From IMG/VR virus record IMGVR_UViG_3300009002_000753, positions 1 to 40,518 of that record: a stretch of 40,518 nt of DNA, one strand, 5' to 3'. The position numbers were made by a program, and so were the translations under genes. Shown here piece after piece: positions 1 through 40,518 of this stretch; the first letter of the stretch is position 1; the number at the start of each line of letters is the position of its first letter. Origin of the DNA: a virus. A model generated the notes under the pieces. The model saw nothing but the letters and a program-made list of their open reading frames with translations, made no database searches and was not told where the DNA came from.

Positions 1-659
1 TTATACTCTGTAGGTATATTTAGATTTAAAGTAATATCTCCTGCTCCAACTCCTCCAGGATCTAATCCTATTTGAGCGTTACTAGATTGTACTTCGTATG
101 TTGTATCTGTTCTATTATCTTTAAATTGAGTCCAGTTAATCTGAAAAGCTCCGCTATAATTCTGATAGTTAGTTCCTTGTCTATCTAGTATTTTAAACTT
201 CATATGTAATACAGCATCATATAAATTGATATCTTCTGATGCTTGAATAGTATATCTATCAACTGAGAAGTCAGTATTTGAAGGGTACGAAGATGAACCA
301 GCAGCTTCTGCTCCTCCGTTCCACCAAAGGAACTGCTCATATAGTTTAGATTGACTGTAGTCCATATCCTGGTTAAATTTATATCCATCCCAGTGAATTC
401 TTGCTGATTGTTCGTTTGTTAGCTTATTTAAAGGGTCTAATGTATGGCTAACATATTCAATTAGCTTATTGTTCCATTGAACATCAAACTGTAAAAATGT
501 ACCAGTTACTGATTGATCAGCAGCAGGAAATATTTCAAATTTAAGTTCAATTTCTTCACCGACATTTGCGTCAGCTCCGGAGTTCATACCAACTTTAAAG
601 TCCTGTGCAAAGGAAATCATTGGTATTGTTAATAATAAAAATAATAGTTTTTTCATCAT
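1..659 (-). CDS. Exported protein, C-terminus beyond the window (partial)
   Basis: An open frame runs from ATG at 659 to the left edge without a stop, giving about 219 residues. It begins MMKKLLFLLLTIPMISFAQ, a classical signal peptide with a probable SPase I cut after FAQ, the pattern usual in flavobacteria. The mature part has motifs such as LQFDVQWNNKLIEY and LHMKFKIL, suggesting a beta-rich, cohesin-like fold, but I do not recognise the family. The ATG overlaps the stop of the upstream exported-protein gene (ATGATGA), so the two are cotranscribed. The next ATG at 656 is an equally possible start. An exported phage protein with a host-type leader could act at the host envelope; that is inference. 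Confidence 0.75.
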   Translation of the reverse strand, partial: MMKKLLFLLLTIPMISFAQDFKVGMNSGADANVGEEIELKFEIFPAADQSVTGTFLQFDVQWNNKLIEYVSHTLDPLNKLTNEQSARIHWDGYKFNQDMDYSQSKLYEQFLWWNGGAEAAGSSSYPSNTDFSVDRYTIQASEDINLYDAVLHMKFKILDRQGTNYQNYSGAFQINWTQFKDNRTDTTYEVQSSNAQIGLDPGGVGAGDITLNLNIPTEY

Positions 660-1126
660 AATTTTAGTTTACGTATTAAATCTTCACAGAGTTTTTTTAT
701 TGCTGTCGAGACGTTAGCCTGTGAAAACTTACCTCCCTTATCAATTATTAATGTAGCTGTAGAAATAGATTTCGCTGTTCCTTTAGCCACTGCTTTTTTC
801 TTCTTTTTACCGTCTATATAATATACGCCTCTGGCGATTATCTGATAGACATCGATATTTTTTCCGTAGGCTCCTAATTGTAAGCTGCTCTGCTGAACAT
901 CAAAGTATAGTAGCTCTACTTCCAGTAAATTATTTGAGTTTGGGTTTAGGTCATACCCGTAGTCTTGGATGACTTCTTCTAGTACATTCTTGACACCAAA
1001 TGCCAAGTCTCTGTTACCAGATAGGTTACCTAATTGGATATTATTACGTACATCACCTATTTTTATCTCTTGTCCAAAGATGGAGAAACTGAATAGGAGA
1101 CCTAATAAAAATAATAGTAGTCTCAT
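656..1126 (-). CDS. Exported protein of unknown function
   Basis: The chosen start MRLLLFLLGLLFSFSIFGQ gives a clean signal peptide ending in FGQ. An upstream in-frame ATG at 1153 would put nine polar residues before the hydrophobic core and is less likely. The mature protein is about 135 residues, with a Lys-rich patch (GKKKKK) near residue 110 and a C-terminal helix ending in KLCEDLIRKLKL. It vaguely recalls periplasmic CsgG/LPS-assembly-type small proteins, but no family can be assigned. The 3' end overlaps the next exported-protein gene by 4 bp, so the pair forms a small operon starting after the terminator at about 1313-1342. Confidence 0.7.
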   Translation of the reverse strand: MRLLLFLLGLLFSFSIFGQEIKIGDVRNNIQLGNLSGNRDLAFGVKNVLEEVIQDYGYDLNPNSNNLLEVELLYFDVQQSSLQLGAYGKNIDVYQIIARGVYYIDGKKKKKAVAKGTAKSISTATLIIDKGGKFSQANVSTAIKKLCEDLIRKLKL

Positions 1127-1153
1127 ATAATTACTGCTTTGCGACTGCAACAA

Positions 1154-1312
1154 TTATAAAACGATTAACGCTAGAAAATTTGTGTAGAACGGTTACTATA
1201 ACGATGAAATGGATACGTCGACTTATTAGTCACCTTAATCGAGTATTCTGCACTTCTAATAATAAATATACAACTTTGACTAAAAGCTATATAAAAGTGG
1301 TGAGAAAAGAAC
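1154..1312 (-). promoter_or_regulatory. Intergenic leader/promoter region of the exported-protein pair
   Basis: About 160 bp without a convincing gene, between the terminator at 1313-1342 and the exported-protein pair. On the minus strand it contains GTATATTTATTATTAG near 1254-1270, similar to the TATATT core found upstream of other genes in this window. Since the preceding transcript should end at the terminator, a promoter must lie here. The exact start site cannot be seen. Confidence 0.4.
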
Positions 1313-1342
1313 AAAAAAAAAGGACCCTTATTTGGGCCCTTC
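1313..1342 (-). terminator. Rho-independent terminator
   Basis: On the minus strand AAGGGCCC, a six-base loop and GGGTCCTT form an 8-bp stem containing one G-U pair, followed by a run of nine T. The G-U pair becomes an A-C mismatch on the plus strand, so the signal is specific to minus-strand RNA. It lies just after the zinc-ribbon gene and ends that transcript. Confidence 0.85.
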
Positions 1343-1379
1343 TGTATCATAGATCTCTTCTTGTAATCCTGAGTATTGT

Positions 1380-1601
1380 CTACTCCAAACGTTTTTCTTC
1401 TTTAGGTTTAAAGGCTTCGTTGACGTGTCCACACTTTGTGCAGGCGAAGACGGGTATCGGGATATATGAGGCTTCTCGCTGTCCAGTGAGTAATCCGGGG
1501 ACTTTTCTGATAACGAGGTTCTGGACGAAGTGAGGGTTCCCACACTCATCACAAGTGACTGGAGTAGTTTGATTAAAGTCGACATTCGGTTGATGCTGCA
1601 T
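1380..1601 (-). CDS. Small zinc-ribbon protein
   Basis: A 73-residue protein with two CxxC knuckles, CDEC at residues 17-20 and CTKC at 54-57, separated by a basic linker. This is the layout of a small zinc ribbon that binds nucleic acid or protein. No enzyme domain is present. It is the last gene before the terminator at 1313-1342 and follows the 93-residue Lys-rich membrane protein with a 3-bp gap. Related short zinc ribbons occur in T4-like marine phages as uncharacterised proteins; the function is unknown. Confidence 0.7.
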   Translation of the reverse strand: MQHQPNVDFNQTTPVTCDECGNPHFVQNLVIRKVPGLLTGQREASYIPIPVFACTKCGHVNEAFKPKEEKRLE

Positions 1602-1604
1602 AGC

Positions 1605-1886
1605 TTATTTTTTAGCTTTAGGCTTTCTACCTCTACGAGGCTTACCTTTGATAGCTCCTTTAACATCCTTAACTTGTTCCACTACATCTGCAGCCGCTTC
1701 TTTAACGTCTTTAAGCTCTTCCTTAACTCTCTTAGCTCTACGTTTTACGACTTTTACAGTATCCTCTACTTTGTCAGGAATACCGTCTTTGTCTTCATCT
1801 TTGGTGAGTCCGAAATATTTCGTTCCTACCCATACTACTGCTCCAGCAACTGCTAAAACTAGTACGATAATTAAAATTGTTTTCAT
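1605..1886 (-). CDS. Membrane-anchored Lys/Arg-rich protein with Ca-loop-like motif
   Basis: A 93-residue protein in three parts. Residues 1-27 form one transmembrane helix (MKTILIIVLVLAVAGAVVWV). Residues 30-40 read DEDKDGIPD, a thrombospondin-3/EF-hand-like acidic loop. The rest is an amphipathic Lys/Glu helix ending in KGKPRRGRKPKAKK, a highly basic tail with an AT-hook-like RRGRKP core. The layout suggests a membrane tether with a nucleic-acid-binding or cell-wall-binding tail. A promoter-like TATATTTATATAA lies about 28 bp upstream. I know no named family. Confidence 0.7.
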   Translation of the reverse strand: MKTILIIVLVLAVAGAVVWVGTKYFGLTKDEDKDGIPDKVEDTVKVVKRRAKRVKEELKDVKEAAADVVEQVKDVKGAIKGKPRRGRKPKAKK

Positions 1887-1913
1887 TTGTTTTTAGATTT
1901 GATTAACACTCTG

Positions 1914-1928
1914 TTTATATAAATATAC
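1914..1928 (-). promoter_or_regulatory. Promoter-like AT motif
   Basis: Minus-strand AGTATATTTATATAAA, about 28 bp before the ATG at 1886. It resembles the CTTATATT-TATA element found before several other genes here but lacks the leading TTCT. It overlaps the stop region of the upstream gene. Confidence 0.35.
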
Positions 1929-2443
1929 TAGGATTTCTTCTTCGGGTACTTAAGAGGTTTCCAATACGTACCGTACTTTGCTTCCATCTTATCATAGAAA
2001 CTAAGAAGGTTAACAGCCCTAGTGTTTACTACTTCTTTTTCGTATTGCTCTTTAGTCATTTTTAGCTTGAGTATGAAAGCTTTTTTGAGTTCTGTTAAAC
2101 GTCTAGCCTCTTCTTTCTCATAGTCTTCTAATAGTCTTTTACGTCTAGCTTTATCTACTTGAGTCTTTTCTCTGTAAGTATCTTCATATCCTCTACACTC
2201 TACAAATACTTCGTTCATTCTATGCTCTACTAACTGTGCTTCAAATGCATAAGGAGCAACATCGAAGTCCCCATTGAGAATACGTTCTCTTAGGTCATGA
2301 CGATTAGTTAAAGGTTTCTGTTTAGGTGTATAGCTTCTCCACCACATGAATCTATCATAAGGTTTCTTGTAGTAGTCTTTCTTAAAGAAGTTAATTAACC
2401 ACTTTTGCTCGAGGCTTGGATTGTAGGGTAATGATGTAACCAT
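1928..2443 (-). CDS. Hypothetical phage protein, helical
   Basis: A 171-residue basic protein. The N-terminus is rich in W, Y and P (KKPYDRFMWWRSYTPKQ). The middle and C-terminal part is a long charged, probably coiled-coil helix (residues about 85-140, rich in E, K and R), followed by a basic tail KYPKKKS. There is no signal peptide or catalytic motif. A strong copy of the window's promoter motif (TTCTTATATT) ends only 5 bp before the ATG, implying a very short or absent leader. It may be a virion-associated or regulatory protein; I cannot assign it. Confidence 0.7.
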   Translation of the reverse strand: MVTSLPYNPSLEQKWLINFFKKDYYKKPYDRFMWWRSYTPKQKPLTNRHDLRERILNGDFDVAPYAFEAQLVEHRMNEVFVECRGYEDTYREKTQVDKARRKRLLEDYEKEEARRLTELKKAFILKLKMTKEQYEKEVVNTRAVNLLSFYDKMEAKYGTYWKPLKYPKKKS

Positions 2444-2458
2444 ATCTTAATATAAGAA
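2444..2458 (-). promoter_or_regulatory. Promoter-like motif TTCTTATATT
   Basis: Minus-strand TTCTTATATTAAGAT directly abuts the ATG at 2443. The TTCTTATATT core is shared with sites before groES, the GIY-YIG gene, the ssb gene and the gene at 24191. Confidence 0.5.
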
Positions 2459-2494
2459 AATAATCTTATATACGCAACTAATTAGTAATATATT

Positions 2495-2662
2495 TTAAGA
2501 ATGTTTTGCAACAATCAACTCTAGTATCTTAGATGATATTGCATTCATTTCTTGAGTTTGTTCAAAAGTGACAACAGAGTGTCCAGTTTCCTGAGCACCT
2601 GTTGATTCAGTTTGTGTTTGTTTACTTCTATAAATTAATGAAGCATCTAATGGCTTATTCAT
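2495..2662 (-). CDS. Small hypothetical protein (55 aa)
   Basis: A 55-codon frame starting MNKPLDASLIYRSKQTQTES and ending ILELIVAKHS. It starts 9 bp after the stop of the large structural-type gene upstream. The first half is rich in S, T and Q; the C-terminus is an amphipathic helix. This layout is often seen in small phage proteins encoded beside virion genes. No function can be assigned. Confidence 0.55.
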   Translation of the reverse strand: MNKPLDASLIYRSKQTQTESTGAQETGHSVVTFEQTQEMNAISSKILELIVAKHS

Positions 2663-2671
2663 AATCTTCTA

Positions 2672-4081
2672 TTATTTAGGTGGTTCAAGTTTTTGTGGTG
2701 GGTTGTGAAATGAAATTACTACTTCATTATTAGCATCTTCCGTATCAACAACAAGGTTATCATTTGTTTCAATATCCACTGTAAAGAAACTTCCTGTTGG
2801 TGAATGTAAAATTATATGTCTTGAATCTAGTATTGGTACTAATTCATTATCAGTATTGAATACGTAATCTAGATCTTTGTTGATTTGATGTGGCTGCCTG
2901 TAAGCCCATGTATTAGACCCTGAGTTATAAGTAATAACAGCAGAATCTACGCCCAAGTAAACTGGTGTGGTAGACCCTGAAGGGTGAATCATAAATACAT
3001 CGTTATGTAAATTGGTATGTATTGCTGCATTTGATACGGCAATAGAAGAAGTTACTCCAGAATTAGCAGGTAATGCCTTTCCTACATGTCTCCATGCTGA
3101 ATAGTCAGCTATGTTTTCTGTATCTGGTGCTCCTTCTATATGGAAACCTTTCATTGCTTGTCCAGTGTTTATTTCACTAGCCTGTAAAGCTCCGTTATCT
3201 GCGGCTAAAAGTCTTTCTGTTACAAATACACCATTGTAGGTCATCTTACTCTTTATAGTACTAGTTGAATACTCATAGTAGTGTTTGTTATCTAGTACTT
3301 TATTCATTCCATCATCAGCAAGATCAAGAACCTCTGGAATAGAGAATTGACTATATTGCTGGAAAGAACCTACGTTACACATATTTAGTCCACCACCATA
3401 AGCAATTGCATATTGTCTAAATGAACTAACAGCTTGTTGTGTATCTTCACTTGAAGAGTGAATCAGGTAATTAGTAAGGTAGTAATCTCCTTTTAATTCA
3501 CCTTTTACTGTACTCCAGTCTCTTACTTTAACAAACTTTAATGCATCCCAAGTATCTCTTTTAGTTTTAGCTGCAAGGTCGGGGATGTTAGAGCTGTTTG
3601 AACTAGATGTTAAATTGTCTATTTCTCCTTCACTACCACTGTAGTAAAAAGGAACTGCTAAGCTAGAGGAATTATACTCGTTTAATAATCTTAACGGTGA
3701 GTGTCCAGTAGCACAGTATGTATTGTCTAATATAGCGTTATCATCATAAGCTAACCTTAGTATAAATTTATCTGCTTCGTCTGTTACTGCTGCAGGAAAT
3801 ATACTGTGGTAATCTTCTTTATGATGAGTGAAATCTGTAATAAAAGATTCTCCTTGTGCAGATGCAGATAATGCATTTACAATCTCTTGGTGAATCTGTG
3901 GTTTATAGATAACGTCAAGTTTAGTTGCGTTTACTTCTTGCATAACTGTGAACAGTGAAGACCATTCCAGGGCAGTGTTTACCTCTGAGGCAGGGATCGT
4001 AGTGTCGGTGTTCATTTCAACAAACTTTAAATCTCCTTCTGGGGACTTAACGTAATCGAATGATAGTAGTGTTCCTTTCAT
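2672..4081 (-). CDS. Putative virion structural protein
   Basis: A 469-residue protein opening MKGTLLSFDYVKSPEGDLKF and continuing VEMNTDT. From memory, this opening resembles uncharacterised virion-associated proteins of T4-like cyanophages, and it also recalls the start of ATP-grasp-type enzymes; no ATP-grasp catalytic core is visible further on. The remainder is rich in S, T, N and G with many predicted beta strands, and the C-terminal part has repeated short strand-turn units (VYLGVDSAVITYNSGSN). There is no signal peptide. A 55-codon gene follows closely. I favour a structural or tail-associated role, with moderate confidence because no defining domain is recognised. Confidence 0.6.
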   Translation of the reverse strand: MKGTLLSFDYVKSPEGDLKFVEMNTDTTIPASEVNTALEWSSLFTVMQEVNATKLDVIYKPQIHQEIVNALSASAQGESFITDFTHHKEDYHSIFPAAVTDEADKFILRLAYDDNAILDNTYCATGHSPLRLLNEYNSSSLAVPFYYSGSEGEIDNLTSSSNSSNIPDLAAKTKRDTWDALKFVKVRDWSTVKGELKGDYYLTNYLIHSSSEDTQQAVSSFRQYAIAYGGGLNMCNVGSFQQYSQFSIPEVLDLADDGMNKVLDNKHYYEYSTSTIKSKMTYNGVFVTERLLAADNGALQASEINTGQAMKGFHIEGAPDTENIADYSAWRHVGKALPANSGVTSSIAVSNAAIHTNLHNDVFMIHPSGSTTPVYLGVDSAVITYNSGSNTWAYRQPHQINKDLDYVFNTDNELVPILDSRHIILHSPTGSFFTVDIETNDNLVVDTEDANNEVVISFHNPPQKLEPPK

Positions 4082-4134
4082 AATGTTAGATAATTATTCT
4101 CTTATGTTTATAAATATCGGTGATTTAGCATTTA

Positions 4135-4866
4135 CTAGATTAAGGTCCTATTTCCTTTTCTAGAAAGCCATCCTTTATTTGAATAGTGTTTTATTAATTT
4201 ATTTCTGATGTTCTTATGTTGTGATTGTCTCCATTGGGCTTGATCGTCAGCGCCTCTTTCTCCTAGAGTAAGATCTTGCCATGTCTGTGGGTCTTCCTTA
4301 TCCTTGTCTATAATATAAATAGGTATATTGTTCTTGAATAAACAGTAAGAAAAATGTAAATCTTCTCCTGAGCCTTCTTCTTTTAATTTATCGTAGAGAA
4401 AATGTTGTAAAAGTTCAGTTTTCATAAACCATCCTTGACCGCCCATATCTACTTTTGTTGGTTCTGTTAGAAAATGTTTTGGACCAATTCTCTCTTTTAC
4501 ATCATACAGAGTAGAGTTTGATTTAAAATTAACTCCGTATGTAGCTACTACAACTTTATCATTGTGCTCCTTACTAAAGTTAATACATCTCTCTATGTAC
4601 TTCTCACCAGGTAGTATATCATCATCTACTATAAAAGTATATGGTGTCTTTATATGTAAGGAATTATAGAATCTACCGTAGAGAGAATTAAAATGTTCTG
4701 AGTCATTTTGATAAATTATTGCTGGGTAATTTAAATTGTATCTCCAATTAGATCTCCATATAATCATAATGTCAGAATCTACGGTTTGGTTTTCAATAGA
4801 TTCTATCTGTGAAGGTAGGTAGTCTAGTCTATTTACAACTGATAATACTGTTGTTACTTCTTTCAT
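4135..4866 (-). CDS. Family 2-like glycosyltransferase
   Basis: A 243-residue protein with the GT-A layout: an N-terminal nucleotide-sugar binding strand (VTTVLSVVNRLDYLPSQIES), then the metal-binding motif FIVDDDILPG (Asp81-83), and a later acceptor region with GGQGWFMKTELL and GEDLHFSYCLF, which resembles the ED/W segment of GT2 enzymes. It should transfer a sugar from a nucleotide donor; the acceptor is unknown. Its start overlaps the stop of a second glycosyltransferase by 4 bp, and a 2OG oxygenase follows upstream, so the three act in one transcript. No membrane segment is present, so it is probably cytosolic. Confidence 0.8.
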   Translation of the reverse strand: MKEVTTVLSVVNRLDYLPSQIESIENQTVDSDIMIIWRSNWRYNLNYPAIIYQNDSEHFNSLYGRFYNSLHIKTPYTFIVDDDILPGEKYIERCINFSKEHNDKVVVATYGVNFKSNSTLYDVKERIGPKHFLTEPTKVDMGGQGWFMKTELLQHFLYDKLKEEGSGEDLHFSYCLFKNNIPIYIIDKDKEDPQTWQDLTLGERGADDQAQWRQSQHKNIRNKLIKHYSNKGWLSRKGNRTLI

Positions 4867-5591
4867 ATTAGTTTACCTGGTTTGTACATTCTTAATATAT
4901 AGTCTCCTTCCCAATTTGGTATCGTATCCCAAGGTGAGTCTTCTAAATGGTAACCTGTTTTATTAAGTTCAGTATAATGCTCTTTTCTCTCTTTTGTTTT
5001 TTCTAACCTACCTTTTATCCATCTATAGTGATCAATCTCTATTATATCTTTTTTATTATTAGTATTAACTTTTAAATGGTGAGGACTAGTCAATCTATCA
5101 TGAGAAGGGAATATACATGGTTTATATAAATCGGTCCAAACTGTCCTGTTAGTAACTAAAGGAAATTGTTCCAAGAGTGGCTTGTCAGTTATTTCAATAA
5201 GCTCTTTCTTAGCAGATTCTCTATCTTGAAGTTTACCCCATCTGAAGTTATTATCTTTTAGGTACTCTCTAATTGGACTGTCCCATACCTGATGTTCATC
5301 TACATCAGCCATCATAATGTAATCCTCTAGTGAGCCTTCTATAATTTTATTAAGTTTATGAGTTTTAGTTACACCGTCAAATAATCCAACCCATTTTACC
5401 AAAGTGAGATTTGTATCTCCTATTATCTCTTTAATCTCATTATAAACCTCTTTACATTTAAAGTCTGTTTTCTTGTGTATAATAAGGTGTATATGATCTA
5501 TATGTAATGCTCTATAATGCTTAAGAAAGTGGGACAGTAACGGTCTATCGTAGTCTAACCCAATGCAACTAATCAGTTTAATACTTATCAT
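4863..5591 (-). CDS. Glycosyltransferase (GT2/GT92-like)
   Basis: A 242-residue protein starting with a short strand and CIGLDYDRPLLSHFLKHYR, the layout of Glyco_tranf_2_4/DUF23-like enzymes, in which the N-terminal motif binds the nucleotide. The metal-binding DxD is in MMADVDEHQVW (Asp96, Asp98). A later segment, HHLKVNTNNKKDIIEIDHYRW, matches the C-terminal His/Tyr-Arg region of that family. It overlaps both neighbours by 4 bp, between the other glycosyltransferase and the 2OG oxygenase. The acceptor may be a host surface glycan, a virion protein or modified DNA; the sequence does not tell. Confidence 0.75.
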   Translation of the reverse strand: MISIKLISCIGLDYDRPLLSHFLKHYRALHIDHIHLIIHKKTDFKCKEVYNEIKEIIGDTNLTLVKWVGLFDGVTKTHKLNKIIEGSLEDYIMMADVDEHQVWDSPIREYLKDNNFRWGKLQDRESAKKELIEITDKPLLEQFPLVTNRTVWTDLYKPCIFPSHDRLTSPHHLKVNTNNKKDIIEIDHYRWIKGRLEKTKERKEHYTELNKTGYHLEDSPWDTIPNWEGDYILRMYKPGKLI

Positions 5592-6079
5592 TTTTTATCT
5601 GCGTACCATACTACCAGTACTTTTCTTGAACCTTTCAAAATCTTAGTGACTCTATGTGGAGCATCCATTCCCATATAGTATGCAACTTGACCTCTCTTCT
5701 TAAAATTGGTAAGTTCTCCTCTAAGGTAAAAATCTCCGCCTTCGAAATCATCCTCTAACATAATAACATAAGTATGAAGAGAATTTTCATCTTTATGCTC
5801 TAATGCCTGTCCTCCTATATTGTAATTTACTCTATGAATAGTAATAGGGTCGTGCCTGTTTATTTGTAATGCTGCTGATAATGCTACATTTAATGATTCA
5901 TTCTCTACTGAGTAGAAATCTATATTGGTTTCATTAGATGCTTCTGTAAACCTATCAAAATGTACTAAGCCAGGAGCTAATCTCTCTAGTCTTTCCATCT
6001 GTTTTGGTTCAGCTTTAGGAACTATATCTAGAAACTCTTCTAATAAGGTTACAATGTCTTGTTCTATCTCAAATATCAT
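5588..6079 (-). CDS. 2-oxoglutarate/Fe(II)-dependent oxygenase
   Basis: A 163-residue protein with the prolyl-4-hydroxylase-type double-stranded beta-helix. The iron facial triad is His95 and Asp97 (LEHKDENS) plus His142 (DAPHRV), and Arg152 (GSRKVLVVWY) binds the 2-oxoglutarate carboxylate. The strand between them, EDDFEGGDFYL, is typical of the P4Hc group. It hydroxylates a substrate using O2 and 2OG. T4-like cyanophages commonly carry related enzymes. Adjacent glycosyltransferases suggest that a hydroxyl group made here could be glycosylated, which is an inference from operon structure. Confidence 0.85.
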   Translation of the reverse strand: MIFEIEQDIVTLLEEFLDIVPKAEPKQMERLERLAPGLVHFDRFTEASNETNIDFYSVENESLNVALSAALQINRHDPITIHRVNYNIGGQALEHKDENSLHTYVIMLEDDFEGGDFYLRGELTNFKKRGQVAYYMGMDAPHRVTKILKGSRKVLVVWYADKK

Positions 6080-6594
6080 TTTATAAACTTAAATTCACGT
6101 CCTCCTATTTTGTGACATATTTTTATAGGTGCTTTATTCCATCCGTCCATGTACCCGTACATATAGTCACTATAACTTAGAAATAACTTAAACCCATGGT
6201 TGTACATCTGTAAGCCTGTATTCTTAGGAATATCCAGGTCCTTACGTATATATGTACCTCCCCAGTATGTTGAGTTTTCAGTTGGTAGTGGATGTACTTC
6301 ATTTATCCAGTCATATGTAAAGACGTTAGAGAACCATCCCCAACCTATAGCCTCTTTTACGTCCTCGTGGAAAAACAAAGTACATTTAGACACTCCTTGT
6401 AATCTTAATTCGACATTAGTTATTGTTGGTCTTCCATCCCAATCACTTAAGTTAGTATCTATCGAACTAACAAATGCTTTAAAATGTTCTTCACCATCTT
6501 CAAACTTATCGATGACTTTGATAGAAAATGAATTATCGATTCTTAGAGGTTTAAACTCACTCTTATGAATCTGCATTTCATACCTACTACTCAT
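6076..6594 (-). CDS. Hypothetical protein (172 aa)
   Basis: An unrecognised 172-residue protein rich in aromatic residues (GWGWFSNVFTYDWINE, YSDYMYGYMDGWNKAPIKI). No signal peptide or membrane helix is seen. It overlaps the 2OG oxygenase by 4 bp and the small gene upstream by 8 bp, so it belongs to the glycosyltransferase-oxygenase transcript and may share its substrate. Mixed alpha/beta composition with one C-terminal strand (GGREFKFIK) is compatible with an acyltransferase-like fold, but no catalytic motif supports this. Confidence 0.6.
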   Translation of the reverse strand: MSSRYEMQIHKSEFKPLRIDNSFSIKVIDKFEDGEEHFKAFVSSIDTNLSDWDGRPTITNVELRLQGVSKCTLFFHEDVKEAIGWGWFSNVFTYDWINEVHPLPTENSTYWGGTYIRKDLDIPKNTGLQMYNHGFKLFLSYSDYMYGYMDGWNKAPIKICHKIGGREFKFIK

Positions 6595-6826
6595 CTTTAA
6601 CTAACTCATCAACTGCTATCTCTAATCCGAGTAACAGACTTGTTGTACCAAACTCTTTTCTAACTTCTTCCGCTCGCATCTCTACCTGTGCTAATACATT
6701 TGCTTTAGTAGCCTTAGCAAGTAAAGCCATAATTTTATATTCTCTAGATTGCTCTGGAGACATATAGTCTGTTTGGATTATTCCATCCTCTACTAACTCG
6801 TTGTATTTTTTAATTGAATCGCTCAT
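6587..6826 (-). CDS. Small hypothetical protein (79 aa)
   Basis: A 79-residue acidic, mostly helical protein (MSDSIKKYNELVEDGIIQTD...). It overlaps the nucleosidase gene upstream by 17 bp and the next gene by 8 bp. A helix-turn-helix role cannot be excluded, but no motif supports one. Confidence 0.6.
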   Translation of the reverse strand: MSDSIKKYNELVEDGIIQTDYMSPEQSREYKIMALLAKATKANVLAQVEMRAEEVRKEFGTTSLLLGLEIAVDELVKDE

Positions 6827-7343
6827 TGAAAACCTTTTTAAAGTTATTATATCCTATTGAAGCATTAGCTCTCCAATCTGTACTGTCTCCAGAGTCGCTA
6901 ATCCATTTAAATAAAGATACGGAAATATTTTCAGACAAGCAAACTTTTGCTATAGAATATCCCTCCATATCTACTAAATCACATTTTCGAAGATTCTCAA
7001 CATACGAATTACTATAAGTTGCTGTAGAGTCATAAAATGTATCTGTGGTAAATAGTTTAACTTTAGTATCACTTACTTTAATACTCGAATGTTCTGGAAC
7101 TACACATCCATAAAAGTCGTCGTATACTTCTCCTACTTCAATAACATCTCCTATTCTAGCAGAACAAAGACTGCCACATGAACCAAAATTTACTACATGG
7201 TCAGGTTTATACTTCTGTATAAGTTTATAAGTATTAAGAGCTGCTTCTACTTTTCCTATACCAATTATATGTATAGGTACTCCATTTATTTCTGTATCGT
7301 GATGTTCAAGCTTTGTAGCTGATACTAATAAGATATTAGGCAT
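6810..7343 (-). CDS. Nucleoside phosphorylase/nucleosidase family protein
   Basis: A 177-residue member of the PNP/UDP superfamily. It shows the glycine-rich phosphate/ribose-binding segment NFGSCGSL near residue 52, the ribose-binding VDMEGYS near residue 126, where the Met-Glu pair binds the sugar, and the late base-binding Asp in WISDSGD. The layout fits 5'-methylthioadenosine/S-adenosylhomocysteine nucleosidase-like enzymes but is shorter than the usual 230 residues. It would cleave a purine nucleoside to the free base. It is encoded directly after an adenine phosphoribosyltransferase with a 19-bp overlap, so together they could recycle nucleoside to AMP. Confidence 0.78.
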   Translation of the reverse strand: MPNILLVSATKLEHHDTEINGVPIHIIGIGKVEAALNTYKLIQKYKPDHVVNFGSCGSLCSARIGDVIEVGEVYDDFYGCVVPEHSSIKVSDTKVKLFTTDTFYDSTATYSNSYVENLRKCDLVDMEGYSIAKVCLSENISVSLFKWISDSGDSTDWRANASIGYNNFKKVFNERFN

Positions 7344-7813
7344 TTTGTATTATGTGTTTTGTTAATTCCTATATCGAGTAAGCAAACAGTATCTGCTACT
7401 TCATAACCCGCAAGTTCACAAAGTAGTTTTGCTGCTGCCATTGTTCCACCGGTCGCGAATACATCATCAACAATTATAACCGTACCAGAACCTTTTTGCA
7501 TTTCTACCGTATCTCTTCCATACTCCAATCCATACTCTAATGATACTAAGTCATTATTAGGTAGCTTGCCAGCTTTTCTAATCAACTTAAGACCAGCATG
7601 ACAGTGATCTGCCATAGCGGCCGCGAATATAAATCCTCTTGATTCTATACCTACCCAGTAATCAACACCTACTACATCAAAATTAGTAATGCGCTTCATC
7701 TCTGCTACTGCTTGATGGAACGCGAATGGATCTGCAAGCAACGGTTGAATGTCTTTATAATTTATCCCTTTTTTTGGAAAGTCGGGCACTTCAGTTATAT
7801 AGTCTTTTAACAT
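7325..7813 (-). CDS. apt: Adenine phosphoribosyltransferase
   Basis: A 162-residue type I phosphoribosyltransferase. It shows the APRT N-terminus (DYITEVPDFPKKGINYKDIQPLL), the IESRGFIFAAAMA loop and the PRPP-binding signature VIIVDDVFATGGTMAAA. APRT joins adenine and PRPP to give AMP and pyrophosphate. The protein is slightly shorter than bacterial APRT (about 170-180 residues), missing some C-terminal residues. It overlaps the nucleosidase downstream and a membrane protein upstream. Cytosolic purine salvage during infection is the simplest role. Confidence 0.9.
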   Translation of the reverse strand: MLKDYITEVPDFPKKGINYKDIQPLLADPFAFHQAVAEMKRITNFDVVGVDYWVGIESRGFIFAAAMADHCHAGLKLIRKAGKLPNNDLVSLEYGLEYGRDTVEMQKGSGTVIIVDDVFATGGTMAAAKLLCELAGYEVADTVCLLDIGINKTHNTKCLISY

Positions 7814-8109
7814 AATTCACATTCAGGCATAAACCACCATATTACCAATATCACTATTACAGCAACTACTGTCACTATCAGTTGAATTGGTTTATTTTGT
7901 TTTTCTTTCCAAGCTTTGAGTTTTAATCCCCATCTATATCCAATTCCTGCAGACCAGTCCATTGCTCTACCTATCCAATCAAATGGCGGCACCTTTAACA
8001 ACGTTACTAATCCTATAAGAAATCCTGTAAAGTATTCTCCTCCAAGCATAAGAATAATCGATGCTGCGATGAAGTAATACCCTATATACTTTTTAAGGTG
8101 TTCTCTCAT
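7807..8109 (-). CDS. Small membrane protein (two helices)
   Basis: A 100-residue protein with hydrophobic segments at about residues 10-38 (YYFIAASIILMLGGEYFTGF and onward) and 75-93 (LIVTVVAVIVILVIWWFM), joined by a basic amphipathic loop (GLKLKAWKEKQNK). The C-terminus is PECELC. It overlaps apt by 7 bp and the gene upstream by 4 bp. Two helices and a short cationic loop recall holin-like proteins, but the evidence is only topological. Confidence 0.65.
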   Translation of the reverse strand: MREHLKKYIGYYFIAASIILMLGGEYFTGFLIGLVTLLKVPPFDWIGRAMDWSAGIGYRWGLKLKAWKEKQNKPIQLIVTVVAVIVILVIWWFMPECELC

Positions 8110-8270
8110 TTCTGTGTTTTGTTTTTCTGGTATATTTCTTCTTGTTCTTCACTGGCGATGGCATGCGCAGAGCATGGACCCACTCTTGGTAGGTCAACAC
8201 CACTTCCTCCAACTTTACCTCTTTTTTCTCTCTTTTCGTTCCACTCATCACTAAAGTAAATAAATTCCAT
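8106..8270 (-). CDS. Small soluble protein (54 aa)
   Basis: Start placed at ATG 8270, giving MEFIYFSDEWNEKREKRGK. An upstream frame opened by GTG at 8330 would begin inside the terminator hairpin at 8315-8341 and is rejected. The 54 residues are charged, with PRVGPCSAHAIASEEQEE in the middle. Function is unknown. A TATATTGTAG stretch and ATATTTATAATA lie just upstream and may hold the promoter, since the terminator isolates the gene from upstream transcription. Confidence 0.6.
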   Translation of the reverse strand: MEFIYFSDEWNEKREKRGKVGGSGVDLPRVGPCSAHAIASEEQEEIYQKNKTQK

Positions 8271-8314
8271 ACTACAATATACGATTTTTATTATAAATAT
8301 CCAAAGAATAAACA

Positions 8315-8341
8315 ATAAAAAACCCGGCACGTCTGCCGGGC
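8315..8341 (-). terminator. Rho-independent terminator
   Basis: Minus-strand CCCGGCA, a four-base loop and TGCCGGG give a perfect 7-bp GC-rich stem followed by six T. It ends a transcript arriving from coordinates above 8342. Confidence 0.9.
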
Positions 8342-8342
8342 T

Positions 8343-8460
8343 ATTGATGTTAAGAAGTGTACTGCAACCGGATGCAATTAAGATTACCGGAAATTTCTTT
8401 TACGCTCACGGGGTACTTGACGCCGGACTACTCCATACCGACTTTCTTACCTTAACTAAC
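8343..8460 (-). ncRNA. Candidate structured small RNA
   Basis: This stretch is enclosed between two strong minus-strand terminators (8518-8546 and 8315-8341), and no credible gene was found in it on either strand. On the minus strand GTTAAG at 8456-8451 can pair with CTTAAC at 8354-8349, enclosing about 96 nt. Inside, GTCGG can pair with CCGGC, and CCGG boxes flank AATCTTAATTGC. It is noticeably more GC-rich than the intergenic DNA around it. It looks like a short independently terminated RNA. I do not recognise it as a known riboswitch or RNA family, and the pairing was judged by eye. Confidence 0.4.
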
Positions 8461-8517
8461 TTACTACAATATATGAATAATAAAGTTCATATGCAACTAT
8501 ATCACCATATATTTCCC

Positions 8518-8546
8518 AAAAAAAACCCCTCCGTTTCCGGAAGGGC
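8518..8546 (-). terminator. Rho-independent terminator after the histone-like gene
   Basis: Minus-strand CCCTTCCG, loop GAAA and CGGAGGGG form an 8-bp stem with one G-U pair and a stable GNRA-type tetraloop, followed by eight T. It closes the transcript that carries groES, groEL, nadE, the membrane protein and the histone-like gene. Confidence 0.9.
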
Positions 8547-8592
8547 TTGTCAAATTCGCGCGTGGCGACTTCGTCGGAGAGAGAAACGCCCC

Positions 8593-8763
8593 CTACCCCT
8601 TCGTTGCCTCCATATTCGCTTTCTTGTAAGGTGTAATTAATTTTTTAATCTCACCTGCTGCTTTACGAGCTCTTGCTTGTGAAGTCTTTGTACTTCCGCT
8701 ATTATTTTCAGCTAGTACATTAAATTGCTCTGCAATTTGTTCGAATAATTCTTCTTTGTTCAT
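8593..8763 (-). CDS. Histone H1-like (Hc1-type) DNA-binding protein
   Basis: A 56-residue protein starting MNKEELFEQIAEQFNVLAEN and continuing through STKTSQARARKAAGEIKKL to a basic tail. The order acidic helix, then short linker, then [AS]RARKA..EIK.L, matches the Hc1-type H1-like proteins common in Bacteroidota (typical motif GTRARKALQELKK). Such proteins bind and compact DNA. Its ATG overlaps the stop of the membrane-protein gene (ATGA), and a terminator follows 46 bp after the stop. The assignment is from motif memory, so moderate confidence. Confidence 0.6.
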   Translation of the reverse strand: MNKEELFEQIAEQFNVLAENNSGSTKTSQARARKAAGEIKKLITPYKKANMEATKG

Positions 8764-9245
8764 AATTGTTTAATTAATTTATATTTAGTGAATGAATAAC
8801 TATACTTTAAGATATAGCTGAAAAATAAATCTCCTGCTATTGCATTAATAAAGAAAGGAATTGCTAAAGTATAACAAAGTACAAATCCTTCTATAGTTTT
8901 TGGATAACCAGTCAACCATACTCCAAAGTTAGTAACAATGAAGAATATTAAACTGCTCATCAGTATATTTTTAGTCTTAACGGTCTTCCAATAGTGACCA
9001 AGTAAACTGATAGCTAAGAAGGAACCGTAAACCCAAATCGATATTGAGTAAAACCCTAAGTAGATATCTGATATCGCCATAGCTATTAATGGAAGAAGAG
9101 TTCCTAACACTCTATTACTAAAAGTAGTTGCTCCAAATAATGCTAAGGCAACTATAGGAGTAAAGTTAGGAGGATGAGGTGCTAATCTTACAAAGACAGC
9201 CAACACTACAAACATTAACGTTATAAGTTCTTTATGTTTAAGCAT
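8760..9245 (-). CDS. ECF-transporter S-component-like membrane protein (DUF6580-like)
   Basis: A 161-residue protein with five or six hydrophobic segments. It opens with a conserved RLAPHPPNFTPIVALALFG, the signature I associate with DUF6580 proteins, which are related to substrate-binding S components of energy-coupling-factor vitamin transporters. An IAMAISDIYLGFY segment follows. No ATPase or T component is seen in the window, so it would have to use host ECF modules or act alone. Substrate is unknown. It overlaps nadE by 8 bp and the histone-like gene by 4 bp, so it belongs to the chaperone-nadE transcript. Confidence 0.7.
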   Translation of the reverse strand: MLKHKELITLMFVVLAVFVRLAPHPPNFTPIVALALFGATTFSNRVLGTLLPLIAMAISDIYLGFYSISIWVYGSFLAISLLGHYWKTVKTKNILMSSLIFFIVTNFGVWLTGYPKTIEGFVLCYTLAIPFFINAIAGDLFFSYILKYSYSFTKYKLIKQL

Positions 9246-9987
9246 CTTTAGTATTTGGACAAATTGGTATAGGTACCATCTTATGATTATTTCTATACTG
9301 GAAGCTATAAAAGATTTTTAGTACTTCTTTTTGCCTTTTAGTAAGTTTTCTCTTATCACCTCCAAAAGTCATAGCCCATTCGAGTTCATCGTATGTACAT
9401 CCTATTTGATCTTCATCTGTGCGATCGTCTCCCCAAAGTCCATCTGTTGGGGCAGCGTCAATAATCTCTAAGAGAATTCCTAATTCACAAGCAGCTTCTT
9501 TTACTTCAGATTTCATTAAATCTGCTATTGGACTAATATCAACTCCTCCGTCTCCATATTTAGTATAGAACCCAATTCCGAAGTCTTCTACTTTATTACC
9601 AGTTCCTACTACTAATCCGTTGACCATTGCAGCAGCGTGATATAAAGTAGTCATTCTTAGTCTTGATCTAGAATTAGCTAATGCTAACTTATCCTCTTTC
9701 TCAAATACGTTCTTGAAAGCCCAAAAAACCTCGTCTAAATTAAACTGTAAAGGAATTACATTCTCATACTTATTACAAAGCCATTCAATGTGAGATTCTG
9801 CTCTGCTGAGCTCTTCTTTGTTTTGTTCAATTGGAAGAGAGACTACATAAGTCAGTGCCCCAGTTTCTGCACATAAGGTAGAAGTAACGGCGGAGTCTAT
9901 TCCGCCGCTTACTCCAATAACAAAGGTTTTATCATTTGCCTCCTTACTGTAATCACGTAACCAATTTGTAATAAAAGTATATTTCAT
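9238..9987 (-). CDS. nadE: NAD synthetase, ammonia-dependent type
   Basis: A 249-residue protein with the N-type ATP pyrophosphatase P-loop VIGVSGGIDSAV (SGGIDS at residues 27-32). It also has LVVGTGNKVEDFGIGFYTKYGDGGVDISP, the deamido-NAD-binding segment of NadE, and the C-terminal RNNHKMVPIP typical of the family. It adenylates deamido-NAD and amidates it to NAD. No glutaminase domain is present, so it should use ammonia. Its ATG overlaps the groEL stop (TAATG), making it part of the chaperone transcript. Confidence 0.9.
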   Translation of the reverse strand: MKYTFITNWLRDYSKEANDKTFVIGVSGGIDSAVTSTLCAETGALTYVVSLPIEQNKEELSRAESHIEWLCNKYENVIPLQFNLDEVFWAFKNVFEKEDKLALANSRSRLRMTTLYHAAAMVNGLVVGTGNKVEDFGIGFYTKYGDGGVDISPIADLMKSEVKEAACELGILLEIIDAAPTDGLWGDDRTDEDQIGCTYDELEWAMTFGGDKRKLTKRQKEVLKIFYSFQYRNNHKMVPIPICPNTKDA

Positions 9988-11642
9988 TATCCTAATAACA
10001 TTTGTTGAGCTGGATCTACTGGTGTTTTAGAATCTACAGTCTTATCTATCGATACTACTGCTTCAGTAATTAACATCGTTCCGGCTACAGATACTGCATT
10101 CTCTAATGCTAGTCTAGTAACTTTAGTTGGATCGATAATACCTTCTTTAAACATATTAGCAAAGTCCTCTGCTCTTGAATTATAACCGTACCATTGATCT
10201 TTCTTTTTAAGGTCAATTTTCGTTTTGATATCCTCTATTTCTTTTTCTGAATAACCAGCATTGTAGAGTATCTGATAGAAAGGTCTTTCAATTGATTCAA
10301 GTAATATTTGAATACCTACTTGTTCACTTGAAGATAGCTTTTTAAACTTACCTTTATCTTTATATTCTCTAAGTAGAGTTGCTGCATTAAGTAGTGCTAC
10401 TCCTCCTCCAGGTAGAATTCCTTCCTCTAGAGCTGCCTTAGTGGCGTGAAGAGCATCATCTACTCGATCTTTCTTCTCTTTCATTTCTATTTCTGTATGT
10501 CCACCTACATGAACTATAGCAACTCCTCCTATAAGTTTACCTAATCTATCTTGAAGGTTTTCTTTCTCAAAAGGTGAATTCGATTCATCGATTTGAGTTC
10601 TAATCTCTTGAACTCTCTCTTCGATTCTATCTTCAGCTCCTTTCGCATCAATAATAGTACAAGTATCTTTAGATACAGTAGCCTTAACTGCTTTACCTAG
10701 CCATTCAGGTTTAAATTTATCTAATCTCATACCTTTCTCTGATGAAATTACTGTACCTCCGGTTAAGATAGCGATATCTTCTAGAGTTGCTTTTTTCCTA
10801 TCTCCAAAGTCTGGTGCTTTTACAGCTGCTACGGGAAGGATACCTCTCATCTTATTAACTACCATAGTAGATAACGCCTCTCCATCGATATCGTCAGCTA
10901 TTACTAATAGCGACTTATTTTGTTGAGAGACTGCTTCTAAGACAGGAAGTAACTCCTTGACTTGATTTAGTCTTTTATCGGTAATAAGTATAAACGGATC
11001 ACGAAGGACAGCAGTCATGGTATTGTTGTCTGTAACGAAGTATGGAGACTTATAACCTCTGTTGAATTGCATTCCTTCAACTGTTTCTAAATATGTTTCC
11101 CCAGTCTTTGACTCTTCGATTGCAACTACACCATCCTGTCCTACTTTTTCCATAGCAGTAGAAATTAATTCACCAACTTCTGTATCGTTATTGGCAGAGA
11201 TAGTAGCGACTTGCTTTAGCTGTCCTTCGTCCGTTATATCTTTACTTACTGATTCTAAATACTCTACAGCTACTTTAGTAGCTTGTTCAATTCCTTTCTT
11301 TACCTGCACTGCAGTATGATCACCAATGGTACCTAAACCTTTTTGGAATATTTCTCTTGCTAGTAACGTAGACGTAGTAGTTCCATCACCAGCTTCTTCT
11401 GCTGTTTTAATTGATGCTTGTTTAACTAACTGTGCACCTACATTTTGTAACGGGTCTTTAAGTTCAATAGACTTAGCTACTGTTACACCGTCTTTGGTTG
11501 ATATAGGGTTACCCTGTTGTTGTTCTATAATAACATTTCTACCTGCTGGTCCTAATGTACACACAACGGTCTTTGCTAATTTTTCGATACCTTCTGAAAG
11601 TCCTACTCTAGCTTTGTGGTTAAATTCTAATTCTTTGCTCAT
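9987..11642 (-). CDS. groL: GroEL chaperonin
   Basis: A 551-residue chaperonin close to the usual 545 residues. The nucleotide-binding DGTTT is at residues 86-90 and the catalytic Asp lies in [10 protein letters not shown], equivalent to Asp398 of E. coli. The glycine cluster [11 protein letters not shown] is present. The C-terminus ends [12 protein letters not shown] without the usual Gly-Gly-Met repeat tail. A segment around residues 470-500 ([20 protein letters not shown]) looks more charged than in cellular homologues. groES lies immediately upstream, so the phage supplies both chamber and lid. It probably folds phage virion or replication proteins. Confidence 0.97.
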
Positions 11643-11644
11643 GC

Positions 11645-11953
11645 TTATGCTTCTTTAATAACTGCTAAAATTTCTCTATCTTGCGCTACGTAGTACTCAT
11701 CTCCTTCGAAATCAATACGTAATGTACCGATTTTAGGAACTAGTACAACATCTCCTACTTTGCAGGATCTAACACTAATAATTTTACTTGGATCTAATTC
11801 GGACTGTCTTCCAGGACCGACGGCAAGTACTTCACCCATTTCAGGCTTCTCTTTACCCATATCGGGGATAACTATATTTCCGTAAGTTTGTTCTCCTTCG
11901 TCTATTGGTTTGAGGAGAATCCTATCATTTGTTGGTAATAACTGTTTTGACAT
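11645..11953 (-). CDS. groS: GroES co-chaperonin
   Basis: A 102-residue protein of the usual size. It opens LLPTNDRILLKPID, carries a mobile loop with YGNIVIPDMGKEKPEMGEV, and has the roof and C-terminal strands YYVAQDREILAVI. In the loop the usual hydrophobic GGI tripeptide reads GNI. The IPD..KEKP form of the loop is the one seen in Bacteroidota chromosomal GroES, supporting the host assignment. It caps GroEL rings. A strong promoter-like motif lies 14-34 bp upstream, and groEL follows with a 2-bp gap. Confidence 0.96.
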   Translation of the reverse strand: MSKQLLPTNDRILLKPIDEGEQTYGNIVIPDMGKEKPEMGEVLAVGPGRQSELDPSKIISVRSCKVGDVVLVPKIGTLRIDFEGDEYYVAQDREILAVIKEA

Positions 11954-11966
11954 ATGTAACTTTGTT

Positions 11967-11987
11967 TATTTATATTAATATAAGAAT
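11967..11987 (-). promoter_or_regulatory. Promoter-like motif before groES
   Basis: Minus strand TTCTTATATTAATATAAATA, the best copy of the recurrent motif. It also contains TATAAATA, identical to the T4 late-promoter consensus. The groES ATG follows at 11953. In such AT-rich DNA a chance match cannot be excluded for a single site; the repetition across genes is the evidence. Confidence 0.6.
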
Positions 11988-12021
11988 AAAAATTGGAAGA
12001 ACAAACCCAGAGCTGGTTTAT

Positions 12022-12441
12022 TTAGCTAATTTTCAAAGTTCTTGGCTCTGATCCTTTAGCAAAAGGGATAATAACTTGCAATAGTCCATTTTTAAACTCA
12101 GCTGTTGCTTTGCCTAAATTAAACTGACTATCTATTTTCCAACCTAAGTTAAATGATCTTTTAGCAATACCTCTATGGATATATTCGCCTAAGTCATCTT
12201 CTTTTGGTTTATCGTAATTTACTCTGATTATATTACCCTCAACGAGAATTTGGATATCATCCTTAGAAATTCCGGTACAAGCAATGTCTAGTCCTAGACC
12301 GTTGTCTCTTTCGTAAATATCTACTGGGTGGGGTAATTTGGAATCTGCTAAAGGTTGATACCTGTTAGCTGTTTGCAGGAAGTTCCTGACTAAGATGTCG
12401 AACGGATTACGCTCATATATTACATTTCTTAATGTACTCAT
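12022..12441 (-). CDS. Hsp20/alpha-crystallin small heat-shock protein
   Basis: A 139-residue protein with an N-terminal segment of about 40 residues and then an alpha-crystallin domain (PVDIYERDNGLGLDIACTGI to EFKNGLLQVIIP). The conserved A-x-x-x-x-G-x-L signature appears as AEFKNGLLQVIIP, and the C-terminal tail ends PRTLKIS with an IXI-like motif. It should hold unfolding proteins for refolding. Hsp20 genes are known in T4-like cyanophages. It lies just upstream of groES-groEL, with its own transcription unit separated by 68 bp. Confidence 0.92.
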   Translation of the reverse strand: MSTLRNVIYERNPFDILVRNFLQTANRYQPLADSKLPHPVDIYERDNGLGLDIACTGISKDDIQILVEGNIIRVNYDKPKEDDLGEYIHRGIAKRSFNLGWKIDSQFNLGKATAEFKNGLLQVIIPFAKGSEPRTLKIS

Positions 12442-12515
12442 ATCATTTGTATTTGTGATGCCCTAAGGTCATCGGTTAATTAAAATTTAAAGCGCTCTGG
12501 GCTGCCTTCCATTTG

Positions 12516-13046
12516 TTATAAATATCGTTGTTTTTTCTTTTTCTGTTCTTGTCTAAGTCTCTTGCTTAGATCTGGTTTAAAAATTAAATCGTAAGGTACT
12601 TTACCTTCATAGTATATATCCTCATAAAATGAGATTGGTATATTTAATTTTTTTGATAACCATTCTATTTTCTCATCTAAGTACTTTACTTTATCAACAT
12701 AAAACTCTAAAGGGTATTTAGGTTCTATAGTTCCTACTTGCCATTTCAAATGATCTCCTTGTTTTAGGTATTTCATTCCGTGTAGCGCTTGCCAAGATTC
12801 TGCTTGAGCAATTTTATCTTTACGTTGTAGTAAAATAATATTACTAAACCGCTTACTAAAATCTACTATATCATCTAACGTATAATCAACAGTTTTGAAA
12901 GGTATTAATTTAATACATTTAGCCTTCTTTAAATGTTTTATCTCTCTTGGTTCACTAATAAACTTAAAGTCATAATTTTTACTTAATTCGTTACCGAGAT
13001 AAGTACTGCCAGTTCTAGGACCTGATATAATAAGTATACCTTCCAT
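12516..13046 (-). CDS. Sulfotransferase-family protein
   Basis: Start placed at ATG 13046 (MEGILIISGPRTGSTYLGNE), which overlaps the polA stop as TAATG; an ATG at 13064 is possible. The 176-residue protein opens with the PAPS-binding 5' loop, here GPRTGST. A later ILLQRKDKIAQAESWQAL resembles the 3'-phosphate-binding Arg/Ser region of P-loop sulfotransferases. It is shorter than typical cellular sulfotransferases (250 or more residues). It would transfer sulfate from PAPS to an unknown acceptor, or bind nucleotide without transferring. A second member of this family lies at 27358-28005. Confidence 0.75.
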   Translation of the reverse strand: MEGILIISGPRTGSTYLGNELSKNYDFKFISEPREIKHLKKAKCIKLIPFKTVDYTLDDIVDFSKRFSNIILLQRKDKIAQAESWQALHGMKYLKQGDHLKWQVGTIEPKYPLEFYVDKVKYLDEKIEWLSKKLNIPISFYEDIYYEGKVPYDLIFKPDLSKRLRQEQKKKKQRYL

Positions 13047-15433
13047 TAATGTCCTTCTGACCAATTATTAGCAATCTCTGGAGGTGCTTTTAAAGTTACT
13101 CCAGGTAGTTTAGTCGTATTCTCCATAATCTCTTGAACGTAAGGAGCAAACATTGCAGCATCTTTCTCAGCTACGTTAATTATCAATTGATCATGAACCT
13201 GTGCTTGACATACAGCATCGATACCTAGCTCTTTAGCTTTACGGTTGATAACAAGAGCAGCTCTATTTACTACTGCTGCTGCTAATGACTGCAATTGAAA
13301 GTTTAAACAGTTGTTAAGTCCGTTACGGTAATCTCTATAGGCTTGAGTAACTTGATCTCTAGCAGATATCATTTTACCAGTCTTTGGATTAGTCTTAGTA
13401 GGTATCTGAGTTTCTAGTTGCTTTCTATATCTCCAGTCCATCATACGGTCCCCAACTTGCTCATAGATACGTTTAACTTTAGGTAAGTGACGTACACGTC
13501 CTACATAGTTTTCTATCTTACCGTAAGCCTTAACCATTTCTCTTGATCTTTCTCTCCATGCTGCTAGTTCAGGAAAACCATCTAAGTAACCTTTTATAAG
13601 TCCTTCAGCAGTCTTTTGATCTACATCTAAAGTCATCTTAAGAGCATATGCTTCCATACCGTATGCAATACCTAATGAGTATGCTTTAGCTTTATTACGA
13701 GCAACTGGTTCTAACTTCTTAAGGTAGTTATCAGCTTTTTTATCAGCTGAGACTCCGTTAGGGAATCTATCTCTTTGATCGTTTAGCTTCTCAGTTTTTA
13801 TAGCTACAGTAGAATAGAAGTCCCATCCTTTATTAAAGATCTCTTGAAGAGCTTTATCTCCTGTAACACTAGCAAAGCAGTGAGGTTCTAGAGATTCGTA
13901 ATCCGCATCAATAACCTTTCTACCAGGTCCGGCAATTAAGAACTCTCTAACTATATTTACATACTTCATGATTACAGGAGCATCTTCTCCTTCTTCTAGG
14001 GGCTTCGGTAACTGTTGAGCATCAGAACCATATCGACCAGATACAGTACCATTTTGTTTAAAGTAGAAATAATATCTACCGTCTTCCTGACGGTCTCTAA
14101 ACCTGTCTACGTAAGTAGATTTGATCTTAAGTAACTTATTATATATACGTAAATTCTCAGCCCAAGGGTACGTCTTTGCTAGCTCTTCTACCATAGACAT
14201 ATCAAATTTATCTCTACCAGATTTAGTATTCGCTCCTGATACTTTAGGTTTAATACCCATGTATTTAAACACAATCTCACCTAAGTGTTTCTTAGACTGT
14301 ATATTAAGGTATTCACCATCATTAGACTCTTTCCATAGCGACATAGATATTCTAGCTCTTTCTACTTCGTCGATTAACTCTAGATCACCGGTAAGTAAGA
14401 ACTCCTTAATCTTAGAGTCTTCTAGTTCCTCTATATTCTTTTGAGTAAGAGAGTATTTACCAGTTTTCTCGCTTTTAGGTAAAGGAAGAGAGTAACGTTG
14501 TACTAGTCTCTGAGCGAAGTTACCTTTATGAGAAGGAGGGTAAGCATCTGTAGCAGTATCTACTATCCATGCTTTTACTTCTGATACTTCTAATAAAGAT
14601 TTCATAACAATCTCTTTATTCTTTGCTTGATCTTCTGTAATCTCTTTATGAATTCTATCAATCAGTTCTACATCTAAGTCTACTCCTTTCGCTTCCATAG
14701 GAACTGTTACCTCCCTATAGATTGGCATTACTTCGTCTTCGAAGAAGAACTTCTCCAAGCCTTCCTTTCGTAACTTATCCAAATATAAATTGCAAATACG
14801 AAGGGTGAGATCAGTATCAGCACTAGCATATCTGCTAAGAATGTCAAGATCTGCTTTATATATTTCGTATAACTCTTTTGTAACTGATCCTCCATTTTTT
14901 TTAATGCTTTCTTTTAGTATTACTTGTTCTTCGTTAGCAGCTTTTTCTACATCAAGCCCTAACTCCTTTTGGTTCATAATTGCAATAGACTTAAGCCCAA
15001 AGGGATTACCAAAACCAAATGCACCTTCTTCGTACACAGTATGTACTAGAAGTCCTGTATCGACCCAAACATCGGGAAGTAAATCTACACCAAAGTAGTT
15101 CTTTATAAACTGAACATCAAAGGAAGCATTGTGAAATACTAGTTTCTTACCTTTAAGAAGTTTAAGTAAATTTTTACTAATAACTTCAGTAGATTGATCG
15201 TTAATAGTCTGAAGTACTAATTCGTTTTTCTCATAGTCAAATACTAATGTAGGTAAGTAGAAACCTATACCTTCGTCACCAGATACTGACCAACCAATAA
15301 TCTTATTCTTACGAGGATTAAGACCGGTAGTTTCCGTATCGACTGCGATAACGTCTGAGTCTATAATATGTTGATGTAATAGTTTAAGAGTCTTTTCATC
15401 TTGGACCGTGTAATACTTTTTTTCTAATTGCAT
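13046..15433 (-). CDS. polA: Family A DNA polymerase with 3'-5' exonuclease
   Basis: A 795-residue replicative polymerase. An N-terminal proofreading domain has VDTETTG (Asp32, Glu34), HNASFDVQF and YASADTDLTL, the three Exo motifs. The polymerase domain has motif A IDADYESLEPHC near residue 509, motif B KAKAYSLGIAYG near 583 and motif C QVHDQLII near 747. The 5'-3' exonuclease domain is absent; a separate 5' nuclease is encoded at 35029. Motif C is VHDQ where most members have VHDE, and motif A has SLEPH where QIELR is usual. The start follows an AAAGGTTATAT ribosome-binding-like stretch. Confidence 0.96.
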   Translation of the reverse strand: MQLEKKYYTVQDEKTLKLLHQHIIDSDVIAVDTETTGLNPRKNKIIGWSVSGDEGIGFYLPTLVFDYEKNELVLQTINDQSTEVISKNLLKLLKGKKLVFHNASFDVQFIKNYFGVDLLPDVWVDTGLLVHTVYEEGAFGFGNPFGLKSIAIMNQKELGLDVEKAANEEQVILKESIKKNGGSVTKELYEIYKADLDILSRYASADTDLTLRICNLYLDKLRKEGLEKFFFEDEVMPIYREVTVPMEAKGVDLDVELIDRIHKEITEDQAKNKEIVMKSLLEVSEVKAWIVDTATDAYPPSHKGNFAQRLVQRYSLPLPKSEKTGKYSLTQKNIEELEDSKIKEFLLTGDLELIDEVERARISMSLWKESNDGEYLNIQSKKHLGEIVFKYMGIKPKVSGANTKSGRDKFDMSMVEELAKTYPWAENLRIYNKLLKIKSTYVDRFRDRQEDGRYYFYFKQNGTVSGRYGSDAQQLPKPLEEGEDAPVIMKYVNIVREFLIAGPGRKVIDADYESLEPHCFASVTGDKALQEIFNKGWDFYSTVAIKTEKLNDQRDRFPNGVSADKKADNYLKKLEPVARNKAKAYSLGIAYGMEAYALKMTLDVDQKTAEGLIKGYLDGFPELAAWRERSREMVKAYGKIENYVGRVRHLPKVKRIYEQVGDRMMDWRYRKQLETQIPTKTNPKTGKMISARDQVTQAYRDYRNGLNNCLNFQLQSLAAAVVNRAALVINRKAKELGIDAVCQAQVHDQLIINVAEKDAAMFAPYVQEIMENTTKLPGVTLKAPPEIANNWSEGH

Positions 15434-15446
15434 ATATAACCTTTTA

Positions 15447-15881
15447 TTAATTTCGTTGTAAGTTAAGAACCGGAGTATCTCCTATCTGTTTATAGTAATC
15501 TTGAAGCATAGCTTCTTCTAAGCCTTTCTGATAATTAATATAGAAAGAATAATCCAATAAAGTATACTGTTGCTTAGGAGTTTTTAAAACATAGAAGAAG
15601 ACCTTCTTATATTTCCTTTTAATCTCATCTCTAATTCTATCATTCCCTGAATTAGATATACATTTATACTGTGTATTGATTCGATGAAAAACATTAGCTG
15701 ATTGACCAATTTTAAGAATCTCACCTTCTTCAGAGACTACTAAATATACACCAGGTTGTTTTTTATAATCGTCTTTATCTAAATTAAAGCTGACATCTAC
15801 ACCCTGCTTTAATCTATCGCTAACAAATAAGTCAGCAACTTTAACAAATCCTTTTTTACCCCAATATTTAATATTGTTCAT
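15447..15881 (-). CDS. GIY-YIG nuclease-family protein
   Basis: A 144-residue protein with the GIY-YIG order: PGVYLVV at residues 43-49, KIGQSANVFHRI at 57-68 with the catalytic-type Arg67, then a downstream acidic residue in LEEAMLQDYYKQ near 122, and a final PVLN. This is the T5orf172/UvrC-like nuclease fold. It may be a small homing-type or DNA-repair nuclease. It lies between polA and the J-domain protein, with its own promoter-like motif at 15900-15922 and AAAGG two bases before the ATG. Confidence 0.75.
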   Translation of the reverse strand: MNNIKYWGKKGFVKVADLFVSDRLKQGVDVSFNLDKDDYKKQPGVYLVVSEEGEILKIGQSANVFHRINTQYKCISNSGNDRIRDEIKRKYKKVFFYVLKTPKQQYTLLDYSFYINYQKGLEEAMLQDYYKQIGDTPVLNLQRN

Positions 15882-15899
15882 AACCTTTATTTTACTAAT

Positions 15900-15922
15900 T
15901 ATTTATACATAAATATAAGAAA
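15900..15922 (-). promoter_or_regulatory. Promoter-like motif before the GIY-YIG gene
   Basis: Minus strand TTCTTATATTTATGTATAAA with TATAAATA at its 3' end, 19 bp before the ATG at 15881. It is a close copy of the groES motif and probably drives the GIY-YIG-polA-sulfotransferase block. Confidence 0.55.
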
Positions 15923-15941
15923 AATTATACAGGGAGGCAAC

Positions 15942-16520
15942 TTATTTACTAGAAAGTTCCTTAAGAATTTTTTCTGAATCTATCTTGATTTTATGTTCTA
16001 TTTCTAATTGAGCTATTACTCTAGTTTTCATTTGAACATCACCATTGAAGAAATTCCAAATTAAAGAAGTACGAAGTTTTCTTATATCTCCTTGAACTGA
16101 TTTACAGCTCAATTCAAACAATTGCTCATCTTCTTCTTCTACCTCGAAAGGAATATCTTTTTCAGAAGCATAAGAAATAAGTCCTATTAAGTCATTACTT
16201 TCATAGCAACTTTTTAAATTATTAAACTCCTCTTCAGTTCCACCTCTATCTGGATGAGCAATTTTAGAAGCCGAACGATATAGTTTCTTTACTTTAGATG
16301 CTTTCTCTTTCGACTTCTTTTTTTCTTCTTCACCGGGAGGTTTATCTCGCATCTCTCCAGTTTCTTGATTAACCCACATTTCAGTTTTAATGTTATTGAA
16401 GTACTTTCCGAATATCTCTTTCCACTCTACTTCTTGTGAGTCATACTCTTCTTGAGTATCCTCTAATTCAAGTTGTAAGTATTGGTATTTAAGTGAGTAC
16501 TTCTTTAACAGTCTGGACAT
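15942..16520 (-). CDS. J-domain-containing protein
   Basis: A 192-residue, highly charged protein. The J-domain signature HPD is at residues 89-91 within KIAHPDRGGTEEEFNNLKSC, preceded by the basic helix KVKKLYRSASK. J domains stimulate the ATPase of Hsp70. The region before it (residues 1-75) is a coiled-coil-like helical stretch; after it is a helical C-terminal domain. It could recruit the host DnaK. With GroEL, GroES and Hsp20 in the next 6 kb it completes a phage chaperone set. The ATG overlaps the gene upstream by 1 bp. Confidence 0.85.
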   Translation of the reverse strand: MSRLLKKYSLKYQYLQLELEDTQEEYDSQEVEWKEIFGKYFNNIKTEMWVNQETGEMRDKPPGEEEKKKSKEKASKVKKLYRSASKIAHPDRGGTEEEFNNLKSCYESNDLIGLISYASEKDIPFEVEEEDEQLFELSCKSVQGDIRKLRTSLIWNFFNGDVQMKTRVIAQLEIEHKIKIDSEKILKELSSK

Positions 16521-16780
16521 TAGTATTCCCCGTATAGGTCAAATTTCATTGGTTCTTTTTCTTCGATCTCAACTTCATGTGTTTTGATAGCATAGAGTTT
16601 ACCCTCTAATGGAGCTAATCTATACTCACCTTTGAACTTAGTTGCTCTCATATACATCGTCAGTGCCATAACCAATCCTTCAACAACAGTTGATTGATCT
16701 CTTTCCAGAATCCAATTATCTCCGGGAGCTTTTCTCTTAGCAATTAGCTCTCTTTCTTCTTCGATTATAATATCAGCCAT
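16520..16780 (-). CDS. Small hypothetical protein (86 aa)
   Basis: An 86-residue protein starting MADIIIEEERELIAKRKAPG. The middle part VVEGLVMALTMYMRATKF is a hydrophobic helix, and the C-terminus is acidic with KFDLYGEY. No family is recognised. It sits between queF and the J-domain gene without gaps. Confidence 0.6.
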   Translation of the reverse strand: MADIIIEEERELIAKRKAPGDNWILERDQSTVVEGLVMALTMYMRATKFKGEYRLAPLEGKLYAIKTHEVEIEEKEPMKFDLYGEY

Positions 16781-16781
16781 A

Positions 16782-17693
16782 TTACTGTCTTAAAGTTTTT
16801 TCTATTCTGTAATCAGTATTAGTGAAAAAATCAGGAATAAACCTTGAATGAGTAGCTCTAATAGGGTTAATATCTAATCCTCCTCTTCTAGTATATAAAC
16901 AAGATACCATTAAATCTTCTGGTTGATATGCATCTGTTAAATGTTTAAATACCATTTCACAAATCTCTTCATGGAAGTGACTTACAGTTCTATGAGATAC
17001 AATATACTTCGCTACTGATTCAGGAGAAGGAATATTCTTTCCTTTCATTCTAATAAAGACATCTCCCCAGTCTGGTTGATTAGTTACTCTACAATTAGAT
17101 CTTAATAGGTTAGATCTTAACTTTACTTCTTTAGCCTCTTCTGATACAGTTTCTATTTCTAATTGAGAAGCATCTGAAGAGAAAGCAGTGAAGTCTATTT
17201 GATCTAAATCTGCAATCTCAGCTAAATCTTGATAACCTTCAAAAGATAATGCTTTACCGTCTTCTGAATCTGTGTAAAAACTTACTGTTGTATCTGTTTC
17301 AAGTAACTTATCTAAATCACTTTTTACCTTCTCTTCAATCTGTATAATACAATCCACAGAAGTAGCTCCTAATCTAGTCATATTAAAAGAATTTAAGTAT
17401 AACTTAATAGATTTAGATTCTACGTGATATTGAGAGTTTGAAGGACATACAATTTTTAACATTCCTGCAACAGGTAAGCCTTTATCTGTAATTGCTGATA
17501 CTTCATAACAGTTCCAAGTATCTACTCCTACAAAGTCCTTATCAGTTAATCCATAGCCTTCTCTATTCAAATAGCGAGGTACTTTAACTAATAGCTCTGG
17601 TGCGTAGGTATCTTTATACCCGTCTCCACCTACTTTTCCTAAATGTTTAGACGCAATGTCTACTACTTCTTGATAATTTTTAACTTCTGCCAT
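16782..17693 (-). CDS. queF: NADPH-dependent 7-cyano-7-deazaguanine reductase (long type)
   Basis: Start at ATG 17693, 2 bp after the SNase stop and following AAAGGTTA; an upstream in-frame ATG at 17735 lies inside the SNase gene. The 303-residue protein is of the two-domain, E. coli-like type. The QueF motif VESKSIKLYLNSFN is at residues 91-104, and SNCRVTNQPDWGDV at 199-212 contains the nucleophilic Cys201 and the partner Asp208. HEE at 241-243 binds substrate. It reduces preQ0 nitrile to the preQ1 amine with NADPH. In this window it links the QueC product to the DpdA-like transglycosylase. Confidence 0.95.
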   Translation of the reverse strand: MAEVKNYQEVVDIASKHLGKVGGDGYKDTYAPELLVKVPRYLNREGYGLTDKDFVGVDTWNCYEVSAITDKGLPVAGMLKIVCPSNSQYHVESKSIKLYLNSFNMTRLGATSVDCIIQIEEKVKSDLDKLLETDTTVSFYTDSEDGKALSFEGYQDLAEIADLDQIDFTAFSSDASQLEIETVSEEAKEVKLRSNLLRSNCRVTNQPDWGDVFIRMKGKNIPSPESVAKYIVSHRTVSHFHEEICEMVFKHLTDAYQPEDLMVSCLYTRRGGLDINPIRATHSRFIPDFFTNTDYRIEKTLRQ

Positions 17694-17694
17694 A

Positions 17695-18060
17695 TTAACC
17701 TTTAAATAATTGTTTTTTACCACCCTCATAAACATAAGCGTGTCCGTTTTCTATTAATAAATCATTAAGAGATTTTTCTTCTCCTTTGATGAATATTTCT
17801 GCAAGTACTCTACCGTACTTACCTTTACCGTAAGATTGTATTTCAAACTTACCATCATTCATCTCTAAATATTTTTTCGTAAAATCAGAAGCAAGAAGAC
17901 CTTTAGCTTTTTCTTCTAAGTTTCTTGTTCTCTTTTCCCAGGTATCTACACCTTTGAATCTAAGTCTTGCTTTAACCCAAGTACTGAATCCTAAGTCGAT
18001 CATAACATCTGCTGTGTCACCATCAACTACTCTTAATAATTTTGCTCCGTATCTAAACAT
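17695..18060 (-). CDS. Staphylococcal-nuclease-family (SNase) nuclease
   Basis: A 121-residue OB-fold nuclease. It has the calcium-binding strand LLRVVDGDTADVMID, the catalytic Arg/Glu segment ARLRFKGVDTWEKR, and GKYGRVLAEIFI with the third catalytic Arg. All three catalytic positions (R-E-R) appear present. It has no signal peptide, so it acts in the cytosol if expressed as read. It overlaps the kinase gene by 8 bp. A possible role is host DNA or RNA degradation. Confidence 0.88.
   Translation of the reverse strand: MFRYGAKLLRVVDGDTADVMIDLGFSTWVKARLRFKGVDTWEKRTRNLEEKAKGLLASDFTKKYLEMNDGKFEIQSYGKGKYGRVLAEIFIKGEEKSLNDLLIENGHAYVYEGGKKQLFKG
17696..17703 (-). promoter_or_regulatory. Ribosome-binding-like AAAGGTTA before queF
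   Basis: Minus strand AAAGGTTA directly before the ATG at 17693. The AAAGG part complements the CCTTT of the 16S 3' end. Similar AAAGGTTAT stretches precede polA and the GIY-YIG gene. It decides the queF start at 17693 over 17735. Confidence 0.5.
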
Positions 18061-18574
18061 TTATAAAATCTAAAATTTGTTCTACCCTTTGCATAGGGGA
18101 ACCAGTTATCGTCAAATAAGGTTGACGTACACCTTCAAGAACAGCTTTAAACTCACTATCTATTTCCTTTCTCCATTGTTCATCTACACTTCTAACTCCA
18201 TCGTCTACTGAATCGAATTCAATAGGGAAATAAACATAATGAGTATATTCGCTCTTTATTCTATTCCAAGTATCTTCTATATAATCGTTCGTATATGTAG
18301 TTACTCCTTTCATAAATCTAGAGTAAACTAAAACATCCATATAACATCTATCTAATACTAAGTTATAAGGTTGAAGTAAAGCTTCCAAATGAAAACTACT
18401 AATAGCTAATTGAGTAGCATCGGTACCTTTTTCATTAATAGGAAATCCGTAACTACCTACTGTTCTAGTAGATTCATTAACAAACTCATACTTAGGTAAT
18501 TTATTTTTAAGTAATTCGTAAACAGTAGTCTTACCTGTACTACTTGCTCCTACTAATGCTATTCTTTTTATCAT
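18053..18574 (-). CDS. P-loop nucleotide kinase/ATPase, NadR-like (AAA_28)
   Basis: A 173-residue single-domain P-loop protein. Walker A is LVGASSTGKTT (residues 7-17). NLVLDRCYMDVLVYSR near residue 95 resembles the DR(S/Y) segment of NadR-type ribosylnicotinamide kinases and deoxynucleoside kinases, and the lid region is helical and charged. It should phosphorylate a small nucleoside or nucleotide-like substrate. Nicotinamide riboside kinase is one option, given nadE in the window; a deoxynucleoside kinase for modified guanine precursors is another. It overlaps the formyltransferase gene by 4 bp. Confidence 0.7.
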   Translation of the reverse strand: MIKRIALVGASSTGKTTVYELLKNKLPKYEFVNESTRTVGSYGFPINEKGTDATQLAISSFHLEALLQPYNLVLDRCYMDVLVYSRFMKGVTTYTNDYIEDTWNRIKSEYTHYVYFPIEFDSVDDGVRSVDEQWRKEIDSEFKAVLEGVRQPYLTITGSPMQRVEQILDFINV

Positions 18575-19119
18575 AAAGCTTCTCTTAAAAAGTTACACCA
18601 CATATATAACCCTCTGTCTCTTAAGATACGAAATAAATCTTCAAGCTCCACCTGAAAAGTATTAAATCTTTCTTCCATTATAATTTTACCTTCATCTACT
18701 CCAGCGGTAACTCTATGCAGAACAGTTCCTGCTATAGGGTACTTACCTTCGTTAATACCTTCGAAAGCTCTAATCTGAGGATCTTTACCTTTAAGTTCAG
18801 GGTACTCAGTTATTAAACCTGGATGCCCGTTAATTATAATATATTTTTCACATATAGAAGGAGGCATTATTCTTAACCAACCATGTAGAGTTATTAATGC
18901 TTCCGGAAAGTATACTAATAAGTCTTCATACTCTTCTTCATCAGGTTTATTACTAAAGGTAAAGTAACCTTGTTTTTCAATCCTAGGGTCTATAGTTCTA
19001 AGATGCTCAGGTCTATCGTTTGTAATAATCCGATCTGGCCATCTACCTAACGATTCAGCTATATCAGCTATTTCAGCTCCAGTCTGACTAAAAAATGCTA
19101 TCCAAGTCTTAGTTGCCAT
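18571..19119 (-). CDS. PurN-like formyltransferase-family protein
   Basis: A 182-residue protein of the folate-dependent formyltransferase fold. The catalytic triad of glycinamide ribonucleotide transformylase is visible: Asn97 and His99 in IINGHPGL, and Asp142 in AGVDEGKI. YPELKGKDPQ and GTVLHRV resemble the product-release loop of PurN. The N-terminus differs from PurN, lacking the GGNG phosphate-binding start, so the substrate is probably not GAR. It overlaps the DpdA-like gene by 11 bp, so an amine on preQ1 could be its acceptor. That link is inferred from position only. Confidence 0.8.
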   Translation of the reverse strand: MATKTWIAFFSQTGAEIADIAESLGRWPDRIITNDRPEHLRTIDPRIEKQGYFTFSNKPDEEEYEDLLVYFPEALITLHGWLRIMPPSICEKYIIINGHPGLITEYPELKGKDPQIRAFEGINEGKYPIAGTVLHRVTAGVDEGKIIMEERFNTFQVELEDLFRILRDRGLYMWCNFLREAL

Positions 19120-19912
19120 TAGTATACCATTTAAATTTCTGAATATTATTTTTAATTGTGCCTAACTGAATATCATCAATCTCAGAATTAATCAGTTCAT
19201 GAAGTTTCTGTCTTTCTTTAGACCATAACCCATCTGATCCATATGATATACCTTTAATACCGTGAACTACAGGATTAGAAGTATCAAGTGAATATATCCA
19301 ATCATAATCGGAATGCTTATAAAAACTAAATTCTTGAGGTAATCCACATCCTAGTAAGTGATGAGGTTTAGCTGTATTGATCACACCGTCTCTAAGTAAA
19401 TCTCCCAGTAGCTTAACACGTCCTAGCATCCAGCTAACATACTTGTTAGCATGAGGAACTGATTGTGTATAATACGAGTAATCAAATGATATAGCTATCA
19501 TATCTACATCTGCTGTCTTGTTCATATAGTTGTAGCAATCTACAATTTCATCATATGTCCTACCTTGAACAACTCCTATTTTACCACTACCTTCGTAACC
19601 GTATCCTTTATTAATCCAGTCTTCCATCTGGTCGCAAGTTTTACCAGCGTCTTCTAAAGCATCTGGGACTATATACCAAGTTGGTTTAAGTTCGTTAACC
19701 CATTTATTAAATTTATCTGCATCGAAAGCCTCTTCTAATTCAAATATAGAGTTATCTAAAATAATCTCCCTACCTTTTACTGCTGCCTTTTTAAACTGAT
19801 CTAAGTACCCTTTATCTTCTTCAAATAAATGTACTAACGCATAGTCGTAGTCAGTATATCTCTGTACCTCTTCGAATATTTCTTTAGGACTTTCGTGTGC
19901 TATCTTTATCAT
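19109..19912 (-). CDS. dpdA: DpdA/TGT-like 7-deazaguanine transglycosylase
   Basis: A 267-residue TIM-barrel-like protein with TGT hallmarks: ILDNSIFELEEAF (Asp53) aligned with the substrate-binding D-S-G-G segment, VPDALED at 82-88, KIGVVQGR at 111-118 (TGT GVVQGG), HLLGCGLPQEF at 185-195 (TGT LGVG.P) and YSLDTSNPV with Asp210 as candidate nucleophile. The C-terminal CxCxxC zinc site of tRNA-guanine transglycosylase is absent, and the protein is about 100 residues shorter. This fits the phage DpdA family, which swaps guanine in DNA for a 7-deazaguanine. It overlaps the formyltransferase by 11 bp and lies in the same block as folE and queF. Confidence 0.82.
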   Translation of the reverse strand: MIKIAHESPKEIFEEVQRYTDYDYALVHLFEEDKGYLDQFKKAAVKGREIILDNSIFELEEAFDADKFNKWVNELKPTWYIVPDALEDAGKTCDQMEDWINKGYGYEGSGKIGVVQGRTYDEIVDCYNYMNKTADVDMIAISFDYSYYTQSVPHANKYVSWMLGRVKLLGDLLRDGVINTAKPHHLLGCGLPQEFSFYKHSDYDWIYSLDTSNPVVHGIKGISYGSDGLWSKERQKLHELINSEIDDIQLGTIKNNIQKFKWYTNGN

Positions 19913-20099
19913 CTATATTTGTAGTATTTAATAGTGTTGACATAGTTCTTACTGAGTTATCGATAAGTTCTAATGCATGGTCAAGTTTAGTTTGATTCTT
20001 ATCATATTCATAAATTTCAGAATATGCTTTCTTTACAATATCGAATGGTAAGTAATCCTCACCGTCAATTGTAACTTTATGTTTCTCTAAATTAATCAT
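19884..20099 (-). CDS. Small hypothetical protein (71 aa)
   Basis: A 71-residue charged protein, MINLEKHKVTIDGEDYLPFD followed by a long helix. The N-terminal VTIDGEDYLPFDIVKKAYSE resembles the start of small phage proteins with a short beta hairpin and a helix. It overlaps dpdA by 29 bp and the MazG-like gene by 8 bp. Confidence 0.6.
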   Translation of the reverse strand: MINLEKHKVTIDGEDYLPFDIVKKAYSEIYEYDKNQTKLDHALELIDNSVRTMSTLLNTTNIDDKDSTRKS

Positions 20100-20634
20100 T
20101 AAAGAACTGTTTTAAATCAGGTCTGAAGTAATTAATCGATTTCATTACTTTTCTATCTCTTGTTCTATAGACAATGTACCGTCCTTCCGCAATCTTCTCA
20201 AAATGACAGGCCTCACCTTGTTCCTTACTTCTTTGGCTGACACTCTGTATGGCTTCTTCTTCAGTTTTACAAGCTTTTGACATATTAGAAGCCTGTACCT
20301 CTTGATATGCTGGCCATATCTTATCTTTAAGGCCATGTAACATAGTACCGTTCCCAAGGGAAACATAAGTAATGTCGCACAAAGCGTCCAGAACTTCCAC
20401 AATGTCCCCTCTTTCGCAAGCTTCTCTATATTCTTCGAGTTCTTCGAGGATAAAGTCATAAACGAATTGCCACTCTTTTTTACTTGGTATAGTTGGTTCA
20501 TAGTTATTAGGTTTTCCGAATGTTTTATTAAACGTTTCTACTTCATCTACGAAAGGAACTCCGTTAACCCAAACTGGTAGTGGTTCCATGTCTTTCATCT
20601 CATTCTCTGAGAATAAATTTAATTGTTTACTCAT
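20092..20634 (-). CDS. MazG-like nucleotide pyrophosphohydrolase-family protein
   Basis: A 180-residue protein with the all-alpha NTP-PPase signature: EELEEYREA followed by the second-helix DIVEVLDALCDITYVSLG, equivalent to the E-x-x-E and E-x-x-D magnesium ligands. An N-terminal stretch of about 60 residues and a C-terminal part (RYIVYRTRDRKVMKSINYF) extend it. It would hydrolyse a nucleoside triphosphate to the monophosphate, for example removing unwanted dNTPs or alarmones. Some phages with modified bases use such enzymes to deplete the canonical nucleotide, but nothing here proves dGTP specificity. Confidence 0.75.
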   Translation of the reverse strand: MSKQLNLFSENEMKDMEPLPVWVNGVPFVDEVETFNKTFGKPNNYEPTIPSKKEWQFVYDFILEELEEYREACERGDIVEVLDALCDITYVSLGNGTMLHGLKDKIWPAYQEVQASNMSKACKTEEEAIQSVSQRSKEQGEACHFEKIAEGRYIVYRTRDRKVMKSINYFRPDLKQFFND

Positions 20635-21070
20635 CTTTATTTAATTTATTTGTATTCTCTATCGGCATTGTTAATCCTCCAATGTAATTACCATCGGCTA
20701 GATGGAAGTATGGATCGTCTTGTGCTCTATCGTAATCATCTTCTAATCTTATGATATCGTCTTCTCCAAAATAAGTACCAGTTTGAACTTCTATAAATTG
20801 TACTACTTCGTCAGTTTTATTCCAAGCTCTATGTTTAGCTTCTAATGGAATATGTATAGAACCTCCTGTTTTAACTGTATAGATTTCATCATCCAATACA
20901 ACAGTTAGGACTCCTTCAACAACTGTCCACTGCTCACGTCTATTAGTATGATACTGGTAAGAAAGTCTTTGTCCAGGAGCTACAGTTATTAGTTTAACTT
21001 TAGTAAAGTCAGTATCTAATAATACATCATAACAACCCCAAGGTCTTTCATCGTGTTCTAATGCTTGCAT
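20627..21070 (-). CDS. Cupin, phosphomannose-isomerase type II-like
   Basis: A 147-residue protein that aligns with the C-terminal cupin of type II mannose-6-phosphate isomerase/GDP-mannose pyrophosphorylase: RPWGCYDVLL, PGQRLSYQYHTNRREQWTVV with metal-binding His residues, and GGSIHIPLEAKHRAWN. It should isomerise a sugar phosphate or bind a sugar nucleotide. The N-terminal guanylyltransferase domain is absent. It overlaps folE by 13 bp. A link to the glycosyltransferases at 4135-5591 is possible but not shown. Confidence 0.8.
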   Translation of the reverse strand: MQALEHDERPWGCYDVLLDTDFTKVKLITVAPGQRLSYQYHTNRREQWTVVEGVLTVVLDDEIYTVKTGGSIHIPLEAKHRAWNKTDEVVQFIEVQTGTYFGEDDIIRLEDDYDRAQDDPYFHLADGNYIGGLTMPIENTNKLNKDE

Positions 21071-21771
21071 ATGCTTGCTAATTCTATGTTCTTATAAAAC
21101 TCTGCTTTTGCTGAATCCTCATTTAAAAATGCTCCTGTTAACTTAGCAGTCTGCATTGAAGCTCCTCCATGCTTTACTCCTCTACATGATACACATGCAT
21201 GAGTTGCATTTACCTGAACTGCTACTCCTAAATTACCTTCACATATCTTATCTACTGCATTATGAATAGCTACCGTTAACTGCTCTTGAATAGCTCCTCT
21301 TCTACCGAATTGCTCTACAATTCTATTAAGCTTAGACAGTCCTACTACCTTACCATCTTCTGATGCTATATAAGCAATACTTACTGTACCTCTAATAGCT
21401 TGATGGTGGTGAGAACACATAGACGTTACTGGTATATTACTCTCCTGTACAATGCCGTCATATCCATCAGAAGGAAATGCTGTAATACGGTCTAAAGGGC
21501 TATATCTTCCAGCCCACAAGTCATTAACATAAGCTTTAGCTACTCTCATTGGAGTATCTGCAGAGTTAGGATCGTCTTTATAGTCACATCCTAATGCAGT
21601 TAAAAAGTTTGCATATGCTTCTGATGCTCTTTTTATAATAACTTGCTTTTCATGATCAGTAAGTCTAGCTTCTGGTCCTTCTGTCTTTTGTTTTTCCGCT
21701 AGTTGAGTTGAAATACCGTTAGCGAATCCGGCTCTTACTAATTCTGTTCCTTCTATAAACTTTTTAGGCAT
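21058..21771 (-). CDS. folE: GTP cyclohydrolase I
   Basis: A 237-residue FolE1-type enzyme. The zinc ligands are Cys119 and His122 in TSMCSHHHQ and Cys193 in HACVSCRGV. The region GLSKLNRIVEQFGRRGAIQEQLT matches the conserved catalytic helix. It opens GTP to 7,8-dihydroneopterin triphosphate, the first step to both folate and 7-deazaguanine bases. With queD, queE, queC and queF in the window its product most likely feeds preQ0 synthesis. An N-terminal extension of about 35 residues precedes the core. A TTCTTATCTTTAATTAA element lies upstream at 21812-21828. Confidence 0.95.
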   Translation of the reverse strand: MPKKFIEGTELVRAGFANGISTQLAEKQKTEGPEARLTDHEKQVIIKRASEAYANFLTALGCDYKDDPNSADTPMRVAKAYVNDLWAGRYSPLDRITAFPSDGYDGIVQESNIPVTSMCSHHHQAIRGTVSIAYIASEDGKVVGLSKLNRIVEQFGRRGAIQEQLTVAIHNAVDKICEGNLGVAVQVNATHACVSCRGVKHGGASMQTAKLTGAFLNEDSAKAEFYKNIELASICKH

Positions 21772-21794
21772 AATATATAATTTGTTTTTACTGA

Positions 21795-21828
21795 GGTTCT
21801 ACGACTCATTCTTAATTAAAGATAAGAA
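21795..21828 (-). promoter_or_regulatory. Promoter-like region of folE
   Basis: Minus-strand TTCTTATCTTTAATTAA, a variant of the recurrent motif, is followed by GAGTCGTAGAACCTCAGT. The GTCGTAG-A/T-ACC box recurs before the gene at 24191. This suggests a transcription start between the two elements. Confidence 0.4.
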
Positions 21829-21835
21829 ATTTATT

Positions 21836-22240
21836 TTAAACATCCAAATAATCTTGAATAGTTTTGGAAGTTTCTTTTTCCCAAGGGTATACAATCCAAC
21901 CGTAATCATCAGGTATCTCTTTTGCGAAATATTCTGGTTTTGCTTTCGAGGATGTTTTGTAATGTAGAGTAGCAAACTTAGGATTAAACATTTCTTCTCT
22001 CCATTTTAATATTGTCTCTCCACTATCTGCTATATCATCTATAATTAACAGTCTAGGGTAGTGATTACTTTTATATTCAAAGTAAGGAATATCAAAACGA
22101 TGTGAATACATTATTGCTAAGATAGTACCTCCTCTAGGAATTCCTGTTACGTAATCTATTTTTCCTTTTGTTTGTGCGTGTATGTTATCGAGGAGTTTAT
22201 AAACATCCTCCCAACTATAATAAACTCTTTTTACTCCCAT
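21836..22240 (-). CDS. Phosphoribosyltransferase-family protein
   Basis: A 134-residue type I phosphoribosyltransferase, about the size of xanthine/guanine PRTases. It has YVTGIPRGGTILAIMYSHRF and the PRPP loop LLIIDDIADSGETI. Substrate is unknown; a purine or purine-like base is expected. It lies between the small gene after the ferredoxin and folE, within the deazaguanine block, so salvage of guanine or queuine-type bases is conceivable. It is separate from the APRT at 7325. Confidence 0.82.
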   Translation of the reverse strand: MGVKRVYYSWEDVYKLLDNIHAQTKGKIDYVTGIPRGGTILAIMYSHRFDIPYFEYKSNHYPRLLIIDDIADSGETILKWREEMFNPKFATLHYKTSSKAKPEYFAKEIPDDYGWIVYPWEKETSKTIQDYLDV

Positions 22241-22404
22241 GTATTATTCGTTACCCAGTTGCCAGTAGAATAGTTTGCTATAGAGGTATTACCTACTGAT
22301 TGTAATTTCTCTTTTAAATGGTCAAATTGAGCTGGAGTAATATTATAGTGGTGTACTCCTTCTATGAATCCTTTTAACCACTGTACAAATTCTTTTTCAT
22401 TCAT
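22231..22404 (-). CDS. Small hypothetical phage protein (57 aa)
   Basis: A 57-codon frame opening [20 protein letters not shown] with [17 protein letters not shown] following. The F..WLKG[FL].EG.H...[LIV]T..Q...[LI]...L pattern is frequent among tiny proteins of tailed phages. Its ATG overlaps the ferredoxin stop by 8 bp, and its end overlaps the PRTase start by 10 bp. Function is unknown. Confidence 0.7.
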
Positions 22405-22705
22405 AATCTAAACCGAAAAATTTATAGTTGTTAATAACTGCCTCTTTTTCTCCTGCTTCGATTGCTTCTTCTTCACTATCGAAAATTGCTTCTACAGGGC
22501 ATTCCGGAACACAAGCTCCACAGTCGATACATTCTTCTGGGTTTATGTATAGGCTTTTACCGATTAAGTCTTCTTTGGACATTCCTGCTACTTCTGCTCC
22601 TGCTCCTGTAATATCTATAGGACCGTGAATACAGTCTACAGGGCAAACTGCTACACAGGCTGTATCGCAAGTACTAACGCAAGGTGATCCAATTATAAAA
22701 CTCAT
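22397..22705 (-). CDS. Two-cluster-type ferredoxin
   Basis: A 102-residue protein with two cysteine sets. The second set is [12 protein letters not shown], the standard 4Fe-4S motif; the first region reads [17 protein letters not shown]. This is the bacterial 7Fe/8Fe layout. It shuttles electrons. Its ATG overlaps the queE stop as TAATG, and QueE is a radical-SAM enzyme requiring a one-electron donor, so the ferredoxin is best read as its dedicated reductant. Moderate-length C-terminus is acidic, as in Fd. Confidence 0.93.
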
Positions 22706-23484
22706 TATACTTCTCTTTGATCTTCAAACGCAATAATATGCGGTCTCCAGGTTAATCTATATCCATTATCTCTAACCCAATCAAACATGACTGGATAAGA
22801 CTTTTGTAATGCTGCTCGAGTATCCCCAGCAGGCATAAACCATACTTTATCCTTAGGTGCATCCAATTGCTCTATACAGTCCATAATCTCTTCTAATGCT
22901 CCTTCGTCTTTCCCGTCCCATACAGGCTTTAAATGGTAGTCTGAATGGTATGCAATACTTTCTTTTATAGCAGGGTAATTAAGTCTAAACTTATTATGCT
23001 GCTTTATCATTTTCTCATCTGTAATCTTTCCTTCAGGAGTTTCGACACCGAGTACAGGTACCGAATTGCTGAACTTCGGACTGATTGAAAGTAGATTAAT
23101 AGGATAATCAGTAGGTAGAAAATGGCTACCTTCATTCTCCATAGTAATGAAGATATTTCTTTCATTTGCTAAATGTGTTAATTCGTTTACTAGTTTCTTA
23201 TGCATAGAAGGACTTCCTCCTGTTAACATCATTTCTGATATATGAGGATTATCGTCATATGCTTTTATAATATCATTAAATGAGTATTTTCCTTTTTCTG
23301 GATGTATAGAAGTATACCAGCTATCACACCATCCACCTTCTCCGAAATAACACCTATGAGTACAGCCAGTAGTCCTAATAACCACTGTAGGATAACCTGC
23401 TCTGGATCCTTCTGATTGTACTGCCGTGTATATTTCAACGATCGGTAAGTTTTTATCGTAATCTTCTATTCTACCTAGGCTCAT
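22705..23484 (-). CDS. queE: 7-carboxy-7-deazaguanine synthase, radical SAM
   Basis: Start at ATG 23484 ([20 protein letters not shown]) gives the usual N-terminus with a 14-bp overlap with queD; an earlier ATG at 23520 is possible. The cluster-binding region is [20 protein letters not shown], i.e. Cx3C followed by seven residues and C, where standard radical-SAM enzymes have Cx3Cx2C. The SAM-binding GGSPSMH and the substrate-binding WCDS..TS are present. It contracts carboxytetrahydropterin to 7-carboxy-7-deazaguanine (CDG). The length of 259 residues fits phage homologues. Confidence 0.92.
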
Positions 23485-23941
23485 ATAATGCTGTGTTTTT
23501 ACCGTGTTCTCTAAATTCAACTTTAGCTAGCTTTACCCTGCCGTCTGTCTCTTCTAACAAAAATGGATTAATTTTATTGTAGAGGTACTCTGCAAATTTC
23601 TCTGCTCCTACTGCTTCAATTACTCTTAGCTGAATAGTGCCGTTTCTATCTAATTTTTTGAAGTACCCGGCAAGTTGAGGATCATCTTCCGCAATTATAA
23701 CCGTATGATCAAACATATAGTCCATCCATGCTTTAGGAGACATTCCGTCTATCGTAGCTTTAGCTCTTTTCATGCCTCCAAAGTCCCATACCCAGTTCCT
23801 ATCATCTAATTCTCCTTCAAACCATAGTTTAAAAGATACTCCGTACCCATGTAAGAATCTACAGTGAGTAGTTTCTGCTTTCCATTGTCTAAAACAAGTA
23901 CTAAACCCGTCAAAGACTTTTGTTGATTGAAATTTTCCCAT
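23471..23941 (-). CDS. queD: 6-carboxytetrahydropterin synthase-like (QueD)
   Basis: A 156-residue PTPS-fold protein with GFSTCFRQWKAETTHCRFLH, GELDDRNWVWDFGGMKRAK and FDHTVIIAEDDP (His79, catalytic). It has Cys27 at the position of the catalytic Cys. The canonical zinc triad AAH...HGH is altered: the HGH pair reads HGY and AAH reads TCF. The motif FDGFSTCFRQWKA is typical of a phage branch of this family as I remember it. It converts dihydroneopterin triphosphate to 6-carboxy-tetrahydropterin. It leads the queD-queE-ferredoxin block with short overlaps. Confidence 0.9.
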   Translation of the reverse strand: MGKFQSTKVFDGFSTCFRQWKAETTHCRFLHGYGVSFKLWFEGELDDRNWVWDFGGMKRAKATIDGMSPKAWMDYMFDHTVIIAEDDPQLAGYFKKLDRNGTIQLRVIEAVGAEKFAEYLYNKINPFLLEETDGRVKLAKVEFREHGKNTALYEPR

Positions 23942-23951
23942 AACTTATTTT

Positions 23952-24191
23952 TTAAACTAATTCTTCTATAATTCCTATTCCTTCACTTAATATAAGTAAA
24001 CCTACTGCTAAATCTAAACTATAGCATAATGCAGCATAACCTAAAATACGGATAGCTGATTTAATAAATGAAATTGTTTGGTGTAATTTTGGATCTGGTA
24101 CTTTCTGACCATTGATCTCAAGAGAGGCATTATTCTCTCTTTCTTCTCTATTATAGAGTTCTTGCATAACCTTTTTTTCTAATTTTTTCAT
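23952..24191 (-). CDS. Small protein with hydrophobic C-terminal half (79 aa)
   Basis: A 79-residue protein. The first 35 residues are charged (MKKLEKKVMQELYNREEREN); residues about 42-75 are hydrophobic (SFIKSAIRILGYAALCYSL and LDLAVGLLILSEGIGII), probably one or two membrane helices. It is the first gene of the queD-queE block, 11 bp before queD, behind a promoter-like motif at 24229-24246. An internal AAGGTTATG at residue 9 offers an alternative start. Function is unknown. Confidence 0.6.
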   Translation of the reverse strand: MKKLEKKVMQELYNREERENNASLEINGQKVPDPKLHQTISFIKSAIRILGYAALCYSLDLAVGLLILSEGIGIIEELV

Positions 24192-24204
24192 AAGTGTTTT
24201 TAAA

Positions 24205-24246
24205 GTGGTACTACGACACTATAGTCATATATATATAATATAAGAA
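24205..24246 (-). promoter_or_regulatory. Promoter-like region of the queD-queE block
   Basis: Minus strand TTCTTATATTATATATATAT followed by GTGTCGTAGTACCAC. The first part is the recurrent motif, and the GTCGTAG.ACC box recurs before folE. It marks the start of the queD-queE-ferredoxin transcript. Confidence 0.5.
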
Positions 24247-24267
24247 CTTTTTATTTCATAAGCAACT

Positions 24268-25563
24268 CTATAATGGTAAAGTTGAACCTGTAATTACTAC
24301 TTTCCAGTTATTTCCGTCATAGAAAGCTAATGTACTTCCAGTTACTGCTAATGATCCGGTATTTACATTAGTCGGTAAAGTTGCACTAGGAGTTAAATTA
24401 AGTAATGCTGAAGAGCTTACTACTGTCTCTAATGAATCTATTCTGCTTGATTCTATAGCAAAGGAACCTGTTATACTATTAATATTAGCATATCTAGCAT
24501 CATAAGGAGTAAAGCCATATCTAGGATCACAGATACTAAATAACTGCACACTACTACTTATAATAATTTTTCCCTGTTTAGTTAAATACGTATTAGCTGC
24601 TGAGGATGAAAAATTTGTTAATTCAACATCTGAGGTATAATCAGTCAATAAGCCGTCTACTGTACTTTGTATTGAACTAGTAAAGGTTTCTATACTTGTT
24701 AACCTTTCACCATGTAAATACCTCTGTAGTTCATGGTCTTGAAGAATAATATTGGCAGAACCCGTATAATTATTTAATGCAGTAATATCAGATTGCAAGG
24801 AAGAGCTTAAGACTGCAAAAGAACTACTTAATACATAATCTGTCTGTAATGATGCGCTTAATTCTGTAAAAGAACCACTATTAGCATATCTAGCATCATA
24901 AGGAGTAAAACCGTATCTAGGATCACATACCTCAAATAACTGTGCACTACTACTAAGAATAATTTTTCCTGCTTTAGACAAGTAGGTATTAGCTGCTGAA
25001 GATGATAAATTTGTTAATTGTATATCAGATGCATATTCAGAGTCTAAGGAAGCAATTTGGCTAGCTAAAGAAGCTGAGGTAATTGAAAAAGCACCGGATA
25101 TTGCATTCTTATGTGCTAAAGAACTAGTTGATGCATTAAGAGCTTCTACTGCTGTTGTTAATTGAGCATCGGTTGCAAATGTAGCATCTAACGAAGCACT
25201 AAAGTCTAAAAGTTGAGCGGTTTCTAAAGAAAGAGATTGTGATACTATATCGAGCTGTTCATCTGTAGCGTATGTAGCATCTAAAGAACTAGAAAAGTTT
25301 TCTAAGCTAGTTACTCTAGAAGATACTGCAGTTACATCAACGTCTGTTGCATATATATCATCTATTGAAGAACTAAAAGAATTTAACCTGCTTAATGAAG
25401 CAGATACATTGGTATGACCAATGATATTTAAAGACCCACTTATTGTTAAGTCTCCCATTGATCCGGAAATTACATTTCCTTTACCGTCTTGTAAGATTGC
25501 ACCGTCTACCTGTACAAGTCGTTGGTAGGTTTGATTTATTCTCGTGTCCTTGAAATTCGCCAT
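24268..25563 (-). CDS. Tail-fibre/adhesin-like repetitive protein
   Basis: A 431-residue protein of low-complexity helical and beta repeats rich in S, L, A and D. A 45-residue unit around SSAANTYL...CDPRYGFTPYDARYAN occurs twice. The C-terminus ends GSTLAFYDGNNWKVVITGST, the strand-rich cap of many phage tail-fibre proteins. The SSLDATYATD-type heptad repeats suggest a trimeric coiled coil. It probably binds the host surface. It starts after the carbamoyltransferase and a 38-codon gene, and the queD-queE block follows. Confidence 0.78.
   Translation of the reverse strand: MANFKDTRINQTYQRLVQVDGAILQDGKGNVISGSMGDLTISGSLNIIGHTNVSASLSRLNSFSSSIDDIYATDVDVTAVSSRVTSLENFSSSLDATYATDEQLDIVSQSLSLETAQLLDFSASLDATFATDAQLTTAVEALNASTSSLAHKNAISGAFSITSASLASQIASLDSEYASDIQLTNLSSSAANTYLSKAGKIILSSSAQLFEVCDPRYGFTPYDARYANSGSFTELSASLQTDYVLSSSFAVLSSSLQSDITALNNYTGSANIILQDHELQRYLHGERLTSIETFTSSIQSTVDGLLTDYTSDVELTNFSSSAANTYLTKQGKIIISSSVQLFSICDPRYGFTPYDARYANINSITGSFAIESSRIDSLETVVSSSALLNLTPSATLPTNVNTGSLAVTGSTLAFYDGNNWKVVITGSTLPL
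24487..24623 (-). repeat. Direct repeat copy 2 inside the tail-fibre gene
   Basis: A 137-bp unit encoding SSAANTYLTKQGKIIISSS through DPRYGFTPYDARYAN. It is a diverged copy of 24883-25019, differing mostly at synonymous or conservative positions. Tandem duplication within a fibre shaft is common and can recombine. Confidence 0.8.
24883..25019 (-). repeat. Direct repeat copy 1 inside the tail-fibre gene
   Basis: A 137-bp unit encoding SSAANTYLSKAGKIILSSS through DPRYGFTPYDARYAN, closer to the N-terminus of the protein than its partner at 24487-24623. The two copies have the same length. Confidence 0.8.
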
Positions 25564-25589
25564 AGTAAGAGTATATTATATAAATAGTA

Positions 25590-25706
25590 CTAGAAATTCT
25601 TATAACTAAACGGATCCCTTTTTTTCAACTCCTTAATTTTCTTATTGTAGAGTTTATTCTTTTTATAGGTAGTATACCAGTTCTTTATGTAGTTGAATAT
25701 TTTCAT
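25590..25706 (-). CDS. Small basic protein (38 aa)
   Basis: A 38-codon frame, MKIFNYIKNWYTTYKKNKLY followed by KRDPFSYKNF. A Lys-rich helix ending RDPF.Y is seen in many tiny marine phage proteins beside structural genes, as I recall. Its ATG overlaps the carbamoyltransferase stop (ATGA). Function is unknown. Confidence 0.6.
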   Translation of the reverse strand: MKIFNYIKNWYTTYKKNKLYNKKIKELKKRDPFSYKNF

Positions 25707-27361
25707 TTTTTTAATACTAAATAATTTCCTAATACCAAGTAATCTATATCACTGTTGAGAAATCTTTTGATTGCTTGGTTAGGTGTTCTTGTTATTGTTT
25801 CGTCTTTTAAGTTAAAAGAGGTATTCAGTAGAACTCCATGTCCTGATAGTCTCTTAAAAGCATCTAACAATAAATAGTACCTTTCATTTTGTTTCTTACT
25901 AACAGACTGTACTCTTGCTGTACCATCTATATGAGTAGCTGATGGAAATTTATTTAAAGAGCCATTCTTTACCTTTACTACCTGGTTCATATACGGTATT
26001 TTGTCTTTAGTAAGAAAGTATTTAGTTGTATCTTCTTCAATGACAGAAGGAGCGAAAGGTCTAAAACCTTCTCTTTTTTTAATTACTAAATTTAACTTTT
26101 CACGCATTTTAGGGTTATAAGGTGAAGCTAAAATACTCCTATTACCTAATGCTCTAGCGCCAAATTCCATTCTATCTTGGAACCATGCTACTATCTTATC
26201 TGAGTACAGTAATTTAGCAACTCTATTCATTAGTTTTTCTTCAGCAAATTCTATAAAATCTACTTTGTCTGAATTAGCTAAAATCTGGTCTAGATATTCC
26301 TCTTTTGTGTAACTATTACCTAAGTAAGGAGAAACATTATCTTTAATCGGGCCTCTGTAATTATTTAAACATGCTCCTATTGCAGAACCAGCATCAGAAG
26401 GGGCAAATGGTATGTGTATATTATTATAGTGTTTATATGCTTTGTAATTAGCAACACCGTTATAAGCACATCCTCCTCCTAAACATAAATTATCGCTTTT
26501 ACCTATCAGTTTCATTTTATGTACAAACTCTAAGAAAAAATATTCATACACTGCTTGAATTGAAGCTGCTAAGTCCTTATGATCTTGAGTAACCTCTTCT
26601 TCTGGAAGTCTAGGTGATAGGTTTAAAAGTTTTGCAAGCTTAGAATTAAACATTATCTTATCTGTATATTCCCAAGTGTAAAACTTCTGGTTTACTTTAA
26701 AACCTGTTAACTCTATCGTGCTTTTAAGTAAATCAAAATATTTTCCAGGGTTACCATAAGGTGCTAATCCCATCACTTTATATTCCCCTTCATTAGGTTT
26801 AAACCCAAGAAATGCAGTCATAGTTGAATAAAACATACCTAGTGAATTTGGAAACTTATAAGAATGTTTTAATTTTAGTTCTTTTCCTTCACCTTTCCAG
26901 AAAGATACTGTTTGCCATTCTCCTACTCCGTCTACTACTAGTATATCTGCTGATTTATATGGGGAAGTAAAGAACGAAAAAGCAGCATGAGATTCATGAT
27001 GAGGGGTATAGCTAATTTTACCCTTATACCCTAAATCAAAAAGTAACCTTTTAGGTTTATTTTTTGCGAACTCTTTTCTAAATCTTTTCTTAGTAAAAAA
27101 GGTACGTAATGGGTGTTTGCTAAATATCTTCTCTACCCTATCTCTTTTTAAAGCAGGATCTTCGTACCAGCATACTTCAGAAATATCATCTATACTAGTA
27201 TTAGTGCTTTCTAAACAGTATTTAATAGCGTTTAAAGGAAACGAACTATCGTGCTTTAATTCAGTAAATCTTTCTTCTTCTGCTGCTGCTATTACTTTAC
27301 CATTTTCAACTATACAAGCTGCAGAATCATGGTAAAATGCTGATATACCTAATTGTATCAT
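25703..27361 (-). CDS. Carbamoyltransferase (NodU/CmcH/TobZ family)
   Basis: A 552-residue protein with both halves of the family. The N-terminal ASKHA-like domain has GISAFYHDSAACIV, HHESHAAFSFFTSP and DGVGEW. The C-terminal half has DRMEFGARALGNRSILASP and LLNTSFNLKDETI. It transfers a carbamoyl group from carbamoyl phosphate to a hydroxyl group through a carbamoyl-AMP step. It is near full length. Similar genes occur in T4-like cyanophages. Cotranscribed with a sulfotransferase upstream (4-bp overlap). The acceptor might be a glycan, an LPS sugar or DNA; none is proven. Confidence 0.92.
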   Translation of the reverse strand: MIQLGISAFYHDSAACIVENGKVIAAAEEERFTELKHDSSFPLNAIKYCLESTNTSIDDISEVCWYEDPALKRDRVEKIFSKHPLRTFFTKKRFRKEFAKNKPKRLLFDLGYKGKISYTPHHESHAAFSFFTSPYKSADILVVDGVGEWQTVSFWKGEGKELKLKHSYKFPNSLGMFYSTMTAFLGFKPNEGEYKVMGLAPYGNPGKYFDLLKSTIELTGFKVNQKFYTWEYTDKIMFNSKLAKLLNLSPRLPEEEVTQDHKDLAASIQAVYEYFFLEFVHKMKLIGKSDNLCLGGGCAYNGVANYKAYKHYNNIHIPFAPSDAGSAIGACLNNYRGPIKDNVSPYLGNSYTKEEYLDQILANSDKVDFIEFAEEKLMNRVAKLLYSDKIVAWFQDRMEFGARALGNRSILASPYNPKMREKLNLVIKKREGFRPFAPSVIEEDTTKYFLTKDKIPYMNQVVKVKNGSLNKFPSATHIDGTARVQSVSKKQNERYYLLLDAFKRLSGHGVLLNTSFNLKDETITRTPNQAIKRFLNSDIDYLVLGNYLVLKK

Positions 27362-28005
27362 ATTATGCTTCTATTGTTTGTGTCTTTTCTCAATCTATTA
27401 TTAGGATTAGTACGTTCTACGTAAAGTTTCTCATTAAATCCATTTATATCTCTTATTTCGCCAAGTTGTTTTAATCTTATTGAACTATAAGAACTGAACA
27501 CATCTTCATACCAAGTAATATCAGTATTTAAATCTAACGATAAAAGTTCTATTTTAGTTTTTTCATTAACGTAAAAATTTATTTTAGCATCGATTTCTTC
27601 TTGAGAAACTTTATAATCAGAACTATACTGTGTCTGAAAATCATTCTTTCCGGATAGTTTAGATCTTTTTTGTGCTATAGCATAGCTCATTGCTTGTGCA
27701 TTTACATCTCTTCTGCTTAAAATTATAACGTGTTTAAACTGCTTTGCAAAATTAAGAAAATAGCTATAAGCATCAGTTGTCTCAGGGTATTGGTGAGTCA
27801 TACATTTTACTACCAACTTATCGTCTTTTCCTATATTATCAAAATCTATATCTGAGTAATCTAAGTGAGGAGGAGATAGGAATAGAGGATGCTTAAAAAT
27901 AGGATTTAAAGGTTCATGTACTCCTCTATACCCTATACATCTAGCTAAGGTAGTCAATAATGCTGTTGATCCTGATCTTGGATTTGTAATTATAAGTATA
28001 CTCAT
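27358..28005 (-). CDS. Sulfotransferase-family protein
   Basis: A 215-residue P-loop protein opening MSILIITNPRSGSTALLTTL, where NPRSGST is the PAPS 5'-phosphosulfate-binding loop. A region near 90-105 (HVIILSRRDVNAQAMSYAI) holds the Arg/Ser that bind the 3'-phosphate. It would transfer sulfate from PAPS. It overlaps the carbamoyltransferase by 4 bp; joint action on one sugar or metabolite is plausible. The upstream neighbour is tRNA-Ala, which is 16 bp away. Confidence 0.82.
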   Translation of the reverse strand: MSILIITNPRSGSTALLTTLARCIGYRGVHEPLNPIFKHPLFLSPPHLDYSDIDFDNIGKDDKLVVKCMTHQYPETTDAYSYFLNFAKQFKHVIILSRRDVNAQAMSYAIAQKRSKLSGKNDFQTQYSSDYKVSQEEIDAKINFYVNEKTKIELLSLDLNTDITWYEDVFSSYSSIRLKQLGEIRDINGFNEKLYVERTNPNNRLRKDTNNRSII

Positions 28006-28021
28006 ACCTTATTATATATTG

Positions 28022-28095
28022 TGGAGAATATCGGAGTCGAACCGATGACCTCCTGCGTGCAAGGCAGGCGCTCTAGCCAGCTGAGCTAATCCCCC
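28022..28095 (-). tRNA. tRNA-Ala (anticodon TGC)
   Basis: A complete cloverleaf on the minus strand. The acceptor stem GGGGGAT pairs with ATTCTCC (two G-U pairs), the D-arm is GCTCAGCTGGCTAGAGC, and the anticodon stem CCTGC/GCAGG encloses CTTGCAC with anticodon TGC. The T-arm ATCGG-TTCGACT-CCGAT is perfect. The 3' CCA is not encoded (the discriminator A is followed by CAA), so host nucleotidyltransferase must add it. The gene reads between queC and the sulfotransferase, overlapping neither. Confidence 0.95.
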
Positions 28096-28101
28096 TACCT
28101 G

Positions 28102-28248
28102 CTAAATAGTGCGGTTTCTTCTTACTCCGTCCCACTTAGCTTTCCTAGAATTACCCAGCATAGCGTATCTACTTATTCTCTGATTGACATTTGATCTTTC
28201 AGAATTTAACTGGGTATTCCCGTTAGTTGATTGGTCTCGATTATGCAT
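28102..28248 (-). CDS. Small basic protein (48 aa)
   Basis: A 48-codon frame, MHNRDQSTNGNTQLNSERSN and ending NRTI, rich in Arg, Asn, Lys and Ser. Its ATG overlaps the queC stop region, and the stop lies 6 bp before the tRNA. The basic composition and tight overlap favour a real gene, but no homologue family is recognised. Confidence 0.4.
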   Translation of the reverse strand: MHNRDQSTNGNTQLNSERSNVNQRISRYAMLGNSRKAKWDGVRRNRTI

Positions 28249-29059
28249 ATTCTGCTAGTAATTTTGCTACATGTGTTTTCGCAACTTCATAATCAACTGG
28301 TCCAGTTTCGTCTTCATATTGAACGGGATCATTAACACCCAAATCAATGAATGCTTCAATACGTTCAACTGATGAAGCGCTTTTGTAGTCAGAGTTTCCA
28401 CTTGGATATGGTTTGTACGAGGTATTCGTTCTTTTGTATACTTCGTTAAAATCCAATTCCAATTCTTTAATGAGTTTCTGTCCATCTTTTAAGATTCCTA
28501 GTTTATCTGTATCTAAATAAGGAGTAAAATACCCTACTTTCTCAGCTTCCCAATTACCTAATCTAAAGGCATTATCGTCAGCATCTCTAAACTCTTGTCT
28601 ACAGTCAGGATAGATTGCATGATCACCAGCATGAATTCCTAATGCGATATCTGTATCGTTACCATTAGATGTAGCTGCTGATAATGCTACTGCTTGTACT
28701 AAAGAAGCAAATATCTTGTTCCTATTAGGTACTACTGTAGCTTTCATGTTATCTTCTTCATAATGACCTTCCGGTACATCTTCTCCTCCTTCAGTTAGTG
28801 CTGAATTTAGTAAGTTAACTAAACCGTCTAGTTTAATAACTTGATAGTTAATCTTGCAACCTCCGAAACATTCGTTATCAGAAGGGCAAGTCTCATTAAT
28901 ATAATTTACTAATGATTGTGCTCTTTCTAGCTCAACTCTATGCTTCTGACCGTAATCAAAAGATATAGCAGTTACTTGATCGTACTCTTTTAAACATCTG
29001 AGTAATAATGTAGAGGAGTCCATCCCTCCGCTTAGACTTACAACAACATTTTTTGCCAT
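28241..29059 (-). CDS. queC: 7-cyano-7-deazaguanine synthase (QueC), zinc-less variant
   Basis: A 272-residue N-type ATP pyrophosphatase with VVSLSGGMDSSTLL (P-loop at residues 9-16), ISFDYGQKH, VPNRNKIFASL, LGIHAGDHAIYPDCR and YFTPYLDTDK, all in QueC order. It converts CDG and ammonia to preQ0 using ATP. Cellular QueC binds zinc with four cysteines near the C-terminus (S-C-Y... and C-G-x-C-x-x-C-x-E-R). Here these positions read TSYKP and DYKSASSVER, so all four cysteines are lost. A separate C58-x5-C64-x3-C68 set occurs in an N-terminal insertion. The start and length are otherwise normal. Confidence 0.93.
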   Translation of the reverse strand: MAKNVVVSLSGGMDSSTLLLRCLKEYDQVTAISFDYGQKHRVELERAQSLVNYINETCPSDNECFGGCKINYQVIKLDGLVNLLNSALTEGGEDVPEGHYEEDNMKATVVPNRNKIFASLVQAVALSAATSNGNDTDIALGIHAGDHAIYPDCRQEFRDADDNAFRLGNWEAEKVGYFTPYLDTDKLGILKDGQKLIKELELDFNEVYKRTNTSYKPYPSGNSDYKSASSVERIEAFIDLGVNDPVQYEDETGPVDYEVAKTHVAKLLAEYA

Positions 29060-29108
29060 CTTAATTATATTTAAAAATTGCCAGGTATTAAAAACGTATA
29101 GGCGAACG

Positions 29109-29411
29109 TTATTCTAATATAGAAGATAAGGAATTTCCTATTGTCTTCCAACGGTCTGCATATTCTTTTAATGAATATACTTTTTTATTAGGGTCTCCAT
29201 TAAGTAATTCTCTTGCAACTGTTTTCAGTGCTGCTCCAAAATTACCTGGGTAAGAGACTGTCTTAATGTAAGGAGTATCGTTGTCTCCTTTAATAACTCT
29301 TTCATAAACTGTAAATCCACCACTAGCAGATTTAGAGATGAAAAATGGTTCCATAACAGGATCTTTTACGATCGTATCTGTAGAGGGTATTGAATCTGGT
29401 TTTCGTAACAT
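29109..29411 (-). CDS. Hypothetical phage protein (100 aa)
   Basis: A 100-residue protein whose core EPFFISKSASGGFTVYERVIKG and Y.KT..YP..F..ALK.VA.E.L pattern is common among uncharacterised tailed-phage proteins. It forms a beta hairpin plus helices and has no catalytic motif. It follows the thioredoxin gene 1-2 bp away. Confidence 0.7.
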   Translation of the reverse strand: MLRKPDSIPSTDTIVKDPVMEPFFISKSASGGFTVYERVIKGDNDTPYIKTVSYPGNFGAALKTVARELLNGDPNKKVYSLKEYADRWKTIGNSLSSILE

Positions 29412-29412
29412 A

Positions 29413-29676
29413 TTAAAATAAAATTAATTCTTTAAGGTTTTGTGAAGTCTGAAGTCCTACATGTTTCGATGTATCTCCGTTTTCTTGAATAATGACTGTA
29501 GTAGGTACAGATCTAACTTGATACTCAGCTGCTAAGCCTTTTGTATCACTATCAATATCTACTTCAATGTATTCTACTCCGTCTGTGATTTCTTCTTTGA
29601 CCTTGTTCCATACCGGAGCGTAAGATCTACATGGTCCGCACCATGAAGCACTAAACTTAATTGCTTTTTTTGCCAT
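29413..29676 (-). CDS. Thioredoxin/glutaredoxin-like protein
   Basis: Start at ATG 29676 gives the usual opening MAKKAIKFSASWCGPCRSYA; longer in-frame starts are rejected. The 87-residue protein has the active site WCGPC (Cys13, Cys16) and the cis-proline RSVPTTVI. It is shorter than E. coli thioredoxin (about 108), lacking the first strand and helix. It can reduce the class I ribonucleotide reductase NrdA encoded 0.7 kb upstream. The gene overlaps the small basic gene upstream by 20 bp. Confidence 0.92.
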   Translation of the reverse strand: MAKKAIKFSASWCGPCRSYAPVWNKVKEEITDGVEYIEVDIDSDTKGLAAEYQVRSVPTTVIIQENGDTSKHVGLQTSQNLKELILF

Positions 29677-29815
29677 ATCTATTTTTCTTTTTGTAATGAT
29701 CTGCTTTAGAAAATTTAGAAGTACGTTTACCTTCTTGTACAGGAGCACCTTTCTTAAAGGTTACTAACCATTCTTTTAATTGTGTAATTCTTTGCTTTGC
29801 GCTGTTTTTTGACAT
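29657..29815 (-). CDS. Small basic protein (52 aa)
   Basis: A 52-codon frame, MSKNSAKQRITQLKEWLVTF then KKGAPVQEGKRTSKFSKADH and a Lys-rich C-terminus. It is strongly basic. It overlaps the thioredoxin start by 20 bp. A TCTTATAATAAAACAAAT promoter-like stretch lies about 12 bp upstream. It may be a nucleic-acid-binding or regulatory peptide. Confidence 0.55.
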   Translation of the reverse strand: MSKNSAKQRITQLKEWLVTFKKGAPVQEGKRTSKFSKADHYKKKNRYGKKSN

Positions 29816-29866
29816 ATAACTATTTGTTTTATTATAAGATACGAAAATCCTTTCGTAAAACCAACT

Positions 29867-30406
29867 TTAGTAGTAATTATCTCCCAGTTGAGTCTGTACA
29901 TACCAAGTGGTGGTATCATCAAAATCATTGATAGAAATAGTAACAGGATTATTATTAGATAAAGCAGATCCTGTAAAAGCGGCATTTGAGTACCAAGCGG
30001 AGAATTCGTAAGGATAATTCACAGTTGCCGTAAGGGTCAGTGTCGGATGAAGAGCAAAGTTCTGTCTGTTAGTAGTAGGTATTGCAGAAGTTCTTTCAAT
30101 TGTTCCTAACACATTAACGGTACTATAATCTCCAGGATATACATCGTAGAATCGTACATTACTAGTAGCTTCCCCTAGAGATCCTGAACCTATATTTGTA
30201 CATAAGGTAAGGTTTTTGATAAAAAACTGATTAATATCATCTTCTACTTGAAATTGTAGTCCCTTAAATAAATCTACTCCAGTAAATATACCACTTGATG
30301 AAACACTACTAGTAAGTAAGTTACTAGCGGTAATAGCAGTGTGGTATATTTCTAATTCATGCATATCTGCAGAATTGACCGTATTTTGAAGTTTAACTGT
30401 TTTCAT
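29867..30406 (-). CDS. Phage structural-type protein (179 aa)
   Basis: A 179-residue, S/T/N-rich, beta-strand-rich protein (MKTVKLQNTVNSADMHELEI). It has a mixture of short strands (YSTVNVLGTIERTS, LTLTATVNYPYEFSAWYSN) and a C-terminus with DDTTTWYVQTQLGDNYY, typical of small fibre or tail-associated proteins with an Ig- or carbohydrate-binding-like fold. It follows nrdA after 13 bp. The assignment is by composition, not by a known domain. Confidence 0.55.
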   Translation of the reverse strand: MKTVKLQNTVNSADMHELEIYHTAITASNLLTSSVSSSGIFTGVDLFKGLQFQVEDDINQFFIKNLTLCTNIGSGSLGEATSNVRFYDVYPGDYSTVNVLGTIERTSAIPTTNRQNFALHPTLTLTATVNYPYEFSAWYSNAAFTGSALSNNNPVTISINDFDDTTTWYVQTQLGDNYY

Positions 30407-30419
30407 TACTTATAAATAG

Positions 30420-32135
30420 TTAGCCATCACAACTTAAGCAATCTAAAGATGTTCTAGAACCTATATCTCCATTAATCACAGAATCTGTTCTTAAATAATA
30501 TAGTGTTTTTACTCCAAATCTCCATGCTGCTTGATGGACTTCATTAATAAATTTAGGTGAATCTGTAGGATCAAAAGCTAAATTTAGTGATTGTGTTTGA
30601 TCAATATATTTCTGTCTAGCACCTGCTTGTTCAACCAAAGCTAATTGGTTAATTTCTGCAAATGTTAAAAATATTGGTTTATCGTCCGCTGGCATAACAT
30701 CTTCAGGTAGATTAGCGATGCTTCCTCTATCTTTCATGATCTGATCCCATACTTCTTCAGTATTAGCTCCTTTATCTGCAAGGTACGTTTCTAAAGCAGG
30801 GTTTTTTCTGATAAATGTGCCTTTAGCAGAGTTAAATGTATATACGTTAGCTGGTACAGGTTCAATGCCGGCAGATACTCCTCCAGCTATTGTACTATTT
30901 GATACTGTTGGAGCAATAGCCATTACGTGAGTGTTTCTCATTCCTGTTCCTTTACACCAAACTGGTTCTCCATACTCTATAGCTAATTGTCTTGAAGCTG
31001 CTTCAGCTTTAGTTCTAATATCCGAAAATATTTGGTGAGTAAGTGATGTTGCTGCAATAGAAGTGAATGGAATCTTTTCGTTTTGTAGTAGTGTATGCCA
31101 TCCTAAAACTCCTAATCCAATTGCTCTACCTTTTTTAGCAGATCTATGAGCTCTAATTAAAGAATCTCTACCAGAAGTTTTAGCTAAGAACTCTTCTAAT
31201 ACTCCGTCTAGAAAATAAATTGAAGTTTCAATTAAATCGCTATTTTTCCATTCGTGCCATTTACTTAAATTAACAGAAGAAAGACAGCAAATAAAACTAT
31301 GTTCTTCGTCTGTATGTAAAGTAATCTCAGAACAGATATTAGTCATACTAACATCCAGGTTGTTCTTTTTATATGCAGGTGGATTAGCATTATTAACTGT
31401 ATCCTTATACATGATATAAGGCTCTCCAGTCTCCACTCTAGACTTTAGTATTTTAACCCATAATCCCATTGCATCAGCGTCTCTATGCTCTAGTTTTTGC
31501 ATAAAGTTATCATCCACTACAACGCATTGGTGTAGGTTTAGACACTGTCTATTTGGGTCTCCTTTAGGTCTACGTATCTCCAGGTATTCTTCTATATCTG
31601 GGTGATTAATATCGAGATTAACAGAGGCTGCTCCTCTTCTTACTGCTCCTTGATTAGTAGCAATAATAGTTGAGTCATAAATCTTAGCCCATGGCACAAC
31701 TCCTTCAGAGCTTCCCATAGAACCGTCTCCTATTTTCTCTTCTCTTCCTCTTATCTTAGAAAGCCCGATTCCTACTCCTCCACCTAAAGAGGTCAATCTC
31801 ATGAGTTCAGCATTGGTTAACCCAATTCCTCGTATACTGTCGGGGGTATCGATTCCGAAACATGAGATTGGTAATCCTCTGTCAGTTCCTGTGTTTGAAA
31901 GTACAGGAGAGGCTAAGTTCAACCATCCTTTCCAAATGTACCTAAAGAATTTATTCTCTAGATCCGGACGGTCTAATCTTTTAGCTATTGTAGAAGCGAC
32001 TCTTCTATATGCTTTTTTTGGTGTTTCACCCGGGAGCATATATCCTTTTGAGATAGTTGCAAGTGAAACATCATTCATCCATTCTGGGTAATCTTTTCCA
32101 GCTTCCCAATTGCTGGTATCTACTATTATGCTCAT
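30420..32135 (-). CDS. nrdA: Ribonucleotide reductase class I, alpha subunit
   Basis: A 571-residue protein. Active-site elements are present: ISCFG (first redox Cys), TNICSEITL (radical Cys with Asn and Glu), CLSSVNLS (second redox Cys), and LYYLRTD with the paired tyrosines of the radical pathway. The C-terminal tail CLSCDG carries the CxxC that is reduced by thioredoxin. The N-terminal ATP-cone is absent, so dATP feedback inhibition is likely lost, as in several phage enzymes. It reduces NDPs to dNDPs. nrdB is directly upstream (10-bp gap). Confidence 0.95.
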   Translation of the reverse strand: MSIIVDTSNWEAGKDYPEWMNDVSLATISKGYMLPGETPKKAYRRVASTIAKRLDRPDLENKFFRYIWKGWLNLASPVLSNTGTDRGLPISCFGIDTPDSIRGIGLTNAELMRLTSLGGGVGIGLSKIRGREEKIGDGSMGSSEGVVPWAKIYDSTIIATNQGAVRRGAASVNLDINHPDIEEYLEIRRPKGDPNRQCLNLHQCVVVDDNFMQKLEHRDADAMGLWVKILKSRVETGEPYIMYKDTVNNANPPAYKKNNLDVSMTNICSEITLHTDEEHSFICCLSSVNLSKWHEWKNSDLIETSIYFLDGVLEEFLAKTSGRDSLIRAHRSAKKGRAIGLGVLGWHTLLQNEKIPFTSIAATSLTHQIFSDIRTKAEAASRQLAIEYGEPVWCKGTGMRNTHVMAIAPTVSNSTIAGGVSAGIEPVPANVYTFNSAKGTFIRKNPALETYLADKGANTEEVWDQIMKDRGSIANLPEDVMPADDKPIFLTFAEINQLALVEQAGARQKYIDQTQSLNLAFDPTDSPKFINEVHQAAWRFGVKTLYYLRTDSVINGDIGSRTSLDCLSCDG

Positions 32136-32145
32136 AACTTATATA

Positions 32146-33123
32146 TTAAAATGCTGCTGACCAGTCTAAATGTCCTTTACTATAATTTGTAACTCTACTT
32201 GCAAAGAAATCTGTTTGTTGTTTACCTGCAATAACTGCGTCAAACCATTTCATAGTCTTCAATGCTCCTTTATCTATATCTTCTGATGCTACTATAGGTG
32301 AAAGACCTAAATCTGCCATCTTAGTATTTACTCTATGCTTAATAAAGTTTTTTAATTCGTTTTTAGTTAGGTTCTCTAAATCACCCATTTCGAATATCTT
32401 ATCAATAAAATCAAACTCTAATTGTAAAGCATTTTTTGCTGCTTCTTCAATATCCTGTATTAAAGCATCAGTTTTAAACTCAGGATGTTCCTTCATTAAT
32501 GTCCTGAATAACCAACATCCTGCTTCAGAGTGTAGAGACTCATCTCGTACAGACCATTCAACGATCTGCCCTACTCCTTTAAGTTTGTTTCTCATCTTAA
32601 ACGACAAAAGAACTGCGAAGGAACTAAATAAGTTAACACCTTCCGTAAACGCGGAAAAAATTGCAAGAGACTTAGCTCTATCGTGCCAATTAGGTTCTCC
32701 ATTATGACCATCTCTGACATTCATAAGGTTTTCAATCTTAGCCATTGTAGCTTCATCCTCCATAAACTCAGCAAAGTTATCTAAACCTAGTTGTTCATTT
32801 AATAGTGAGTAAGCTTCTGCATGGATAGTTTCACTAGACCCAAGAGTCGTTCCCATCATGATAATCTCCGGTTTTCTAAACCATTTAGTGACTAGTGTTG
32901 ACCAATAGTCATTAACAACAGTCTCAGTTTGTGCAAATCCTTTAAGTATCCCACCTACAACATTTTTTTCATGTGCTTTTAGGTTAGATTTCCAGTCAGT
33001 AACATCTTGCGACATTGGTACTTCCGTATGAAGCCAGTGTGCTTGTTGTTGCTTTAACCAGTAATCGTATGCTTTAGGGTATTCAAAAGGCTTGTACACA
33101 ACTCTTTCTTCTAGTAAACTCAT
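32146..33123 (-). CDS. nrdB: Ribonucleotide reductase class I, beta subunit
   Basis: A 325-residue ferritin-like protein. Metal and radical ligands can be seen in SETIHAEAYSLL (Glu, His and radical Tyr in the order E-x2-H-x3-Y) and RDESLHSEAG (Glu and His). The C-terminus ends KGHLDWSAAF, the docking peptide for NrdA. It houses the tyrosyl radical. It starts after a short intergenic region with a possible terminator at 33153-33186. Confidence 0.96.
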   Translation of the reverse strand: MSLLEERVVYKPFEYPKAYDYWLKQQQAHWLHTEVPMSQDVTDWKSNLKAHEKNVVGGILKGFAQTETVVNDYWSTLVTKWFRKPEIIMMGTTLGSSETIHAEAYSLLNEQLGLDNFAEFMEDEATMAKIENLMNVRDGHNGEPNWHDRAKSLAIFSAFTEGVNLFSSFAVLLSFKMRNKLKGVGQIVEWSVRDESLHSEAGCWLFRTLMKEHPEFKTDALIQDIEEAAKNALQLEFDFIDKIFEMGDLENLTKNELKNFIKHRVNTKMADLGLSPIVASEDIDKGALKTMKWFDAVIAGKQQTDFFASRVTNYSKGHLDWSAAF

Positions 33124-33152
33124 ATATCTTTATATATTATTGGTATTGTTAG

Positions 33153-33186
33153 ACAAAAACACCCGGCGGACTATGTCTTTCGGGCA
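33153..33186 (-). terminator. Probable terminator between dnaB-like and nrdB genes
   Basis: Minus-strand GCCCG, a 15-nt loop and CGGGT form a 5-6-bp stem, with GAC-ATA-GTC able to pair inside the loop, followed by TGTTTTTG. It is weaker than the other terminators. It lies 45 bp after the helicase stop, so the nrdB-nrdA operon probably has its own promoter. Confidence 0.55.
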
Positions 33187-33230
33187 TGGTAATAAATAGA
33201 ATATATATTTACTATTCATCACCAAATTAG

Positions 33231-34580
33231 TTAAATTTTATCAAAAATTTTATTTACAGTAGCTCTATCAACTGTGAAGTTACTATCTCCTCCTGGCTCA
33301 ATTAAATCTGAAGGATCTACTTTACCTTCAAACTCTATATGACCATTATTCGTATCCATTTTAACATTATAGGTCATTCCGTCTTGACCGTATCTGTTTT
33401 TCATAACATGGACTCTCCCGGTACCGAGTACCTTATCTTCTTTTTGCCTAGATAAAGATAAACAAATATCTGCTACCATCATCTTATCATACGAACCAGC
33501 TGCTTTATCACCTTCGATTACTGAATCTTTAGCTCCCATTCTGTTTACCTGTGAAGGTGTAATGATTGGTATCTTTAATTCTTTAGCTAATCCTTTAGTA
33601 GCAATAAATACGTCGTCTATTTCATCTTTACGTTCAGCAAACTTAGAACCTCTAGAAGGTGCTCTTAAGTAATCAACATAATCAATTATGACTAGGTCTG
33701 GTTTATGATCCATATCAGCACACTTCTGTATATGTGATCTTATACTACCTACTGAAGCTGATTTCGGTGCATACTCTTTAACAATTAACGCTCCTTTAAG
33801 GCCGTCAACGTGTGTCTGAACTTCTTTACGGTGGTTATTAACTTCATCAATAGAGTGCCCTGTAAAATAACAGTCAAATCTCTTACCGACGTAATCTTCT
33901 CCGAGTTCCAAAGTATAATAGTTGACTTTATAGCCCATCTTAACAGCATGAGCAGCCATAGCAACACAAGTCCAAGACTTACCACCTCCCGGATTACCAA
34001 ATATAATAGCCAAGTCACCAGGTCCAAATCCTCCCTGTAGTCCATCATTAAGGATAGGCCAAGGACTAGGAATAGTAGGACGATAGTCAGTTCTGTAACG
34101 AGTTTCAACGTCTTTATTGTATTCATGTCCGATATTTTTATCCATACCAGCTTTCATAGCTTTCTCAATCATGTTTCTGATACCATCAAAATCATGTTCT
34201 TTAAGCAAGTCGGCTGAGTTAAGTATTGCAGATTTCATTTCTTGATTCTTACAGAACGTTTGAAACTCTTCTTGTACATACTCTAAATCATCTTGAGAAG
34301 CCTCGTATGAGTTTCTTAATTCTTCTTTAAGAGCTACTTGAAGTACTTCGTTTTCTAATTTCTGAAGTTCTACTTTAAGTACATCCATTGTAATGTTAGT
34401 ATGATACTTATCGAAATATTTAACAATTTCGTTAATTATCCATTTATGGGAATCTGCATCAAAATAAAAATCGTGAAGTACGTCTCTAACGTTAAGTAGA
34501 AAACTTTTGTCTGTAAGTAATGATCCAAGTACTTTTAATTGGAACCCCTTCCCGTATTGTTGTAAGCTCTTTAATGTCAT
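33231..34580 (-). CDS. dnaB: DnaB-like replicative helicase
   Basis: A 449-residue protein of the RecA-fold superfamily 4. The N-terminal domain (residues 1-150) is helical. Walker A is IFGNPGGGKSWT near 195, Walker B is DLVIIDYVDYLRAP near 295, and PIITPSQVNRMG is the motif 3/arginine region. It unwinds DNA at the fork, comparable to T4 gp41. It is about the size of T4 gp41 and of DnaB. The start follows an AAGG-type RBS. No primase is seen in the window. Confidence 0.93.
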   Translation of the reverse strand: MTLKSLQQYGKGFQLKVLGSLLTDKSFLLNVRDVLHDFYFDADSHKWIINEIVKYFDKYHTNITMDVLKVELQKLENEVLQVALKEELRNSYEASQDDLEYVQEEFQTFCKNQEMKSAILNSADLLKEHDFDGIRNMIEKAMKAGMDKNIGHEYNKDVETRYRTDYRPTIPSPWPILNDGLQGGFGPGDLAIIFGNPGGGKSWTCVAMAAHAVKMGYKVNYYTLELGEDYVGKRFDCYFTGHSIDEVNNHRKEVQTHVDGLKGALIVKEYAPKSASVGSIRSHIQKCADMDHKPDLVIIDYVDYLRAPSRGSKFAERKDEIDDVFIATKGLAKELKIPIITPSQVNRMGAKDSVIEGDKAAGSYDKMMVADICLSLSRQKEDKVLGTGRVHVMKNRYGQDGMTYNVKMDTNNGHIEFEGKVDPSDLIEPGGDSNFTVDRATVNKIFDKI

Positions 34581-34612
34581 CTATAACCTTGTTTGTTTAA
34601 TTAATATATGAT

Positions 34613-35032
34613 TTATTTGTTTAATAACCAACTACTAGATTGAATTTTATCACCTAATCCGTCAATTAATTCTATACCGTACTGTTCACAGATTTTTCTT
34701 TCTGGAATAGTACTATTATTTTGATCTCCTCCGTTTGCAAATGCTAGTTTATACGTTTCGTGAAACTTGCTGAACATAAGTTTTAAGGTATCGTTTTGAG
34801 TACTGTCTTCGTCTACTGAAATCCAAGCCATATCTACTACTGTAAGAGCTCTTATGATCTGTACTCTTTCTGCTTCATCCATAAAAAACGATGAACCTTT
34901 TATTTCCCTCTGTTTATCATTATTAACGATAACTATTAAAGCGTCACCAGCTTCTTTAGCTTTATCAAATAACTCTAAGTGTCCTTTATGTAAGGGATTG
35001 AAATATCCGCTGACTATTATTGCTTTCTTCAT
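34613..35032 (-). CDS. Cytidylyltransferase-like nucleotidyltransferase
   Basis: A 139-residue Rossmann-fold enzyme. The HxGH motif is in YFNPLHKGHLELF, and the CTP/ATP-binding region is IVNNDKQREIKGSSFFMDEA, like the N-N-D-x-Q-R-x-x-K-G of RfaE-domain/GlmU-type or NMNAT-type proteins. The second motif ISxxxxR is not clear. Candidate substrates include glycerol-3-phosphate, heptose-phosphate and nicotinamide mononucleotide. It overlaps the exonuclease gene by 4 bp. Confidence 0.8.
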   Translation of the reverse strand: MKKAIIVSGYFNPLHKGHLELFDKAKEAGDALIVIVNNDKQREIKGSSFFMDEAERVQIIRALTVVDMAWISVDEDSTQNDTLKLMFSKFHETYKLAFANGGDQNNSTIPERKICEQYGIELIDGLGDKIQSSSWLLNK

Positions 35033-36057
35033 GACCTAACTGTTAACCCTCTAAAATTCTCTAACCAACCTTCTGTATTTTTAGTAATACCTTCAATTTT
35101 ATCCTTTTCTAATAGTCTAAGAAATGCTCCAGTCTGCAAGTCAGGTACAGGGCTCTTAATAGTATCTACTACGAATGATTTTTCTTTCTCGTCTAAGTCA
35201 GATACATTTAGATCCATTAGTTTATAGTTTGTTTCGACTCTATCCCACTCAGTGATGATTTTAGGAAATATCTTTTTAAACTTTTTCTCTTCTAATTTAG
35301 CAGCGCATACATTATATACGTACTCCAAAGTAGTTCCGGGCTTATTTACCAGGTCTGGAAATTCAGATATAATAGTTTTTATACCTAATCCTTTAACTCC
35401 TGCTAAATTATCTGAATTGTCTCCTAGTAATGCTTTAACTACGTTGTAATTCTCTGGTAATACCTTAAGTTCATCGAATATATTACTCTCTGTAAAGGTT
35501 TTCTTTTTAACCGGTGCATACACTTCGATTGTATCGTCTACTAGTTGTAAGAAGTCTTTATCAGAAGAAATAATAGTACATTTCTTAACATCACTCATAG
35601 ATGCTCTCTTTGCAATGTATGCTATAATATCATCCGCTTCTAACTTCTCCATCTGCAATTGCTGTACTGGTAAGCATTCTAGATAATCTTGAGTCCTATA
35701 AAGTTGCCCTATTAAAGCTTCCATTTCTTCAGCCTTACTATCGTAAAGTCCCCAGTGAGTAATTCTAGATGTTGCCCTCTGAGCTTTATAATTAGGATCT
35801 ATATTTTTTCTATTAGCTGAACCTCCTTTACCGTCCCATACTATCATAACTCTAGTAGGATCGAATATCCTAGTTACGTAGCCTAAAGAACGAAGAAACC
35901 CTACCAAGCCACCTACATGGTGACCTGATGGGTTCATCGCTTTGAGCAATGAGAAACTACGAATAAGCATATTCATAGCATCTATGACCAGGATATGGTC
36001 ATTCAACGCTCGGGGTGGGGTCTCTTTTAAATTGTTGAGTATGTTTTCGTATGCCAT
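35029..36057 (-). CDS. 5'-3' exonuclease / flap endonuclease
   Basis: A 342-residue FEN-type nuclease. Metal-binding acidic residues are in VIDAMNMLIRSF, VWDGKGG, LEADDIIAYIAK and SSDKDFLQLV. The helix-hairpin-helix region is GDNSDNLAGVKGLGIKTI. It removes RNA primers or flaps. It corresponds to T4 RNase H and to the 5' nuclease domain that the phage PolA lacks. It overlaps uvsX by 1 bp. Confidence 0.92.
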   Translation of the reverse strand: MAYENILNNLKETPPRALNDHILVIDAMNMLIRSFSLLKAMNPSGHHVGGLVGFLRSLGYVTRIFDPTRVMIVWDGKGGSANRKNIDPNYKAQRATSRITHWGLYDSKAEEMEALIGQLYRTQDYLECLPVQQLQMEKLEADDIIAYIAKRASMSDVKKCTIISSDKDFLQLVDDTIEVYAPVKKKTFTESNIFDELKVLPENYNVVKALLGDNSDNLAGVKGLGIKTIISEFPDLVNKPGTTLEYVYNVCAAKLEEKKFKKIFPKIITEWDRVETNYKLMDLNVSDLDEKEKSFVVDTIKSPVPDLQTGAFLRLLEKDKIEGITKNTEGWLENFRGLTVRS

Positions 36058-37127
36058 TAATCGAGTAAGTTAGGAGAGATTGGTGTTTCTTCTAAATCTC
36101 CTTCCTCGATCAGGTCAAAGTCTACGGAACCGACTAGTTTTAACCAGTGTTCTTTATGAGCATCTCTATACTTATCAATAGCTTTTTTATCGTCTTCGAT
36201 AAATCCATGCGATGTCATTACAACTCTACCTCTAGACTGCACTCCTCCAATATGGTTCTTCTCTATCTGAATATTAGTTCTTTTAGCGAATTCTACTTGA
36301 AGTCCGTTCTTTACAGCTTTAATCTTAGAAGTACCCGGGTTAGTAATATTACCAAAAGTAACAACTAATGTAGCATCATACCACATTGACATTCCTCCTT
36401 TATTCTGTAATTTAGGTTGACCCATAGGGTGTTCTGGTTTCATAGTCCATACCTTATTAATAGCAACTAACGTGTTAGTATAAGGTGAGTTCTCTTTTCT
36501 AGATAATAGTATCTTTTGATTAAGATTATTACCAAATTGAGTAGACATAGCCCCTGCATTCCATTCGTTATTATTCTTATTAGAACGAACTGATAAATCA
36601 CAAGGTATAGAGCCGATAGAATCCCAGAAGAAGCACATATCATAAGGTAGGTTACCTTTCGCTTGTTCGTCCATTAGGTCAGCCATATAAACTGCTACTT
36701 CTTCAATAGTATTTAATGAACCTCTGTCAGCATATAAAAAGTGACCTTCATAATCTACTACTGTACCATTAGCGTCTTTGATTTCTTCAATCTGTAATCC
36801 CATCTCTTTAGCGTGATCCCATGACCATTTCATCTCTGATATAATAAACACAGGCAGTATGCCCTTTTTCTGGGCATTAACTGCAGCTTCTAATAGGGCA
36901 GTTGTTTTGCCCGTATCACTGTGTCCTCTTAGTAGAGTTATATGTCCGGTTGGAATACCGGGTAGAGATGTTATGTCTTGGAACGCTTTCGACAGTGGAA
37001 TCCATCCCTGTTCCTTGAATTTAACAGAAGCATTTGAGAATCCTTTCTTTTTCTTAAAGTTTCCTAAGTTAAACCCTTTCTTGACTGCCGCAGATGCGGC
37101 TTCTTGTACTGCTTTTTTCTTTGCCAT
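36057..37127 (-). CDS. uvsX: UvsX/RecA-like recombinase
   Basis: A 356-residue RecA-fold protein. The N-terminal 30 residues are basic (MAKKKAVQEAASAAVKKGFN). Walker A is LLRGHSDTGKTT near residue 68, the Walker B-like strand FFWDSIGSI is near residue 168, and the loop AGAMSTQFGNNL follows. It catalyses strand exchange and recombination-dependent replication. It lies directly before the flap endonuclease and downstream of the SSB, mirroring a T4-like recombination module. Confidence 0.9.
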   Translation of the reverse strand: MAKKKAVQEAASAAVKKGFNLGNFKKKKGFSNASVKFKEQGWIPLSKAFQDITSLPGIPTGHITLLRGHSDTGKTTALLEAAVNAQKKGILPVFIISEMKWSWDHAKEMGLQIEEIKDANGTVVDYEGHFLYADRGSLNTIEEVAVYMADLMDEQAKGNLPYDMCFFWDSIGSIPCDLSVRSNKNNNEWNAGAMSTQFGNNLNQKILLSRKENSPYTNTLVAINKVWTMKPEHPMGQPKLQNKGGMSMWYDATLVVTFGNITNPGTSKIKAVKNGLQVEFAKRTNIQIEKNHIGGVQSRGRVVMTSHGFIEDDKKAIDKYRDAHKEHWLKLVGSVDFDLIEEGDLEETPISPNLLD

Positions 37128-37132
37128 AAATA

Positions 37133-37930
37133 TTACTCGTTAAATAGGTCGTCAAATTTACTAACTGTATCTTTATTGCCAGCAGTAGCTGTTTCTAAAG
37201 TAAAGTCAGTCTTTTGAGGACTAGAGCTTTCTGGCGGTGTTTCAGATCCTGCAGCTGGAGCATTCTCCTCTACTGAACCTGGGTTTAAGTAGTTTTGTAG
37301 TTGTTTCTTAATAAAGTCGTAATCATACTGAGTATGTACTTCGACCGGATTAGGTTGTTCTTTCAACCACGTATCTACTTGTACATTATCATTAGATAAC
37401 GGTGTTTGTTTAGGTTTAATTCTTACTGAAGTAGTAGGGTAAGGATTTCCAGGTTGTTGTTCAACTACCATATCCCATCCGTTAATAACGTCTGTAAAAT
37501 CTCCTACGTCTTCATCTTCGGCTAAAGCAAGTAACGCTTTATAGATAGTAACTCCGAAGCCCCATAGTCTAACTCCTTTGTCTTCTTCTCCTCTTACAAT
37601 TACAGGAGCGAATACTCTAGTCTTAGGGTTAATTTTACCAGATAATGACCAATTGTCTTTATCATTTGTTTTTCTAAGTTCTTTTACGAACTCTTCAATT
37701 GGATCTTGTTTACCGAAGTTAGATAAAGCTACCATTGGATACTTACCAATACCATAGTGGAATTTTAATTCCTTAAATGGAAAAGTAGGATCGAAATGAG
37801 ACGGTACAATACGTACAGTCTGTTTACCTTGTTCAGGTTTCCAAAAGATTTTTGAATAGTCAGTTTTTTCTCTTTCCTGACCGTTGTTGTTTAAGGCAGA
37901 TAGTTTAGCCTTGATTGCATTGATGTCCAT
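37133..37930 (-). CDS. gp32-like single-stranded DNA-binding protein
   Basis: A 265-residue protein. The core has FWKPEQGKQTVRIVPSHFDP, FKELKFHYGIGKYPMVAL and FAPVIVRGEEDKGVRLW, which resemble T4 gp32-family OB-fold strands; gp32 zinc cysteines are absent. The C-terminal 50 residues are low-complexity and end in KFDDLFNE, an acidic tail for binding partners, as is usual. A promoter-like TTCTTATATT motif lies 29-47 bp upstream. It coats ssDNA during replication and recombination. Confidence 0.88.
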   Translation of the reverse strand: MDINAIKAKLSALNNNGQEREKTDYSKIFWKPEQGKQTVRIVPSHFDPTFPFKELKFHYGIGKYPMVALSNFGKQDPIEEFVKELRKTNDKDNWSLSGKINPKTRVFAPVIVRGEEDKGVRLWGFGVTIYKALLALAEDEDVGDFTDVINGWDMVVEQQPGNPYPTTSVRIKPKQTPLSNDNVQVDTWLKEQPNPVEVHTQYDYDFIKKQLQNYLNPGSVEENAPAAGSETPPESSSPQKTDFTLETATAGNKDTVSKFDDLFNE

Positions 37931-37958
37931 ATAACTAATTTATTAAATTTATAACTCT

Positions 37959-37977
37959 ATATATACCAATATAAGAA
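37959..37977 (-). promoter_or_regulatory. Promoter-like motif before the ssb gene
   Basis: Minus strand TTCTTATATTGGTATATATA, sharing the TTCTTATATT core with groES and other sites. The ssb ATG is at 37930. Confidence 0.55.
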
Positions 37978-37984
37978 CTTATTT

Positions 37985-38443
37985 TTAGTTCTCCAACTCT
38001 ATTATACGAAAAAGTTTGGTATTTACTCTTTTTAATTCTGGACCTTTGGTTAACAGTATGCAATTTCTGTAATCCGTCCAGTTAACTCTAAAACTTTTAT
38101 CTAATACTCCGTCATTTAACTCCTTAACTAGAGTATTCAGTGCATTGATTGTGTAAAGTGTGTTTGATTCTTTCTTTCTATGTACTAGTATTGTATTCTC
38201 TAGAAATGTAGACACATTGCCGTAGTCGACGTTATAGGTACATATGTACTCATCCTGGCTTTTTGAATATAGGACAAAGATCTTGTTATAGATGATTTTA
38301 TACCTTTCCTGTATTTCTTTTAATGTGCTCTCTAATTCTCCTTCTGTAGAAAAAGTACAAAATAATTTGTTGCTCATATCTTCGTTTAAACTAATTTCGT
38401 CAATATCGTAGTCGAATTGACGCTCCTCTGTAACATTTGTCAT
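37985..38443 (-). CDS. Hypothetical phage protein (152 aa)
   Basis: A 152-residue protein with an acidic N-terminus and segments KLFCTFSTEGELESTLKEIQ and ILVHRKKESNTLYTINALN. The pattern is familiar to me as an uncharacterised protein encoded next to SSB genes in marine phages. The final part contains RVNWTDYRNCILLTKG. It may regulate or accompany replication. A promoter-like CTTATATTTATATAA ends 2 bp before the ATG. Confidence 0.75.
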   Translation of the reverse strand: MTNVTEERQFDYDIDEISLNEDMSNKLFCTFSTEGELESTLKEIQERYKIIYNKIFVLYSKSQDEYICTYNVDYGNVSTFLENTILVHRKKESNTLYTINALNTLVKELNDGVLDKSFRVNWTDYRNCILLTKGPELKRVNTKLFRIIELEN

Positions 38444-38445
38444 TT

Positions 38446-38460
38446 TATATAAATATAAGT
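38446..38460 (-). promoter_or_regulatory. Promoter-like motif CTTATATTTATATAA
   Basis: Minus strand, ending two bases before the ATG at 38443. If the TATATT part is a -10/-7 element, the transcript would begin at or near the start codon. Confidence 0.45.
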
Positions 38461-38465
38461 TAGTA

Positions 38466-39791
38466 TCATAAAACCAGATTCTTTGAGAACTTGAATTTTA
38501 CTGGGTATTTCCCGTTTTCAGATAGTATTTGTTCTAAGTCGTTTAATAGGTCCTTTCCGTCTTCCTTAGAAAAGTCGAAAAGAATTGAATCGTATGTATA
38601 AAGTACAGCTTTAGATTTTTTACCCTGTAGGTATTTAAAGACTGCTTTAAGTATATTAATATTTCTAGAAGTTTCTAATGATTGCATAACATAATTCATT
38701 AACTTCTGTGGGTTCATTCCCTTGAGCGAGCTTGTGAAAGGCTTTCCACTAATTGGTGCCAGGACTTCTCCGTCATCTTTGTATCGTTTCCATAACTCTT
38801 TGATATAATCATCAATTCTTGTAAAGATTTCAAGGAAAGCATACTTTTCTGGTATCTTTCCATAAATTGCGTGAAAGTTAATTTGTTTAGCTTGGTCATA
38901 TTCTTCTTCTGTTATATGTTCTTTATTAAAGTATTGGGTAGCTAGTTGCTTATGAGCTGATGCTTCGGTAAGTTTATACCCAATTTGCTCACAAAGTAAG
39001 CGCAAATGATAACCGTCAAAATCAAACTCAACAAAGTAATCACCGGTCGGTCGAAAGGTCTTTCTATGCTCGGGAGTCTTAGGTATAGCAGCAAAATTAA
39101 CAGAATTAAAAGCATTAGTAGGTCTAGAAGTAGCATTGTATAAATTGTATGAAGTTAGTACTGTGTTATTATCTGTGTTGTATAGTGGGTTTCTAGGGGT
39201 AAATATTTTATTAAACTCATCATAATATACTCCTAAACCTCCGTGCTCTAGTAAATAGAAAACATTAGTAGCAGTTTTATTATAAAAATCAAAGCCATTA
39301 GGTATTGCAATATTCAATACTGGTTTAATTTGCTTATATATATTTTCATTAGCTTCGTAAAGCTTAGAAATAGGAATTAACTTATTTACCTCTTTATGTT
39401 TCTGAAATTTATTATAAAAGTAGTTTAGTGAGCTATTCTCTTTAGTGTACTCTAACTTATCGTATTTTGTCATAGCATAAAGCAATGAAATATCTATAGC
39501 TTCCTGTAGATTAAAGTGATAGAGCAGCTCTTTCTTATTTAATGTATACAGTGTGTTTGCTTTCAGAAGAAGTTGGTAGACCCGTTCTTTATCTACGTTT
39601 AATCCTTCTGGGTGATCTATAGGAATGATGTATCCGTAATCGGATTTCAGTAATCTTATGTAGACTGCTATTGATGAAGTAAGCTTTGGATGGTATAAGT
39701 CATTAGTTGATACTACATTTACGTAGCAACCTAATCTAACTAGATTCTCTATTGACTGTAATTTACTCTCTTCTTCTACTATATAAAACAC
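38466..39791 (-). CDS. Second, divergent family A DNA polymerase-like protein
   Basis: A 441-residue protein with a recognisable family A palm and fingers. Motif A is EFDFDGYHLRLL (Asp257; the usual QIELR Glu is His262, Arg264 kept). Motif B is AKQINFHAIYG (Lys302, Phe306, Tyr310-Gly311). Motif C is LYTYDSILFDF, where VHDE is replaced by TYDS with Asp401 retained. The N-terminal 200 residues show no exonuclease motifs. The two palm aspartates are kept, so some activity is possible. It sits beside ssb, away from the full polA at 13046. It may be a translesion, primer-related or regulatory polymerase. Confidence 0.8.
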   Translation of the reverse strand: MFYIVEEESKLQSIENLVRLGCYVNVVSTNDLYHPKLTSSIAVYIRLLKSDYGYIIPIDHPEGLNVDKERVYQLLLKANTLYTLNKKELLYHFNLQEAIDISLLYAMTKYDKLEYTKENSSLNYFYNKFQKHKEVNKLIPISKLYEANENIYKQIKPVLNIAIPNGFDFYNKTATNVFYLLEHGGLGVYYDEFNKIFTPRNPLYNTDNNTVLTSYNLYNATSRPTNAFNSVNFAAIPKTPEHRKTFRPTGDYFVEFDFDGYHLRLLCEQIGYKLTEASAHKQLATQYFNKEHITEEEYDQAKQINFHAIYGKIPEKYAFLEIFTRIDDYIKELWKRYKDDGEVLAPISGKPFTSSLKGMNPQKLMNYVMQSLETSRNINILKAVFKYLQGKKSKAVLYTYDSILFDFSKEDGKDLLNDLEQILSENGKYPVKFKFSKNLVL

Positions 39792-39809
39792 TTGTGTATA
39801 ACCTTTAAT

Positions 39810-39825
39810 TATACTTAAATATAAG
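39810..39825 (-). promoter_or_regulatory. Promoter-like motif CTTATATTTAAGTATA
   Basis: A copy of the recurrent motif on the minus strand, 19 bp before the ATG at 39791. AAAGGTTAT lies between it and the start codon. Confidence 0.45.
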
Positions 39826-39849
39826 CATTTAAAAGGTAAGAGACAACTT

Positions 39850-40383
39850 TTACTTAACGAATTTGCCTAAATCTTTGATATACTTATCTAAACCTTTAAT
39901 AGTATTGGTAGCTGCTGCTACTGATTTAGCATTTCTATGTTTAGCACCAAGGTACATATACCCTCTATATTCTGTATTTTCTGAGGGACCTTCTAAGTAC
40001 CATTCTAAAGATACTGTAATACTTCCTGGTATTTTTTTAAGTCTGTTAACTTCTTCTGAAGTGATTTCCATAATCCTTTCAGACCTTAAATCTTTAGCAA
40101 AATGTCGAGTAAAAAATTTATTCTTATAATCTGCTTCTTTAGGTTCAATAAATGCTTGTAACGGTCCTATATGTTTATTTTTATTCTCTTCTTTTTCTAA
40201 ATGAACTTTTTTAAGAATTAACTCATACTTAGCCTCTTGAGGTGTTGCACCGTTGAAGTATTGATTCTTGTACGTAATTATATATTCCCCTCTATACGGC
40301 TTTAGAGTAGACTTGACCAAAAGTTCTTCATCTCCTCCTGTTGCTGTAAATGGTCCTTTATATTTTGATTTTGGTAAAAACAT
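39850..40383 (-). CDS. Putative phage structural protein (177 aa)
   Basis: A 177-residue basic protein opening MFLPKSKYKGPFTATGGDEE. The TGG-E-LL and PYRGEYIITYKNQYFNGATP region resembles an N-terminal beta domain that I recall from baseplate or neck-associated proteins of marine phages. The C-terminus is helical and Lys-rich. It overlaps the baseplate-like fragment by one base (TAATG), which supports a virion role. Confidence 0.6.
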   Translation of the reverse strand: MFLPKSKYKGPFTATGGDEELLVKSTLKPYRGEYIITYKNQYFNGATPQEAKYELILKKVHLEKEENKNKHIGPLQAFIEPKEADYKNKFFTRHFAKDLRSERIMEITSEEVNRLKKIPGSITVSLEWYLEGPSENTEYRGYMYLGAKHRNAKSVAAATNTIKGLDKYIKDLGKFVK

Positions 40384-40518
40384 TATATTATCTGTACTTG
40401 TGCTTCTAAGCTAGTTATCCATGATCCTCCGTCTATAGAGTGGCTTATATTTGTTACCATAAAAACTACTTCTGCGTCTTTATATGAATCAGGTAAATTA
40501 TCATATGGTAATTTAAAA
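40383..40518 (-). CDS. C-terminal fragment of a baseplate/tail protein (partial)
   Basis: The last 44 residues of a gene entering from the right: FKLPYDNLPDSYKDAEVVFM, then VTNISHSIDGGSWITSLEAQ and VQII. The pattern VTNI-H-x-I-x-x-x-x-W-T-x-x-x-A-Q is common at the C-terminus of phage baseplate-hub and tail proteins. Its stop overlaps the next ATG (TAATG). The N-terminus is outside the window, so identity is tentative. Confidence 0.5.
   Translation of the reverse strand, partial: FKLPYDNLPDSYKDAEVVFMVTNISHSIDGGSWITSLEAQVQII

Follow-up and report, generated by a model that had tools for sequence, protein, structure and literature searches.

The minus-strand interval that follows the groES-groEL operon in this 40,518-nucleotide stretch of viral DNA (hereafter the window) probably constitutes an accessory small-RNA gene of a T4-like Bacteroidota phage, the product of which would be made by the host polymerase and would likely act in trans. 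Judged from its sequence, the predicted small RNA (sRNA) is quite probably a stand-alone RNA acting in trans. The unit consists of an insulated promoter, an invariant body of ~111 nt and a terminator, which phages gain or lose as a block, and it would represent a new small family of accessory phage sRNAs, a kind of RNA that is already known. The window (40.5 kb) is a fragment of a T4-like phage, with a groEL that shares 64% identity with the one of Flavobacterium phage immuto; the carrier of the sRNA is a lytic-type, T4-like phage of Flavobacteria-like or Bacteroidota-like bacteria. The same region is found in the 156 kb viral contig G001/L003, in which the sRNA and its neighbours are 100% identical to those of the window. 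Along the minus strand, the genes run groES, groEL, an NAD-synthetase-like gene, a membrane protein gene and a 56-aa gene, followed by terminator 1, the sRNA interval, terminator 2 and a small, unrelated gene that has a promoter of its own; gene names, groEL excepted, were assigned by reading the translations.

Three non-overlapping patterns of 16–18 nt, taken from different parts of the RNA, each retrieved the same five viral contigs, which represent four distinct phages: L003 (the window), L002, L007 (= L026) and L025. The 18-mer GCATCCGGTTGCAGTACA would serve as a marker of the sRNA. Conservation, the lack of which the preliminary description of this DNA had named as a refutation, is clear: the RNA body is 94–99% identical in the four phages, whereas their groEL genes are 70–78% identical at the DNA level and 45–55% identical at fourfold-degenerate sites. 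The body is therefore conserved beyond the background, as expected of a stand-alone sRNA gene. The flanks of the sRNA are syntenic, downstream of groEL, and among ~60 loci with the neighbouring 56-aa gene, the sRNA was present only in the four phages. The covariance model R1 scored 187 bits in the window, and no significant divergent copy was found with a covariance model in 868 kb of related phage DNA.

Two minus-strand terminators had been described, with an RNA filling the whole interval between them. Both terminators were found, each as a hairpin followed by a T-run (8548–8523 and 8342–8321), and the extent of the RNA had to be revised, in that a putative promoter overlooked in that description lies within 8516–8462 and the predicted RNA runs from ~8461 to ~8315. 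Under a strict definition (a perfect stem of at least 6 pairs, at least 5 of them G-C, and 6/8 T), the terminator at 8342–8321 is the sole one on both strands of the window, and ten shuffles contained 0; it is the strongest terminator of the window and provides the intrinsic terminator expected of a stand-alone sRNA gene. Terminator 1 is also present in relatives without the sRNA, such as L109 and L150, and is predicted to insulate the sRNA gene from the upstream groES-groEL operon.

The predicted promoter of the sRNA, TTG-N20-TATATT at 8496–8468, gives the gene a putative promoter of its own and fits the pattern of the Bacteroidota primary promoter, with TTTG at -33 and TAnnTTTG at -7 (PMC7366714). 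In the relatives, TTG and TAnnTT are retained in the sRNA promoter despite a diverged spacer. The start of the RNA is placed at ~8461 because of the position of this promoter, and the predicted 5' end is the 5' strand of the closing stem P1. Sites of the form TTG-N19-21-TATATT occur 12 times on the gene strand of the window, versus 3 times on the other strand and 1.3 times in shuffles, often directly ahead of start codons. They form a clear promoter class of the phage (for example, 8304–8276, 2477–2449, 24265–24237 and 15940–15912), and some lie 1–8 nt ahead of an ATG, a spacing that suggests leaderless or nearly leaderless mRNAs.

Features of the sRNA region, in window coordinates
Feature	Coordinates	Strand	Remarks
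Terminator 1, groES-groEL operon	8523..8548	-	hairpin AAGCCCTTCCGGAAACGGAGGGGTTT + T-run
sRNA cassette, promoter + RNA + terminator	8305..8503	-	present or absent as one block
sRNA promoter (predicted) TTGCATATGAACTTTATTATTCATATATT, TTG-N20-TATATT	8468..8496	-	class enriched; signals kept in relatives
Predicted sRNA, ~146 nt	8315..8461	-	start inferred from promoter, end from terminator
P1 5' strand GTTAGTTAAG	8451..8460	-	RNAalifold; pairs with 8354-8346
Hairpin H1, GTCGG-11 nt loop-CCGGC	8422..8442	-	pairing probability 0.85-0.91 in 4/4 sequences
Invariant weakly paired segment AGCGTAAAAGAAATTTCCGGTAATCTTAA	8378..8406	-	candidate interaction region
Hairpin H3, ATTGCA-TCCGGT-TGCAGT	8361..8378	-	self-complementary CCGG loop
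P1 3' strand CTTAACATC	8346..8354	-	RNAalifold
Terminator 2, Rho-independent, of sRNA	8315..8343	-	hairpin AGCCCGGCAGACGTGCCGGGTT + T-run 8342-8321
Next gene's promoter, TTG-N20-TATATT	8276..8304	-	just outside cassette; ATG at 8270

The RNA body is indeed richer in G+C than its intergenic neighbours, as had been noted (0.43, versus 0.24 in the promoter stretch upstream and 0.17 in 8269–8314 downstream), the value for the window being 0.34. The long closing stem that had been proposed stands as a pairing, since GTTAAG (8456–8451) pairs with CTTAAC (8354–8349), and the pairing can be lengthened to GTTAGTTAAG/CTTAACATC if a bulge and a single U-U mismatch are allowed, but with 6 to 9 pairs it is short. 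A stable fold, the absence of which had been named as a further refutation, is partly lacking: the predicted energy of the body was the same as for its dinucleotide shuffles, both in the window and in all three relatives (z 0.15 to 0.84), and a slight surplus of stability that was also seen came from the terminator and an A+T-rich promoter hairpin. Fold stability was rejected as evidence for the sRNA, the z value of the body being about 0. Of the proposal of a stand-alone regulatory or decoy RNA, the stand-alone part is well supported by the promoter, the terminator, the invariant body, the changing downstream genes and the exact presence or absence, whereas the argument from folding fails the shuffle control.

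The RNAalifold consensus of the four sequences contains the closing stem (GUUaGUUAAG/CUUAACaaC), H1, H3 and the terminator. For P1, 97% of the cells are paired in the four sequences, and one compensatory pair (G-C to A-U in L002) was observed. An alternative closing stem, UAAG[A/U]A/U[U/A]CUUA, also shows one compensatory pair. The four sequences thus supply too little covariation for a choice, a single event each for this stem and for P1, which exclude one another. The H1 stem is invariant and therefore offers no covariation test; its loop is TATGGAGTAGT in the window and TAAGGAGTAGT in the relatives. H3 is predicted in the window, L007 and L025 (probability 0.6–0.9), and L002 folds alternatively. 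The segment 8378–8406 has one variable column (alignment A2), and in folds of the single sequences it does not pair strongly in any consistent way.

On the simplest reading, the sRNA would be made early by the host polymerase and act in trans. Host RNA polymerase with its primary sigma factor would transcribe it from TTG-N20-TATATT, yielding an RNA of ~146 nt in which the P1 stem would tie the 5' end to the 3' part. Less certainly, the invariant segments predicted to be exposed and unpaired, namely the H1 loop, the GUAAAAGAAAUUUCCGGUAAUC stretch and the UCCGGU loop, may pair with mRNAs of the host or of competing phages, and thereby alter their translation or stability; the invariant, weakly paired 8406–8378 would be the natural seed candidate. 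Base pairing is the commonest mode for trans-acting sRNAs, and we give it a little less than an even chance of being the mode of action here.

The target search, confined to phage ORFs, used the duplex energy at start codons with shuffled-RNA controls, and among 531 phage ORFs in five contigs, it found nothing significant near start codons except the RNA's own antisense. One match of 18/19 positions, inside a coding region of G001 (81169–81187), involves a variable part of the RNA and was rejected as being at chance level. In addition, the RNA stretch GUAAAAGAAAUUUCCGGUAAUCUUAAUUGC is complementary at 27/30 positions to about codons 4–13 of a 33-aa membrane-peptide-like gene of other phages (L006, L011, L013 and others); a complementarity of this extent is expected, by estimate, once or twice per collection after 16-mer seeding and is a weak lead.

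Rfam, applied at gathering and permissive thresholds to the window and eight relatives, returned nothing relevant; at the gathering threshold, it found one tRNA elsewhere in the window, and the best local match by E-value was PsrR1, at 19.9 bits versus a threshold of 42. INPHARED phage records gave only short chance matches. A 21-mer of the sRNA had 0 matches in 84,980 bacterial genomes, and the 18-mers had four bacterial matches, about the number expected by chance in 257 Gb, none of which the covariance model supports. In the literature searched, neither an RNA of this sort from Bacteroidota phages nor any sRNA family for T4-like Bacteroidota phages was described.

The main rival to a base-pairing sRNA is a protein decoy, the folded body of which would sequester a host protein, such as the polymerase, an RNase, an RNA-binding regulator or a defence component. 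Conservation that spans all 111 nt of the body, beyond a short seed, is consistent with a decoy, as is the outcome of the target search in the phage contigs. However, no tandem or multiple short repeats, as in ToxI-like antitoxin mimics or CsrB-type decoys, were found within the sRNA, and Rfam shows no likeness to 6S or other decoys. We consider the protein decoy unlikely. It is unlikely, too, that the sRNA is an accessory inter-phage or anti-host weapon, exchanged horizontally and silencing genes of hosts or competitors; we place no higher the accompanying idea that the site after the groEL operon is a hotspot, with sister phages carrying other RNA cassettes or none.

The presence or absence of the cassette is exact in close pairs of phages. 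Between the window and L109, identity is 85% as far as 8504 and 84% from 8304 onwards, and L109 has 46 bp in place of the window's 199 bp promoter-RNA-terminator block. Essentially the same was observed for L025 and L160/L161: identity is 97.4% through the end of the upstream element and 94.6% beyond the sRNA terminator, and the site measures 328 bp in L025 versus ~21 bp in L160. These results indicate that the sRNA is accessory and is gained or lost as a unit. Such sharp presence or absence between nearly identical flanks, together with 98% identity between the window and L007 in the promoter stretch, points to recent exchange, and would also be expected of a mobile or recombination cassette without RNA function, the identity of which reflects recent spread between phages. 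Part of the identity of the cassette may have come from recent exchange, but the substitutions are uneven: 9/111 columns are variable in the body and 1/26 in the stem and T-run of terminator 2, versus 15/38 in the promoter (Fisher p 2.7e-5 against the body) and 4/6 in the linker, and the promoter and terminator signals are retained despite spacer divergence. Because the body varies less than the promoter and linker, the pattern reflects constraint on the RNA, beyond any effect of recent transfer. The substitution pattern inside the cassette thus argues for selection, and a cassette without RNA function is quite unlikely.

A cis-acting, riboswitch-like leader or attenuator of the following gene would account for the layout, in which a structured body and a terminator precede a gene. 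However, the gene 3' of the sRNA varies among relatives (MEFIYF..., MSDSIKKYN... or, in L025, an apparently convergent gene) and is not the constant downstream gene of a cis-regulatory leader or riboswitch, so the sRNA is not read as a leader. In the window and L002, moreover, the following gene has its own TTG-N20-TATATT-type promoter 3' of the sRNA terminator (8304–8276 in the window), and would therefore be independent of read-through from the sRNA. The terminator is kept in 4/4 phages, and there is no conserved anti-terminator. An attenuator is thus very improbable. A small peptide, encoded on the RNA strand or the opposite strand, is hardly credible: the longest ORF over the interval, a 98-codon antisense frame at 8344–8640 (+) that overlaps the sRNA, is interrupted by a stop in L007 and in L026, which is nearly identical to L007, and the sense ORFs are at most 21 aa long and unconserved, so that, in agreement with the preliminary description's finding of no credible gene between the terminators and as expected of a stand-alone sRNA gene, neither strand has a conserved ORF.

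The region following the groEL operon stands out as one in which these phages carry non-coding elements. Just upstream of the sRNA region, directly after the 56-aa gene, the window has a second hairpin element (8593–8552, minus strand), with the consensus GGGGGCG-UUU-CUCUCUC-[NNNC GAA GNNN]-CCACGCGC[G/A]AAUUU. This element also occurs elsewhere in T4-like Bacteroidota phages, in 1–2 copies per contig (five scanned), some of them just before start codons; its carriers are L002, L007, L025, L031 (immuto), L033, L041, L043, L051, L052, L055, L066, L070, L074, L098, L129, L163, L176 and others. Its hairpin covaries (CGAC/GTCG, CACC/GGTG, CTCC/GGAG, CGCC/GGCG and CCAC/GTGG), 36/36 genuine copies pair, and it is absent from Rfam.

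For L025, an insert of ~100 nt closed by AAAGAGGU/ACCUCUUU (oriented ~4120–4225) lies just before terminator 1, between the GACACGCGC element and the terminator, and is absent in L160/L161; it is possibly a further RNA, with a fold no better than shuffles. For L152 and L154, a different, GC-richer non-coding stretch of ~200 nt that ends in CACCCCGCAAGGGGTGTTT occupies the same site, ~50–250 nt downstream of the 56-aa gene homologue, with no Rfam match. For L002 and L156, the 56-aa gene is directly followed by a tRNA-3'-half-like sequence, GGTTAGGGGTTCGATTCCCCTTTCC, in which ARAGORN calls no tRNA, and then by an inserted lipoprotein-like gene. In place of the sRNA, L109, L175 and L180 have a brief sequence in common, of the type TTG-CAAAAGTAAGAAATAGTCTG-TATAGGGGA-CCTTCCGGAAA, which may be a promoter or what is left of a cassette.

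Few stand-alone small RNAs are on record for large phages of the lytic type, and Bacteroidota hosts are abundant in aquatic samples. The cassette is small and insulated, and phages that are up to 97% identical nearby differ naturally in whether they have it, so that the function of the sRNA is testable with natural or engineered pairs.

Among known systems, RNAC and RNAD of phage T4 sit in the T4 tRNA cluster; their sequences were compared via Rfam only, with no match. They are small RNAs of unknown function with late expression (PMC9697503). The sRNA described here resembles them as a non-coding small RNA of a large T4-like phage, but differs from these late RNAs in its own host-type promoter and its position downstream of groEL with no tRNA nearby. 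IsrK, AgvB, AsxR, c4, sas and STnc6030 are prophage-encoded trans-acting or antisense sRNAs; they control mRNAs of the host or the phage, or further sRNAs, and some take part in superinfection exclusion (PMC12197685). Those sRNAs belong to temperate enterobacterial phages and have known targets, whereas the present one belongs to a large T4-like phage of Bacteroidota-like hosts. ToxI-type RNAs consist of tandem repeats, which are absent from the sRNA here. What the sRNA shares with the ToxI mimic of phage phiTE, a phage-borne RNA decoy (PMC3475682), is that, being made by a phage, it could titrate a component of host defence. In Bacteroides thetaiotaomicron, GibS and other intergenic sRNAs have been described (PMC7366714). 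GibS is likewise a stand-alone sRNA, from a phylum with TAnnTTTG-type promoters, and is also relatively unfolded; it is encoded by the host, whereas the sRNA described here is encoded by a phage.

Follow-up and report, generated by a model that had tools for sequence, protein, structure and literature searches.

The window, by which we mean the whole 40,518-nucleotide stretch of DNA analyzed here, is a linear 40.5-kb IMG/VR fragment, kin of Flavobacterium phage immuto, and nearly all of its genes lie on the minus strand. It encodes two family A DNA polymerases. The first, at 13046-15433 on the minus strand, is the full polymerase that an earlier note on this DNA had placed there: a PolA-type enzyme of 795 amino acids with both 3'-5' exonuclease and polymerase domains (Pfam DNA_pol_A, 4.6e-52; DNA_pol_A_exo1, 3.6e-11). 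The second is an open reading frame at 38466-39791, read on the minus strand from a GTG start at 39791 down to 38466 and encoding 441 amino acids; the same note had its length and coordinates exactly and gave no strand. We assign this gene to divPolA1, a family of thumbless family A DNA polymerases with a probably dead exonuclease region. A chance open reading frame was rejected, given more than 560 relatives in IMG/VR, residues that are invariant in 172 relatives and a dN/dS of about 0.08-0.19 (vs ten close relatives), which shows that the gene is under purifying selection.

divPolA1 stands at the head of a run of replication and recombination genes. In order of transcription, it is followed by d1 (37985-38443), encoding a 152-aa uncharacterized protein with the signature HRKKxxNTLYTxNALN; a gp32-like single-stranded DNA-binding protein (SSB; 37133-37930; Pfam gp32, E=1.4e-10); a UvsX/RecA-like recombinase (36057-37127; Pfam RecA, 1.7e-6; PHROG UvsX-like, 1.7e-15); a 5'-3' exonuclease or flap endonuclease (FEN; 35029-36057; Pfam 5_3_exonuc_N, 2.6e-32); a small nucleotidyltransferase-like gene; and a DnaB-like replicative helicase (33231-34580; PHROG DnaB-like, 3.1e-75), with all of these coordinates on the minus strand. 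The replication context that had been read from the proximity of ssb is thus borne out by the whole d1/SSB/UvsX/FEN/DnaB cluster, and it recurs, with the SSB downstream in 111 of 115 loci and the FEN in 71 of 74. The octamer CTTATATT, a candidate phage promoter element, occurs in seven intergenic minus-strand copies, where shuffling of the intergenic DNA gives an expectation of 0.16. Copies lie upstream of divPolA1 (39818-39825), d1 (38452-38459) and the SSB (37968-37975), and the others (24237-24244, 15912-15919, 11977-11984 and 2449-2456) stand before GroES and three other genes; the divPolA1 and SSB copies are found in 40/87 and 56/81 near relatives, respectively, counts that are inflated by relatedness.

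That divPolA1 is a genuine family A polymerase is supported by its profile match, by the confidence of its predicted structure and by Klenow as its top fold. The window protein matches Pfam DNA_pol_A (PF00476) at E=5e-8 and 32.7 bits, which is 1.6 bits short of the cut-off of 34.3; the same profile is matched by 72 of 83 diverse relatives (best 1.8e-12), and PHROG_17 DNA polymerase by 33 of the 83, while this particular member had no significant match among the PHROGs. Its palm and fingers (residues about 204-441; 38469-39182, minus strand) align to Klenow 648-924 with a probability of 98.8% (hhalign, E=1.3e-16) against a profile built from the E. coli, T7, GH15 and CRP-3 polymerases and the two main phage PolAs. 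The AlphaFold2 model, made from 83 sequences, has a pLDDT of 92.9 and a pTM of 0.90, and its best PDB matches are Klenow and further structures of Pol I (E-values starting at 5e-18; TM 0.71 relative to the query); the top matches listed are DNA polymerases, with no RNA polymerases among them. The structure prediction that the earlier note had called for gives the family A fold.

An enzyme of this kind has already been described. Yutin et al. (2024; PMC11348598) introduced the name divPolA1 for a family in 14 phages, with immuto foremost among them, and their passages on the family describe a second PolA with a catalytic palm, a truncated thumb and an inactivated exonuclease, which accompanies a regular polymerase (PolA, PolB or PolC), precedes genes for replication, and for which they proposed a role in replication. 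The window protein is 61.0% identical to immuto gp001 over 100% of its length (E=4e-174), and the two are alike in size (441 aa), operon, the regular polymerase alongside, the dead exonuclease, the truncated thumb and the catalytic residues of the palm. The window gene belongs to divPolA1: each feature given in those passages is present and nothing that defines the family differs. The description of a second PolA as uncommon calls for a qualification, since one was already on record for this phage group (PMC11348598); in the immuto phages the annotation of both genes reads DNA polymerase family A. Our literature search found the name divPolA1 only in Yutin et al. (2024) and its preprint, and no biochemistry or functional assay for any member.

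The family reaches well beyond the immuto-like phages. Along with its IMG/VR relatives, it is present in Microcystis phage Mel-JY01 (190 kb, complete) and in the uncultured 484-kb phage LR756508. The GTDB species genomes held only two relatives, both on metagenome-assembled contigs that are probably phage contigs binned with their host.

The active site of divPolA1 is altered, and altered in the same way throughout the family. Residues were counted in 172 distinct full-length relatives, with identity to the window protein down to about 27%. Asp257 and Asp401 (Klenow D705 and D882) lie, as the earlier note had claimed, within FDFDGYHLR and YTYDSILFD, and both are invariant (172/172), as are the DxDxxH and YD patterns around them. 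In motif A (residues 257-264, DFDGYHLR; 39000-39023, minus strand), D259 (S707) and H262, at the position of the steric gate E710, are likewise invariant, and R264 is found in 171 of the 172. Motif B (residues 298-311; 38859-38900, minus strand) had been described as near-perfect; K302 (K758), F306 (F762), Y310 (Y766) and G311 do match Klenow and are invariant, but the motif is less perfect than that, since the phosphate-binding R754 is replaced by Tyr298 (Tyr in 171/172). Motif C (residues 398-406, YTYDSILFD; 38574-38600, minus strand) carries Y400 in place of H881 and S402 in place of E883; Y400 and D406 do not vary, and position 402 is only ever Ala or Ser. T221, R223 (R668), P224 and N226 of the T(S/G)RP(T/S)N motif (residues 221-226; 39114-39131, minus strand) are invariant in all 172, and the equivalents of N845 and Q849, which contact DNA and dNTP, are retained in essentially all homologues. 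Motifs A and C that are altered and yet constant over 172 relatives indicate a coherent, selected family rather than the degeneration of one gene, and together with the Klenow profile alignment they uphold the reading that the genome has another polymerase of family A, whose altered motifs are conserved.

The same counts bear on whether the protein is an enzyme at all. With several canonical active-site residues changed, divPolA1 might lack catalysis and act as a DNA-binding scaffold or a regulatory subunit, but the metal-binding Asp pair and the equivalents of Lys758, Phe762, Tyr766 and Arg668 are invariant down to about 27% identity, which would be unlikely in a dead protein; we regard this as highly improbable and disfavor an inactive pseudo-enzyme on the same grounds.

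In Klenow, E710 excludes ribonucleotides, and this position governs the choice of sugar. Judged from the residues involved, the replacement of E710 by His, of R754 and H881 by Tyr, and of E883 by Ala/Ser could jointly alter the chemistry of the enzyme (e.g., its sugar selection) and not only its fidelity. The fold matches of the divPolA1 model include 4dqr, the complex of Bacillus Pol I E658A with rCTP, in which the mutated residue is at the E710-equivalent position. One rival reading is an RNA-tolerant or primer-making polymerase, that is, a primase or initiator that starts or extends chains with ribonucleotides: the steric-gate Glu has become His in 172/172, the 4dqr complex concerns that very position, T7-like phages have recruited family A polymerases to serve as RNA polymerases, and a similar proposal has been made for divPolA2 (PMC11348598). 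We nevertheless think it unlikely and rejected it as a first choice, since the same phages encode a primase of their own: a DnaG-type primase is present in immuto, Mel-JY01, LR756508 and three large contigs, which makes a primase role for divPolA1 less needed. In addition, closure of the gate may be preserved, as His is a bulky residue and Y766 is retained, and the top fold matches listed are DNA and not RNA polymerases.

Two further changes lie outside the polymerase motifs. The N-terminal domain (about residues 1-135; 39387-39791, minus strand) shows no DxE-type exonuclease I motif and no Pfam exonuclease match, and appears to be the remnant of a 3'-5' exonuclease without its catalytic acidic residues. 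Residues 3-195 align end to end, if weakly, with residues 8-260 of the first polymerase in a profile comparison (E=0.016, low probability), the AlphaFold model is alignable over most of Klenow, and the structural mapping of relatives described by Yutin et al. has all three catalytic aspartates of the exonuclease replaced (PMC11348598). Together, these suggest, with less certainty than attaches to the palm, a catalytically dead exonuclease fold. The observation that the protein "lacks exonuclease motifs" is accordingly right as to the lost active site, but the N-terminus is apparently a dead exonuclease remnant and not simply absent. The second change, which the earlier note had missed, is the loss of the thumb. 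The thumb lies between an ExxG(L/I) motif, with which the exonuclease region ends, and the palm's TxR motif; the spacing between these motifs is 21-39 residues in 79 members, and the corresponding lengths are 125 for E. coli PolA and 217 for the 795-aa polymerase of the window, a difference that shows that the thumb is essentially gone from the family.

The regular polymerase that accompanies divPolA1 is not always of the same kind. A PolA replicase and divPolA1 occur together in immuto and in 9/9 near-relative contigs of more than 54 kb that were searched; PolB takes the place of PolA in Mel-JY01 and in 9 of 11 distant contigs, and LR756508 has both PolB and PolC matches. Thus divPolA1 is retained while the companion replicase changes between PolA and PolB. 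It is also not a recent duplicate of the 795-aa polymerase, since BLASTP found no significant pairwise match between the two; duplication of the first polymerase was rejected on this ground and because some genomes or contigs with divPolA1 yielded no main PolA. Could the small enzyme be the true replicase, with the 795-aa polymerase as the accessory? divPolA1 alone lies in the conserved replication operon, and the neighborhood of the main polymerase is described as variable (PMC11348598). But divPolA1 has neither a thumb nor a proofreading site, and nearly all of the long contigs searched have either a PolB or a PolA that is complete with its exonuclease, so that we consider this very unlikely.

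Some details of the companion polymerases deserve mention in their own right. The main polymerase at 13046-15433 has its own departures from Klenow, with R712 replaced by His in motif A (DYESLEPH) and E883 by Gln in motif C (VHDQ). In LR756508.1 (260623-266900) the PolB match is split across frames several kilobases apart, which suggests inserted elements or split genes.

Both the window and immuto carry a set of genes for 7-deazaguanine modification of DNA. In the window these are QueF (16782-17735), a protein at the position of immuto's DpdA (19109-19912), for which no Pfam match was found, FolE (21058-21771), a QueE-like radical-SAM protein (22705-23520), QueD (23471-23941) and QueC (28241-29059). 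A 552-aa carbamoyltransferase (25703-27361; Pfam Carbam_trans_N and _C, E <1e-58) lies near these genes, adjoining a sulfotransferase-like gene, and possibly provides a further step of DNA or surface modification. Proteins encoded at 12516-13064 and 27358-28005 both open with a similar PR(S/T)GST motif, P-loop-like and sulfotransferase-like; one of them has a weak Stf0 match, and they are possible paralogues.

The earlier note had proposed synthesis across modified bases. On this reading, widened to damaged DNA, divPolA1 would be a translesion enzyme or one that copies templates modified with 7-deazaguanine. The missing proofreading site and altered active site would suit such a role, as would the 7-deazaguanine pathway encoded by the window and by immuto; queC is found together with divPolA1 in the window, its close kin and immuto. 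However, we did not find queC in Mel-JY01, LR756508, the 173-kb contig G015 or several other contigs, all of which carry divPolA1, and the groups where queC was found and those where it was not share one active-site signature. We therefore rejected 7-deazaguanine bypass as the general role of the family and rate the wider proposal as improbable, within which general damage bypass is possible.

The most constant companion of divPolA1 is d1. Of the 184 divPolA1 loci with sufficient flanking sequence, 183 carry it, in every case on the strand of divPolA1; in the reverse direction, a search with a DNA pattern for the d1 motif had divPolA1 nearby in 57 of 58 loci among the matches listed, and in 50,697 annotated phage records d1 matches 6, which are exactly the 6 with full-length divPolA1. 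The protein is strongly conserved, and its AlphaFold model has a pLDDT of 86. Comparison with PDB folds gave no significant match, and comparison with BFVD gave one strong match, to another uncharacterized phage protein. Assignment to a family by Pfam or PHROG was dropped, the matches being few, scattered and weak; several weak matches to the DNA-binding domains of Rep, large-T or E2 fell below significance and were not used. The divPolA1 passages of Yutin et al. (2024) and of the preprint do not mention d1, and this near-constant partnership is a new observation here.

Taken together, the best reading, to which we give a probability of about one half, is that divPolA1 is a distributive gap-filling or recombination polymerase that works with the SSB, UvsX, FEN and helicase encoded beside it, with d1 possibly replacing the thumb. 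A thumbless, non-proofreading enzyme should be distributive and suited to short synthesis. divPolA1 would then make short stretches of DNA on an SSB-covered template, filling the gaps left when the FEN takes out RNA primers and lengthening the 3' ends of D-loops made by UvsX, with bulk synthesis left to the full-size replicase. Repair, Okazaki processing and recombination-dependent synthesis are all compatible with the gene neighborhood, which is in itself no proof of role. Less certainly, d1 might supply in trans part of the missing thumb, either holding the primer-template or tethering the enzyme to the SSB or the helicase. No relative of d1 whose fold is known could be detected, so it is the co-occurrence of the two genes that points to this function. 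The boldest version, a two-subunit polymerase of new architecture in which the thumb is permanently lost and d1 holds the primer-template, we put forward only tentatively, as something we rather doubt.

Numerous large phages of aquatic habitats encode two polymerases, and divPolA1 and d1 bear on the question of why the small, divergent one is retained. As the kind of enzyme has already been published, the interest of the window gene lies in its d1 partner and in the loss of the thumb. To the published family we add hundreds of metagenomic relatives, Mel-JY01 and the 484-kb phage, the residue signature, the near-obligate d1 and the finding that divPolA1 has no general link to 7-deazaguanine genes. 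The family signature (His at the sugar gate, Tyr in motif C, loss of the thumb) and the near-invariable d1 define a testable pair: whether they synthesize DNA jointly, and on which substrate. If the thumb does come from a separate protein, a family A polymerase built in this way would be unusual, and the small enzyme might prove useful.

Among known polymerases, the main PolA of the same phage (the immuto gp199 counterpart) is also of family A but has 795 aa, a thumb and an exonuclease domain. With E. coli Klenow, divPolA1 shares the palm and fingers (648-924), the two catalytic Asp and the equivalents of R668, K758, F762, Y766, N845 and Q849; it differs in having no thumb, in the lost exonuclease residues, in length (441 vs 605 aa) and in the four active-site substitutions given above (at E710, R754, H881 and E883). 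It is thus not a replicative, proofreading PolA of the Klenow/T7 type, as the exonuclease residues and a complete thumb are both absent. The divPolA2 of barbaviruses, as described by Yutin et al., is similarly a second, divergent family A enzyme that lacks exonuclease activity and a standard thumb and sits beside a regular PolB, but it is described as having an unrelated N-terminal globular domain and a variable neighborhood (PMC11348598). The T7 and mitochondrial RNA polymerases share with divPolA1 a related palm fold and a changed steric-gate residue; however, T7-like RNA polymerases have a small gate residue and an N-terminal promoter-binding domain, whereas divPolA1 has His throughout and an N-terminus that resembles an exonuclease remnant, its top fold matches are DNA polymerases, and its phages encode a DnaG primase as well.
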